Positions 1 through 64,000 of a stretch of DNA of 64,000 nt are shown piece after piece (position 1 is the stretch's first letter; every line of letters starts with the position of its first letter). Under the pieces are notes generated by a model. It ran no database searches and was not told the origin of the DNA. It saw only the letters and a list, made by a program, of their open reading frames with translations. Source of the DNA: Siderastrea siderea. Its lineage: Eukaryota; Cnidaria; Anthozoa; Scleractinia; Rhizangiidae. The DNA lies in NCBI GenBank assembly GCA_964030785.1, contig OZ034976.1, positions 1,054,001 through 1,118,000 of the forward strand, read 5' to 3'. The translations under genes were made by a program, and so were the position numbers.

Positions 1-1832
1 AAGGAAACAGTTTGTTTGTTTAGGTCGTGTGAGGTAAAAGTTAAGGAAGAACAATTCTACAGCTGACTTCTTAGACTGTTTATAAAATAAACCACACTAT
101 GCAAACACAAAAAAAGCTGTTTTCGTTTTCGTTTATAAAATAAAATTCTAAAAAACAATACATTATTACCGTACAAAATCAAAGAAACAGTGTTTAGCCA
201 ATTAAAGCCCTCTACGATGGACTGTAAAAACTAAAGAACTCCAGGATAGACAACCATATAATGAAAAAAAAAATGCGGGGAGTCGACTTTGCAGTTTACA
301 ATTTTACAATGATAGATTAACATCTGTTCAAAAAATCATTTTCTTCTTGATCTTGCGTGCTATTCAATATTTGAATCTTATGTTCTAGATTCTTGAATTA
401 GTCTACATGAAGAAAACATTTTTTTGCGGGAGGAATTATTTTGCTGATAAAGGGATCCCAAAAATCTTCAAAACAAAAGATTTAAATAAGAGCTCCACTT
501 GACATTTGCCTTCTTATTACATGCTGGAAGATTCTTAGGCCTGATCAGATGGATCCTTATTATCAAGTTCACCAACGAGATCTTGAACTGTCGAAAAAAG
601 AAAACTTTCACGATCAAACTAAAAAATGTTATCTTAGAGTGGTCAGAAAAACTAAAACACGAGATACATGTCATCCAAATAAAATCTGCGTCAACATAGC
701 TTCCTCTTTCTCAAGGATGTAAAATACTACTTTCTCTAATAATTATCATCGCTTTAACATAGCTGCGCGCTTTTTACTAAGATTATTGAGAAATCCTTTC
801 ACAAAAGTATTAAGGAATCGCGATTACGAATCATGGAAAATTTATTCTTCGTTTGATTCGTAAAACACACGTCTTTGTATTATTGACGAGTTAATAAATT
901 TTTCCTAACACAGGCCGTAAAATTTTATCCTAGAATTTAATTCTAATATTAAGCCACGAAAAAAACGCTACTGTTCAGTACTTTAGTGGCTACTGTATCC
1001 CCTGTTGCATTGTACAATGTGGAAAAAGTTTGATGTGATTATTAATACAGAACGTTTTTAGGCAGTACTCAATTCCCGTGGTAATGGTTTTTTGTAATGG
1101 TTTTAACGTGGAATCTGCGGATGAAACTCTCAAGAGTGGCTGTTCAAATGAAATCTACAGAGCGAACCCTTCTTGCGATATTCTTTTATATTAAAGAAGA
1201 GAACAATTAAAACTTTGTCGCTCTTACGAATTAAAGACAAAAACGTACCTCAAGGCGGTGACCAGTGGTTATACCAACGACCTGGCTTTTTTTTTACAGA
1301 CAAAATTGCAGAAATTACCTAACACATTTTTCGCCTGACCAACTGGCTTAATGACGTTTTGAGTATCCGAGCCAAATAAACACCTTAGGAATGAACAAGA
1401 ACGGTTTACCTCTCCCGCCTGTCTGCATCTTTACCTCTTACGTCAGCAAAATCATGACTGATTCACTGCATGTGAGGTATTAAACTTTTATTACCACTTT
1501 ACTGGCTTGTGTTAACTACACTTATGTGTACATCTGGAAGCATAACTTTTTCACGCGGGGGCAGTTCGGTTTGGTGGCACACTGGTATCCATATATCAAT
1601 TATTAATTTTAACTTATAGCTCTAACTTATTATTTTAAAACTTCATTAAATCTACAATATTTCTCCTTTAAATAAAGTTCAACTCCCTCTTTTTTGTTCT
1701 TATCCACCGACAAAATTCTCAAAACTTCAAACTGAACATCGAAATACATAGCTGTATTTCATGGAAATGTTAATAAGAAAATCTGTAAACCTGTAAACCT
1801 GTTCCAAAAAAAAATTGTATACGACAAAATTT
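1..1832. other. AT-rich intergenic DNA, no gene recognised
   Basis: Only short chance reading frames occur here. A block near 1050-1160 is a diverged relative of repeats near 3.2, 4.1 and 5.2 kb. Nothing else is supportable. Confidence 0.5.
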
Positions 1833-2096
1833 ACAGTGAAACCCATTAAACCATGAAGCCTAAATTATTTCTGGAATGTTTATTGTTCTGCGACCAATCA
1901 GTTTCGAGACGTAACCGCAACAAACTGCAAGAGTAATTAGCTGAAAGGCGTGCTGTTGCAAATTTTGAAAAATTACACTCGCTTTTGATTGGCTATTTAG
2001 GGATTCAGGCGGTTACGTCTCGAATCTGATTGGTCCCAGAACAATTAACATTCCAGAAATAATTTTAGGCGTTCATGGTTTAATGGGTTTCACTGT
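1833..2096. mobile_element. MITE-like element with ~85-bp terminal inverted repeats
   Basis: The left end begins acagtgaaacccattaaacc and the right end is its reverse complement. Similarity continues inward through the segment ending cgagacgtaaccgc, with a few differences. The 264-bp unit has no coding capacity, so it is a non-autonomous DNA transposon. No clear target duplication is visible and the superfamily is not assigned. Confidence 0.75.
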
Positions 2097-5000
2097 CATG
2101 CTCCCTTAATGGTGTAATGTTCAGTCGTTCACAGAGCTTACTTTACAAACCTTAAGAACTTTTTTCCCTTGGTGACAAATCAGGCCACTAGTTTGGTATA
2201 TTTTAGGATATGCTACTCGAAAGTATTGTTTAACTAGTATATGCTTACAATGCTAAACTATACCGTCATCCCTTTCACATTATTTACATACATTTCATAC
2301 TACACTACCATTAAATATATTACTTACCGCCAAACTTTACAATCGTTAACTAAGTTTAGTTACTATTAAATACATTTTAAAAATTTCTATCATGCATGAA
2401 AACACTTTGGATTTTATAAATTGAGTACAGTATCGAAGTACAGTATCTCTAACCTTAAGTGAATACTAAACGATTAAGATCGTGTCTTAAGGCTAATGGT
2501 CCGTTCGCCGGTTCAACGATCTTATAAGAAAGAAACGCCTATGAAAGCCAATAAACTCTGATTTAGGATGAAAAATAACTTGAGTATTTCTTTTGTTGAA
2601 ACCGTTTTGGAAGAGTTACTGTAGTCTTCAGATAGAGGTTTACAAGCTATGAAGTGGAAACTTCATTAAATGCTAATCCTGAATTAGGGTAATCGTGCCT
2701 TGACCGAGTCAGCCCATAACAAGAATCTACGAAACCAAAAATGTTGCATGTTCTTCTCTCTATCACAAAATCGGTGATTTCCGTGTGGCTTTGGAATTTG
2801 TTCTGGCTCCCTGAAGCAGGTATGATAGAAAACAAGACGTCAAGGGGTAGTGTGTCGACAAATTCGTAGTTGAGGCCTAGTTGAACCAAGACGGTTAGGA
2901 CATGAAAGAACTAAGACTAGTACTACTTCCTTTTGGATGGGATGCTAGTCAACTGCAGGCTTACCTGCCATATTTTCGCCGGTTCCAAATTATACTCCTG
3001 GCAGAGAAAACAGTGTCACTTCTGAGGGTTTCTTGGGTAAGCAAACGTCACAACACTTTTCAGACTAACTTATTTAGCAGCCTCGACCTTCCAACCCTCC
3101 TCCAAACTGCGAAAAATTGGTAGAAGTCTTAACAGTTTACAAATAATTATAAAATGCTTTGTTGAAAGTGGATATATTCCAGTGAAAGTTGTAAGCAGTA
3201 CTTTTTAATGGTAACCCTCTGGCATGGTACTATTCATTATGCTGTACAAAGTGGTGCTAACTTTATTCAGATGAGAGCTATTAGGCAGTAATGTCCTATG
3301 GTACTTTTTATCTTGCTACACAAAGAGGTTCTAACTTTTGAGTCTGTGGACAGAGAAGTGAGCTCTCTCGGTTCCGAGCAGTTCATTCTATAGATGCTGC
3401 AAACTCTCTAATAAAAGTCCAATTGGAAGACTGACCCGTCAACTACCTTACTACCGCGTCTTCACGAGCTTACTTAGGGAAACACGAAAAGTTCGTTTGT
3501 TTCAAATTTTACTGAAAAAATAGGTGCGGTTCGCGAGTCAATGACAATTGTTCCCACATCTCTTTTGAATTATAAAACACCTACGGCTGTTTATAGATAG
3601 AAATATTACACAAACACGTAAAAATTGTTTTCTTATGCATTTAGAAAACAACTCATAGAAAAACACCGTGTTTCCATAGAATTGAAGCACAGCTTTCAGC
3701 CAATCAGGAAGTTCTGTGGGTCCACCGAACCGTTGGAGTTCAAATAAAAACCCTTTGAATTGTTAAAAGAATAGAATAAACCACCAAACTGTTAAAATTG
3801 CTGGGCGTTGTAACAGTTTACAAAGAATGTGTGAAATGTTTTGTGAGGATGAATGAATTTTTCTGCAAAGCATTTTAATGAAAAGCTCGCCTGCAATTCC
3901 TTGTTTCAAAACTTTTGTTCTAGATTCAATCATTGTTTGAAAAGGAAATTAATTTCATATTTGAAAAGATCATTTACTTTTAAAGGAAAACATTTGGTAC
4001 AAGAGAACCTCTGACATTTGTCTTATTACATATTCGAGCCTTTTGTGCCCTTATAAAAAAAGGATCGATCTGTTTGGGTTGGTTAGACGTGTGTCCATTG
4101 AAAAGAAAAACTATTTGGCAGTACTTTGCTACAGCAGTGTTTATTCTGCAAAACTAAAGGGTAGTTACAACTTTGGAGTCTTTGGATAAAATTCTGAGTT
4201 GGCCATTCAAATAAGAGCTATATAACAAACCCTTCCTGATCTGCTTTTCTCTGATTTTTAAATTTTTTCCCCCTTTTGCAAGCTGCACGTGTATAGGTGT
4301 TTACTAGGTCTTTTTTGCGAATTGAAGGCTTTTAATTACCTTAGCTTTGGATGTTGATTTGAGTAGCTTCACTAGCAAACTGGTCCTTCACAAACAAAAA
4401 TTAGTACATGATTGGAATTATCGAACGTGTTTTTCCTTTACAAAACAGCTTTTGAATGACGTTTTGAGAATTTCGACTAAATTAACACTTCTGTTAAAAA
4501 ACAAGTTATATCTTATTGTTTAGCTACCATTTTTTGTTTGCATGCGTTGTTTTTGATGACAGTTGAGGCTAATAAATCTCACCTGCTTGAACGATTTCGA
4601 GCTATTTTCATTTTTTATTTGGTTAAGCTTAAAGTATACAGTATTTTAAAATGAAAGAATCATCAGTACCACGATAACAAATAATATCAAACAGGTGAAA
4701 GTTTAATGAGATACGTTTTCTGTTTAACACTGAGCTGAGTTCTTCATTGAAGGTCGAACGAACGTAATTCGCGTTCACTTTGCTTTTGTCTGCTACGTTT
4801 TGTGATTGTATGTATTGTTTAACTTTCTCAACCAAATCAGTTTTACAAGCAAAAACCACTCCTGCTCGCGTTGTCCCTCGCTTGATGGTAGTTGAATGTT
4901 TTTGCTTCTTGTTCATTAAGTTGTTTCTCTTATTCAACACGACTTGTACACAAGTGAAATTAGCTAACATCTGACTCGCATTCATGGCCCTCTTTACACG

Positions 5001-5559
5001 AGGTTACCTACGTAAATACGTGGTAAATTGGCTTTAAGAAGTGACATTTTCCCGTGTAACCGACTTTAAAAACAATAGAAAATGCCCCAAGCAAAACCCC
5101 TCTTAAAACGAAAGGTCGTCAATGAGACATCACGTTTTGGACACTGCACATGCTGTGCGCTGTCAGCTACTTGACCTAATTTGCAAGCGGCGAAGGTGTA
5201 AATAAAATTAAAGATGGCTTCTTTTGAAAGTGGTTATGTCCCAGTGAAAGTTGTGAGCAGTAATTTTTAATGGTAACCCTATGGTACTGTTCATTATGCT
5301 GCACAAAGTGGTGCTAACTATATTCAAATGAGTGCTCCTAAGCAGTAATTTCCTGTGGTACTTTTCATCTTGCTACACAAAGAGCTCCTAACTTTTGCCG
5401 GAGTCCTTGGACGGAGAAGTGAGCTCTCAAATCGCGGCCATTCAATTAAACGGTTCCGAGCAGTACATTCTAGAGGTGCTGCAAACTCTCCAAAAAAAGA
5501 CTTTGAAGAGTGTAAAACGAAGACCCACATCACGCATTGTAACTAAAATTGCGTCTTAA
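2097..5559. other. Non-coding stretch with diverged dispersed repeats
   Basis: A ~270-bp block at about 3168-3440 recurs at about 5228-5500 in the same orientation. Both copies contain the words cagtgaaagttgt and ctacacaaagag. A weaker relative lies near 4120-4220. The 118-codon minus-strand frame at 4629-4985 has no recognisable domain and is not called as a gene. Confidence 0.5.
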
Positions 5560-7043
5560 GGCAACTTGTTTCCAATCCAGGTGCTGAGTTGTGGTGTTCA
5601 GATTGGCTGTGCATCGAAATGCAGAGTTTACATACATATACCGACCAAAGTTCTGTTCCGATGGTACACCGTTGATGCCATCGAACTGACAACCATTTGT
5701 AGAGCTGGTATAGCTGCTGATATGCCACGCATGTAATTGTCAAGTTTCCGCAGTGCAATCCTGGCACTCAATTCCCCGTATGTTAACATATCCATATATC
5801 CATACGTGCGGCACTGGCTTGACCACTGACCAAAGAGATCGTGCCCTTCCAATTTTGGGCGTGCGTAGTCGATGTATTCCAGACCATCAACCGGGAAGTT
5901 GCAGGTGGCTCGTTAAGTGGGTTGATGCGTCAGCAATGGACTGCATTCGAGACAAGGACAATCTATAGGCATCCCAGTTAACCATTCCGCCGTCTTCATT
6001 TACAGGATGATCAACGCCAAATCTATAATCCTTGAACTGGTTTCTGTTGGTGAGTGAGAAAGATTGTATTAACGTCCAGGCATAGCCAGCTTCGGAATCA
6101 AAATCGCAGTATACTGGAAAAAGGTTGTCTTGAGAATCGTACGGGAAGTGCATTCCAGATATTTTGGCGCCATTTTTTGCCAGATCTTTGCAGCTCCGAG
6201 GTTTTTTCTCGCACCAGCGACCAGTGTAATCAACAGGGTAAGTACAGTTGAACCTCACAGTGGTGGGGTCACAAATCTCCTCACAGGACCCTCCCTGGAG
6301 ACATGGATTGCTTTGGCAACGTCTGTTGACACAATGATCTCGTCCTTGAACAAATCTTAGTCCATGCTAATTAAAAGTAAACAGCAATAAAATGTTTAGA
6401 AAAAGCAATTTGCAACTCTTGTGTTCTTTAAAGGTATCTGAAACTCTTTCTCACATGCATATTATTCTGGCATCACTTTGATTTAAGCCTCTCCTGTCAA
6501 ATACGTTTCGAATTTCGGGGGCAAACCTTCCCTGGGCCAGGATATTTAACCAGGGAAAGTGGGTTGGGGATTTTAAAGTAGCAATGGCGGGCGACGTTCC
6601 CCAGGAGAACCCCCTTAAGCCAACTTTTAGCAAAGAATGCAAAGGTTCGAAATTAGGATCTTAGTGAGTAACTCAATATATCTGAAATGTTATAAACACT
6701 TACATCAACTTTGTATTCTCGCACCAAATCATAATAACTTGCTCCAGGTTTGTATTTCAGTGCCGCTAGTTTCATCTCTTTATTTACGTACTTCAGTTCA
6801 CAGTTGTCCTGTTGTTTCTTGTACATGTAGCTCATAGAGATACAGCGACAATCATCTCTGCACATCATGTGACAATGGGTGACTTGCCTCCTGTCGAGTT
6901 TTTAAACACGTGACCTTCAAGGGCGTAGTTGGGATTGACGTTTTCGTCTACAGCAAACTTAAAGTTTTGACAGATTTTTTCCACAGAGGGGGGAGATTGT
7001 CCCAGCAGGAGGTATAATGCAAACCAGTGGAAACCGATTTCCA
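5560..7043 (-). pseudogene. PAN-EGF-fibrinogen-like secreted protein, pseudogene copy 1
   Basis: This is a decayed copy of the intact gene at 49899-51854. The first exon (about 7043-6705) starts with an ATG and a hydrophobic leader, then PAN/Apple sequence. A one-base deletion near 6875 puts a stop after the words GHVFKNSTGG, and the conserved MCRDDCRCISM stretch continues in another frame. The second exon (6366 downward) has the EGF motif and the start of the fibrinogen-like domain (SCKDLAKNGAKISGMHF, YCDFDSEAGYAWTLIQ). Further frameshifts follow near 5910, near 5780 and close to the end (extra g near 5580). With at least four breaks a functional product is unlikely. Family identity is clear from alignment by eye with copy 3. 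Confidence 0.85.
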
Positions 7044-10000
7044 TGTGGATTAAATATCCAGTTCTAATTTCAAACCAGCTGCGAAATAAAGCAAAACTCC
7101 TCGCCTATCATTGTTGATTGAAAGGAAACAAATTTAATTATTTCAAGCATTTCAGCTTAGCTAACTTGAATTGAGCTGATAACTATTAGAGAGAACAATG
7201 ATTCTGAAATGTTGAAATTGCAAGATAGACTAATTACAAAAAGTTTGTATAAACGGATGCCACTTTTAAAAGATGATATGTAATTATCTCCCCGATTCAA
7301 GGATCAATTATTCCTTATGAAACAGGTGTATTTTCAAGACAACCAAATGTCCTCGAATATACCCCTCTTTTTTGGAATCTTTTCAAATTAATTGCCTGTA
7401 AAACCTACCCCTAATAAATGCCTCTCTTTCACAATAGATTGCTTCCATAGTTTGTTGAGTGATATGTTGTATTCGGTCTTTATTCTCTCTTTTTTTGTTT
7501 TACACCCGCCTCGATTAGCGGTGTCGCTGCCTGCGGGTTTGCAATTAGTGTTTTTTGTTACTGCAAGTGAGCTAACTTGAATTGAGCTGATAAGTGATAA
7601 AAAAGCAGTGTTACCATGGTTCTGAAACGCAGAAAGCGTAAGACTAACTAGTTAATGAAAATTTTTCTTAACTGATGCCTCTTTCACAATGACGATGTCG
7701 GATTATCCCCCCAAACAATTTTTTTTGCTACCGTTTTCAAATCTTTTCGTTTCTGTTCTCCAGAAAGATAAATGCTTGTCATCTTAAAGAGATGTCGATT
7801 TCCACTCAAGGACCACTCGTTCTTGATTTGATTTATGAATCATGAATATTTAGAAAGTACCCTCTTTCCTCGAATATTGTCCTTCTCTTTGGAAACTTTT
7901 TCGAAATCATGATGATTTGCCTTAAAACTAACCTCTAACGGGCAACTGCAGACTAAAATATTTCAGAGTCAAACGTCGATTGAGCCTGTGGGAGGATAAA
8001 ATTGAGTTTTCTGTTGAGAGCGTCACTGATCAGCACATTTCTATATGGTGCTGTTTTGTTTTGGTTTTTGTTTCTGTACTTAGATTTTTCTTAACTGTTT
8101 GGTGTGTACTTCACAGTCTGTTATGATCAAGGTAAAGAGAAACTCACCTTCAGATGACGGATAGTGTGTCTTCAAGAGCGATGTGAACTTTTCCGAACAA
8201 AAATTACAGGAATCAGTATCAAATTCCTGTTCTTTGTGGCCAAATCTCGTAGTAGCCTTTCTAAAGGAGTGCGTATTCTATTTTAAGTTTTGTTTCTCCG
8301 GCAAACCTTTCCTAAAATAAAAAGCAAAATCGCATATTGATTTTGAGAAACAAAAATTATACATAAATTTACTCTGTCATATCTTACTACATAATGAATC
8401 AATGGGAGCAATTCTATTTATTTCAACCACAACAACGAAGAAATTGCTTCTTTCAATCCTGAAGACTAAAAATGACCACGATGGAACCTCTCAGATTAAG
8501 TACGAGCTTTGCAGTTTAATGGTAGCGGTGTGTTTATAGACTGACGCAGTTATCTCATACACCATTATGTAAACCAAATGAAACTTGTCACGATAATAAT
8601 GCTACACACTAGATTACTTCCATAGTTTGTAAAGTGATATATTTTGTATCCGGTCGTTTATCCTCTCGTTACGTTTTTTGTTTTGCATCCGCCTCGATTA
8701 GCGGCCGATCGTTACCTGCGGGTTTGCAATTAGTGGTGTTTGTTTTTGTTTCGTGCCAACTGAGCTAACCTGAATTGAGCTGATAAATAATAAATGAAAT
8801 TTATTTCGGGAAGGAATAAATGGTTTAATGCTGAATGTGACTGATTAATATTGCATTTCTCCAGCTTCCGGTGAGGGGTATTCCCGCCATCCGGGACATC
8901 ACTAAGCAGATTCTTAAGTCATGAAAGCGAGGCAGAAGGCCTCTTCACTCGCTGTAATAAGAAAGTTAAGGCCAAATCAATCCCGGAACGGATGTTTCAT
9001 TATTCTGTGTTCCAGCAAAAAGAGCTCGCCCAAAGCAACACTCCCACTAACATGGATAAGACTTACTATATAAAGGAACATGAAGCATAAAAGCAATGCT
9101 ACATTGGTTCTAAAACGCAGAAAACGTAAGACTAACTCAGTAGTTAATGAAAATTTGTCTTCATTGATGCCTCTTTCACAATGATGTATGATTATCTCCC
9201 CAAACAACTTTTAATTAAAATAAGATGCCACCGACGTTTTCAATTCATTCCGTATTTCTTCTCTAGATCGACAAATGCCGTCACCTTAAAAAGATGTCGA
9301 TCCTCACTCAAGAACCACTTGTTCCTGATTTGATTCATGAATCAAGAATATTTTGAGACTAGCAAATTTCCTCGAATACTGTCCCTCTATTTAGGAACAT
9401 TTTCAAAATGATTTTCCTTAAGAACTTACCTCTAACGGGCGTCTGCCTTTCACATTCCCTTTCAGGAGGCAAAAGTATATCTTAGAGAGTTAGAGTCAAA
9501 CCACGATTGAGCCTGTGGGAGGATAAAGTTGAATTTGTAATTGGCAGCAGCCATTGAGCAGCATATATTCACAGAGGTGTTTGTTTTTACTCATTTTTTT
9601 TCCTAATCTTGAATTTTTCTACACTGTTTGTTGTTTACTTCACAGTCTGTAATGATCCGAGGTAAAAAGAAACTCACCTTCAGATGACGAATGGTGTGTC
9701 TTAGAGAGCAAAATGAACTTTCCAAATAAAAATTGCAGCAATCAGTATTGAATTCGTTTTTTTCTTGGCCAAATGTCGCATTAGCCTTTCTAAAAGAGTG
9801 CGTATTCTATTAGTACGTTAGGTCTTACAAATTTGCATGTTACAATCCTGATGCCTGTATGGTTGATTAATAACAGCTTATTTTTCTCCATTTCTGATTG
9901 GTTGAATAAACCCTTTCGAGCTGAAGGTCGCGTGACCAAAGGTCGGCAAAGAATTCACGAGCCTACTGGCGCACCTCAAATTGTTGGTAATGAAGTTAGC

Positions 10001-11187
10001 TGGCAAATTATTAAGACGATGACTTTTAAGAGGATGTTGTGGCCGGAATGTTGCAAGAATTTAGACAATTTGAACAGAAAGATTCGCTGGATATGCCACG
10101 GCTTATATAGAACTATGACACATAACAAGTTAGAGAAATTTTTAATCAGTCTTTGCAAATGCATACGATAGAGACGACCGGTACTTTCTTTGTACTGCTG
10201 TCTTAAACTAGACGTGAATGGGTTGCTTAGAGTCTATGAGAGCTGAGTGAAGAAAAGAGGCCCCAACTGACTTTAGAAACCTGTTTAGAAAAGATTTATT
10301 TAATCAACGTAATAGCGTAAACTAACCTGTTTGACAAATCAAATGTAACAAGCAAAACAAATAAAACGAGTAAACGTAAACCTTGACTTATAAAACGAAC
10401 CGCAGAATTAACCCTGCCGTGAAATAACTGTAGGACATTATTGGATTTTCAGAATGTAGTATAACTGATATTGTTTTAGAGTTAAGTGACTTTATTTGCT
10501 TTAAAAAGATAGTTCTCGATATTTGGCAAATATTTCAACAAAAATACTCTCAGGAAAATTCAATGACCAAGAATAGTGGAAAATGTTCAAGAAACAAAAA
10601 TTACTAAATTTACTCCTGGCCTATCTTGATTCCAAGGAAACAAGTTTAATTATTTCAAGTATGTCAACTTAGCTAACGTGAATTGAGCCGATAATTATTA
10701 GAGAGAACAATGATTCTGAAACGTTACGTTGAAAACTAATTACAAAAAAATTGTATCAACAGATGCCACTTTTACAAGATGATATGCAATTACCTTCCCT
10801 ATTCAATACGTCATGTACCAGTGAATAACGAGACTGATTTGTGTGGAATATTCTAACCTCTGACCACCCGTATTACAGTAGTTTCTGTCTCTACTGCAGC
10901 CAAAGTTTTCATAGGCGTATATTTTGATCAGTAAATTTTGAGCCAATTGAGAAAACGTCACCGCTCTACCATTCAACCTCGTTCCCAGGCTCTCTGTAAA
11001 GAGATTGTCTACCATCTAGCATTAGGAAAACTAAAGTACAAGTGATCGATTCCTTCGGGAGTTTTAGTCTTATGTTGTTAAGGCCTAAGGTAATAAGAAA
11101 GATCTCCCTGTGAGATAAGAAACCTTCTATTTTGAGAACAATGTTCAGTACTCGCATTGGGAGACGTTATATGCCATGTTACTGGCA
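7044..11187. other. Intergenic DNA with paralogous duplicated blocks
   Basis: The block at about 7430-7720 (attgcttccatagtttgt through tgatgcctctttcaca) recurs at about 8610-8790 and 9090-9210, with about 300 bp of unrelated sequence between the two halves of the second copy. A shorter relative occurs near 45000-45060. These blocks lie beside the PAN-EGF-fibrinogen-like copies and probably record segmental duplication of that locus. No convincing gene was found. Confidence 0.5.
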
Positions 11188-11293
11188 GGGATTAGCGCCC
11201 GGGTGGGGGATTAGCGCCCAGGTAGGGGATTAGCGCCCAGGTGGGGGATTAGCGCCCGGGCGGGGGATTAGCGCCCAGGTGGGGGATTAGCGT
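11188..11293. repeat. 19-bp minisatellite
   Basis: About five and a half tandem copies of ggattagcgcccaggtggg with small changes (gggtggg, ggtaggg, gggcggg). Confidence 0.9.
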
Positions 11294-11508
11294 TGAGTGT
11301 GTGAGTAACTTTGATCTATGGGTAAAGAGACGATGTAAACAGTGAGTTCTGTTACGTTAGGGAACGTTAGGTACAACACTAGAAAGAATACAAGCTGGCA
11401 TGTCAAATTAATAGTTAGATAACAAGACACAACTGCTCGCCTTAAAAGGGTAAAAATTTTTTTTTTAATACAAAAACCCGCACTGAGTAACTGAGAAACA
11501 TTAAAAGA

Positions 11509-11615
11509 AGGAAGGAATGAAGGAAGGAATGATGGATGGATGGGTGGATGGATGGATGGATGGATGGATGGATGGATGGATGGATGGATGGATGGATGAA
11601 TGGATCGATCGATGA
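11509..11615. repeat. (GGAT)n microsatellite
   Basis: A tetranucleotide ggat/gaag run of about 100 bp. Interruptions at both edges grade into gaat and cgat units. Confidence 0.95.
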
Positions 11616-12626
11616 ATGAATTAGATATTATCAGTGGTGTGTAAAAGTAAATGTTCCGAAATTAGTTGAGGACTGTTTAGTTTGTAGACTGTATCCAGAC
11701 TGGTTTATTGGAAACCCAAGAAGCCTTACAGCTTACAATATCTCGTGTTTCGTGACTGTGCTACACTTAATCACTTCAGTCGGCTCGGCGTACGCGTGCT
11801 TGACTGACTGAACGCTCTGCTTATTTACCCATACTTCTTTTAAAAATGAAATAGGGACCGCTTACATATATAATTAATAGCACAAACATTCTTTTTTTTT
11901 AGACTTATAGTGCACTTTGTTGATGTTGTTACTTTAACCATTATTTTCTAATCCAACGAGAAAGCGTAGTTCTAAAAAGCTGCCTTTCGGTTTCCTTTTA
12001 TGCTTCCTACTTACAATCTTCATTTTGTCACCGTCAGTGTTATGGTTACTTGTAATTGTGCTGTAAATAAAATAGATTGAAATTATATTCTATTAAATTT
12101 ATTCACCAGCAACGTCCAACGAAGGAAAAATGGACAACGTATTCGTACCCCCAGGGAGGGAAGAGGGGGGGAGGCATAGGTATATTAAAAGCGACGGAGA
12201 GGTGGGAATGAGGTTGGAATTTGTGTATTCCAAAAAAGTCCAATTAGCCGAAAACTGAACGCAACAAAAATTCCACCAGCCCAGATCGTAATCTAAAAAA
12301 GTCTTTTTTAGCCACATGAAGAAAATTCTTCTAAGTTTGTAAATGAAGCTGATGCAATTCTTTGATATGAGCCTCTGAAGTATATACGTACACTTTTATC
12401 AAGCCTAAAAAAAGTCCTACCAAAAATTGTTGTGCCCAAAAACGTCCACTGGAAAATTTCTAATCCCCAAAAGGCTCAGATGGCTAATTTCAAACCCAGA
12501 AATGGCCCTCGCACGTCCCCGTCACTAACATACTAATATACTAATACAGTATAACTGAGTACCCAACTTCCTCCCCCCCCCTCCCCCCCCCCCCACCGGT
12601 GCGGGTTTCGAAACAGAAAGAGTTAA
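11616..12626. other. Non-coding spacer ending in a poly-C tract
   Basis: No coding region is recognised. A C-rich tract lies at about 12570-12595, immediately beyond the end of the second PAN-EGF-fibrinogen-like copy. Confidence 0.4.
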
Positions 12627-13483
12627 CCGGCCCCTTTGCTTCCAATCCAGTGCTGAGTATTAGAGTTTTGATTTGATGAGCACCGAAAAGCAGGGTTGTT
12701 ATGGCTTGAATAATAATTCCCAAAGCTATCTTCCGACTCTACAGCTCCAATACTCCCATCAAACACGCAGCCTGCTGAGGAACTCGTTGCGCTATCAATA
12801 TGCCACGCGGCTGGTTGCCACGTTCCTGCCGTGCATTCCTGGCACTTAATTCCCCTTATGTTTAGATATTCATATGTGCGACACTGCGCTTCCCAATATC
12901 CAAACAGATCGTGCGTAGTCTGTGTACACGAGACCATAATCTGGGAAGTTGCAAGTGGCTCTTAAGTGGGTTGATGCGTCAGCAATGGACTGCATTCGGG
13001 ACAACGACAATCTATAGGTATCCCAGTTAACCATTCCGCCATCTTCATTTACAGGATGATCAACGCCAATCTATAATCCTTGAACTGGTCGTTGTTTGCA
13101 AGCAAGAAAGATTGTATTAACGTCCAAACATAGCCAGCTTCGGAAACAAAATCGCAGTGGACTGGAAAAAGGTTGTTTTGAGAATCGTACAGGAAGTGCA
13201 TTCCAGATATTTTGGCCCCATTTGTTGCCAGATCCTTGCAGTTCCGAGGATGTTTTATTTCGTCGCACCGCTGACCAGTGTAATCAACCGGGCAAGTACA
13301 GTTGAACCTCACATTGGTGGGGTCACATATCTCCTCACAGGTCCCTCCCTGGAGACATGGATTGGTTTGGCAACATTTGTTGACACAGTGATCTTGTCCT
13401 TGGATAAAGCTTCGTCCCGGTTATTTAGCAATCAACAACAAGATCTTTTTCTAAATTGCTCAAAAAATAACTGGAAAGTTTTG

Positions 13484-13504
13484 CTCAATAATAATAATAA
13501 TAAC

Positions 13505-13568
<64 letters not shown>

Positions 13569-13580
13569 GTAATGATAATA
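13484..13580. repeat. (AAT)n microsatellite
   Basis: A run of about 30 aat trinucleotides in the decayed intron of copy 2. It yields a poly-Asn chance reading frame. Confidence 0.95.
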
Positions 13581-13794
13581 GTAAGCAAAGTTCTTAGACC
13601 TTGCTCGTTAGCTAACTCCATTTTCTTTGTACGTAAATTTGTCTCTACCCAAGAAAGAAATTACGACCTCGATCAGTGAGAAACGCAAATTCTTTAAATG
13701 CTTAGTGTACTGACCTCAACTTTATATTCTCGCACCAAATCATAATAACTTGCTTCAGCTTTGTTTTTCAGTGCCGCGGGTTTCATTTGTTTAT

Positions 13795-13806
13795 TTACGT
13801 CGTTAA
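13795..13806. repeat. Left target-site duplication of the Penelope-like element
   Basis: The 12-mer ttacgtcgttaa is repeated at 15283-15294 and matches the uninterrupted PAN exon of copy 3 except for the last bases. Confidence 0.75.
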
Positions 13807-15282
13807 AACTGTAAATGGTTTGAACCCAGGAGTCATATCATAATTCGGTAAATTGTGATCGTCCGGGTGAGTGTAGTCCTGAGAGGGACTGTTTGAGGTG
13901 ACGTTGACTGACGTTTCGACAACCTGAGCGGAAGTCATCATCAGAGTCAAGTGAACTGTGAATCGTCAGTAGATGTTATAAGTCTCTGGTCGTTGTCCTG
14001 ATTGGTCGACGATCTCGTGATGTTATTGGTCGTCTGTCAGTTAAGCTGTGATGTTATTGGCTGTGAAGACTATAAACGTGATTGGTGCGTTTACACAAAG
14101 ACGAAATCGACGATTTTCACGAACACCTCAACGGACAAAACGCCGACATACAGTTTACTAAGGAGATCGAGGAAAATGGTAAAATACCTTTTCTAGACTG
14201 CTTAGTTACCCGCGACAATAACGAACTACGGACGACAATTTACAGAAAACCGACACATACTGACAGACTACTCGACCAATCATCTTACAACCCAACTTCT
14301 CACAAAGCTACGACTATACGGACCCTGACAAGACGCGCGCAACTAGTTTGTGACTCCCCTGGCAGCTTAACGGACGAAAACAAGTACTTAGACAACGTTT
14401 TCAACAAGAACAATTACAACCGGGACTTTATTAGACACAACACTTACAGAAACTCCGAACCAAACGCTACGAACACTAACGCAACACCTGTCACTACTGC
14501 AACCATACCTTACATCAAAGGGACTTCTGAAACTATCGCACAAATCCTACAACCCTACAACATCCGCGTTGCTCACAAACCTATCACTGCTTTACGACAG
14601 CTACTGACGAACGTTAAAGACAAAGACGAACCGAGCGACAGACGGGGAGCAGTTTATAAAATCAAATGCTGCGACTGCCCAGGCCACTTATATTGGTGAG
14701 ACCGGCAGAAATCTGAACGTCCGACTGACTGAACACAAACGAGCGACTAGAAATGGTGATATCAACAATCACATTGCTGAGCACCATTTAAAAACAAACC
14801 ACAGAATCGACTCTCGGGGACTCTGCTGAATGCGTTACCTACAGTACGGACTACTATCAACGAATCACTCTGGAAAGCACCACTGAACAAACACCACTGA
14901 ACCGTTGCCAACAGCTACCTGCACCTTACAAATGACTGATTGCCGACAATAACAAGACAGACAAACAATAGTCAAACTGACTTATTTGACTAACAATAGA
15001 CCAACGGACATTTGACTAACAAAAGACGGATCGAAACGCACCAATCACGTTTACAGTCTTCACAGCCAATAACATCACAGCTTAACTGACAGACGACCAA
15101 TAACATCACGAGATCGTCGACCAATCAGGACAACGACCAGAGACTTATAACATCTACTGACGATTCACAGTTCACTTGACTCTGATGATGACTTCCGCTC
15201 AGGTTGTCGAAACGTCAGTCAACGTCACCTCAAACAGTCCTTCTCAGGACTACACTCACCCGGACGATCACAATTTACCGAA
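13807..15282 (+). mobile_element. Penelope-like retroelement with long inverted terminal repeats
   Basis: A 1476-bp insertion lies inside the PAN exon of pseudogene copy 2, flanked by the 12-bp direct repeat ttacgtcgttaa. The two ends (about 13838-14098 and 15030-15275) are long inverted copies of each other, sharing for example the word cgaccaatcaggacaacgac. The interior encodes the C-terminal part of a Penelope-type reverse transcriptase and a GIY-YIG endonuclease. The RT core is absent, so the copy is truncated or internally deleted. Inverted pLTR-like ends are known for Penelope-like elements. Confidence 0.8.
14091..14935 (+). pseudogene. Penelope-like RT C-terminus plus GIY-YIG endonuclease, frameshifted
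   Basis: The first frame runs to 14699 and has the RT thumb signature GKIPFLDCLVTRDN followed by YRKPTHTDR, then a linker and a Cys-rich CCDC segment. A one-base shift near 14690 places the GIY-YIG core (TYIGETGRNL, then LTEHKRA) in another frame. A second shift near 14815 precedes the DYYQRITLE region, and the sequence ends near 14935. In Penelope-like elements the GIY-YIG domain nicks DNA for target-primed reverse transcription. Two frameshifts and a missing RT core make this copy inactive. Confidence 0.8.
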
Positions 15283-15337
15283 TTACGTCGTTAAGTTCAC
15301 AGTTGTCTCGCTGTTTGCTGTGTATGTAGTTCATAGA

Positions 15338-15369
<32 letters not shown>

Positions 15370-15682
15370 ATCATCTTTGCACATCATGTGACAATGGGTG
15401 ACTGTTGAGGTTTGAAACATGTGACCTTCAAGGACGTGATTGGGAATGACGCTTTCGTCTATAACAAAGTTCTAGTTTTGACAGATTCTTTCGGCAGGAA
15501 CGGCAGGTTGTCCCCGGAGGAGAAATTAAACAACCGAATAGTAACATATTCCAAGTACCTACAATACACATGAATACACATAACAATGAGATATGGAACC
15601 GTTCGACTCTGGGTAATGGACACAGAGATGGGAAAGAAGAAAACCTAGCCAAAAATGAGTTTATTCTCCCATTCTCCAAAAA

Positions 15683-17017
15683 CTACCGCGGGAAGGCTGG
15701 AATAAAATCTTTAAGGCTATTACAATTCTGATACAAAACCCCTGGATCTGCAATGTTTACTTCTCGACCAGAAAGGGTCGTGGAAGGAGAATTGGTGGAC
15801 ATTACTTTCGATAACTGCATATAATAGGTCGCAGTAGAGCGGTGGCGCCAGCCAACGTGTCCCATAACATCCTGCAGTCCCGCGCCCGCAAGGGCGAGGG
15901 TGATAGCGCAACCCGATCTAAAACCGTGAAGTGTTGCTGCTTGTGCAAGGTTTCCTTCGTCAAGGTAGACTCTGAAGCGAGAATCTGCCGCCGAGGATGA
16001 AAAAGGTCTATCAACAATCCCCCCATCTGGGGTAATAGGGCGGAATAAAAAACCGCTTGTAATGTCAATACCTATACCCTTTGCAAAGGTTACGTAAAGG
16101 TCAATTGCTTTAACAGGGCATATATCGGCATTCTGGTTGCGACGAATGGCAAAAAGGTTCGAAGAACCATCACGTAGAGTCTTCCCCCAAACATGGTTGA
16201 ATAGTAAACCGCTATTATCCGGGAAGCGGAGAATTTCGGGTGTCTTAACCTGACTGAGATCGCCGGGTCTATCTCCACTGAAAAAGAGTGTTTTGAAAAA
16301 GGCCTGGTCTCTTAATAAAACAAACATGTCAATCGGAGTTAAATCCTCTGACCGCAATTTACGATCGATGAGGTGACTTAACTGTAAAAGATCATTAACG
16401 AAAAAAGGAGTGGCTTGTTTGGGTGTTGCTTGAGCTTGCAACTGTTCTGCGGTAACACACTTAAGGTATTGTTTTAGCGAAAGATCGGTAGCCGGATTCC
16501 CCAGCAGAAGTCTTGGGTCCCATTCTCCTCTCCTGCCGACTTCATTAAAAATTGTACGCAACTTTCCAATGAAGGAGTCCACGGTGCCAAAAGCCAGACG
16601 CGTTGGACATGGACAGGGAAAGGAACCTTTGCGTGCGTAGAATTGACAACCGGCGTAATGAACTTTTGTCTTCCCCTTTTGATCTTTCCATACCAAAAAA
16701 CGACATAGCTCGCGAGGAGTAACAGTGGAAATATCCTTTGGGAAAGGAAGGGAGGCTAAGAAGAACTCCAATTCCTTTTGAAGGGACGACTTTTGCTTTG
16801 AGTAGGACGTGTTAGCAGACAGGCTCGCGATTTGTGAAAGGCGGTTATCAAGAGCAGAGACGTCCAGAGTAACGTCAGTCCTTTGGGTATGGCCAACGGT
16901 TAGGATTTTCCTCTTGTAACCACAATTCTGACAGTAACGGAAAGTGGCGTCATTGGCATATTCACAGCGAGGACAAGAGACTGACTGGCGAAAAAGTTTT
17001 GGGGCCGTTGGCAAAGG
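15683..17017 (-). CDS. Tyrosine recombinase of the DIRS-like element
   Basis: About 444 residues. The N-terminus has a zinc-ribbon-like CPRC/CQNC pair around residues 14-32. The C-terminal half has the phage-integrase-type catalytic set: Arg in SGDRPGDLS near residue 245, HGFR (His363, Arg366), GHVGW near 386 and Tyr in TATYYMQ at 397-398. It would resolve and integrate the circular cDNA. No ATG opens the frame. Instead a pyrimidine-rich tract and a 3' splice AG (complement of 17018-17019) stand directly before it, so it probably begins as a downstream exon. All catalytic residues appear present and no frame break was seen. Confidence 0.85.
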   Translation of the reverse strand, partial: PLPTAPKLFRQSVSCPRCEYANDATFRYCQNCGYKRKILTVGHTQRTDVTLDVSALDNRLSQIASLSANTSYSKQKSSLQKELEFFLASLPFPKDISTVTPRELCRFLVWKDQKGKTKVHYAGCQFYARKGSFPCPCPTRLAFGTVDSFIGKLRTIFNEVGRRGEWDPRLLLGNPATDLSLKQYLKCVTAEQLQAQATPKQATPFFVNDLLQLSHLIDRKLRSEDLTPIDMFVLLRDQAFFKTLFFSGDRPGDLSQVKTPEILRFPDNSGLLFNHVWGKTLRDGSSNLFAIRRNQNADICPVKAIDLYVTFAKGIGIDITSGFLFRPITPDGGIVDRPFSSSAADSRFRVYLDEGNLAQAATLHGFRSGCAITLALAGAGLQDVMGHVGWRHRSTATYYMQLSKVMSTNSPSTTLSGREVNIADPGVLYQNCNSLKDFIPAFPR

Positions 17018-17239
17018 CTGAAGGGAAAACGAAGAAGGAAAACAAAAAATAAATGAACAAAATTTATTGTCACTTCGATCATTACAAAGTTAAGAAAAAA
17101 GTTACCAAACATTCTATAGAATAAATACAATCTATAATTGACTATCAAAACAAAAAACTGTTCTAGCGGATGTACAGATCATTTTGATAAGTATATGTTC
17201 GCAAACAACAAATATATAACAAAAGGCGCAACAAATGTC

Positions 17240-18315
17240 TTAAATTCTGAAAGCCCAGAGGTCCCATGGCAGTTTAAACGAGTCTGAGAAACCACGTGGA
17301 GAAGGCGTAAGAAGCGCGCCTTGTTCCCCTTTGCAAGAAAGCTTAAGAGAAGCGAAAGCCGAGTGAAATAGAATTGGCCACCAGTATCGTCTAGGGTGAA
17401 CATCGGGGACAACAATAGTGCATCGCAAATGATTAGCCCGCAGATGATTAAAAACTTGCCCAATCAAAAGTATAGGAGGAAAAATATACGGGTTACTTAA
17501 GATGGAACTACGATCCGGGTGGTCAAAATTTTGCGCAAAGAAATCCACGCCAGAGGAACAGGGGGTAGGATACGGTGTAAAATGAGGCAAGGAAACCCCA
17601 TTGAGATCACTTTGAGAGTTTGAGTCCAAAGCCATAAGATCGACAGAATGACCATGTAAACCGCCAAAAGAAGGGTGTGATTGAAGGCGCTGCCACAAAT
17701 GAAAAACTAACTTACTGTCAGCAGGAGAAAAACGACGAGAAGGCTGATCAGCAGGATTAACACTCGAGGGGATATGGATAACTGAAAGGTGCACATTAAG
17801 GTCTAGGACCACTTCCGCTAACCGCTTTAGCGAGTCAGAAAAAAGGCTCGATCGGGCAGCTTGAGACTGCCAGGCCTGAACAAGGGATAGGTTGTCCACA
17901 TAAGCATCAACCCTAGCGTCACGAAGATCATCACGAAAAGAAAGAAGAGTGTTGGTAAGGGCCTTGGTTTCTTTAGTGGTAATATCTAACACTGCTGTAG
18001 AAGGCGTCCAATAGTCGGAAACACTGACATGACTTTTTCGGGGAAAAAGTCCTCCCCAAGCAAAAGAGGACGCGTCCGAATAAACAACGAACTGGAGGTG
18101 TCGCTCGTCGCGCCACTTTCCAATTCTAGCGACAACTGAAGGATCTGCCCAATGCTGCACTTCAGCTCTGAGCGGAGGCGAGATGCGAATAGGCTTAGAG
18201 GATTTTGAACCCTTGCTAATAGCGAGGTTCATCTCATTGGTATAAAGGCGAGAATCCTGTACTGCAAGGCGAAAAGAAATACATTTACCCGCGAGACGCT
18301 GAAGGGTGACAGTCG
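17240..18315 (-). CDS. RNase H domain and C-terminus of the DIRS-like RT polyprotein (downstream fragment)
   Basis: This is the downstream half of the RT/RNase H frame, cut from its upstream half at the Polinton insertion. RNase H acidic residues are visible in YSDASSFAWGG, TTKETKAL, AYVDNLSLVQAW and SSVNPADQPSR. A long tail with VDLMALDSN and LPHFTPYP follows, as often seen in DIRS-type elements. The open frame continues upstream into the Polinton TIR, but that extension is not native. It would degrade the RNA strand of the RNA-cDNA hybrid. The frame is intact over the native part. Confidence 0.85.
18310..18315. repeat. Left 6-bp target-site duplication of the Polinton (cagtcg)
   Basis: Identical to 40817-40822 on the other side of the element. 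A 6-bp duplication is the hallmark of Polinton/Maverick integration. Confidence 0.95.
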
Positions 18316-19151
18316 AGTAGTAAGGGGGGACCGTTTGGCCCTTTTCCTGGCTTCTGATTGGTCGAGAGCGATCACGTGAGTAGAGGAACTTCCGGTGGGG
18401 GAAACCGCTGACCAGTGGGAAAAAGGGGATCGTGGGCTCATGGGAACCGGAAGTCACGTGATTTGGAAAGGGAAACCGCTGCCCAGTGTGAAAAAGGGAT
18501 CGTGGGCTCAAGGGGAAGTAAAACCGCTGAGAAAACGTGGGCTCAAAGTCCAAAGTCCAATGGTGGGAACGAGGGTGGTCCTTGAGTCTAAAAAAACAAG
18601 AAAATAAAAAAAAATAATTTATTGTCAACCTTTTTCACAACAAGTGAGAGAAAACAAAAATAAGGGTTCCATGATGACTTTGAGTTCCTCTTTGAAGGGA
18701 AACCGCTGCCCAGTGTGAAAAAGGGATCGTGGGCTCAAGGGGAAGTAAAACCGCTGAGAAAACGTGGGCTCAAAGTCCAAAGTCCAATGGTGGGAACGAG
18801 GGTGGTCCTTGAGTCTAAAAAAACAAGAAAATAAAAAAAAAATAATTTATTGTCAACCTTTTTCACAACAAGTGAGAGAAAACAAAAATAAGGGTTCCAT
18901 GATGACTTTGAGTTCCTCTTTGAAGGGAAACCGCTGCCCAGTGTGAAAAAGGGATCGTGGGCTCAAGGGGAAGTAAAACCGCTGAGAAAACGTGGGCTCA
19001 AAGTCCAAAGTCCAATGGTGGGAACGAGGGTGGTCCTTGAGTCTAAAAAAACAAGAAAATAAAAAAAAATAATTTATTGTCAACCTTTTTCACAACAAGT
19101 GAGAGAAAACAAAAATAAGGGTTCCATGATGACTTTGAGTTCCTCTTTGAT
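18316..19151 (+). repeat. Left terminal inverted repeat with three ~228-bp tandem units
   Basis: The unique outer 154 bp has two TCACGTGA palindromes (18372-18379, 18454-18461) and ETS-like ccggaa cores. Three near-identical units follow, starting at 18470, 18697 and 18925. Each holds gggaaaccgctgcccagtgt and, on the minus strand, AATAAA. Confidence 0.95.
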
Positions 19152-19391
19152 GTGAGTGTTCCTTTGAGTTCCTTTTAACAGACGACAATTCGTTAATGTT
19201 CAATAGAGGGTCCCCACCATTGTTTTTGACATAGAGTTATTCTTCGCCATTGGTTGTTGTCACGGATCCATTGTTGTAGTTGATATGCTCGATTTCTCAT
19301 TAAAGGTATGGCAAAGGAACTGTAGAATGGGGGTGGTGGCGCCCAATGTTCTCGATCACAGCGATCACAATCGACGATCTTGTTGGGGTTT
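19152..19391. other. Spacer between left TIR and the polymerase gene
   Basis: No gene was recognised in these 240 bp. It probably serves as the 3' untranslated region of the polymerase transcript. Confidence 0.4.
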
Positions 19392-22029
19392 TCACTGGTA
19401 GCCATAGGGGTAGGTCTTGAAGGTGTTGGGATCAATGACTCGTTTGTCATAGACTAACTTGTACCATTTATGTTTGGGTTCAGTCAGCAAGGTGTAATTG
19501 GCTGGATTGCGAACAATTTGGTGGGAGTTGATAACTTGGATTTCCCTTGGTTTGGGAAGGGGTTTCTGGATTTCGTCCTTGACATTTTGACGCATGACAT
19601 CATAATTGAGCTGGGTGTGTCCTTCGCTGTTGAGTCGGAAGCCTCTGACCTTGCATTCCACTTTTCCTTTATTCGTAGTATACCCATAGTTCTTGGGTCC
19701 TCCACTGACAAATTCTTGAATGTATTCATCCTTAGCTAATTCGGAGTCGAAGTCCCCTAGATAGGAACCCAAGACAGGTTGGAATTGAGTGGGTGTTTCC
19801 TCCAGGTAGATGACGGAGTCGGTGTCAAAGTAGAGGACTCTTTCCCCTAAGGCTTGCAGGGTGTCATACAATTTAAGGCGGGCGTGGCAGGTAGTGAAGC
19901 AGGCCACAAAAATGTTGAGGTTGGGTGAGCCGCGGATGTCCTCTTTTTGTTTTTGGTAGTGGATCTCGACCATGTCCTGGTTAATGACGGCAACGTGACG
20001 TACGTCGAAGGAATCATTGTCCAAGAAACAGTGGAAGGCATGAGGGTCATCGAAGGCTTGAATTTGGGTTTTGTTGAGGCGTTGTCCAAACTTGCCCCAC
20101 ATGGAGTTGAGCATGAGCTTAGCTAGGGTACGCAGGCCCGGGTTGTATTCGATCTTGTCGTATTCTAACTGGATGCCTTCATGCAGGAAGTACTCTTCGA
20201 TGTAACGTTGCTTTTCTTCTTCTGTCGTGACATCCTTAGGCCACCCACTAGCTTCTTGTTTGATTTTTAACCAGGTGTTAACATAGTCGGCGAAGAGGCC
20301 CTCACAGGTCTCTTCAAAATGCCAAGCTTCATAGATGTATTGGACTTGGTACCCGAGCTCCACGGCTTTATTCAGTTCTGGGGTGCACCAGGTACTGGTG
20401 AGGGCTCGTTGTTCGTCGGTGTGAGGGCAATGATAAGATCTGTCCAAAAGAGGTTTGTCCATTTCTTCTTCCACACAACGGGCACAGAGGGGAAAGAGCA
20501 GTTTGTTGTCATGACGGTAAGGCAGCACGGGATGGTACAATTCACGGGGAGGCAGGATTTTACACTGTATTAGACCAAAGTACTGGTGTATGTTCGTGTG
20601 ACCTGGTTGAGAAACGATGGTGGGATGCCCTTTGGGGTACACAGACTTCTTGTTCACCCACGGGTACAAGGAGGTGACATCGATGTAGTGAATTTTTTGG
20701 CCAGGGGTAATATGATGGTACAGTTTAATGGCATTGGTACGACCTCCACAGAAAGCCTCTCGAGGTTCAAGTGGTTGGATAAAGTTGAGTTCCCGGACGA
20801 AGGAGTCGATCTCTGGGTGGGTGTCTCGGAGGTGGTCCCATTCACATCCCCATATTTGAATGACGTTGTACCCTTGGTCGGTAAGCTTTTTGACTTTGTT
20901 TTGGGTGACGTCATAGAGGTCCTGCATGGTTCGATCATAGTTGCGGGGATGTTTTTCGTAGCGATGGGGATAACAGGTAGGGCATCCGTGGGTGAAACAG
21001 CCTTGAAATTCGTAGACGGTGTGGGTGTCGCGGCAATAACCATCCACATGGATGTTGGTCCCGGGGATCTTATACTCGCCTTGATTTCGGACATGTTGGA
21101 TGTACTGAGGCTTTGGATTGGCACTGGTCAGTAGATCGTTGGGGTTGAGATCTTGGAGGGCCCGTTGACGTAGTTGGTGATCGCACCAGGTTAACCATTC
21201 AAGGGCTGGGATGGACTGGTTGATGTTATTTCTCCACCCGTTCTGACCGGCGGGTTCGCTGGCAATACTGTTGGGGATCATCCGGTTCATACGTAAATCT
21301 CGATTACAAGCGGAGGCAATGGTGACGTGATCGAAGGGATTGAAGCCTGTTAAGTCTTCAAACATGCGTTTGAAAGTCAGACATCCTTGTTTGAGGAGTC
21401 GTACATCGGAACTGCAATAGGCCAATAATTCGTTTTGAAAATGAAACACCACCCCCTGGTCGCGTTGTTGTTGATGCCAGGTTTCAAAGGCTTGTCTTCC
21501 TTCGAGTGTCATGCTCTCAGGCATGTAGTAATCGCGCGAGGGGAGGATGTCCACGTAGTTTTGATGCTTAGGTATGTTGAACTTGTGGGGGAAATAGCCT
21601 TTGCGGAGTTCTGTCAAACCAAAGGTTTTGGGAAACGCGGAGAGGGGCATCTGGAAGAAACTCATGGAATCGATGAACCGGATGCGGTCATGTTGGATTT
21701 GTAAGAGTTTACATCCGTTGCGGAGTTGTTGTACGATGCGGTTTTCACTATAGTATTCTTGGATGATAAAGTACCCATCGTACCCTTGAAAATTATGAGC
21801 GATGACGTTGACTTGACGGGTATCGTGGAGGGTCAAGGCATCCAGCCATTCCAGAAAGTCACGGATACAGGTGGGACCTGGGAAAGGCTTGGGTTCATCG
21901 TTGTCTTCGGTTTCGGCCACGACGAGATTGGCAATGTGTTCTCCGTGGGGTTGCATGGCTTCGATATCAAAGAAGACGTGTAAGGGTGGCAGGTCTTCCT
22001 CGTCCTCGGAGGAGGAGGCATGGGGTTCC

Positions 22030-22061
<32 letters not shown>

Positions 22062-23582
22062 ACCTCGTTTGGCGCCAGGACCTTTTTGACGGGTCCTCTT
22101 TCTCTTCTTCTTTTGGTCTTGAGGTTTGGGGGCTCTTTGTATAAAACAACGGTGGTCGTCGGCGTCGACGTACTGATGACAAGACGGGCAATCCACGTGC
22201 CAACAAAGGTGACGTTGAATGCGGGACAAGCCCACATTTTGTTGATAGCATTTATCGCATCGGTGTCGTTGAGAGCACACGGAGGTCTGGAGGCCCGTGA
22301 CGGGTTTGCCCGCGTGGGTCTTGCTGGAATGGGCTTCGAAACACGCGGGTCCAAAAAAGTCCCGATGACACGAGTCGCAACGTTGAGTGGCTTTCAGGTG
22401 TCGGGGGTAAGCATGTTGAAAGTCTGGACAATCTTTCTGTCGACAGGCTCCACACACCTTGGTCTTGGTGCATCGATGCTTTCCCTCCTCGTTATAGGGT
22501 TTCCAACAATCCGCACACACATAACCGGACCCGAAAAATCCCGGCAATTTGGTGATGACATCATAATGGTCTTGGTTGTGCAACAGGATCAGTTGTTTGT
22601 CAGAAAGGGGTCCAAACGTGGTGATGTGGAACGATCGCTGTGCATCGACCAGGATGATCTGGTAACCGGTGAGGGACGGAGCTTGACTGAATTGGGTCAA
22701 GGCATCATAGCTGCAAGGACCCAAGGGTACCTGGGCTTCATTCTGGAGGTCCAGAGCGAGGGTTCTTTGCAGGGGCCTTCCTTGTCGAATGGCTTTCTCT
22801 TTTGGGTGCTGGTCCACGCGAGCTTTGGCGACCACGAGGGCTCTGGCACAACAGAGCTCATCATCATTTTGGATGCGGATGACCGATTTTTTGTTGGCCG
22901 TTAACATGGTCATGGTAGGATGCCCTGGTTTCCCACGACGCGGTTTGCCGGTGCCTTGAGGTGCATGATGAACTTGAGTGATGGAGACTTGAAAGGAGTC
23001 ATCCATTTCAAATTGTTCGTTGCTGTTGAGGGCTTGGGCTAAACGTTGGAACAGAGCTTCCACCCGTTCTGTGTCTCGACGCCATTCACCTGCACGTAAT
23101 CCCCACCCCTGAAAATTATTGTGCAAGCGATTGGATGCTATGGTAAAGTAGAGGCGATCTTGATCGTGGAGGTCGGGGGTGGTGGTTAACACTTGATCGA
23201 CGGCTCGACGTAATCCATCTTGCAGAGCTTGGGTTATATTTTGGCCTGGAAGCAAGTTCCCCCTTTGTCGTAACTGGGTCTTGAAATGACGTTCTTGTAC
23301 CCCCATGCGGTCACTCTTCCGATTCACAAAAGGTTCGAGTTCAAAGTCGAAGGTAACGTGTTCAGAGGGATCCAATGCACCCCCACTTTGTTCCCATTGG
23401 TTCAAGGCCTCTTCACAAATCTCATCACTGTCCGGCATGTCTTCGGTACATAACATAGGTCCCACACAGGAAGTTGTCTCGTCTTCTGGCTCTGAATCGG
23501 ACATCTCGAGGCCAAGCAGGGCCAGGACCTCGCTTCTAGCGAGGCCACTGGGCCCTGCTTCCTCTTCTTGGCGAGAGGACAT
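19392..23582 (-). CDS. polB: Protein-primed family B DNA polymerase (pPolB)
   Basis: 1396 residues, starting at an ATG about 34 bp below a TATAAAAA box. The N-terminal third is unassigned. A Cys/His-rich zinc-binding region follows (about residues 354-490, several CxxC pairs), then a polyalanine run near 507-517 encoded by a GCG repeat. The 3'-5' exonuclease motifs are FFDIEA (~537), HNFQGYDGYF (~597) and YCSSDVRLL (~722). The polymerase motifs are DVTSLYPWVN (~966), KLMLNSMWGKFG (~1153) and YFDTDSVIY (~1248). All catalytic acidic residues appear present and the frame is unbroken. It should replicate the linear element from a terminal protein primer. The length fits Polinton polymerases. Confidence 0.97.
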
Positions 23583-23615
23583 GATCAGATGAACTTACTG
23601 GAGATCGGGGCTCTG

Positions 23616-23623
23616 TTTTTATA
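23616..23623 (-). promoter_or_regulatory. TATA box of the polymerase gene
   Basis: TATAAAAA on the minus strand, 34 bp before the PolB ATG. A CACGTG E-box stands a few bases upstream, near 23638. Confidence 0.7.
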
Positions 23624-23764
23624 GAGAACCAAAAGGTCACGTGGGAGGGGAAGGAGCCAATGAGAGAAAGACCCATCATGCTTTGAGAGGGGACGAGGTG
23701 GGGGGACCCCCCTCCCCCCTCTCTAGTTAGGGTCCATGGTGCATCACGGGAACGAATGAGAGAC

Positions 23765-23771
23765 TATAAAA
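23765..23771 (+). promoter_or_regulatory. TATA box of the small acidic protein gene
   Basis: tataaaa on the plus strand, 32 bp before the ATG at 23803. The intervening 23.6-23.8 kb region is a divergent promoter shared with PolB. Confidence 0.7.
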
Positions 23772-23802
23772 CAGATCGACCCTCGAGGTGAGTCACCCCA
23801 AG

Positions 23803-24159
23803 ATGGCCTCTTGTCAAGACCAATTACTCATAGAGTTTGAAGAATTCGAAGGGGATCTCGAGGTGGAGGACATCTTGAAGAAAGTCAAGGTGGAGTTGGT
23901 ACTCGACCCAAGTGTTGTGGAGTTTGGTGAGAAGTTAAAGCGAAGAGAGCGGGGACCATGCAAGTCGTGGAACCCCCCTGACTGGGATGACCTTTCGTTT
24001 TTGCAGGACTTATTGAAAGACATGTCACCCGACGATTGGGAGCAGGTCATGGACGATGTCGAGGACTTTGATTTGGAGGCATTGGTGCCCCCTGATGGCA
24101 TTGTTCATGACATGTCACCCGACGAGGGCGTGGATTTGATGTACGATTTGGTGTCTTAA
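23803..24159 (+). CDS. Small acidic protein, function unknown
   Basis: 118 residues from an ATG in good context (aagatgg) behind a TATA box, divergent from PolB. The protein is very acidic, with LLIEFEEFEGDLEVED at the N-terminus, a short basic patch (KLKRRERGP, ~45-53) and a duplicated DMSPD motif around residues 78 and 107. No enzyme motif, membrane segment or zinc site is visible. Its position next to the polymerase and its opposite orientation suggest an early or regulatory role. That is inference only, and homologues could not be searched. Confidence 0.7.
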   Translation: MASCQDQLLIEFEEFEGDLEVEDILKKVKVELVLDPSVVEFGEKLKRRERGPCKSWNPPDWDDLSFLQDLLKDMSPDDWEQVMDDVEDFDLEALVPPDGIVHDMSPDEGVDLMYDLVS

Positions 24160-24263
24160 CCCTCGTCTCAGTATTTTGGCAGAACATTGAACTTGACAAC
24201 TCGTGAATCAAATGAGACATTTTCATTTTTTATTACTCAACATGGTATGGTTTGCCATTAAAT

Positions 24264-24614
24264 TTACAATTTTAAACGTTTCTTGGCTTGCATGATTTTC
24301 TTGACCACCCGTTCCGTCTTGTTTTTCTTGCCGGGTAAGCGATCAATGGCTTGGATCATCTTGGTATCGGCTTTCCATTTATCTTGCAAATTCTTGGCAC
24401 GACTGTAATCAATGTCGTGTTGCTTAGCAATCTGGTCCAAGCGATTGATGCCGGGATCCCCACGTTTCAGGCGTTTAGCCAAATGGGTGCCAGGGCCCAT
24501 GTACTGATAACCGGGCCAATGAAATTCCTTCCCCGTTTTCGCAATCCATTTTTGTACATCCAAGGCTCCTCCTCGTTGGGGGCGTTTCCGTCCCCTTTTT
24601 CTCTTGGTGGGCAT
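24264..24614 (-). CDS. Phospholipase A2-like protein with basic QRGG N-terminus
   Basis: 116 residues. The N-terminus is basic and contains RPQRGGAL (11-18), a motif shared with other small proteins here. The centre has a calcium-loop-like YMGPGTHL (38-45) and a catalytic dyad region AKQHDIDY with His66, Asp67 and Tyr70, followed by a basic tail. This arrangement matches the PLA2 domain of parvovirus VP1 and of similar Polinton/adintovirus proteins, where it is thought to help virions breach endosomal membranes. The gene ends the minus-strand structural cluster, with AATAAA about 30 bp past the stop (24234-24229). The small size suggests the PLA2 module stands alone. Confidence 0.85.
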   Translation of the reverse strand: MPTKRKRGRKRPQRGGALDVQKWIAKTGKEFHWPGYQYMGPGTHLAKRLKRGDPGINRLDQIAKQHDIDYSRAKNLQDKWKADTKMIQAIDRLPGKKNKTERVVKKIMQAKKRLKL

Positions 24615-24617
24615 GTT

Positions 24618-25259
24618 TTAGTCACTGTCGTAATCCAATCGACGTCGTAACTTTTTGCCACGAGCCCAATCTTCCCAACCGGGTAAAGGTTTCAATCGTT
24701 CCACTTCTCGGGCGGGTGCTTTGCCTTTGCCTTTGCGACTCTCGGCTAACTTTTTTTCCAAGGTCTTGCGCTGTTCTCGAATGACTTCTAAACGCGACCG
24801 GGTATCCCCTCGACTGGTGGATGGGCTCCCTTTCTTGACAATCTTACTGGTTGTGGCTGCTCCTTTGCCTTTCTTGGTTGCAGGGGTAATGGGTGGTTTG
24901 GGGGTCGACGGGCTGCCTTTTATCATGCGCTTCAACCATTGTTCCACAGGTCCCGTCACCAAATCCCCGGCTTCTTCTTCTTCTTCACCTGGCGGACCAC
25001 CCGGGGCACCTGGGGCACCAACCCCCACCCCGCCAGGAAATTGGCGAATGCGTTTGGTTAACTTGATTAATTCTTGACTCAACGGTTTGGTTTGAGCATT
25101 CACCAGGGCGGGAGGTAATTGGGGATTGGCTAACAACACATGTTTTTTGGCGGCGAGCGTCGCGGCTTTGTTCAACAAGGCATTTTCGGTGAGTTCTCCT
25201 TTGTAATATTGAATGAGTTGTTCCAAGTCCTTTTGGGGAATCATGTACACCTCGTCCAT
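24618..25259 (-). CDS. Putative minor structural protein of the Polinton, function unknown
   Basis: 213 residues. The helical N-terminus (MDEVYMIPQKDLEQLIQYY) is followed by a Gly/Pro stretch with a poly-Glu run (~75-95), a Lys/Ser/Thr-rich middle and a basic C-terminus. The composition suggests a disordered, nucleic-acid-binding or scaffold-like protein. It starts at an ATG overlapping the end of the upstream small gene by 19 bp and stops 3 bp before the PLA2-like gene. No catalytic motif was seen. Confidence 0.75.
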   Translation of the reverse strand: MDEVYMIPQKDLEQLIQYYKGELTENALLNKAATLAAKKHVLLANPQLPPALVNAQTKPLSQELIKLTKRIRQFPGGVGVGAPGAPGGPPGEEEEEAGDLVTGPVEQWLKRMIKGSPSTPKPPITPATKKGKGAATTSKIVKKGSPSTSRGDTRSRLEVIREQRKTLEKKLAESRKGKGKAPAREVERLKPLPGWEDWARGKKLRRRLDYDSD

Positions 25260-25471
25260 GGTCGTTGACTACACTCGGAGCAAAGTTCCCCGTCTTCCTG
25301 GTCACGGCAACTCTTACAAAGACGGGCCCTCAAGATGTGTTGGTACTCTCGATACAACAGGTGATATTTATGCTTCCAATAATGACACTCGTCTTTCCAC
25401 TGGTCGGTGGTCCGATTGGCCTCTTGTAATAGAGTCATCCACGTAGGGAGGGTTAACGAACACATTGACAT
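25241..25471 (-). CDS. Small Cys-rich protein, function unknown
   Basis: 76 residues from the ATG at 25471. Upstream in-frame sequence lacks an ATG. The middle is rich in Trp/Tyr/His and probably helical. The C-terminus has CKSC followed by CSEC, a possible zinc-binding pair. It overlaps the genes on both sides by 19 bp, a compact arrangement that supports a real gene. A TATAAAAA box at 25577-25584 is about 106 bp upstream. No family is assigned. Confidence 0.55.
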   Translation of the reverse strand: MSMCSLTLPTWMTLLQEANRTTDQWKDECHYWKHKYHLLYREYQHILRARLCKSCRDQEDGELCSECSQRPWTRCT

Positions 25472-25770
25472 AGCACCTCGTGAAGTCCTTGAAACAATCC
25501 GCTTCCTTTTTGTTGGACTAACCACTGACGACGTTTTTTGACGGAATGTCGACGACGTCCCAAATCACGTAGTACCTTTTTATAGGGTTGAAGTTTAGCC
25601 AGCATGGGTGGGGTGACGGGAATCTTGTTTTTTAAAAAGTTCAAGACCAGTTCACTCACAGCATTGATTTGATCGGCATTGGCATGTTGTAACAACTCTT
25701 GACGTTTGGAACCATTGGCTTCTTGTAACATGGACCGTAAAAACGGTAATTGACGTCGAAGACGTTGCAT
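25453..25770 (-). CDS. Conserved Polinton small protein, function unknown
   Basis: 105 residues. The pattern (LLQHANADQINAVSEL, then IPVTPP, LQPYKKVLRDL, RRRHSVKKRR and QKGSG) resembles a small protein that recurs in Polinton and adintovirus elements and is thought to be structural. This rests on remembered family pattern rather than a search. A TATAAAA box lies at 25822-25828, 52 bp before the ATG. Confidence 0.75.
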   Translation of the reverse strand: MQRLRRQLPFLRSMLQEANGSKRQELLQHANADQINAVSELVLNFLKNKIPVTPPMLAKLQPYKKVLRDLGRRRHSVKKRRQWLVQQKGSGLFQGLHEVLCQCVR

Positions 25771-25773
25771 CCT

Positions 25774-25938
25774 TTATCGGTGACGACGACGATACCGTTG
25801 ATTGGCTTTTTGAATCGTGCGTTTTATACGTTTATCCGTTTCCAAGGCCGCGGCTTTCCCCAATCCTACCATGGCGGGCACCAATAGATTTAAAAAACCG
25901 CCTCGTTGACGACGGCGTCGTCTTCTCCTCCTCACCAT
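25774..25938 (-). CDS. 54-residue basic core-like protein with QRGG motif
   Basis: Short frame from an ATG (ccatggtg context). It opens with a run of eight arginines and RRQRGGFL, then a hydrophobic Ala/Gly helix (LVPAMVGLGKAAAL) and a basic tail rich in Arg/His. It resembles adenovirus core peptide pX/mu and the protein at 30650-30835 in layout. It overlaps the stop of the upstream basic gene by 7 bp. A TATAAA box is at 25998-26003. Confidence 0.7.
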   Translation of the reverse strand: MVRRRRRRRRQRGGFLNLLVPAMVGLGKAAALETDKRIKRTIQKANQRYRRRHR

Positions 25939-26258
25939 GGTTGACCCGTCAATAGACGTTGAAGGGCTTTGTCTTGTTTGATGGCATCTCGCGTCTCTTT
26001 ATAGCCTTGACGGGTATTGCGTTTGAAATCGGACCACCAACCCCCACCTCGTTGTCGTCGGTAATGTTGTACATTATCGGTAATGCCTTTCAAGGCTTGA
26101 CCCCCTAATTTGCCTAAAGCCAGTCCAAACCCAGGGGTGGGACCTGATAGAAACATACTCATGCCATGGGCAATTTTATCCACCAAACGGGGTTTGCGAC
26201 GCATTAAAGCCCCTCCTCTTTGTTTCCTTTTTCTGCGTCGTCGTCGTTGGACGGCCAT
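25932..26258 (-). CDS. Basic virion protein with two QRGG motifs
   Basis: 108 residues. Arginine/lysine-rich start with KQRGGAL (~13-19), a Gly/Pro-containing hydrophobic middle (GMSMFLSGPTPGFGLALGKLGG), a second motif RQRGGGWW (~68-75) and a charged C-terminal helix. Two copies of the motif suggest a precursor cut by the adenain-like protease into a core peptide and a mature part; this is inference. A minus-strand CCATAAAAA box at 26292-26299 is 34 bp before the ATG. Confidence 0.75.
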   Translation of the reverse strand: MAVQRRRRRKRKQRGGALMRRKPRLVDKIAHGMSMFLSGPTPGFGLALGKLGGQALKGITDNVQHYRRQRGGGWWSDFKRNTRQGYKETRDAIKQDKALQRLLTGQPW

Positions 26259-26863
26259 GGTTCTAAGAGTGTGGGACTAGGAGGGAGCGGCTTTTTATGG
26301 ATCCAATAGTCTTTGGGTCTCAAGGGACGAGGGCATCCGTCTACATAGCATAGGGCTTCCAAGGGTTGGTACACAAAATGACCATGGTAATCTTGGAGAC
26401 ATCGTTTGGGTAACGGAGGGGTGAAATCCACAATGGTATCATCCAAGGTTTGCATCTTGATTAAAAATCGTTCCAGATCCTCCAAGGGAATACCCCGCAC
26501 ATGGGTTTTCAATTCGGTCAAGGCTTTGGCATAGGTGGTAAACGCAAATCGACTCATGGTCACTTTAAATCGGTATTGTTTAAAATCATTCCATCCTTTG
26601 ACCACGGTGCCCACCGCCGCCAAACAGGCTACCAACGTACTGTTTTCCAAAAGGGGGCCCGCAATCATACCGGCAGCCATCAGGAGTAAGGCCAACCCAT
26701 TGAACAAGGCATTGATACATCTGTAATGATTCAACATTTTTCGATAACACCACCATTGTTGATGATAAAAAGCATACAAGGAATCCATGCGTTGTAATAA
26801 TTCCGGGGGGAAGGGAAGACCATGCTGTTTCGATCCATTCAATAACGACACGACGGTTTTCAT
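26204..26863 (-). CDS. Two-helix membrane protein of the Polinton
   Basis: 219 residues from the ATG at 26863. Two hydrophobic segments (about residues 51-68 and 75-89) are separated by a short turn with GPLLEN. A conserved-looking soluble part follows (KGWNDFKQYRFKVTMSRFAF, then FLIKMQTLDDTIVDF), ending in a Pro-rich acidic tail. Similar two-TM proteins occur in Polintons and may sit in a virion or host membrane. Function is unknown. The 3' end overlaps the next gene by 55 bp in another frame. A TATAAA box is at 26917-26922. Confidence 0.75.
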   Translation of the reverse strand: MKTVVSLLNGSKQHGLPFPPELLQRMDSLYAFYHQQWWCYRKMLNHYRCINALFNGLALLLMAAGMIAGPLLENSTLVACLAAVGTVVKGWNDFKQYRFKVTMSRFAFTTYAKALTELKTHVRGIPLEDLERFLIKMQTLDDTIVDFTPPLPKRCLQDYHGHFVYQPLEALCYVDGCPRPLRPKDYWIHKKPLPPSPTLLEPWPSNDDDAEKGNKEEGL

Positions 26864-26865
26864 CC

Positions 26866-27239
26866 TCACGGCGAAACACGGGACGACGAGGTTTGTACGC
26901 TCGGTGCTCCTCCTTGTTTATAACTGGTGACAATGCTATTGGTCATGGTGACATTAGCAATTTCACGTCCTTGGGCCAACTGTTCTTGATCTTGTAACAG
27001 CATCCGTAAACGTCGTTGTAAATCCGCTTGACGCAAGGTGCGAGGCTGTCTGCCAGGACTCAAAGATCCTCGAGGGGTGGCTGGATTGGAGGCAGGACGT
27101 CGAGAAGGCCTTGGTCTCCCGACAAATACAAATCTTGCCAGGCGCTTGGGGACATTTGATTGCCGCTGGCCGCCCCCACCCCCGCCGGGGACACGGTATC
27201 GTACGATTGCGGAGGTTGACGGTCATCATCATCGGCCAT
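26866..27239 (-). pseudogene. Small virion-protein-like gene with a frame break
   Basis: An ATG at 27239, 38 bp below a TATAAA box, opens a 59-codon frame (MADDDDRQPPQSY start) that stops at 27062-27060. The frame one base back stays open past that stop to 26866 without an ATG of its own. It encodes a helical segment (LRQADLQRRLRMLLQDQEQL) and a C-terminus with NSIVTSYKQGGAP, which resembles a conserved Polinton small protein. The two frames probably belonged to one gene. The break could be a mutation, a sequencing or assembly error, or a recoding or splicing event. Confidence 0.6.
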
Positions 27240-27276
27240 GGTTGCTCTTTTTCCTGTTCAAATGGGGTGTCGTGCC

Positions 27277-27282
27277 TTTATA
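27277..27282 (-). promoter_or_regulatory. TATA box of the 27239 gene
   Basis: TATAAA on the minus strand, 38 bp before the ATG, overlapping the 3' end of the ATPase gene. Confidence 0.6.
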
Positions 27283-27931
27283 GTCGTTTTTGATAGGTGC
27301 GAGTCCATCCTTCGTCTTTTAACAGGTGACTCAACACCCGTTGTTGATCGGAGGAGGCGGGATGTAAATCCAAGACCAAATACCCATACGGTCGTGTCGT
27401 GGCTTGATGAAACGTCTCCAACGTGTCTTTCCAGGTGGTCGGAAACGATTGAAGCATGACATTGCGTACCCCTAATTGATCTCGAGGGTTCTTGAACGCC
27501 ACGATGTAATGGGCATTGCGGGATATACTTTTGGCATAGCGACCCACGGGAAACATGTCTTGGCACAAGTAGAGCACCGTCACCCCTTGATGATGCGAAT
27601 GTTTGGTGAATAAATCCAACACGCGTTTATCGTGACTGCCTTCATCCATTAAATCATCCAAGACCAGGACCCCCTGTCCTTCAGGAAACCATTGCACTAA
27701 GGCCTCATGATCGGGAATCCCTTCGTGAAACACCACCCCTTGATCTTGCATGCTTCGAAATCGATCTTGCCAGGCCCCATAACAATAATGCAATTGGGTC
27801 GGTGGACTTTCAAACAACTCCGGGTTGTCTACCAAGAGTTTTTCCGTAAACGCGGTTTTCCCACATCCCGAAGGACCCACCACCAAGATAGAGGAAGGCG
27901 TATGAAAACGAAACGGTTTCCCCGTTTGCAT
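27278..27931 (-). CDS. FtsK/HerA-type genome-packaging ATPase
   Basis: 217 residues. Walker A GPSGCGKT is at residues 19-26 and Walker B VLVLDD at 88-93, followed by a polar motif region (LCQDMFPVGR, ~140-150). This is the compact packaging ATPase shared by Polintons, adintoviruses and virophages, which pumps DNA into the capsid. The size fits the family. It starts 41 bp downstream of the tRNA-like gene and 18 bp after its T-run, and is followed by the TATA box of the next small gene. The frame is intact. Confidence 0.95.
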   Translation of the reverse strand: MQTGKPFRFHTPSSILVVGPSGCGKTAFTEKLLVDNPELFESPPTQLHYCYGAWQDRFRSMQDQGVVFHEGIPDHEALVQWFPEGQGVLVLDDLMDEGSHDKRVLDLFTKHSHHQGVTVLYLCQDMFPVGRYAKSISRNAHYIVAFKNPRDQLGVRNVMLQSFPTTWKDTLETFHQATTRPYGYLVLDLHPASSDQQRVLSHLLKDEGWTRTYQKRL

Positions 27932-27948
27932 GATGATAATACCCTTAG

Positions 27949-27958
27949 AAAAAAAAAA
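27949..27958 (-). terminator. T10 run, likely RNA polymerase III terminator of the tRNA-like gene
   Basis: Ten consecutive T on the minus strand, 13 nt after the 3' end of the tRNA-like structure. Confidence 0.7.
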
Positions 27959-27971
27959 GGCACCTTTTTAT

Positions 27972-28059
27972 TGGAATCGGTGGGACTCGAACCCACGCAC
28001 GACCCTCCTCATGTATCCGAAGGGGGATCCAAAGGCTCTACCGACTGAGCTACGACTCC
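27972..28059 (-). tRNA. tRNA-like gene with non-canonical anticodon region
   Basis: 88 nt on the minus strand. The acceptor GGAGTCG pairs with CGATTCC (seven pairs, one G-T). The D arm is GCTC/GAGC with an A-box (TAGCTCAGTCGG), and the T arm is GTGGG-TTCGAGT-CCCAC with a B-box. The discriminator base is A and no CCA is encoded. The 38 nt between the D and T arms cannot form a standard anticodon arm. They fold better as a GATCCCCC/GGAGGGTC stem with one mismatch and a 13-nt loop. It could be a tRNA with intron, a class-II-like variant or a tRNA-like RNA. The anticodon is not assigned. Confidence 0.75.
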
Positions 28060-28087
28060 GACACCACTTTTTTCCAACAAATTTTAT

Positions 28088-28627
28088 TTAAGCATTACAT
28101 TGATGATACGGTTGACAACAAAGTTGATACCATCTGGCTTCTTGGCCTACAATCAATTGTTGAAGGCGTTGACCGGCTTGATGGTCATTACTAACATAAT
28201 CATGATCCGAAAACTCATTTAAAAACGCTTGCAAGGTCCGTCCACGGGCTTTGGCTTTCAAGTACAACAAGGCGTAATCACCACAACTCTTGCTTGAAAT
28301 AGCTTGGAGGGACTTGCCATTGGTCACCACATACTTCCAATGTTGGACGATCCAATCTCGTAACGGGGTCGCTTGCACGTACGTATCCAATGGCAAAGCA
28401 TAACTGTCCAGGACTTCACACACCTTTCCATCCGTCCACACCGCTAACCAATGTTGTCCCGGTTGATCGTGTGGGTCGGTATTCACAATGTACCCTTGGG
28501 GTTGGGTCTTGACAGGAGTCTTGGGTAAACGATCACAGGCCACCGTCCCGTAAAAGACAGGGTTCAATTGGGGGTCGTCTCGGGCTAAATAATCCAACTG
28601 CACATTATTCAAGGCCACATGTTCCAT
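28088..28627 (-). CDS. Adenain-like cysteine protease
   Basis: 179 residues. The catalytic set reads His59 in GQHWLAVW, Asp74 in EVLDSYALP, Gln108 in SLQAISS and Cys115 in SKSCGDYALLYL. Order and spacing match adenovirus protease and the Polinton/virophage maturation proteases. It should cleave capsid precursors, and the small QRGG-bearing proteins of the element are candidate substrates (inference). It lies directly after the major capsid gene, 3 bp past its stop. The frame is complete with no missing catalytic residue. Confidence 0.93.
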   Translation of the reverse strand: MEHVALNNVQLDYLARDDPQLNPVFYGTVACDRLPKTPVKTQPQGYIVNTDPHDQPGQHWLAVWTDGKVCEVLDSYALPLDTYVQATPLRDWIVQHWKYVVTNGKSLQAISSKSCGDYALLYLKAKARGRTLQAFLNEFSDHDYVSNDHQAGQRLQQLIVGQEARWYQLCCQPYHQCNA

Positions 28628-28629
28628 CT

Positions 28630-30030
28630 TCAGTGTTGATAAATGTTATACAACACGGCTCCGTTCCTGTCAATCTCCAGCAAATTCTCAAATTCTCCAT
28701 ACACGAGTACGGTTATATTGACACCGGGGGCAGCTCCAAATTCCAAGACCAGTTGTAAATCTCCCGTTTGCTTGGGGTTGAGGTTTTGACTGTCAGCACA
28801 TCCATTGGCCACATTGTCAAACATGAACAAGGTACAATTTTTACCTTGGCCCCAATCCAGTAGTTCTACCATGTTGCCTTTCTTTTTACACCAGGCACCA
28901 CTGGCTTGCAGAAAACGGAAGTAGCCTAGATTATCTCGGGTGCCATTGTTGTGCACTAACTGCAGGGTTTCATAAGGGTACTCTTCTCCCCTGACAATCT
29001 GTTTAATGGACGTCAGACCAAATTTCTGGAAACAGAACGGATCTCGGGTCACATCTCCATTGAAGGCACGGCTGTCCAGTAACCCCACAATCAATCGGTC
29101 AGGTATTCTGTTTTGAAACAGGTTGGGGATATCAAAGCGGACCAGGTTGTTTTGCATGCTGAAAGTCCGGATTTCACTGCGGACGGTCGGGTAAGCCGCC
29201 ACTTGGCCTTCATTGTGTCTTTTGCTAGAGATACTCTGGTAGATGGCGTCATTCAAACGCAGTTGACAGAGATGAAACCGTAGTTTCACATCGCCTTCCA
29301 TCAATCGGCCAGCTAGACCCACTCCATTCAAAAACAAGCTGGGGCCATTGAAATGAAATTTCATCTTGATTTCGATACCAGGCACCAACAGTTTGCCGGT
29401 ATGAAAGACTTCCAAGTGCGGGGTAAACACTAGACTGTGGGTGGCACCTGCAGCATACTTCTCCACTTCGGCCGCAGAGGCATTGAAGGCCTCTTGATGA
29501 TTAGCAGGCAGATCTTGCCAATGTTGATGGTTTCCTGCTTTGTCTGTGTTGGTGGCAGTCCATTGGGGTGGGAAATCCACTTGATTGAACCATCCTTGGG
29601 GTCCTAACACGGTCTTGCCATCTTCTCGGTCAAAATTCAGCAAGTTTTCTAGGTAAGCTTTGTAATGATACGTGTCGGATTGTGGACTGATCAACGTACC
29701 ATTCAACTGCAAGTCAATTTGTTTGATGATGGAATGGGCCAAATTGTTGACGGGCCACAATTTCTCCGCGGCCACCAAGTTCGCACCATTCGCCTTTTTC
29801 AAACTCAATTCCATGGTAAAGTAACTGCGTCCCAAATCCACAAAATCGTCCAACCCCGGTATGATGAATTCCATAGGATTGATACCCGTGGTGGTGGGTT
29901 GGATGGTAACCATGCGATAGGCATTGATGCTAATGTCGGTCGGTGGCACCTTGAAAATCCGTAAGGCAGGGTTAACGGTCCCTTCGGAACGCTCGTGAGC
30001 CGGGGCGGTTTGTGTACTCACGTCAGGCAT
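28630..30030 (-). CDS. Double-jelly-roll major capsid protein (hexon-like)
   Basis: 466 residues. Recognised by length, by position between protease and small virion proteins, and by Polinton capsid-like segments such as FIIPGLDDFVDLGRSYF near the N-terminus, LWPVNNLAHSIIKQIDLQLNG in the first barrel and LVYGEFENLLEIDRNG near the C-terminus. Trimers would form the pseudo-hexameric capsid lattice. A TATAAAAA box lies 43 bp before the ATG, inside the upstream small gene. The frame is intact. Assignment is by family pattern; a structure prediction would confirm the two barrels. Confidence 0.9.
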   Translation of the reverse strand: MPDVSTQTAPAHERSEGTVNPALRIFKVPPTDISINAYRMVTIQPTTTGINPMEFIIPGLDDFVDLGRSYFTMELSLKKANGANLVAAEKLWPVNNLAHSIIKQIDLQLNGTLISPQSDTYHYKAYLENLLNFDREDGKTVLGPQGWFNQVDFPPQWTATNTDKAGNHQHWQDLPANHQEAFNASAAEVEKYAAGATHSLVFTPHLEVFHTGKLLVPGIEIKMKFHFNGPSLFLNGVGLAGRLMEGDVKLRFHLCQLRLNDAIYQSISSKRHNEGQVAAYPTVRSEIRTFSMQNNLVRFDIPNLFQNRIPDRLIVGLLDSRAFNGDVTRDPFCFQKFGLTSIKQIVRGEEYPYETLQLVHNNGTRDNLGYFRFLQASGAWCKKKGNMVELLDWGQGKNCTLFMFDNVANGCADSQNLNPKQTGDLQLVLEFGAAPGVNITVLVYGEFENLLEIDRNGAVLYNIYQH

Positions 30031-30032
30031 GT

Positions 30033-30257
30033 TTAACGTCGTCGAGTGGTACCCCGTCGTCGTCGTGAGGGGTTTTTATAGCGTCGTCGGGCTAAACGTT
30101 GTCTCAAATCAAACCCGGGGACTCGCATCACCTCGGGACTTAACCATCCACCACGTTGTCGTCGTCGCATGAGTTTCCAAAACGGATACAGTCCACCCCA
30201 TTGAGACAACCCTCGATTACTACGAATCCGTCGAGGTCGTGAATGCACGGGTTCCAT
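30033..30257 (-). CDS. 74-residue basic protein with QRGG motif
   Basis: Arg-rich throughout, with RRRQRGGWLSPEV around residues 31-43 and an Arg-rich C-terminus (RRRRGTTRRR). It may be a core or DNA-condensing peptide precursor. It ends 3 bp before the capsid gene's ATG and contains that gene's TATA box. Its ATG overlaps the stop of the upstream gene by one base. Confidence 0.65.
   Translation of the reverse strand: MEPVHSRPRRIRSNRGLSQWGGLYPFWKLMRRRQRGGWLSPEVMRVPGFDLRQRLARRRYKNPSRRRRGTTRRR
30073..30080 (-). promoter_or_regulatory. TATA box of the major capsid gene
   Basis: TATAAAAA on the minus strand, 43 bp before the ATG at 30030, inside the upstream coding region. Confidence 0.65.
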
Positions 30258-30583
30258 TAGACTCCCAAAATATCACGTGCACGTTTGGTTTGTTTGGGAA
30301 ATAAGGCAGTGGCTACACGCACGGCGTCTTTCACGTTCTTCTGATTCAACGCTTTCTTGGCTTGTTTGGTGATTTCTTTTTTAAGGACGTCTTCGGCTTT
30401 GCGTTTGATACCTCGTGTCAAACCCGTTTCCAAGCCTCTCTTGATATTACTAGGCAATTTTAAAGGATTTCGCGTCCTTATAAGACCTTGCAACCCCCCA
30501 CGCATCAGATCCGTCATCACTCCTTTGCCTTGTTGATCATACCACTCGTCGGTTCGAAATCGTGTCAAACTTCCCCCACGCAT
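30257..30583 (-). CDS. pVI-like basic amphipathic virion protein
   Basis: 108 residues. Starts MRGGSL, has a second RGGLQGL near residue 28, then a long basic amphipathic helical region (KAEDVLKKEITKQAKKAL) and ends PKQTKRARDILGV. The layout recalls adenovirus pVI or pVII-type cement/core proteins, but identity is uncertain. A TATAAAAA box is at 30639-30646. Confidence 0.65.
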   Translation of the reverse strand: MRGGSLTRFRTDEWYDQQGKGVMTDLMRGGLQGLIRTRNPLKLPSNIKRGLETGLTRGIKRKAEDVLKKEITKQAKKALNQKNVKDAVRVATALFPKQTKRARDILGV

Positions 30584-30638
30584 GGTGCCTTCTTCTTCAC
30601 CAGGGATAAACGTTTTGTCTGTGCTTCACGTGACCCCC

Positions 30639-30646
30639 TTTTTATA
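30639..30646 (-). promoter_or_regulatory. TATA box of the 30583 gene
   Basis: TATAAAAA on the minus strand, 56 bp before the ATG. Confidence 0.55.
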
Positions 30647-30649
30647 CCG

Positions 30650-30835
30650 TTATCGTCGTTTTTTCCGAAAAGCGGCTTCCAACCCTTTTTTAGCCCCGTA
30701 ACTCGCGGCACCACTTGCAGCACCCAACGCCACAGCTTTTCCTCCAGCAATCAAGGCTGGAATGAGGGCGGCCAGGGGCAAGAGACCCCCTCGTTGCCTT
30801 CTTCGTCTCCTTCGACGCACTCTTGTCTTGGGCAT
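30650..30835 (-). CDS. 61-residue pX/mu-like basic peptide
   Basis: Arg-rich start, RRQRGGLLPL motif (~13-22), Ala/Gly hydrophobic helix (LAALIPALIAGGKAVALGAA) and a basic end (RKKRR). The layout is the same as the 25774-25938 product, which suggests duplication or a shared core-peptide role. A TATAAAAA box lies 31 bp before the ATG. Confidence 0.75.
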   Translation of the reverse strand: MPKTRVRRRRRRRQRGGLLPLAALIPALIAGGKAVALGAASGAASYGAKKGLEAAFRKKRR

Positions 30836-30865
30836 CTTTGTTTGTTTTTCACAACCCTTGTTTTC

Positions 30866-30873
30866 TTTTTATA
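30866..30873 (-). promoter_or_regulatory. TATA box of the 30835 gene
   Basis: TATAAAAA on the minus strand, 31 bp before the ATG. Confidence 0.7.
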
Positions 30874-30874
30874 C

Positions 30875-31111
30875 TCACATGACGTTGCACGTAAACGATT
30901 CCCCCGCCCACCGTTTGCGTTTCCCACTTCGCATTTCTTCCATACGTTTCTTCGTTGATCTTAGGTAATTCTTTTTGGCTAACTTTTCTACCCCTTTGGT
31001 GATGGACCAAGCGGCCTTAGGAATCCCGGCAATCACCGCGTTGACCCCTTCCCCCGCTTGTGGACGCTGTGGTCGGCGTCGTCGTCGTCGTCGTCGTCGT
31101 TTCGGAGGCAT
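30875..31111 (-). CDS. 78-residue Arg-rich protein
   Basis: The N-terminus is almost pure arginine (codon repeat at about 31075-31100), then PQAGEGVNAVIAGIPKAAW and a basic helical tail. It lacks the QRGG motif of its neighbours. It is a probable DNA-condensing virion protein. A CATAAAAAA box lies 30 bp before the ATG at 31141-31149. Confidence 0.7.
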   Translation of the reverse strand: MPPKRRRRRRRRRPQRPQAGEGVNAVIAGIPKAAWSITKGVEKLAKKNYLRSTKKRMEEMRSGKRKRWAGESFTCNVM

Positions 31112-31144
31112 GATTGATTTGGGTTCCCTTCTCGTCTCTCTTTT

Positions 31145-32188
31145 TTATGTCTTTTTGAAGTGTAACGTGACAATGGTATGGCCTTCACCAAACTTGACCA
31201 AGTCTCCTCCGGCACCAATCGTTTCAGCCACTTGAACGTGAATCATTTCCACCACCTCATTACGAAGAGACATGTAATGAATGTGCAACGGTTCAAAATA
31301 CAGGGTGCCACGTGCTTCTCGCTTGTACTGGATTTCACGCAACAAATCAGTCACGCGATTGCCAACCATCATACTGCCTGCCACGTCGGAGTACACGTGC
31401 AACGATCGTGTGGGTTCCCCCACCACGGCACGAAACGCTACATTCAAGTTGGTGAAACGCCAACCACAACTCATACTCAATTGTAAATAATCCAGTAACC
31501 CCGACCGAACGGTCCAAAAGACCGGGTTGTGCTGATCGTCCTTCAAATCGTTCCAATCGCTGTTCTTGGTCATGTCGGGTATTTGATCCCCCATGAAGTC
31601 TTGCTGTAAATTCGGCCCCAAGATCCATCCACTGCTAATTTTACGTAACCATCCCATCTTGACAGCTAATTTGGTATTGATGTCAATGCCTGGCGTGTCG
31701 TCGCCACAATGACAGACATTCGTGTTGTCGATGAGCAGATCCTCGCCTTCCCACTTGAACTTGGCGTAGGTGTGTTTGCCTTGATCGTTGGTAAACCGAC
31801 CACCTTGAATCGCCGTTTCCATGCGTCGTTGTTCCAAGTGAACAACGGTGGCTTTCATGAAACTCACCCCATCCACCACCCAATCCAAATCTTTCACGTC
31901 ATTGATGAGCGTTTGAGCGTATCCCATGCGAGTGATCATTTCCCCGTCTTTTCCACTCGGTTTGGGATAGGTTTGCCGCCAGATCGACGACATCATGTAC
32001 CCATCTTTCTGCACCAACTGATACAAATTGACGCGCGCATCCGGTAAGGAAATGGCACTCAACCCCACTTGCCATCCACCTCCCGTGAGCTGTAACGGTT
32101 GAGGTAAACGAATCTTGAAGGAATTGGCTTGGTTGTTGGGAAATTCACGTCGGTTGGCATGACTGGGTAACGTCACGTAGAACGACAT
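31145..32188 (-). CDS. Penton/minor-capsid-like protein 1
   Basis: 347 residues from the ATG at 32188 (frame upstream lacks ATG). N-terminal signature MSFYVTLPSHA, then KIRLPQPLQLTGGGWQVGL. C-terminal signature LHVYSDVAGSMMVGNRVTDLLREI, ending HTIVTLHFKKT. It is clearly related to the adjacent gene upstream and more distantly to 36734-37786. Polinton minor capsid (penton-like) proteins have this start and end pattern and are predicted to form the vertices. The frame is intact and runs tail to head with its paralogue. Confidence 0.85.
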   Translation of the reverse strand: MSFYVTLPSHANRREFPNNQANSFKIRLPQPLQLTGGGWQVGLSAISLPDARVNLYQLVQKDGYMMSSIWRQTYPKPSGKDGEMITRMGYAQTLINDVKDLDWVVDGVSFMKATVVHLEQRRMETAIQGGRFTNDQGKHTYAKFKWEGEDLLIDNTNVCHCGDDTPGIDINTKLAVKMGWLRKISSGWILGPNLQQDFMGDQIPDMTKNSDWNDLKDDQHNPVFWTVRSGLLDYLQLSMSCGWRFTNLNVAFRAVVGEPTRSLHVYSDVAGSMMVGNRVTDLLREIQYKREARGTLYFEPLHIHYMSLRNEVVEMIHVQVAETIGAGGDLVKFGEGHTIVTLHFKKT

Positions 32189-32202
32189 GTTGTCTTTGTT
32201 CT

Positions 32203-33246
32203 TCACACCACCACTTCCCTTTTAAAGTGGAGAGTCAGGAGGGCATGGCCTTCACCAAATTTCACCAGATCCCCATTGGTTTCGGCCATCTGGGTTTCGA
32301 CGATTTCCACCACTTCATTGCGTACTGGGATATATTGAATATGTCGAGGTTCAAAGTGGGTGGTGTTTTGTGGCTGGTACTTGATTTCTCTTAAGAGATC
32401 GGTGATGCGGCCCCCTACCATGCTGCTGGTGCCTACATCACAATACACGTGCAAAGGACGCGTGGAGGGAAATTCCAACGAGGGACGAAAGGTCTGGTTC
32501 AAATTCACAAACCGCCAAGGACACGATAGACTCAATTTCAGATAATCCCCCTCCACTTTCCAAAAGATGGGCTTGTTGGCGGCATCGCGGACATCCGTCG
32601 GGGTGGGAATGGTGGAAATGCCTTGAAATTCTTGCAAGAGATTCGGACCCAATCGATACTGGCCGGGGGACGCTTGTTCAATCCATCCCATTCTCAGGGC
32701 CAAGGATCTGCCCCATGACACGTGCGCTACTTGTCGTTTGTAATCCACATTGGTGGTATTCAATAACAAATCCCCTTCGGACGTCCATTCAAACGTCGGG
32801 TATAATTTGACGCCATTGTCCTCGGTCCATTTGTTTTTGGGTTCGGTTTGTTTGGCACGGCTTTGCTCGTAACGGTACACCAGCTGATGAAAAAAGTGCA
32901 ATCCCGTCGAGGAGGCCAATTCCTTTCTCATATCTCGCCCGTAGACAGTGAGTTCGCGACGTTGATGCCACCATCGATCGTTGCCTTGATCGTCTTGGGC
33001 ATACACCCGTTCGTGCCATCGTACGTACAACAGAGGATGGGAATCGCCCACGCCTCCTTCTTCCGCTATCACGGGAATGGTGGGTAAGGATAAACTCACC
33101 ATGCCTACCATCCATCCTCGTCCCATAAATCGGATGGGTTTAGGCAATCGGTTTCTGAAATGATGACTCTTGTTCCCAGGAAACTCTTTGGTACTCGCAT
33201 GACTCATCAACGTCACGTAAAACGAAGAGTTGGGCACCAACGTCAT
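32203..33246 (-). CDS. Penton/minor-capsid-like protein 2
   Basis: 347 residues, with SSFYVTLMSHASTKEFPGN near the start and LHVYCDVGTSSMVGGRITDLL and HALLTLHFKREV near the end. It aligns along its whole length with the product of 31145-32188, so the pair is a tandem duplication. The next gene's ATG stands 15 bp beyond its stop. Two related vertex proteins could form a heteromer or occupy different vertices (inference). Confidence 0.85.
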   Translation of the reverse strand: MTLVPNSSFYVTLMSHASTKEFPGNKSHHFRNRLPKPIRFMGRGWMVGMVSLSLPTIPVIAEEGGVGDSHPLLYVRWHERVYAQDDQGNDRWWHQRRELTVYGRDMRKELASSTGLHFFHQLVYRYEQSRAKQTEPKNKWTEDNGVKLYPTFEWTSEGDLLLNTTNVDYKRQVAHVSWGRSLALRMGWIEQASPGQYRLGPNLLQEFQGISTIPTPTDVRDAANKPIFWKVEGDYLKLSLSCPWRFVNLNQTFRPSLEFPSTRPLHVYCDVGTSSMVGGRITDLLREIKYQPQNTTHFEPRHIQYIPVRNEVVEIVETQMAETNGDLVKFGEGHALLTLHFKREVVV

Positions 33247-33249
33247 TGT

Positions 33250-34401
33250 TTAGTCACGTCGTCTTTTGGGTGGGCTTGTCTCTTTAATCTTCAGTTGTCG
33301 TTTGGGTGGGCTTTTCCTCTGGGGTGGTTGGAGAGACGTGACGTCTTGACTACGAATCCAACTATTGTACTTGTCGGGCCACCCTTTCCACTTGACCAAC
33401 CAACGATCTTTTTGTCGCTTAAGTACCTTTTCAATGCGAAACACCTCGGATACATGGACTTTTTGTAAATCCTCTTCATAAAACGTACCTTGGACGGGGG
33501 TCTCATCCCATTCGTGAATCTTATACGTGGGCACAGATCCCGGGATCACCCGATGCACTACAAACACTTCTTCGGTCCAACCGGGTAAATAGCCTTTGGC
33601 AAAGGTACGATGAATCTTATTGAGACGGACACGATCTCCGACTTTGAATTTAGGTTTTTTCTTGTCTTTCAACCGTTGGGCATACAATCGTTTCCACACC
33701 GCTTCTTCGTTGTCCCACGTCACGTTTTCGGGGGGCATACCAATACTTCGATGACGGGTGGCATTATACCCCTGCACCAACTCGGGTAAGACATCGTCAA
33801 ACTGTAAGGTGTTGGCCGCGGTCAAATAACGGTACAACCGTTCTTTCAAGGTGCGGTTAAATCGTTCCACCACACTGGCTTTGGCATCCCCTTCCGTCGA
33901 AAAATGTTGAATCCCTTGCTCGTCAAGCCATCGTTGAAAGGTCCGGTTATAAAATTCTTTCCCTCGATCCGTTTGCAATCGATTCGGGTGACGTCCTCCT
34001 TGTCTCACAATCTTCTCAAAGGCTTTCACGAGGGCCACCCCGGTTTTGTCTTTCAACGGTTCGACCCACGCGTACTTGGACAACACATCCACCACGGTCA
34101 ACAAGTAGCGTATACCCCGATTATGTTTGGCCAAACGTTGCACTTCCACTAAATCCGCGACCCATTGATCATCCAAGCCCCCTACGATCACGGGGACGGT
34201 GGGAAAACGACGACGTCGTGGTTTATGTAACGTATAGGCCAAATCGCGTTCCAAGACCCGTTGAGCTTTTTTCAAAGGGAGACGATGGGCTTTAGCAAAC
34301 CGTTGCACCCCTCCTAAACTGCCGGGGGCTCGAGGATCGTGGTAACGATTCAACCATGATGGGGAGACCTTTTTCTTTCGAGGGGCCATACGTTCTGGCA
34401 T
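33250..34401 (-). CDS. Retroviral-type DDE integrase with chromodomain
   Basis: 383 residues. The catalytic core has Asp83 (QWVADLVEV), Asp145 (LQTDRGKEF) and Glu179 (ASVVERFNRT). An SH3-like segment (FKVGDRVRLNKIH, ~253-265) precedes a chromodomain (~320-352: EVFRIEKVLK, RWLVKWKGW, YNSWI), and a basic tail follows. It inserts the element and produces the 6-bp target duplication seen at its ends. A chromodomain could guide insertion to particular chromatin. The frame is intact with all catalytic residues. Confidence 0.95.
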   Translation of the reverse strand: MPERMAPRKKKVSPSWLNRYHDPRAPGSLGGVQRFAKAHRLPLKKAQRVLERDLAYTLHKPRRRRFPTVPVIVGGLDDQWVADLVEVQRLAKHNRGIRYLLTVVDVLSKYAWVEPLKDKTGVALVKAFEKIVRQGGRHPNRLQTDRGKEFYNRTFQRWLDEQGIQHFSTEGDAKASVVERFNRTLKERLYRYLTAANTLQFDDVLPELVQGYNATRHRSIGMPPENVTWDNEEAVWKRLYAQRLKDKKKPKFKVGDRVRLNKIHRTFAKGYLPGWTEEVFVVHRVIPGSVPTYKIHEWDETPVQGTFYEEDLQKVHVSEVFRIEKVLKRQKDRWLVKWKGWPDKYNSWIRSQDVTSLQPPQRKSPPKRQLKIKETSPPKRRRD

Positions 34402-34700
34402 TCATCCCATAAGGTCGATATGGTGGGGACCGTGTGGGGATGCGCCTTTTGAATGATTCGATACCATCGCCATGCCTCTGGGTGAGCTTTTAACCATAAG
34501 ACAAACACCACCCATCGATATAGGTTGCGGTCCACATGGGTTTCTTCAAAGAGGTGGAGAGGATGCGTGTCCTCGGGACAAGGGGGTATGGGGATTTGGG
34601 TGCCGGGTTGATGATCATATAAGACTTGACAAAGGGTTTGATGACATTGCCATTGCCCCAGGGACAAGACAGACTCCCACACATCACACACAGACTCCAT
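34350..34700 (-). CDS. 116-residue protein, function unknown
   Basis: The start is taken at the ATG at 34700, because an upstream in-frame ATG (34736) lies before an AATAAA signal that probably ends the upstream transcript. The protein is rich in Trp, His and Cys (VWESVLSLGQWQCHQ, YRWVVFVLWLKAHPEAWRWY). It overlaps the integrase start by 52 bp in another frame. No domain is recognised. Confidence 0.55.
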   Translation of the reverse strand: MESVCDVWESVLSLGQWQCHQTLCQVLYDHQPGTQIPIPPCPEDTHPLHLFEETHVDRNLYRWVVFVLWLKAHPEAWRWYRIIQKAHPHTVPTISTLWDECQNVWPLERKRSPHHG

Positions 34701-34737
34701 GGTGACATTGATAAAAAATTTTATTCGTTCTCTCATT

Positions 34738-35595
34738 TTAAAAGAGACCTAGACGGCCATAGCTGACGGTCTCTAGACCTTTCTGCCAGTTCTCTACACT
34801 GTCACTGTACTTGGGGGGTGGTGGTGCCGGGGCTACCATCATTTCTTGACGGTTCTTGAGCTCTTGAATTTCTCGTAACAATTGTTTCTCATAATCTGTC
34901 AGGGGCCGATCCACGTCCTCTTTCCTTCTGACTGGAGGGCCAGGGATGTCATAGCCCCTCTTGGGATATCCTTGAGCATCACGGGTGGGTGGTTCAGCTT
35001 GTTGGTCGGCTTTTTTGGGAGGGTTGTCATGAAACCACGTCCAGTACTTGGAACCCAAGGGTTGATCAGCCCATCGGAAGAAGCCACACGTTTTCTTGGA
35101 ACAAGTCAGAAACAACCGATCGGGGTTCTGGGTCGAATGACTCTGTTGTAGCGTGGCGGGTTCACGGCAAAAGCATTGTAAACCACCCCACATGTCCAAC
35201 ACTTCTACATGAGGTTGACTATACACGGCTTTCATATACTCCAGAACTTTATCTTGTCCACAAAACAGCAAACACGGTTGCATGGGACATTTCACATACT
35301 TCCATCCCTTTTGAGATTCTCGGGCCTCCAAACGCACCTCATGGTAAGGACATACCATAGTGTCCACTGAACTGGGAGGATCATACACGGTCGTCAAGGT
35401 GAATTGAGGTGATGGGGGTGATTGCTCCACCATGTCATTCAATTCTTTCATCATCTCTTCCACAGCAGCTCGGGTGTCTTCCACCACGTCGCACACCACA
35501 GGATCACAGTCCACGGGCGTCATATGTTGAATGCTCTTCTTCTTCTTCTTCCCCTCTGGGGGATGGGTTGATTTTCTCTTCCGATCGACAGACAT
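34738..35595 (-). CDS. GRF-type zinc-finger protein
   Basis: 285 residues from the ATG at 35595, 39 bp below a TATAAAAA box. The N-terminus has nuclear-localisation-like basic runs (DRKRKS, GKKKKKS). The middle has two Cys-containing modules: CPYHEV followed by CPMQPCLLFC, and a GRF finger CFCREPA...LFLTCSKKTCGFFRWAD. A predicted coiled segment (YEKQLLREIQELKNRQEMM) and a Pro-rich end follow. GRF fingers bind single-stranded DNA in topoisomerase III and NEIL3 families, so a role in replication or repair is plausible but unproven. Confidence 0.8.
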   Translation of the reverse strand: MSVDRKRKSTHPPEGKKKKKSIQHMTPVDCDPVVCDVVEDTRAAVEEMMKELNDMVEQSPPSPQFTLTTVYDPPSSVDTMVCPYHEVRLEARESQKGWKYVKCPMQPCLLFCGQDKVLEYMKAVYSQPHVEVLDMWGGLQCFCREPATLQQSHSTQNPDRLFLTCSKKTCGFFRWADQPLGSKYWTWFHDNPPKKADQQAEPPTRDAQGYPKRGYDIPGPPVRRKEDVDRPLTDYEKQLLREIQELKNRQEMMVAPAPPPPKYSDSVENWQKGLETVSYGRLGLF

Positions 35596-35633
35596 CGTAC
35601 TCAAAGGTTGATGTCACCCCTACCGACCATGCC

Positions 35634-35641
35634 TTTTTATA
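35634..35641 (-). promoter_or_regulatory. TATA box of the GRF-protein gene
   Basis: TATAAAAA on the minus strand, 39 bp before the ATG at 35595. Confidence 0.7.
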
Positions 35642-35654
35642 CCTTAGACCCTTG

Positions 35655-35775
35655 CATGTCATTGGTCAGCTTATCCTACCCATATAAGGACTTGTTATCT
35701 TCCCATTGGTCAGCTTGTTCAATCCAAATAAGGACCTCTTGTCTTCCCATTGGTCAACTGTCCCTATTTAAGACG
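35655..35775 (+). promoter_or_regulatory. Divergent promoter with three inverted CCAAT boxes
   Basis: Three cattggtca words (near 35659, 35705 and 35748) are spaced about 45 bp apart within an imperfect repeat. A TATTTAAG element near 35765 serves the plus-strand gene. The opposite TATA box serves the GRF gene. Confidence 0.6.
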
Positions 35776-35810
35776 GTCCCTTGGTCTCTAGATCTTCATT
35801 CTCAAAAGCC

Positions 35811-36503
35811 ATGCCCCCAGACATCATGATCGGAGAACAAGATCTCGGTGCCTTGGAACTGCAAGTGGGTCATGGCCATGTGGTCTACACAGGGGGAGCC
35901 AAAGGTACGGATGCCCTCGTGGAAGAACAGGCCAAACACTTTGGGATGCAACTAGAAGTCCTGGTCCCCCCGAACCATCCTCGATCCACTTTCATCACCC
36001 CTTCTACGGTGGAAGTCCTGATGCTGGCCAACCCCCATCTTCACCAGGCAGCGGAGAAACTAGGCAAAAAGATGCCCAGTCATTTTTACACCTTGCAATT
36101 GCTGCAACGTAATTATCAAATTGCCAAAAAAGCCCATACCATCTATGCCTTTGGCATCTTGGAACCGGATCATAAACGTGTGAAAGGAGGCACTGGTTGG
36201 ACTGTGCAATTGGCTATGGATCAAGGCAAACCCGTCTACCTGTTTGACATCCCCAGTCAATCATGGTACCGCTCGGACCATTACTACCAAGTCAATGAGA
36301 ATGCCGCCACCCTGGTGACTGGCAGTCAATTTGTCCCTTGGGGACCTAAAAAGCCCACCCTTCATCAAAGTAGTGCTATTGTGGGATCCCGGGATGTGGA
36401 CGAGAAAACCCGAGCCGAAATTCAAGCCTTATTCAACCGCACCTTCTGTCTACCCGAGAACATTGATCAATTACGTATGGAACTGGAAGACTTTCATTTG
36501 TAA
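35811..36503 (+). CDS. SLOG/Rossmann-type nucleotide-binding-like protein
   Basis: 230 residues from the first ATG (35811) after the CCAAT/TATTTAAG promoter. A Rossmann-like motif VVYTGGAKGTDALVEE (~24-39) is followed by AKHFGMQLEVLVPP. Later come RNYQIAKKAHTIYAFG (~103-118) and VKGGTGWTVQLAMDQGKPVYLFD, as in YspA/DprA-like SLOG proteins that bind nucleotides. The role in a Polinton is unknown. It is one of the few plus-strand genes and converges on the third penton-like gene. The frame is intact. Confidence 0.75.
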   Translation: MPPDIMIGEQDLGALELQVGHGHVVYTGGAKGTDALVEEQAKHFGMQLEVLVPPNHPRSTFITPSTVEVLMLANPHLHQAAEKLGKKMPSHFYTLQLLQRNYQIAKKAHTIYAFGILEPDHKRVKGGTGWTVQLAMDQGKPVYLFDIPSQSWYRSDHYYQVNENAATLVTGSQFVPWGPKKPTLHQSSAIVGSRDVDEKTRAEIQALFNRTFCLPENIDQLRMELEDFHL

Positions 36504-36733
36504 TTTCTTAGTTTTTATTTTTTCAATCTGTACATAGCTTTCTTTTTTTTAATTTTTTTAGTTTTTATTTTTTTTCCCCATTGTACATAGCCATTTTTAT
36601 TTTTTCAAATTGTAGATAGCTTTTTTCAATTGTAAATAGGAACACCCCACCCGCGTGGCAAAAGAAGACCAACCACCCTTTGTAAAAAACATCAACTCTT
36701 TTAATTAAAATAAAAAAGTTCACAACCCTGACG
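36504..36733. other. AT-rich convergent 3' spacer
   Basis: T-rich imperfect repeats of tttttattttttc joined to ttgtacatagc lie between two converging genes. They probably hold polyadenylation signals for both strands. Confidence 0.5.
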
Positions 36734-37786
36734 TCATGTCCGTTGACTTTTTCTGGAGAGTTGAAGGGTAATGATGGTACTGCCTTGTTTGAAAGGAGCC
36801 GGCTGTCCATTCGCTGTTTGAATGTCAATGGCAATGCTGTCAAAGATGGTTTTGCCAAGAGGAAAATACATCCGTTGCGTGGTATCAAACTGATGATCGG
36901 TATTGCCAGCATCAATGGCACGTAAAAAACCTTTTTCTTGATTTCCAACCACGCTGTCAATGACGAGATCCGTGTAAATCATGAGTTGTTGTCGTCCTTG
37001 TTGCGGTTTGACGGTTTGGGTGGTGGGAAATGGTTGTCGACTGAGATTAGGACCCAAGAACAACTCATACTCGAAATCGGGGTGGGTAAAGCTGACAGAG
37101 ACGATGCCATGCGGTGGATATTTGTTGACAGGCCCTATGGTGGGTGTCCATTTGTGGCGATCGTCGTAATCCACGATATGTTTCACCAGATAATTTTTTT
37201 CTTGGACAATTCTCTGCGTTGGCGTTCCATCTTTGACAAGTCCCATCAGGCTGGCCAATTTCCATTCCATTTCAAATTGCATGTTGGCTGGTATGAGTAC
37301 ATACAACGAATCTAATTCGGAGGCGATGCCGGCATTGGTGATTTTCACGTAGGGTTGAGCCAGGTTAAGAGCGGCTAGTTGTTGTCGTTTCCCTAGATCG
37401 TCCACGTCCATTTTGGCTATATCCATCATGACTTCCATGTGTTGTTTTTCTATTTCGTAAGCGATGGCAATCCATGCCTCTTTCAAATTGTGGTAATACC
37501 CTGGCGGTAAATGGATTTGTTTGGTCACTTGAATGGGAGCCGTTCCATCAGCACGTTTTGGTATGTATCTGATATCTGTTTTCATCCAATGTTTTTGACT
37601 ATCTTCTTGCGTCCAATTCTGCTTGGTTTGATCTCCCAATTGTTGATAAAAAGCCGGGTGTGAGATATGAACCAAGGCCGCTTCCCAATCATCTTCCACC
37701 AAATAATGTGAATGAGGAAGTCTGGCAGTAAATTTTTGATTCGTGCCTTGTGCTTGATCACTGATAAGGGTGATGTAAAAACTCAT
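36734..37786 (-). CDS. Penton/minor-capsid-like protein 3
   Basis: 350 residues from the ATG at 37786, 34 bp below a TATAAAAA box. It starts MSFYITLISDQAQGTNQKF and has ARLPHSHYLVEDDWEAALVHIS. Near the C-terminus it has MIYTDLVIDSVVGNQ and STIITLQLSRKS, matching the start and end pattern of the two genes at 31145-33246 but much diverged. It may be the canonical vertex protein or a spike/fibre-base variant (inference). A 34-bp copy of its 3' end recurs at 38064. Confidence 0.8.
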   Translation of the reverse strand: MSFYITLISDQAQGTNQKFTARLPHSHYLVEDDWEAALVHISHPAFYQQLGDQTKQNWTQEDSQKHWMKTDIRYIPKRADGTAPIQVTKQIHLPPGYYHNLKEAWIAIAYEIEKQHMEVMMDIAKMDVDDLGKRQQLAALNLAQPYVKITNAGIASELDSLYVLIPANMQFEMEWKLASLMGLVKDGTPTQRIVQEKNYLVKHIVDYDDRHKWTPTIGPVNKYPPHGIVSVSFTHPDFEYELFLGPNLSRQPFPTTQTVKPQQGRQQLMIYTDLVIDSVVGNQEKGFLRAIDAGNTDHQFDTTQRMYFPLGKTIFDSIAIDIQTANGQPAPFKQGSTIITLQLSRKSQRT

Positions 37787-37819
37787 GGTCACAATCACCA
37801 CCTAACCCCTCTGGTTACC

Positions 37820-37827
37820 TTTTTATA
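37820..37827 (-). promoter_or_regulatory. TATA box of the third penton-like gene
   Basis: TATAAAAA on the minus strand, 34 bp before the ATG at 37786. Confidence 0.7.
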
Positions 37828-37844
37828 CCTGCCCCCGATGCTCA

Positions 37845-37945
37845 AATTGGACTGTGGACTTTGAGCCCGCGTTCCTCAGCAGTTTTGCTCCATCCTGAGC
37901 CCGCGATCCTTTTTTTCCACTGGTCAGCGGTTTCCCACCCTAGCC
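37845..37945 (-). repeat. Decayed internal copy of the TIR repeat
   Basis: The words ggactttgagcccgcg, gagcccgcgatcc and ccactggtcagcggtttccc match the right TIR unit and its outer part in the same orientation, with substitutions and small gaps. Confidence 0.8.
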
Positions 37946-38063
37946 AGAGGCCTATTCTGATACGTCATGTAAGCGTCACGAAATGTCCTCTCTTTTCTTT
38001 CCTCTGAGCCCACGTGCTCCAGGATTTAATTAATGATTCGCTTTCTCTATAAAAAAAACAACC

Positions 38064-38097
38064 ACGTCATGTCCGTTGACTTTTTCTGGAGAGTTGA
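38064..38097 (+). repeat. 34-bp duplicate of the penton-like gene 3' end
   Basis: Identical to 36731-36764, including the stop codon region of the third penton-like gene. Confidence 0.85.
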
Positions 38098-38290
38098 GAT
38101 GAAACTATTTTTTTTTTGTCGCCTCAAAAAAAAAAAAAAAAAAATTTGAAAACCGAAGCGGTTCTGTTTAGCTCGCAATGTTTTCCCATTCCCCGCGTTG
38201 TTGTGAAACTCTACTTCTGATCGGCTGATACTTTGACCATGGCCTTGACCTTGACCATGGCCTGACTGGGACTGACCAATCACAACCAAA

Positions 38291-38298
38291 TGACGTCA
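38291..38298 (+). promoter_or_regulatory. CRE site (tgacgtca)
   Basis: Perfect CREB/ATF palindrome 12 bp before a tatataag box (38310-38317) and about 60 bp before an ATG. Confidence 0.6.
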
Positions 38299-38309
38299 CA
38301 CTGTTTAGC

Positions 38310-38317
38310 TATATAAG
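38310..38317 (+). promoter_or_regulatory. TATA box of the right-arm plus-strand unit
   Basis: tatataag, 36 bp upstream of the ATG at 38353, behind a CRE. Confidence 0.6.
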
Positions 38318-38352
38318 CAGCAAAATTACCCCCGAACTTTCTTTTTTTCAAG

Positions 38353-38490
38353 ATGGAGGAAGGTCAGGGAGACTTACGACAGTTTTTTCACAGATTTATT
38401 CATCGCTTTACCCCAGCAACCCTCGGCTTTACAAACAAAACGATGACAGCTAAGATTTCAGCGAAAAATGTGGGAGATTTTTATCTGTAG
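38353..38490 (+). CDS. 45-residue ORF in the right arm, function unknown
   Basis: It starts at an ATG in good context (caagatgga) behind CRE and TATA elements, reads MEEGQGDLRQFFHRFIHRF at the start and stops at a TAG. A strong splice donor (gag/gtaagt, GT at 38537) follows 46 bp later. It has no recognisable motif. It could be a small early-type protein or an upstream ORF in a spliced leader. Confidence 0.4.
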   Translation: MEEGQGDLRQFFHRFIHRFTPATLGFTNKTMTAKISAKNVGDFYL

Positions 38491-39999
38491 AAGCCGCCGA
38501 ATGGATGTTTTGAAAACAGCGAAAGCTTAACACGAGGTAAGTGTTGTGTTTTGCTGCCGGCTAAAAATATTGAAGTGTTTAGCCTGTTTTTCCCACAACG
38601 ACGAACTTTTCGATTAAAAAACAGTGTGTCTTATAATACTCGTTTACTAGTTTTGTTTTTCGAAATGAAACTAATTTTTTGTCGCCTCGAAAAAAATTGA
38701 AAACCGAAGCGGTTCTGTTTAGCTCGCAATGTTTTCCCATTCCCCGCGTTGTTGTGAAAAAATCCTTTTCTACCCGAAAGACTATTTGATTTATTTTTAC
38801 TCACTCTCTGTATTTCTTTTTTCCACAGTCCAACGATGTGCTGACTGTAACGCGGTGAGACAAACGAGATGACAACTCGTATTTTCGCCGAGAAGAAAGC
38901 GAGCGGCTTGTTGAAAACAACAAGCAAACCTCCACGCAAAGTAAGCATCATTTTTTTCTGACTGTCAGCTAAAAAAAAAATATATAGATTTAGCCAAGCC
39001 TAAAAGCGGAACTCCATATCTACCGGTTACCATCGGTCGCCTATAAATTAGGTACTTGACCTCGTTAATTACTGTATAGTTTTATTAAGCGTATCATTTT
39101 AGTATAAACTTAGAGTTATAATTCTGTTTCGTGATTCAAGCAAATCTAGTTTATCTATTTGTGCTTTCACTTTAAGTTCGCTAGGCAAATTCATTTAATC
39201 GTTTATCGGCATTTTTCGTTTGTTTTGATTGCTGTTATTTTATTTGTCGCTTTGTATTTTGTAATTGGAGACGCGTGTTCGCTTCGAAACTACTAGAAAT
39301 TCTCTTTTGGTTTTGTTTACAGATTATTGCACAGTGTTGCACACATTTGACACATTTTGCCGTAAATTCAATCTGTTTACTGTGAATAAATTTAATTCTG
39401 TTTTACAACTGTCAATTGGAAAGCTATGTTCTTCTAATTCTGTTTGGCGACCGGATACGCTTCATTCGTTTTAAGTTCGCTAGGCAAATTCATTTAATCG
39501 TTGATCGGCATTTTTCATTTGTTTTGATTGCTGTTATTTTATTTGTCGCTTTATATTTTGTAATTGGAGACGCGTGTTCGCTTCGAAACTACTAGAAATT
39601 CTCTTTTGGTTTTGTTTACAGATTATTGCACAGTGTTGCACACATTTGACACATTTTGCCGTAAATTCAATCTGTTTACTGTGAATAAATTTAATTCTGT
39701 TTTACAACTGTCAATTGGAAAGCTATGTTCTTCTAATTCTGTTTGGCAACCGGATACGCTTCATTCGTTTTAAAATACAAAGGTCATGCTTTAGGTCAGA
39801 ATTATTTGTTCGCAAATTATTACTTTTCTGATCAACTTATACTCTTTCCCAGGGCGCGTGTTCCTTCCCAGGACATTAAACTTTGGACTCCGTGCCGCTG
39901 CCTGGCTTGCATAGTTCGTCATTGTGCCCTCGTCCTCTACCAGGTGCCTCTCTTCATGGAATCATGCCTCCAGACATCGTCGCAAGCCACCATATCCAG
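38491..39999 (+). other. Right-arm region with splice signals and duplicated blocks
   Basis: A pyrimidine tract and acceptor end at 38828. The next 112-bp segment contains an ATG at 38869, whose 24 codons run open to a donor (aaa/gtaagc, GT at 38941). Acceptors ttttgtttacag stand at 39322 and 39621. A block with accgaagcggttctgtttag occurs twice (near 38146 and 38696). Together these suggest a spliced plus-strand transcript, but no long protein is recognised. Confidence 0.45.
39170..39770 (+). repeat. 299-bp tandem duplication
   Basis: Two near-identical copies (39171-39469 and 39470-39768) differ at only a few bases. Each encodes the same 69-residue chance frame and one splice-acceptor-like site. 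Confidence 0.9.
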
Positions 40000-40816
40000 T
40001 TTAGACTTTGGACTCTGTTTTCTCTCACTTGTTGTGAAAAAAGTTTGACAATAAATTATTTGTTAAAATTTTTTGTGTTGTTTTTTGGAGTCAAGGACTA
40101 CCCCCGTTCCCCAAATTGGACTTTGGACTTTGAGCCCGCGTTTTCTCAGCGGGTTTACTTCCCCTTGAGCCCACGATCCCTTTTTCACACTGGGCAGCGG
40201 TTTCCCTTCAAAGAGGAACTCAAAGTCATCATGGAACCCTTATTTTTGTTTTCTCTCACTTGTTGTGAAAAAGGTTGACAATAAATTATTTTTTTTTTAT
40301 TTTCTTGTTTTTTTAGACTCAAGGACCACCCTCGTTCCCACCATTGGACTTTGGACTTTGAGCCCACGTTTTCTCAGCGGTTTTACTTCCCCTTGAGCCC
40401 ACGATCCCTTTTTCACACTGGGCAGCGGTTTCCCTTCAAAGAGGAACTCAAAGTCATCATGGAACCCTTATTTTTGTTTTCTCTCACTTGTTGTGAAAAA
40501 GGTTGACAATAAATTATTTTTTTTTTATTTTCTTGTTTTTTTAGACTCAAGGACCACCCTCGTTCCCACCATTGGACTTTGGACTTTGAGCCCACGTTTT
40601 CTCAGCGGTTTTACTTCCCCTTGAGCCCACGATCCCTTTTTCACACTGGGCAGCGGTTTCCCTTTCCAAATCACGTGACTTCCGGTTCCCATGAGCCCAC
40701 GATCCCCTTTTTCCCACTGGTCAGCGGTTTCCCCCACCGGAAGTTCCTCTACTCACGTGATCGCTCTCGACCAATCAGAAGCCAGGAAAAGGGCCAAACG
40801 GTCCCCCCTTACTACT
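40000..40816 (-). repeat. Right terminal inverted repeat with two units plus a decayed third
   Basis: This is the reverse complement of the left end. The unique outer part is 40663-40816. Full units are 40435-40662 and 40207-40434. A diverged partial unit lies at about 40015-40206. Each unit carries AATAAA on the plus strand. Confidence 0.93.
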
Positions 40817-40822
40817 CAGTCG
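40817..40822. repeat. Right 6-bp target-site duplication of the Polinton (cagtcg)
   Basis: Identical to 18310-18315. It abuts the right TIR end ...ttactact. Confidence 0.95.
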
Positions 40823-42016
40823 AAACGCAACTCCCACAGAGAATTGAGTTTACCAAAGCAAGAAAACTGGTTTGCTTATCGGGAGGTAAGTAAAAAGCTT
40901 CTAGGTCAGAATCAGAGATAAAACCGAGGTATTTTATTCTTTTTTGCGGGGTGAAAACACACTTTTTGAGTCCAAGGGTGTACCCAAGAGAAAAGAGGGT
41001 ATATGCAGCAAGGAAAACCGCAGCCTTGGAAGCTTCAAGACGTGTTTCGTCAGAAGGGGTAGCTAAAGTACTCGCCGAAGGGTAGGAGGTTTTGGATTGC
41101 AACTCACCATTGTGCCTATCGTCAATATACAAAGAACATGGTACTCCTATTGAACGCAAAAAATGCGATACTAGGAGACCTGTAGAATGATAAACATAGG
41201 CAGAAATTTTCCAACCAAAAGGAATGGTGTTGGAAACAAAATACCATCCTCTCCACCTAATGCCAAAGAAAGTACGACTAGACACATCCAAAAGAACATG
41301 ATCATAGCCAGATTTATCGTCCAGCGTTGTCTGGTAACATCCTTTTGTGAGGTATCTGGGTAATTGCGATAAGTTGTCCAAACGAAAAGGGCGGTCGACC
41401 ATCCAAAGGTTCAGAAAGCGGTTATCGTGACAAAGGCGAGGTTTTGTCGGTTCAACAGTCAAAGGCATGACGAGATGTGGAGGGTCCACCTCACCAACCC
41501 TCCCTAAGACTGATATAGCGCCACTACACACCCTTTCAAGCAACGTGTTGACAATAAAATCAACAAAATTATTACAAGATTTGTTATTATCAAATTCACT
41601 GCGGGGGGGAATAACAGAGTCATAAGCGCGTCCCTTAAAATGTCCTTTGAACGGCCGAAAAAACTTGAAGAGAGAGACTTTATTCTTAATCCAGTCAAGG
41701 ACTTCATCCGCGCGGTCATAGGTACTGAGACTCGCAATTTTCTCACAGACTTCGCTGTGAAGGTGAAGCTGACCAGCAATGAAAACATCAGGGTTGCGGA
41801 AACGGAGGGTCGTAATGTCAGGGACAATCTTCCCGGAACAGATACTTTGAACAAAGCCAAAATCGAAACAAGGGGCTGTCAATTCCACCTCAGACTCTAG
41901 TGGCCACATATCCATGGTTACCCACTCATTGACTCTAGACTTAAAGACAGCAACACAGGGAGTGGGATCAAATGTACTGTGCTCGGCACGAGGCGTGAGC
42001 GGTTTTGCTTGATTCT
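40817..42016 (-). CDS. Reverse transcriptase of the DIRS-like element (upstream fragment)
   Basis: This is the upstream half of the RT/RNase H frame, ended by the Polinton insertion. The RT palm reads LYIDDRHNG (near 41125), and conserved blocks include FKGRAYDSVIPPRSE, PTKPRLCHDNRFLN, LDDKSGYDHVLLD and KYLGFISD. An ATG lies at 41915, but the frame is open further up to a splice acceptor (ctgtag, AG at 42017-42018) after a T-rich tract, so the exon probably starts at 42016. It copies element RNA into cDNA. The palm residues are intact. The stop reached after the target duplication belongs to the Polinton end. Confidence 0.9.
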
Positions 42017-42345
42017 ACAGGGCAAAACAGAAAAATGCTGGAATTAAAAACCCAAGTAGAAAGAAAAAGGCGAAAATGTAAAGTAAAAAACAAAATAGTG
42101 GCCACCAGAGGAGGAGGAATGACAGCTTGACCCAGATAAACCGGGAGGAGAGTTGTACCCCTGTTTCAAGCGACAATCCAACTCAACTGGTAACAAAAGG
42201 AAAGGGAAACGAAAAAAGCCGCAAACAAGAAAAACAAAAGAAGGGAGAACAAACGCTAACAAAAACTAAACAACAACAAAAAACACTTTATTATAACTCG
42301 ATTCAGCATGAGTTGACAACATTTAATGGAAATTATGGCTTATTT

Positions 42346-42920
42346 TGAGGATGAGCAGATTTTGCATTTTGAAAGGCAATGCAATTTCTTAACAAATGCT
42401 GACTAGAACCACAAAAATAGCACAAGCTTGAGCGGACACGATGGGCGGGGTAAGGTGCCTGACTGCGTCTGGTCTCATTGAAGCCCCCACTACGACGAGA
42501 AGTGCCTGGGTTACCAAACTGACTGGTGTTAAATCGCCTCCATACTTGAGGGGGGGAAGACTATGATCAGGCTGCATATGCTTCAAAAGCTTGTTTGTCT
42601 TCTCAAGGACTTTTACTCTTGACTGGATCGCCAACCAGAGCAACCAACAAGTCTCTCAAAGACTTCTGTGGTAAATTCTTAGCATGTTTCTGGATCTCAT
42701 CGAGGACACACTCATACTCTCTTGCTTTGTCATGATTATAGACCTTTGCGACTTTAACAAGGGCCTCTAGGTCAAGTATGGCGTCTTCAGGATCAAAGCG
42801 TGTCTTCTCAATTGTCCTGTGGAGGGTCTTAAGGGCTAGGGCCACTGGATTTGACTGGTCGTTACCCTCCAACTTTTTGAGCCTCTCTTCAAAAGCTTTT
42901 AAATTTAAGGGCTCTTGATA
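42346..42920 (-). pseudogene. Gag exon 2 of the DIRS-like element, frameshifted
   Basis: It starts after a splice acceptor (tttttgttttag) near 42921 with a helical segment (LKTLHRTIEKTRFDPEDA). It shifts frame near 42620 and again at a C7 run near 42550. The last frame carries a CCHC zinc knuckle, CYFCGSSQHLLRNC, near 42410. With two shifts the Gag is probably inactive, although the C-run break could be a sequencing error. Confidence 0.7.
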
Positions 42921-43655
42921 CTAAAACAAAAAAGGAAACCAGGTAAGAAAAGGATAAGCACACAAATCTGCCCACAAAATAATAAAACACTCTGCCTACT
43001 AGGTAAATAACATCTCCCGAACGCACTAAACGAGGGAGCTGGCACAAAGCCGTCAAAAACTGTTGACATATTTCCAAAACACTAACACAAGCGGAAACGA
43101 TATCCGAAAATTGGCGGCCTCGCGCGCCAAAAGAAATTACAAACAAAAGCTAGAAAGAGAAACCGAACAAAAAATAAGTGAAAACGTGATTTGCATAAGG
43201 TGAGAAAAGATTCGCAAACAAACTGCCGTGTTTGCTGTACGGGAAAAGAATAAATAAATAACAACGTGCAAAGCACGTTATGGCCCGTTGGCCCTATTAA
43301 GAGGGAAAATAAAACTTGATAAACTGCACAAACAACCAGCAGCTTTTCCAGCGTGTGGCAAAATGAGATGTTTTAAAAAAGCAAACGAGCAAACCATGTT
43401 TTACTGAGAGCAAAAAACCTTTAGCCACACTTGTAGAATATAACATACACTACCGCGTTAGAGGCGTTTTACAAAAACACCAAAAACATATTTGAACAAC
43501 ATAAGTTCAGGATTTTCACTCGCGCTCGAGCGGCAAAATTGTCCGATCAGTCGTGCCTAACCGGTAAATTGCATTCAATTGCATTCAAGTGACATGTCGA
43601 AATTCCGACCAGCATTTGTTTGCAACAGGATTTCCATTCACTCGTAAAGCTCTCA

Positions 43656-43960
43656 GTCGCTCTCGAGAGCATCACTCGCGCTCGAGTGGCATCACTCACA
43701 AAACACCGGAGTGGTTAAATAACGCTCGACTAGCAAACTGCATTTCTTATGGTCGAGTAACAAGCTTTTCTTCAGTCGCTCTCGACTGGCATCACTCGCA
43801 CTCGAGTGGCATCACTCACAAAACACCGGAGTGGTTAAATAACCCTCGACTAGCAAACTGCATTTCACATGGTCGAGTAACAAGCTTTCCTTCAGTCGCT
43901 CTCGACTGGCATCGCTCGCACTCGAGCGGCATCACTCGCATTTAAATAACACGCCGCACT
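43656..43960. repeat. 120-bp tandem repeats with ctcgag-containing motifs in the Gag intron
   Basis: About two and a half copies with period 120 bp (aaaacaccggagtggttaaa at 43700 and 43820). Each holds several cactcgagtggcatcactc motifs. Confidence 0.85.
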
Positions 43961-44052
43961 CGAGTGGCATACATCTCAAAAACAGACGTAAGAGCAAAAA
44001 TAAGCTAAAACCAGTAAATGAAACGGGAAGAAAGGAAAACGGTTGTTTTACC

Positions 44053-44258
44053 TCAAGTGGAGGATCAGGGACTGCATGAGGTCCAGCAACTTCAGCAATT
44101 TCAGCAACTTCTGGTTCGGCCACGTGTGCAGGACCCGGAGCAGGAACGGCAACCGCCGGTTGAGGACCTTGAGGAACAGGCAATTCTGCTTGGGCGTTTG
44201 CTAAAATATCTGGAGCTCTAACTTGCAAAGGCCGTTGGATTTGCGGCGGTTGGGCCAT
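44053..44258 (-). CDS. Gag exon 1 of the DIRS-like element
   Basis: It starts MAQPPQIQRPLQVRAPD at an ATG. The rest is Pro/Ala/Glu-rich (AEPEVAEIAEVAG) and ends at a donor (gag/gtaaaa, GT at 44052) that would join exon 2 at 42920. The low-complexity composition resembles retrotransposon Gag N-termini. The intron-exon model is inferred from splice signals alone. Confidence 0.5.
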
Positions 44259-44340
44259 GACGCGGTGCCAACAGAGTAATGACTTCGTTCCTACTTCAAG
44301 TGATGTCGTAGGAGAAATGTGCACAATAGAAGAAAACATG

Positions 44341-46416
44341 ATAATATATACAGCGTAGAGAATTGTGGGATATATATTGTTATGTTAATATTCATTTATT
44401 ATTTCCGGTACTTGAAATACTGATATATTCATCATAAGAGCATACATGCTTTGACAAACTATCCTGTTTGGAAAATCAGGAATTAGATTTCTACTGATAA
44501 GAATAACTAAAAGGAGTAAAAAAATTAAGAAAACTGAAAATAGTAAACCAATTACAAGTAAACAAAAAAAACAAGCAAAAAGAAAAACCTATTGAGAAAC
44601 GCTCCAGGATAAACGCTACTTTAATGAAAAAACTGCGGGAGAACTTTGTGTTTATATAATAAGTATAAAAGCTTGTACAGTTAAACATCTTTTTTTAGGT
44701 TTGATGAAGTGAATTTTTCCGCAAAATCTCTCGATAGCTTGCGTGCTCACATTTGAAGATTTTATGTTTTTTTTTCTAAATTGGGTCAATTGATTTTACC
44801 AATAAGCTATCTTTAAACTATCTTTATATTAACAGGCTCCTTAACTTAAATTTTTACAACTTTTGTTTCTGAAAAATACCCCCAGTAGTCTTAAAATTAA
44901 TAACGCATTCATTGCTTTTACAACTTTAAACCTCGACTTCTTACTGGAAAATGTCTCAATGTGAAAATATATATATTTATTTCAATTAAGAATAGAAAAC
45001 GTAAGTTAATCTAATAACTGAAAATTTATATCAACTGATGCCTCTTTCACGAATAATTACCAGTTCTCATTGAAAGTTAAGTTAAATCAGATGCCATCAT
45101 CGATTTTATTTTTTTTCTGTTTTCACCCACTTCAGTAGAATGTTAAATTTCAGTGACTTAAACACGACTGTTTAAAGAGGCTCAATTAACGATATTTTGA
45201 CACAACTGTATTTCCTCGAATATTGTCCCTCCATTTAGGAATATTATCAATTTGAAAATAATTTCGCCTAAAACTAACCTCTAACAAGCGCCCGCCTTTC
45301 TCAACCCGTTTGAGACCAAAATAAACCAGTGAATGGATTAAGTTTAATTTTAGTTAAAAGCCACTGAAGAACGTTTTTGCGGTGCTTTCCGTTTTTTCCA
45401 ATAGTTTTTTCAAATTGTATGTTGTATACTTCACAGTATTCTACGATCGAGGTAAAGAGAAACTCACCTTCAGATGGTGACTTGTATGTCTTCAGAGGCG
45501 ACGTGATATCCCAGAAACAATACGTAGAGGAATCGCTAGCAAAAGTGTGTTATTCCGTTAAGTTTGAAAATTTGGGTGTTTTGACACATCTACCTGTAGG
45601 GTTGCTAACAACTTAGTTTTTTCGTTTTCTGATTTGTTGAATACGCCCTTTGTAGCTGAAAGTCACGTGACTAAGGTGGGTCCTTATTCTTTAATCGTTA
45701 GTTTTATTAGCCAATGACGTCACGTTAGTGACGTCGTATGGCTACTGTCAGAGCCTAAAAATCAATGATATACGTGATGTCTGTCTTAGCTTACGGCTTA
45801 GGAGGCTGGGGGGGGGGGGATATTCTGTGAGACGACAGAATTGTGCATTGTGCACCGGGACAATGAAACCCAGGGGTTTCAATAAAATTTGAAGTAGGCA
45901 GCTCGTCTGAATAGAGTAACCGACTGTATCAAATAGGGGTTTGAAACAATCTTCCTTTAATTACTTTAATTTAGGGCAAAAAGTAGCCGACTTTTCTGAG
46001 CGAAATAGCCGGCGCTTTTCGTCGGCCGTCGGTGCTTATTGAAAGCACTGGAAACCCTTACCTTATCAGCGGCACATACCCTTACAGCTTATACTATGGG
46101 AGTACCCCCGGGCCTTGAAGTGTTTTGCATTGGCGAGTCTGGATCAACAGGAACTATTTAATTTTCGTTCGAATGCACTCTTTTGTATACTTGAGGTCTG
46201 GCAGGATTGTATTCTCACTGTAGTTCTGCGTTTACTTAGCCATGGTACAAACTTCCACAGCAACAAAAACATCAGAAATTATCAGCACAAGACGGACTCG
46301 TCAGTTTCAAATTTCATACTTAAGATTGTTTTGGTGGGGGGGGGGGAGGGCTGAGGGGTTAGGGTAGGACTTACCAGAGGTCTAAAAACCCGTAGGTTGT
46401 CAGGATAAATTTCACC
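44341..46416. other. Non-coding flank of the DIRS-like element
   Basis: No gene was recognised. The stretch around 45000-45500 shows diverged similarity to the repeated blocks at 7.4-9.7 kb (ctgatgcctctttcac, aggtaaagagaaactcacct), consistent with duplication of the PAN-EGF-fibrinogen-like locus. A G-rich run lies near 45809-45820. Confidence 0.45.
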
Positions 46417-47799
46417 TTCCCTGCTAGCAGAGGCCCCTTTTCCTTTGTTTTCGCTGAGCTGACGGGCGGGACGAAAAGCGACCTCTGCCATGGGTCGAAA
46501 TGAACTGTGTTGAGCATGCGCCACGGTTACTTAGCGACCGAAACGTCACGTGATGCTTTTAGCACGTGATCAGCTGACGACTCGCACCTTTCTCAACTAG
46601 CGCGCCAAGAAACACCTGCACAGTTCGTCTAGAGATAGTTGTTGTCTAATCTACGGTATTAATTTCAAGTTATCTGGACAAGGAAGCTTTTTTAACATGA
46701 CCACAACTCCAGGAATCAAAGAGAATTTAACCTATTGAAGGCTGCGTGTTTCATGACCGCTTCACTAAATTAGCAGTTGGTAATAAACAACCCAGGTGCA
46801 GTACGAAAGGACAATTTATAGGTTCGAAAAAACAACACTCACTTGATCTAGAATAGTTAAATTTTCTCACTTTTAAATAAAATACACCAGTTGTCAATTA
46901 AGAATTATCCAAAAATACAATCTCAAAGTCAAAATTTTGAAAATTTCCGCAAGAGATTTCTCATGTTGTCTCGCGCGCAACAGAGCATTTGTGTCTGTTT
47001 AGGTCAGATTACTACTCTTCGAAATTTTTTGAATGAAGGTACACAGAAGAAGAGACAGTAAGCTTTTCTAAATAATAGATTTATTAAAACACGCCTTCAC
47101 TTGTTTCTGAAGACCAAACTCGTTCAATTCTTTCTTCGAGGGAAGCTACGCACAAGCGATCGCTCGATGTGCAAGTTATTTTGAAGAGCATTTGGTGATG
47201 CGAACTGTGCACGTTTTTCAAAACTTTTACGAAAACTGTAAGGAATATGAAGAATCCCTCAATTAAAAAGCGATTTCGATACAAGTTTACAATCAAATGT
47301 GTAATTTACTCTACCGTAGACTCGTAGAAGTGCTGGAGCATTTCACAGAAAGTCCGTAGCTCGAAAAATCTTTGGAGGTGGAAGGTTGTCCTTCGCCTTG
47401 ACAGATGTTTTCTTCGCTCTAAATTTTATTCCTTAACTTGTCGAGTGTTTCTTAGAGCTTCTTCTTTCGATTGTTTATCTTTCCGTCATCCATGTTAACA
47501 AAAACGAGAGAAAGTAGACTTTGTAACTCTTCACGAGTTTTGCTCTCTTTCCAGGACGGCATGTTACTATGCGGGCTCACTAAATGACAGCGGAATAACT
47601 GTAAAGGAATGCGCGAGATACAGTGGGCTCAAGTCACGGTCAGCAAACAATACAGGGAGCATGCGTTTTGGAAACCACCGTCCACGACCATGGACGGCGG
47701 TTGAATCAAAGGGAGTTTCGACCCATGGCAGAGGTCGCTTTTCGTCCCGCCCGTTAGCTCAGCGAATACAAAGGAAAAGGGGCCTCTGCTAGCAGGGAA
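46417..47799. mobile_element. Mutator-like non-autonomous element with ~100-bp TIRs
   Basis: The TIRs start ttccctgctagcagaggccc and extend about 90-100 bp inward. A perfect 9-bp target duplication aatttcacc flanks both ends (46408-46416 and 47800-47808). Long TIRs with 9-bp duplications are typical of Mutator/MULE elements. No transposase frame is visible inside. Confidence 0.8.
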
Positions 47800-47808
47800 A
47801 ATTTCACC

Positions 47809-49898
47809 ATATTGTGAAAAAAATAAAAAAAACGTCATTGGCTCTGCGCGCATTGCGTGCCTATGTTTGTGACAGTTATCTAGTTCCAGCAATGGCAGAG
47901 GACAGCGGCTAATAAGATACATTTGTAAAGTATCAGAGGTCAAAATTTCGACGGTACTGAACTGAACTGAACTGAACTGATTCAAACTTGAGAGGCTCTT
48001 GACACAGGAAGTGACGTTGCTTTTTGTTTTTGACCGCTGACAAAGGTAAAGTATTCACGGGCCTAGTTTAAAACTGCTGGACGTCATGCATAGCATAGCA
48101 TTTTTTTCGTCGGTACCTGGCTAGCGAAACAATTTCAAATAAAGTTTTTAGTCTAAGGAAACAACGCAATACAATCTGCAAAGACTAAGCCTTATCAACA
48201 TGCATGTTCTACTCCCTATTTTCGTTATCAGTTTTTATGGTACTAGTTGTGAGAATTTGCTTACACATTGAGTTTACTTACACATTCTTTTCTTCTCATA
48301 GCCTATATGTTAAATGAAGTTGTGATTTTGTAAAGAGAAAATAGACGTTTAAAGAAATTAGAAGCTCAAAGGGTTAATCATGCTTGGAACAAACGGGCCC
48401 TGATAGAAAACTTAATCGCCAGATGTGCGCGGAAACACCAGGTGCGTGCAGAAAAGAAATTACCCGATACGTGTAGAAATCGCAGAAGCCAGCGGAAATC
48501 ACCAGATTTGTGCAAAGTTACCAGACGCCCGCGGAATTCACCAAGTTCGCACGGATACGCAGCTAATGTCTCTCTTTTAAAAGAAACTAACGGCTCCTGC
48601 TAGTCTAACTTACAAAGCGTTTTAACAGGCATAACAGGACTTATCTACTTTATTAGTTTGCGCAACGTTTCTTCATGTAACCTATAAGGTAAACAATGAA
48701 GCTGTCTATGAAATGAAAAAAGTTAACCTTGTGCATGTCAGTTTACAGTTTACATTATCTTTATACATTTTCAACAAGTTTTTTGAATTCCGATTGGCTC
48801 AAGACGATTTGCCGTGTTGTAGTAGCTTTAAGTCGTGACGACATTTCAGGAGCCCTTTCACATTCCATGTTGGAATTAGACAACTGGTAAAAGAGGGCCT
48901 AGATGGAAGGGTTAGCATAACAGCTAACATTAAAATTTTACGCCATTTAACAGCTAACAGTAAAAAAATCGCTGTAACAGTTAAAATAAATGAATGAATA
49001 AAAATTTACACAAAGATCGAGAAAATGGCCTTTTTCTCATGTTAATAGCAATTTCATCAGTAACATCACTTCTGTAGTTTCAGTTATCCATTTTTCTTGT
49101 TTCATTTAGTATCTAGAATGTGTTGTAACACTTCACTGTAAAAATTCGGGCTGTATAACACTTTATAGTAAAAATATATGGGCCATAACATCTAGAAGTA
49201 AACCCCATCTAGGCCCTCTGGTATTAGTCACTAAGAGCAGTAACTCATACTAAAAGGAAACATGCTGACATGATTGGTTATCCAGAAATGACAAATGATA
49301 AGTCCCCTTAATCAGGTGATGGTCGGGTTTGTTCTTGGTGCTGCTTGTTTTTCGTTACAAACAAGAAAATTAATTTTAGGATTGAAGCAGCCGTGCACGC
49401 TTTTGCTACAGTGTCTCCAGCAAAAAACAACAAATCACAGAGTTGAATTCGCTTTAATACATGGAACCAGCTAATTCCAGAACGATGCAAAGAAAAGTCG
49501 CTTAGAGAAGCGTGTAACGAAAGTATGGCGATGTTTAGCGCGAGCGATTCAACTGAAAAGAAAGAAAAAACACACAACTTAAAATGCAAAAATTACAAGT
49601 GAAAACGAAGCGAACGAAAAAGCAGCCAAAATACGGGACGATAAATACAATTACAAAGTAAAAACTTAGCAACGTAGCAACTAACTCCGAAACTGACGAA
49701 CTGATGAACTGAACTATAAACTGACATCAGTTCTTGCATTTAACTTATATCGCATACGCACTCAGAAGTCCCTTTTGGTGGGTAATTAGTGTAAAATATT
49801 TCAGCGCGCATACAAATTGCACATAATAACGCACAAATAAATTCTACAAGAATTTTTGTTTTCAATTCTGATTGTCTTTACTCGAAGGAGTAAAGGGC
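47809..49898. other. Non-coding spacer
   Basis: No gene was recognised. Short frames, including 93 codons at 49308-49589, show no domain. A ctgaactgaactgaactga run lies near 47959. Confidence 0.4.
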
Positions 49899-51854
49899 TT
49901 AACCGGACATTTTGGAACCAATCCAGTGTTGAGTGTTCGAGTTTTGATTAGATGAGCACCGAAATGTAGGGTTAATATCACCATACAGACCAAAGTTGTC
50001 TTCTGAATCGACACTTCCACTTCTTCCATCAAACTGACATCCTTTTCCAGAACTGTCTAGGCTGCTGATGTGCCACGCATTCCTTTGCCATGTTCCCGCA
50101 GTGCATTCCTGGCACTCAATTCCCCGTATGTTAACAACTTCATATGTGCGACATTGTGCTACCCAATCACCAAAGAGATCGTGACCTTCCAACTTTGAGC
50201 GTGCGTAGTCAGTGTACACGAGACCATCATTCGGGAAGTTGCAAGTGGCCCTTAAGTGGGTTGAAACGTCAACAATGGACTGCATTCGGGACAACGACAA
50301 TCGATAAGCATTCCAGTCAACCAGTTCGTCTTCTTCGTTTACAGCAAAATCAACACCAAACCTTTTAAATTTAAACTGGTCGTTATTAGCAAGCGAGTGT
50401 GACTGTATTAACGTCCAAACATAATCAGCTTCGGAATCAAAATCGCAGTAGACTGGAAAAATGTTGTTTTGAGAATCGTACAGGAAGTGCATTCCAGATA
50501 TTTTGGCGCCATTTGTTGCCAGATCTTTGCAGCTGCGAGGATTTTTCTCACACCTCTGACCGGTGTAATCAGCAGGGCAAGTACAGTTGAACCTCACAGT
50601 GGTGGGGTCACAAATCTCCTCACAGGTCCCTCCCTGGAGACATGGATTGCTTTGGCAACATCTGTTGACACAACGATCTCGTCCTTGAACAAAGCTCTCT
50701 CCATGCTATATAAAAGAGAAAGGCAATTTTAATAATAATAATGATAATAAAAATAATGATAATAATAATGATGATGATGGCGATGGTTGTATCTCCTCTT
50801 ATCTAATTAATGATATCTCCTCTAATAGATGGTTTTCATTGTGACGTCATCAAATCCTAAAATCAAAATCGTGAGGTCTTCTGAATATGAAAATACAGCA
50901 TTTTGAATTTTCGAATTCTCACCTTGCATGACACCAAGATAGTGGCCGTGACAAAGCTTTCTGGTTAAAAAAGGTCTCTCCTTATCATTCCAGCAGTTTA
51001 AACATTTTACGTGTTAAGAGATGTGTTTATGCGCATGTATACTAGCTCAGGAGCAAAAAGAAAGTGCCTTCATCACAAAAGGGAATTCCACATGTTTTTG
51101 TTGATTTCCGGCCGCCATATTGGTGTACATCCGAGGTACACCAATATGGCGTCTCCGTACAAAGCTCTATAAAATTGCGTGAAACGTTTGGCCAAATAAC
51201 TCAGAAACGGTGTGCCACACAGACCTGAGACTTGGAGAAGTTGTTTATGTATTAGTTCTCTTATACCATTTTATTTTCTTGGCTTCTTTCATTGAACGGT
51301 TTCAAATTCATTTTTTTATGGCGTGACAGTGAAAACGATCTATTAAGTCCAACTGTGAAACGAATGAGCAAACCTTGTTACCTCAGGGTTTTCACTTTGG
51401 CTTTGTAAAAAGAATGTTAATGCTCAATCAGTGTAAATAAATTTCTACCAAAGAAACTAAAACGTTCGAAGTTAACGTCTCAGTGAGTAACGCAAATTTT
51501 TGAAATGTTAGGAGCACTCACATCAGTTTTATACTCTCGCACCAAGTCATAATAACTTTCCCTAGGTTTGTATTTCACTGCTGCAGGTTTCATCTCTTTA
51601 TTTACGTCGTTCAGTTCACAGTTGTGTTGCTGTTTGTTGTGTATGTAGTTCATAGAAATACAGCGACAATCATCTCTGCACATCATGTGACAATGGGTTA
51701 CTTTTTCCACTGTTGAGGTTTTGAACACGTGACCTTCGAGGGCGTGGTTGGGAATGACGTTTTCGTCTATTACAAACTTGAAGTTTTGACAGATTCTTTG
51801 AGCAGTGGCAGACGATTTTCCCAGGAGAAACACTGCGACGAACCAGATTTCCAT
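49899..51854 (-). CDS. Secreted PAN/Apple-EGF-fibrinogen-like protein (two exons, intact copy)
   Basis: Exon 1 (51854-51522) encodes a signal peptide (MEIWFVAVFLLG start) and a PAN/Apple domain with Cys residues in HCHMMCRDDCRCISMNY and HNCELNDV. It ends at a gtgagt donor on a codon boundary. Exon 2 (50705-49899, after a tatag acceptor) encodes an EGF motif (CCQSNPCLQGGTCEEIC, then CTCPADYTGQRC) and a fibrinogen-like domain starting SCKDLATNGAKISGMHF. The product is about 379 residues. Similar proteins are abundant in corals, some reported from skeletal organic matrix. An adhesive or lectin-like extracellular role is inferred. More exons cannot be excluded. Confidence 0.82.
50705..51521 (-). 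other. Intron of the intact PAN-EGF-fibrinogen-like gene
   Basis: It starts gtgagt (complement of 51521 downward) and ends ttatatag at 50706. It contains an aat/gat microsatellite near 50730-50780 and a short inverted repeat, gccatattggtgtac/gtacaccaatatggc, near 51114-51150. Confidence 0.7.
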
Positions 51855-54035
51855 GATGTGGCTGTGTATTCTGTTTTGAATCCCTGCAGAAGTGCAGAAA
51901 TAAAACAAAACACCTTGTTTTACCTCGTGTCATGAATTCCGATGTTCGAACTTGCATTGGTTATACAATTCGAAGATAACCAATATAAAGGAATGTCGAA
52001 ATATAGCACTTCTGTCGTTCTTATAGCTAAATCAAAGGAACAAATTACCAAGTACTTAACAGCCTTAAAGCTCAATATAAGTGATTTATTCGGCGATAAT
52101 GAAAGAACACAAACAAATAAGAAACGTTTGACTATTAAAGGCAAAAACCCTCGAGATGAACCCTGCCGTGAAAAGCTACAGGAAACCTTTGCATTTTCAG
52201 CGATGTATTTATACCTTTTTCAGATTTACTTAACTTATTTTTCGTCAAAAATAGATTTTCCTAATATTACACATACATTTGAAGACTTCTAACGATTTTT
52301 TCCCTCGAAATAACGAAGCCGAAAACGTTTCTCGCTATTTTTTTCTATTTTTTCTTCTGGAAGGTATCGCGTAACCTTAAAATCAATTTAACATTGCTTT
52401 AAACACAAAAAATAATTGAAATTCACACCTGCCTCGTAGTGTTGCAGAATGCAAAAAAAAAAATGAAAAGAACGATGACAAACATACCCGTTGAACAGAA
52501 TAAGAGTAACGTCACGATGATACTGAAATGCAGAAATTGTATAAGGTAAACAAAATACAGAAGATTTATATTAAGAGATTCCTTTTTCATGGTGATGAAG
52601 TTAAATTATCTTCCTCACGAGAGTGTCAATTGAAATAATCACCGTTTTTTAAATTTCTTTTTTTTTTTACCGGAATGTTATAATAAATTACTTCAAATGT
52701 CAGTCACCTTTAAGGTTTCATCATCCACGAATCTTCGACCAGATATCTTCATTTCATTCGTGGTTCAGAAGTACTTTAAGAACATCTCAAAGTTCACGAA
52801 ATTACCCGCGGATTAATATTAAAATGAGGGTTTTTTTTCCTAAAGTTCAATGTGCTTCATATCTGAGTGAACCAGTGAACATTTAGCGATGCCATTTTGT
52901 TTTGTCTCCAGACCTTCGTATGGCTTGAAGGTTGCGCATTATTCTTTTCACACTAAAATAATAAGATTACCCTAACTATTGCAGTCATGGTTGGACTAAA
53001 TTTGACCACTTATTAAATGAAAGTCAGCGAGTAATTCTTTCATGAGATGAAAGATGCAAATCGATTTAGATCTTTTCTAGGCTGCGTAGCAAGAGCAACT
53101 ACTAGTTTTAGCGTGGAGCGCAGGTTATTAGTACGCTACAAGGAAGGGGAAGTTAGTATCCCTGAAATCGCTCACTGTATTAATTAAATCTTGCTAAAAT
53201 TGTTGTCATGTATAAAAATATTATAAAATTTGAAAGATTTACACGCAACTTTGATTTTGGGGAGCGGGTTCACGTCCTTGCTCCGCGAGGTTTTTCTCGA
53301 TCGGGGCACTCCGGTTTTCCCTTCTCCTCAAAAACCAACATTTCCAAAATGCAATTCGCATTCTGTGATAAATACTGTTGACACTTAAATAAGGTGAATT
53401 ATGTATTTTATTTATTTACTGGTATTAAGAGTTACATTTACCTTAAACTTGGCTTGAATAGCTTCACCAGCGACGTGATCTTTCACCAACCATAACTGCA
53501 GGAATTATTTGAGACCGACTGTTTCAATTCTGAACCAGCAAGATTTCTGATTGGCCGAACAAACCCTTAGCAGCTGTACATCAAGTGACATACGTCTGAA
53601 TAGCCAAAAGGGTAATTAGTCACCACTTTTAAAGTTTTATATAAATAGAAAGTGCATAATGGTATTAGTTTGCCAATTCCAACTGAATGTGCGTCAAAAT
53701 TTTGGCCGGAAAACTTTAGAGGATTGAAAAGGAAGAAAAGTTGCTAGATATGACCTGACTTATAAAACTAGCACAATCGGTTGAAGAATTGTTTAACTAT
53801 TGCAGTAACTGACAGGTGCTCGAGATCTTGGAATGATGTTTATATTGAAGACGCTTAATCAAAATTCTCCTAAATTAGAGGAGCTATGTCAGGTATTTCA
53901 TTCATTTTCTGATCTGGCAAATCACTTTCACATTGAAGGAAACCTCAAAGCAATAGTTTCCTAAGGTAGAAAAACACCAAAGAAGAAATGGTAAACCACA
54001 ACTACACAAGGATGGTTACAAATGAGGGAGATTAA
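51855..54035. other. Non-coding region upstream of the intact gene
   Basis: It probably includes the promoter of the minus-strand gene. The 116-codon plus-strand frame at 51942-52292 shows no recognisable domain. No further feature is supported. Confidence 0.4.
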
Positions 54036-54201
54036 GGTCGTGTTCTATTGGGATCAACCATTTCAACCAAAATCGGATTTGGTTGAAACAGTTAAGGTTG
54101 CCGAATAGAACACTTTTTCAACCATTTTTGGTTAACTTGCGGTTGCGACTGAACTTAGTTATTTCTAGACTTCCTCAACTTCTTCTGCCAAGGTTATCGA
54201 G

Positions 54202-54366
54202 ATGGCGAAAGGCCGACTTGTTGCTTCCGTTGTCTCTCAAGAACTGTTAGAAGAATTGGTACTGCCACATTGTGAATCGGTCGATGAATCAGAATATTTA
54301 GCAACATGTTTTGGTCATGTTTGTGACTGTATCAAGCGAGAAACCTCTCTCATATCAAGGTTCTGA
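54202..54366 (+). CDS. 54-residue ORF inside the Harbinger-like element
   Basis: It opens at an ATG in strong context (gagatggcg) and reads MAKGRLVASVVSQELLEELV, then CESVDESEYLATCFGHVCDC. The low-ambiguity, Cys-containing sequence looks like a real coding segment, possibly a first exon or a remnant of the element's protein. Function unknown. Confidence 0.4.
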   Translation: MAKGRLVASVVSQELLEELVLPHCESVDESEYLATCFGHVCDCIKRETSLISRF

Positions 54367-54583
54367 AAATCGCCGTTTAAAAAGAGCGCCACCGTTGTTT
54401 GACAATTTCACCATGACAACAAGCACAATTGAGCAGTTTACGCATAAAAACAATGATGCAAAGCATGAAAACTGATGCTTGGTAACGAGTCTGCGGACGC
54501 TACCCATCGTTTTCAACCGTTTCAACCAAGCTCTGAGCTGGTTAAAAAAGTTGATCAACCAAACCAACCGAAAACGACATGTA

Positions 54584-54735
54584 CTTAAACCTGGAACGCC
54601 ACAACGCCGGGACGCCGGAACGCCAGAACGCCGGAATACTAAAACCCGGAAGGCCCGAATACTTAAACCCGGAACGCCAGAATTCTTAAACCCTGAACAC
54701 CGGAATACTTAAACCCGAAATGCCGGAATACCTCA
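54584..54735 (+). repeat. ccggaac-type minisatellite, left array
   Basis: Imperfect units such as cttaaacccggaacgccag. The reverse-complement array is at about 55150-55268. Confidence 0.85.
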
Positions 54736-55149
54736 ACTCTAAATGACGATTTAATATACACAAGATCGCTGAAAAGACGAAAAATTAGGGTTAAGCCACG
54801 CTACTGCATTATTAACGTTACCTTCTGACTCCCGCCAAAACCATTCTCCTCACTATCCCCTCCCCAACCCCCTGCCTTACGTTTTCCTGCCAACCATAAT
54901 TATTATCATTTATTTGATTGCTGGGCTGGTTCGCGCTGGCATCGACATGGAGGACTCTCCAGCAAGGTAAGCGTATGTAGCTGAAATTTCCTCTTTGACT
55001 TAAAGCGATTAAAGTAACATTTACAAAGTGATAAACCGTTATTCCCTTCCTTTACTCCCAGCCAAAGTCCAGACAAAAAGAAGTAAGACACTGAATCTAA
55101 CTAGCCTGCGCGCAGGTTTTGGCGGGAGTCAGAAGGTAACGTTATCTAG

Positions 55150-55268
55150 GGTTCCGGGTTTTAGTATTCTGGCGTTCCGGGTCTAAGTATTCTGGCATTC
55201 CGGCGTTCCGGGTTTGAGTATTCCGGCGTTCCTGGTTTTAGTATTTCGGCGTTCCGGCGTTCCGGAAC
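55150..55268 (-). repeat. ccggaac-type minisatellite, right inverted array
   Basis: Imperfect units of gcgttccgggttttagtatt. It is the inverted partner of the left array, so the element can form a long hairpin. Confidence 0.85.
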
Positions 55269-55363
55269 ATGCCACCGAAAACGGTTTTCTCCCAATAGAA
55301 CTCGAAAAAACTCAACCAACCAAACCAACCAAAAACGGTTGATCCCAATAGAACACGGCCTAA

Positions 55364-56534
55364 GACGGATTACGAACCACTATCTTGAAAAGAATGGCCC
55401 AATTTTTTCAAGGTGCGTTATCCGTGACGTAGCTCCTTTAAGTTTAAAAAAAGTACTACCACAGTACTCAAGTGCAAATGTTAGTGATCAAGGCCTTCAG
55501 GTATTTTAAATGAATAAACGGATTAGCTTCTAAGAAAACTGGTGCTGCGTAGGTGGGGAAGTGAAACACACAAAATTTGATTTATCAACTGAGTTGATAT
55601 CGTAAATTGGCCAATGTAAAGATATTCACAAGCTGTTTTCGAGTATTAGTCCTATCGGCTCTGACAAAGGCCTAACGCTCGAATACAAAATGATTGTATT
55701 TAAATTGTATATTGTTTAGACATTTAACAATTGGTTCATGTTTTAGCGTGCGTACATCGAGTTATGGATGCTCGCGGGAAGTTTGGAGAGCACGAGAGAA
55801 GCGTAAGATTTGCTCGAGGCGCAGCGGGTTGAAGCTGTATAATTTCAGCATTGTAGCTGCGAGAGTTCAAACGAGCACAAAACGTAGTGGTTCTAGGTTC
55901 AGAGACCGCGGACGGAATGTGGTACAACAACAATGCGATCATTCAACTTATTTTGCATTACATTCTATTTTATTTGAACATTTGGAGCTGCTTGAACACA
56001 GAGCTACATCGTCTGCAGGTAAAACGATGTTATTGTGTGTAGTATAACTATAGCCGAGAAAAACGTCGTCCTTTCTGGTTGTCAGTGCTTTTTTAATTTT
56101 GATTTTGGTGGTGAATCACCGAAAGCGTGTGACGCTTGTTATTAAACGGTTGTGTCATGTCTTGATATTCTGGTGTAAAAAGTTTTCCGTAGAAAGCCTA
56201 CCCTTTAGTGAACATTTGTTGAGAGTGCGACGGTGAAAGAAATCGTAAACACAAGGCCAAAATGAATTAAAGTTTCTTTTTCAACGAAGTTCCTTGGGTG
56301 TTCTAAAAAATCAAACACTCTGCAGCAATTTCGCTGTTGTACTTTCTCCTTAGTTTACTCTGCTGTAAAATGATTTTTCTTGGTCATTTACTTGCCGAGT
56401 TGTTCGCGAAGAAGACACTTTAGGCCGCTACACGGACTGACAAAGCAAAAGTTTGCTCACGCCACCAGCATGCAGTCAATAGGATAATTGAGCACGCTTA
56501 CTTAAGGTGAATTTGATTGCGCGGATTTGCTAGC
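55364..56534. other. Non-coding spacer
   Basis: No gene was recognised. The 117-codon frame at 55694-56047 has no identifiable domain. Confidence 0.35.
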
Positions 56535-57280
56535 TATTTAACAATTATCCTGCGAAATCGCGCGGAATATCACCTGATACTTAGCCGACGAGGCCGTAGG
56601 CCGAGTTGGCTAAATCAGGGGATATTCCGCAAGATTGAGCAGGATAATTGTTTTATTATTCAACAAATTCCCATCGCCTACCACTTTCAGAACGAGAAAA
56701 ACTACGGCTCTATGATAAAAACGCTAAAAGCTAGCAACACATAAGCTTAATAAAAATCAAAACAGAATTTCAAGAAATCGAAGTTTACTACCGTTCACTT
56801 AAAAAGACTTATTTACAAACTCATGTTTGGAAATGACAAGACAAACGAAAAAAATATTGCTACCTTACCGAGAATAAGTCCTCTTCCTGTGAATTAAAAT
56901 CTTTTCAACTTTAGTCTTTACAACTTTCCGTGAGCAAGTGTGCTGCTTCGTTCGCAATAGCATTTTCTTGGTTGAGTTCTCACTATGAAAATTCCAAGTT
57001 AACCTCTGGATATCTTTGTGAGCTGAAGCAAATACTTGTTGACTTTTTGAGAGTATTTAATCGTGGAAAGTTTCTTCCAGAGAGTCAAAATTTACGGAGA
57101 ACACTGCTAAAACTGCCTCGCTTTTCAAAATGGCCGCCAAACAAGCAATGAAAGAAAAGCTGCAGTGCACTTCCAAATATGGTCATTTACGTATATCGCA
57201 GGATATCTGTCATGTGGGATGACAGATATTGAGGGCTTCCTTACCATATATGGGCATAGTGACAATTTGTTGAATAATAA
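56535..57280 (+). mobile_element. TIR element copy A (right end lost)
   Basis: Nearly identical to 58237-58984 over about 746 bp, including tatttaacaattatcctgcg at the start and the palindromic core gaggccgtaggccga. The matching right-end inverted repeat is absent here. Confidence 0.75.
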
Positions 57281-58014
57281 GTTATAATAGTGCATTTTTA
57301 ACAATTTGTAATCAGTATATAGTGTGTCCCCAATTAGCACCCTGTCTTTACATGGTGCTAGATCGCCTTTGACACATAAAGTTTTTATTATGCATGGCTC
57401 AATTCTACCTGTAACCATCCCCCCCGGGCATACCCCCGGGGATTTGCAATTTTGTTCTCACTTGGCGGTCTATCCCCCACCCCCGGGCACGCAAAAAGAG
57501 ACAATTCCCCACCCCCGGGACTGCTCATCGACCACAAATACGTTGTTTTGTGTACAAAACATAGATTACGATATTGATTTCCGTACAATAGCAAAACCAG
57601 ACATTTTGATAAGAACTTAAACGCTTTTCTAGAGTTTCTTGAACGAAGGACACTACATGTATAATGTAATAAAAACGTGCACTGACTATATTTGAAAAAA
57701 AAAAACTGAAGAAAAACCCTTAACCACATACGGCTAGCGAGTAAAGAATTTTCGCCAAGTGATTTATTCTAAATATAGCACATACGCACAAGAGGCCCGT
57801 GAACAAGTAGATGGCAGCATTTTAAAGGAGGTTTTGTTAGCTTGTTTCATAAGAATGAACACTGGACTGAGACCTCTGTTAAATACAAAGCCGTGTATCC
57901 GTTTTCATATAGAGTCTATTTAAGTCGTCTTAGTATATACATAAATACGCTCACAGAAGAAATAAATCTTTGTTTGTGATGAACGCCAACTATTCGAGAA
58001 CGCATCAAATGCAC
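57281..58014. other. Spacer between TIR element copies
   Basis: Contains cccccgggca-rich words at 57420-57525, in direct and inverted copies. No gene. Confidence 0.35.
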
Positions 58015-58236
58015 ATAATTGAAGTGAACGGTAGTAAACTTTGATTCCTTGAAATTTTGCTTTTGTGTTTATCATTTGTTGCTACCCTTAAGCGTTTTTA
58101 TCATACAACTGAAGTTTTTCTTGTTGTGAAAATGGTAAATGATGAGAAATTGTTGAATAATAAAACAATTATCCTGCTCAATCTTGCAGAATATCCCCTG
58201 ACTTAGCCAACTCGGCCTACGGCCTCGTCGGCTAAG
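58015..58236 (-). mobile_element. Inverted partial copy of the TIR element
   Basis: This is the reverse complement of the inner left part of copies A and B (caattatcctgctcaatctt, ccgtt/aacgg words). It lies head to head with copy B to form a foldback around 58237. Confidence 0.7.
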
Positions 58237-59026
58237 TATTTAACAATTATCCTGCGAAATCGCGCGGAATATCACCTGATACTTAGCCGACGAGGCCGTA
58301 GGCCGAGTTGGCTAAATCAGGGGATATTCCGCAAGATTGAGCAGGATAATTGTTTTATTATTCAACAAATTCCCATCGACTACCATTTTCAGAACGAGAA
58401 AAACTACGGCTCTATGATAAAAACGCTAAAAGCTAGCAACACATAAAGCTTAATAAAAATCAAAACAGAACTTCAAGAAATCGAAGTTTACTACCGTTCA
58501 CTTAAAAAGACTTATTTACAAACTCATGTCTGGAAATGACAAGACAAAGGAAAAAAAATATTGCTACCTTACCGAGAATAAGTCCTCTTCCTGTAAATTA
58601 AAATCTTTTCAACTTTAGTCTTTACAACTTTCCGTGAGCAAGTGTGCTGCTTCGTTCGCAATAGCATTTTCTTGGTTGAGTTCTCACTATGAAAATTCCA
58701 AGTCAACCTCTGGATATCTTTGTGAGCTGAAGCAAATACTTGTTGACATTTTGAGAGCATTTAATCGTGGAAAGTTTCTTCCAGAGAGTTAAAATTTACG
58801 GAGAACACTGCTAAAACTGCCTCGCTTTTCAACATGGCCGCCAAACAAGCAATGAAAGAAAATGTGCAGTGCACTTCCAAATATGGTCATTTACGTATAT
58901 CGCAGGATATCTGTCATGTAGGATGACAGATATTGAGGGCTTCCTTACCATATATGGGCATAGTGACAATTTGTTGAATAATAACAGGGGATATTCCGCG
59001 CGATTTCGCAGGATAATTGTTAAATA
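58237..59026 (+). mobile_element. TIR element copy B, complete
   Basis: About 790 bp. The left end tatttaacaattatcctgcg and right end cgcaggataattgttaaata are exact inverted repeats that continue through cgaaatcgcgcggaatat. It has no coding capacity. Confidence 0.75.
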
Positions 59027-60383
59027 TCTGGTCATGGTTCTGCTGGCTCGGTTTTCTTTGCTCTTTTTTTAGGAGAATATTAATTACATAACCAATGATT
59101 TTTATTCACTAACTGAAAAAGTGGTTGCATCTTTGATTGTAACAGGGCAGTGTGGAGCTGATGAAAACCTGATAAAAATGGCTAAACAATGCAATATATG
59201 CCTCTCAACAAATACCCCTAGACATATTTCTCTAATCATATTACCCTAAACAAATACCCCTCGGCAAAAACCCCTCAACATGTTACCGTCAACATATTCC
59301 CCTCAACAAATACTCCTCAACTTGTACCCCTCGACATATCCATTTACATTGCATTTACCAAGCTAAGCCTTCTCCTCATCATTGAACGTATTCCCCTCAT
59401 TCAGTCTCCCAGTAAAATTCCGCACAGCCCCACACATTAGTAATGCATTTATCTACTTTCATACTTTTTCTCATAAACAAAGAGCAATCATCAATAGAGC
59501 TTGAGTCAGAAAATGTCTCCGTAATTATTGTATGGGGCTGTGGGAAAATTTTACCGATAGTTTACTGAAACGGGACAATTTTATCAGTCGCATTCTCACA
59601 GAACTAAACTGATTGGTTTAGACCACTGGCAAATATAAAGAAACAGTCGAAAGAATCATACCTCTATTTAAATTTCTAGTCTTCAATAGTGAACAATTGA
59701 ACTTGATGTTTTTTCGTTTTCCCCTGCAAAACACGTTGCCATCTGCTTCATTCTTGCGGATATGACGACAAGGATGTTCCATGAAAAGTCAATAAATGCC
59801 ACGATATACTATGTTCAAATATTTTCTCCCCTCTCCACTGCAGTAAAGCAAAGAGTATTCGGCAAATTTTCAAACTGAGCAAAACACGTTTACCGTTCGA
59901 CTTCACATCGTGCGAATCTCAAAGGCCTTGCGAAATGACTTGTCTGTAATTCCCATACAGTGGAATTTTACTCCTGAGATTATCAACTGATTAGAAAAAC
60001 TCGACAAGTGAAAAATAAGCATCCAATTGACCTGTCCCTCAGGGATTTGTAATAATTATATTTGCCTGATCACATACCCCCTCGCTTAAGGGAAATAACC
60101 CTTAATTAGCCCCCATTGTTCCCAATCCCGTGGGGTATAATGGATTTCAAGTGACGGGGAGGTGCGAATGGGGACATAAATTAAAACCCAAAAATATTAA
60201 TCAGGTTTAAAGCGAAACCTAAAAAATCCTTTACCAAAATGGACCCCGCCACCCCCCATCCCCCTCAAAAAAAAAGAATAAAATGCCAAATTGAATATTG
60301 GAGTCTTACAAGTACCCAGAAAGGATTAAATGATAATAACGAAGACAACAATACTTCTTGAATGGTTGAGTTTGTTCGTTTAT
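59027..60383. other. Non-coding spacer
   Basis: Contains a degenerate run of cccctcaacaaatac-like words at about 59200-59345. No gene was recognised. Confidence 0.4.
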
Positions 60384-60387
60384 TTAA

Positions 60388-63300
60388 CCCTTTGCATACC
60401 AAGGGGGTGGTATTTATTTCTTACAAAAATGAGAATGTTAACAAAGATGCTTCTCATGCTCATTATTTACAACAAAACCCCACAGACCCATATATATTTA
60501 GAAAGGGTATAAAATATACTTTCATATCGAATAGAGAAATTATAGGATATATCAAAATTATGACGTCACGAGCCGCATAATTAGCATAAATATGCCAATT
60601 TTTAAAGAAACTTTATTAACACTACACAACTGCAAGCTCTAAACAAGAAAAAGAATATAATTTTTGGCTTCTTACTACAAATACAAACCATTTCCTATTA
60701 ATCTTTGAAGGGAAAATAAACAATAATACAGAAATCAATCTTTTTTTAGGAGAAACGAACTGCCATACCTCTTGCATAATAATGAGTATGAAGAAATCCA
60801 AACATGATTTAGCTTTCTATTGTTGACATTTCTTCGGTAAGGTTCACTTAAATCGGTGTCCACGTTGTGTTTGACTTCTCTAGATCTGGGCCATTCTAAG
60901 TCCACTAAAACAATTTCCACAGCTTTTCCTCATCATTTGACTCCGAGTTTGAATTCTCTTGACTGGATTCTGATACATCAAAGTATAACTACTCTTCACA
61001 GCCTCGATGAGATTGAATACTACAAGTCACCTTCCCCAACAAGTCATCTTCTTCAACAAAGCAAAGTTTTACGTCGTTTCGACCGTTTCCAGAGTGACAA
61101 CCTCACGAGGAAGCATCTGTTATGGCCGCCATTTTTAAATCGCCACGTCAAAAATCATTGCAGCCGAAAAAATCTCTCGAAACCCGTCCAAATACAAGAC
61201 AAATCGAGCAAATGTTGATAAAACTAAGAAACTACTTCATGTAAATTACAATTAAATGTGATAGTAGTACCCAAGCCCTACCTTGCATACGGCAACTGCG
61301 CCCGCGGTACAAGCGGCAGTCAAAACCGTGGTGTCCTGTCGGTGTTTTGCGAAATGCTGGGTTCTCGTTTCCGGTTACGGTTCAGAATGCTACAACTGAA
61401 AACTCCAGTATTTTGCGGTTTTTAAACAAAAGCAAGAGTTTATAGCGACTGACGCGTAGATTGAGTTGACTTTGCTGAAAAAAGTTTTCTTTTCCCTGTT
61501 GTTCTACTCATACACTTTTGCATTACGGGGTTTTGTGCGCTTGCAACAAAGGTAAAAATAGTACGAAGACCGAAGCCGCTAGCGTTTGTTTTGTGTTGCT
61601 TGTGTTGTATTAAAAGTGTGCATTGTTTAAAGGGTATGAAGAGCGATAAGACGATGACTAAAACCGTAATATTACACCAGAATTTATTCCTTATATCAGA
61701 AAAGTTGACTCGAGCTGCTCTACTTCCCACTGGGATCAAATTCAGAGAAACAACAACAACGCTGAGGTCCCGAAAGCTACAAAACAGCCAATTCCAGTAA
61801 GAATTTTTGCGGTTTTGCATGATCTGGAAAACAGAAGTTGAAGTGACATTAGCATCATTACAAGTTGAATGGCGTTACGAGTGCCTGTTGAGAAAGAAAA
61901 AATTATCACACTCTCCGATTTTCTGATGTAAGCCGCCCAAGTTTCGAAAGGCACGTTACATAGCTTAATACACCTACAACCCAAGAAATAAGCTTAAACT
62001 AAACAGCCGGATCATAAATTTGTTAATCGGTTTCTGAAGAACAACGTCATCTCTTAGAGTCGCCTGTAGGTTATCGGTTTTTCCTTTTTGCAACGAATCC
62101 GACGTAACGCAGTTTTATACTTCCAAATCTCTCTCGGTACTGCGGACTGATGCAGGACCGCTGTGATCTGCATTTTGTTCTTTTAAAGTTACTTTCATTT
62201 CTCCATTTTGAATAAACTCCTCCTGCCTGAAACCTAGAGTTGTTCTCAAATTTGTTCCTTTTAATTATAACAATTTAAATCTTCTTGAAATCTCGTGAGA
62301 AATTACACATTTTCCTCTCTTTGCTCTCTGTCTGTAAAAGTCGATTGATTGCAAGTTTTAAAGGATACCTTACCTAGCGTGGAAATTGAAGCGAGAAAAA
62401 TAGACATATCAATATTTGCCTAAATAAATTTTGTTCCTGCAACTTATACCGTTCCAATCCAAGTTAGTCAAGTTAATTATCCGCTTAGAAAGACGGGCTA
62501 GGTAATAATTATTTTTACTTTCCGTGGTGAATAAAGCAAGCGAAAGTATCGTTTCCACAGCGGTCCGCGTGTTGTTTTCGCTTGGCCTGAATTTCAGGTG
62601 AGTTTTGCCTTTTGAGAAGAGTTAATTTTCTGCGGCTTTTGACTACGAGCTTTTTGCTGTTACAATGACATAATGAAGCTCCAAATTCTAAAAGGCATTT
62701 TCATTCGTCTCCGGGTATGTGGACAATTGTACAAACTTGCCTATTTCCAATTTGAAGCATCAGCTGTGTAGCGCAACCATACAACGATCGACCGCGGATC
62801 AAACTTGTCAAACATTTGTGATGTATCTCTGATCTGATGAACAGAACATTTTTCCTTAACCGATAACACCAATCTCGTTGAGATGTAATGACACTTTTGA
62901 AAGCAGGCAATTACAGCTGAAAGCTGGGGTGAATTAAAACCAGACATGAAGTACGGTACACGATGAAAACAAGTATGAAGTGAGCGAAGATCTTTGCAAG
63001 GACAGAAGACGGATTGTACCCGACGCTACGCAGAGCTGCTCAGTTAGCGGACATCCATGTGATAAAAGAGGCCAAGGAGAGTGAAAGGGAGGTGAAGTTT
63101 CTTGTGAGAAATAATATTCAGTAGGACAAGAGGAAAACTTTTACTACCTCCTTTGCAGTCAAGTCCAGTTAGCGAAGTCTCTCGCCGCAGAAAAAAGTTT
63201 TGAATCGATCCTGGTTGCTCATCCAGTCCATATAATTGCAAACAGTTGTTAAACTGACGTAAGGCAAGCGGTAAATTTGAAGAAAACGGTAAAATAAAAC

Positions 63301-63516
63301 CGCACTTCCACAGTATAAACTTCGCTGATCACGCAGAAATCGAAGCGAAGAGCACAAAATCTGCGTGACGTCAGGACACCACAGTTTTTCCCGTCTACTG
63401 AATGCTGATTGGTTAATTCAAATTTCACCGTATGCAAGGTAAGATCTTTCTTCCAGGGCCGCTGGAAGGGGTCCTGTATATAACTACGCATATATGCGTA
63501 GTTGGTATGCAAAGGG
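60388..63516. mobile_element. piggyBac-like non-autonomous element
   Basis: The ends are ccctttgcatacc and its exact inverse ggtatgcaaaggg, each bordered by TTAA (60384-60387 and 63517-63520). TTAA duplication and CCCTTTG-type ends are characteristic of piggyBac. No transposase frame is visible in the 3.1 kb. A second, inner inverted pair, accttgcatacgg (61280) and ccgtatgcaaggt (63428), may be a nested or older end. Confidence 0.75.
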
Positions 63517-63520
63517 TTAA

Positions 63521-64000
63521 CATACTATAGCAATAAACGTCATATGTATGTAGTCATTCTTACAAACGACCCGAAATAATACTTGCCAAAATTTTTTTAC
63601 CCCAAAAAATCCCGAAATCGTGAATTTCAGCCTCCACCCCCAAAAAAACCTTCGCACCTCACCAACACTTGCCCCCCCCCCCCCCCCCCTTTGGGCTCCA
63701 CACCTCTAAACTATTACCTGTAAGGAGAATTGTCTGTGGTACTAATAGCCTGCGGTGCAGCCGGACGTGCTACTCAAAACCTAGATATACTCCGTCTGCG
63801 TAACCGCTTCCAAAAGCTTGTTCTAGTATCCCGCAGGTTTGCAGGGATATCTGTATCGTTTCACAGGGCGCAGAGGAGTCATATTTGACCGTAATGCTGG
63901 CTAAATATTCATCGCACAAATCGATCTTGTTGATTCAAAACAATAAACGTGACTGAACAAAGCATCATGCTATCGGGTTACGCGTCTGGTGAAATTCCAT
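63521..64000. other. Non-coding end of the window
   Basis: Contains a poly-C run near 63672-63689. No gene. Confidence 0.4.

What the first reader, a model, noticed from the sequence alone, without database searches (positions are those of the whole stretch)
27949..28059. A tRNA-like gene with pol III terminator inside the Polinton
Acceptor, D and T arms, A and B boxes and a downstream T10 run are all present, but the anticodon region is replaced by a different hairpin. It sits between the ATPase and protease genes. I know of no standard Polinton tRNA gene. It could be a captured tRNA, a translation or priming factor, or a pol III non-coding RNA comparable in logic to adenovirus VA RNA.
Basis: partly seen in the sequence, partly recalled or inferred. 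Interest (0 to 1): 0.78.

Follow-up and report, generated by a model that had tools for sequence, protein, structure and literature searches.

The report
Polinton tRNA-like noncoding RNA gene
Virus-like Polinton transposons in an animal-sized genome carry, at one fixed spot, a small gene derived from a transfer RNA that keeps the signals for being transcribed but lacks a normal decoding arm, so it looks like a noncoding RNA kept for some job other than translation.

Summary
On the minus strand, window 27972-28059 is a tRNA-like gene (Rfam tRNA 45.7 bits, cutoff 29) with consensus A and B boxes, a 13-nt trailer and a T10 run, between a Polinton's protease and ATPase genes.

It belongs to this Polinton subfamily. 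Anchoring only on protease end and ATPase start finds 398 copies in the host genome; no copy has the gap expected if the gene were lost. In the 96 copies printed with letters, the B box is exact in 95, the trailer in 94 and a T-run of 7-12 is in all 96, while the ATPase 5'UTR beside it has 34 forms.

The anticodon region is hypervariable: 11-38 nt in 57 forms, none the canonical 23, usually still hairpin-forming. D and T arms point to host tRNA-Lys.

Best reading: a pol III-type, tRNA-derived noncoding RNA that does not decode, with a constant body and a changeable arm, like adenovirus VA RNA in logic; membership is not shown. Transcription and mechanism are untested. Limits: one subfamily of related copies; the window's exact A box is in only about 40% of copies; acceptor and trailer vary only moderately less than third codon positions.

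The parts
27972..28059 (-). tRNA-like body (88 nt): acceptor 28053-28059 with 27973-27979, D arm 28035-28050, T arm 27980-27996, position 73 at 27972
   Evidence: ARAGORN; RF00005 45.7 bits; pair probabilities
28041..28052 (-). A box TAGCTCAGTCGG
   Evidence: exact consensus match
27983..27993 (-). B box GGTTCGAGTCC
   Evidence: exact consensus match; exact in 95 of 96 sister copies
28001..28029 (-). hairpin in place of the anticodon arm; hypervariable among copies
27959..27971 (-). trailer ATAAAAAGGTGCC (AATAAA overlaps the tRNA end)
   Evidence: exact in 94 of 96 copies; exact in 25 of 30 copies
27949..27958 (-). run of ten T, pol III-type terminator
   Evidence: 7-12 T in 96 of 96 copies
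28088..28627 (-). protease gene upstream
   Evidence: Peptidase_C5 E 0.0014, below cutoff
27278..27931 (-). packaging ATPase gene downstream
   Evidence: AAA_16 and Pox_A32 below cutoff; 2016 homologues at E <= 0.001
18315..40817 (.). Polinton element bounded by terminal inverted repeats
   Evidence: inverted repeats, ends; PolB PF03175 and rve plus chromo integrase

Best explanation
A pol III-type noncoding RNA gene derived from a host tRNA-Lys gene, fixed between protease and ATPase in a large Polinton subfamily and kept by selection for a job other than decoding. SHOWN: the anatomy; the conserved site; a near-invariant B box, trailer and T-run beside a variable 5'UTR; a variable middle whose halves pair better with each other than with other copies' halves. 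INFERRED: pol III makes an RNA of about 100 nt, processed at the tRNA ends; the constant tRNA body gives expression, stability and recognition by tRNA-handling proteins; loss of the anticodon keeps it out of translation. MOST LIKELY MECHANISM (about 0.35 by itself): it acts in trans as a tRNA mimic or decoy that ties up a host RNA-handling or antiviral factor, as VA RNA does, with the middle arm free, or pressed, to change.
For: 398 copies anchored without using the tRNA, reversed-pattern control 0; 0 copies with a 70-130 nt gap; 96 rows: B box 95, trailer 94, T-run 96, against 34 5'UTR forms. 344 copies with exact D- and T-arm words, control 0; the first 30 on C1 all lie between protease and ATPase. 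Acceptor fully paired in 26 of 30; Rfam threshold reached in 18 of 20 copies scanned. Own halves of the middle pair at -10.37 against -8.60 kcal/mol when permuted, 0 of 5000. Not decoding: no 23-nt middle in 57 forms, inconsistent anticodons. Sister ORFs P0005, P0006 and P0008 agree at every informative arm position. Host tRNA-Lys.
Against: No RNA data. Copies are related and exchange segments, so low variation is partly shared ancestry; in alignable pairs acceptor 0.088 and trailer 0.086 differences per site are only moderately below third codon positions at 0.146. The exact A box is in 158 copies, about 40%, and the A-box consensus count did not complete. Acceptor position 6-67 is half-swapped in 4 copies against 3 full swaps (by eye). 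L039 and L041 have decayed acceptors and no Rfam hit. Folding energy of the window copy is ordinary. Elements with long upstream ORF extensions but no tRNA signature exist (P0019, P0023, P0029). 10 of 56 middles do not fold better than their shuffles.
Confidence: 0.6

Rival explanations
1. Cis-acting punctuation: the tRNA fold inside a pol II transcript is cut by RNase P and tRNase Z, or acts with the AATAAA at its end, to form the protease mRNA 3' end and part it from the ATPase mRNA (logic of mitochondrial tRNA punctuation and of MALAT1/mascRNA, both recalled).
For: Same strand as both genes and fixed between them; AATAAA overlaps the tRNA end and the trailer is exact in 94 of 96; acceptor pairing kept in 26 of 30.
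Against: Does not need the exact B box or a T-run of 7-12; only one such gene in the window.
Confidence: 0.15
2. Passenger: a captured tRNA copied along with a young, recently amplified and recombining element, without function.
For: Copies are similar (ATPase 2.1% in the tRNA-selected set) and acceptor alleles look mixed; the middle drifts.
Against: In the same 96 copies the B box and trailer are nearly invariant while the 5'UTR has 34 forms; no copy with the gene deleted in the tested range; halves of the middle stay matched.
Confidence: 0.13
3. DNA-level element: A and B boxes recruit TFIIIC and pol III as a boundary or road-block between genes; the RNA is a by-product.
For: B box and T-run are the most constant parts.
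Against: Acceptor pairing, matched halves of the middle and the exact trailer are not expected.
Confidence: 0.08
4. A decoding tRNA, class II, four-base anticodon or intron-containing.
For: ARAGORN reads 'cccc' in the window; class-II-like arms are possible in 18 of 56 middles against 8.4 expected from shuffles.
Against: In 30 copies ARAGORN gives 14 unassigned, 5 Gly, 3 Arg, 1 Gln and 7 no gene; an armless form exists in 4 of the 30; the class-II fold is 4.5 kcal/mol weaker in the window.
Confidence: 0.02

Closest known systems
Adenovirus VA RNA
   Same: Short pol III RNA with A and B boxes in a related DNA virus lineage; a tRNA-gene origin has been proposed for VA RNA, whose stem 7-loop 8 resembles an anticodon arm (PMC6599070, passages).
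   Different: Here the cloverleaf ends are intact and the RNA is shorter; no long apical and terminal stems; no expression or target known; different site.
MHV68 TMERs (tRNA-miRNA-encoded RNAs)
   Same: Viral pol III genes that begin with a tRNA-like element (PMC4838037, passages).
   Different: TMERs are 200-250 nt with two downstream pre-miRNA hairpins; here 13 nt of trailer are followed by the T-run.
tRNA genes of Polinton-like viruses and virophages
   Same: tRNA genes inside small eukaryotic DNA elements; 558 reported in one collection (PMC12220804, passages).
   Different: Those are discussed as decoding tRNAs; here the anticodon arm is lost or replaced and the gene is fixed at one site in hundreds of copies.
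Host tRNA-Lys (UUU and CUU)
   Same: D arm 18/18 with Lys(UUU). Lys(CUU) genes with Lys anticodon arms carry GGGTCGTGGGTTCGAGCCCCA, 15 of 16 letters of the T arm (the pattern itself imposed the D- and T-arm words and was chosen from a recalled sequence).
   Different: Acceptor stem differs; anticodon arm lost; GTGC inserted before the T stem.

Membership tests
tRNA (functional, decoding) | acceptor, D and T arms with A and B boxes | tested here: met
tRNA (functional, decoding) | anticodon arm of 5 bp and 7-nt loop with one consistent anticodon | tested here: not met
tRNA (functional, decoding) | aminoacylation and use on ribosomes | not testable with these tools
   no RNA data held
Pol III type 2 gene | internal A and B boxes and a T-run | tested here: met
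   window; B box 95 of 96 and T-run 96 of 96 copies; A-box consensus in all copies not counted
Pol III type 2 gene | transcription by pol III | not testable with these tools
   needs RNA or ChIP data
Adenovirus VA RNA | RNA of about 160 nt with terminal stem, apical stem and central domain (recalled) | tested here: not met
   88-nt cloverleaf-like body; no Rfam hit other than tRNA at gathering
Adenovirus VA RNA | blocks a host RNA sensor or processing factor | not testable with these tools
   needs bench work
MHV68 TMER | pre-miRNA hairpins downstream of the tRNA-like part | tested here: not met
   13-nt trailer then T10; T-run 7-12 close by in 96 of 96 copies
Polinton (for the element) | PolB, rve-type integrase and terminal inverted repeats | tested here: met
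Polinton (for the element) | packaging ATPase and adenovirus-type protease | tested here: inconclusive
   Pfam matches below cutoff; ATPase homologues partly carry Pox_A32

The most novel reading that the evidence does not exclude
A new kind of viral RNA effector: a constant tRNA body that secures pol III expression and recognition, carrying a hypervariable hairpin that diversifies under conflict (with a host tRNA- or RNA-sensing defence, or between rival Polintons), so that one genome holds hundreds of Polintons with dozens of versions of the arm, armless ones included. A tRNA-Asp-like gene at the same site in a distant Polinton (P0056) would mean that the site was filled twice, from different tRNAs.
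Probability: 0.2. Interest if true: 0.92.

Novelty: new variant of a known kind. Interest (0 to 1): 0.74.

Why it matters
Polintons are relatives of adenoviruses, whose VA RNAs have been proposed to come from tRNA genes (PMC6599070, passages). A tRNA-derived pol III-type gene fixed in a Polinton subfamily would be a natural test case for that idea and a library of dozens of arm variants on one body. It would also add a noncoding gene to elements usually described by their proteins. In seven full-text searches pairing Polinton, adintovirus, Maverick or Polinton-like virus with tRNA or pol III terms none of the titles listed reports such a gene in Polintons; two of the lists were capped (20 of 39 and 15 of 48 papers shown), I opened only one of these papers (PMC12220804, passages), and the library lacks most subscription papers.

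Tried and rejected
Energy alone: fold not exceptional. ARAGORN intron modes: a poor 5-nt intron under one setting, the intron-free gene under the others. Viral contigs: no ATPase relative by protein or alignment, no exact match to a 24-nt arm pattern. Phage records: no match for the 466-aa ORF or the ATPase and only a 23-nt match to a tRNA-Arg of an archaeal virus. The first 30 sister loci were chosen by tRNA match, so their 0-1 changes are not used as evidence, an earlier version, was wrong because minus-strand loci had not been turned. Antisense targets of the middle within the element: longest shared word 11 nt against 8-10 in ten shuffles; not pursued. Loop-loop pairing of 4 or more in the class-II-like model: 3 of 56 against 1.6 expected; no support. 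Protein searches added P0121; in the 16 further proteins that I read I saw no second tRNA-Asp-like case. The genome search answered 8 times and was busy in 46 tries, so an ATPase-motif sample, trailer counts, a P0056 search and the A-box consensus count are missing.

Full report
WHAT IS THERE. The finding's coordinates are right; the gene is on the minus strand. ARAGORN and Rfam agree on 28059-27972. Acceptor, D and T stems are well formed, the A and B boxes are exact, and a 13-nt trailer and ten T follow. Between D and T arms lie 38 nt where a class I tRNA has 23. The most stable fold there is one hairpin (28001-28029) after a 5-nt linker; a class-II-like arrangement with an 8-nt anticodon loop is 4.5 kcal/mol weaker. 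The element is a Polinton of about 22.5 kb: DNA polymerase B, rve-chromo integrase, protease and ATPase matches below cutoff, terminal inverted repeats.

SISTER COPIES, SAMPLED WITHOUT THE tRNA. The host assembly (G000, 831 Mb) holds many copies. Anchored only on the protease end and the ATPase start there are 398 matches, and none with the pattern reversed. A gap of 70-130 nt, which includes the 96 nt expected after loss of the 88-nt gene, has no match (131-144 nt was not tested). By eye, each row listed (cut at 80 nt) reaches the tRNA 5' end. The same places read from the other side give 96 rows with letters and 4 without. In the 96, the B box is exact in 95, the trailer in 94, the T-run is 7-12 in all, while the stretch between T-run and ATG has 34 forms. 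The exact anchors limit this sample to one subfamily.

THE A BOX. The window's exact A box occurs in 158 copies under slightly shorter anchors and a gap range that leaves out armless copies: about 40% of 398. Six fetched copies (L026-L031) have one change, TAGCTCAGTGGG, which still fits the consensus; a search for both box consensuses at 40-80 nt spacing hit 53 of 61 fetched loci. The genome-wide consensus count did not complete. A-box conservation is therefore less secure than B-box conservation.

THE VARIABLE ARM. Exact D- and T-arm words with a free middle match 344 times, reversed control 0. The first 30 by position, on C1, all lie between protease and ATPase, with a T-run of 4-11; two of them are the two halves of one tandem duplication (L047, L048). 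From the listed rows I copied 57 distinct forms: 11 nt (armless) or 27-38 nt, none 23. Of the 56 with an arm, 46 fold better than the mean of their shuffles, 12 with z below -2, median -1.1; 10 do not. Own halves pair better than permuted ones (-10.37 against -8.60 kcal/mol, 0 of 5000; within the C-rich group 2 of 5000; within the rest 0 of 5000). A single hairpin of at least 6 bp is seen in 49 of 56 against 37.8 expected, the class-II alternative in 18 against 8.4, so the exact fold is open. The arm changes quickly: copies whose ATPase differs by 1.25% already differ in it (54 copies, including the tRNA-selected loci). Relaxed and diversifying selection cannot be told apart here.

ACCEPTOR AND RATES. 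In the 30 C1 copies 26 have all seven acceptor pairs, in several allele combinations, and 25 have the exact trailer. Among 232 alignable pairs the differences per site are 0.146 at ATPase third positions, 0.088 in the acceptor and 0.086 in the trailer (the last raised by one-base shifts), and the middle differs in 96% of pairs. So acceptor and trailer are only moderately slower than third positions in that set. Position 6-67 shows three full swaps (C1:2593372, C1:67457183, C2:68034213) and four half-swaps (C1:13547348, C1:52128789, C2:2023331, C2:19127775) by eye, which points to exchange between copies as well as to pairing. Of 20 of the 30 copies scanned, 18 reach the Rfam threshold at 31-52 bits, the armless ones at about 45; L039 and L041, with decayed acceptors, do not.

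OTHER PROTEINS. ATPase homologues number 2016, with 120 listed. In the 62 that I read, five ORFs run upstream through the tRNA. P0005, P0006 and P0008 agree with the window at every informative arm position (22/22, 23/23, 22/22 on the 5' side; 20/20, 22/22, 22/22 on the 3' side) and in the trailer (12/12 each) but not in the middle (17/21, 15/20, 17/24); P0003 and P0121 show the 3' part (18/19, the miss being an M written for a GTG start, and 12/12). P0056, 69% identical in the ATPase, has an extension that reads like tRNA-Asp followed by T-rich sequence; this rests on a recalled human sequence and on no DNA. P0019, P0023 and P0029 have long extensions without a tRNA signature.

ORIGIN. Host tRNA-Lys(UUU) shares the D arm 18/18. 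Three host matches to a tRNA-Lys(CUU) pattern exist; the two printed ones carry a Lys-type anticodon arm and GGGTCGTG before the T arm. The pattern imposed the D- and T-arm words, so their identity there is not independent. The acceptor differs. A tRNA-Lys parent is likely but not proved.

FUNCTION. A decoding tRNA is very unlikely: in 30 copies ARAGORN gives 14 unassigned, 5 Gly, 3 Arg, 1 Gln and 7 no gene. The constant B box, trailer and T-run fit pol III expression, and the kept pairing fits an RNA product. I favour a trans-acting tRNA mimic, comparable in logic to VA RNA, over cis processing, a passenger or a DNA boundary.

KNOWN WORK. VA RNA's proposed tRNA origin: PMC6599070, passages. 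TMERs: PMC4838037, passages. tRNA genes in Polinton-like viruses and virophages: PMC12220804, passages. All other papers were seen only as search listings.

Noticed in passing
window about 27097: The window's element lacks about 500-540 bp just downstream of the ATPase that L001, L012 and L022 have; L007, the fourth compared, did not align beyond that point.
   Followed up: partly
window 18311-18316 and 40818-40823: AGTCGA flanks both ends of the element, a likely 6-bp target-site duplication overlapping the first two bases of the left repeat (read).
   Followed up: no
window 27949-27971: Trailer and T-run form a near-palindrome (AAAAAGG..CCTTTTT) that folds as a small hairpin, and AATAAA overlaps the tRNA end; possible terminator or poly(A) role.
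   Followed up: no
P0056 residues 1-21: Upstream extension of a distant Polinton ATPase reads like tRNA-Asp plus T-rich sequence; rests on a recalled sequence.
   Followed up: partly
L047 1493-1578 and 1909-1994: A local tandem duplication carries two tRNA-like genes and parts of protease and ATPase.
   Followed up: no
G000:C11 22.15 Mb and G000:C2 32.25-32.43 Mb: Dense groups of host tRNA matches; the ones typed by ARAGORN in fetched loci are largely tRNA-Lys(UUU).
   Followed up: no
window 18315-19155 and 40016-40817: The terminal inverted repeats contain internal repeats about 228 nt apart.
   Followed up: no
window 8756-8767 (-): A second A-box match, TAGCTCAGTTGG, outside the element; neither ARAGORN nor Rfam reports a tRNA there.
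   Followed up: partly
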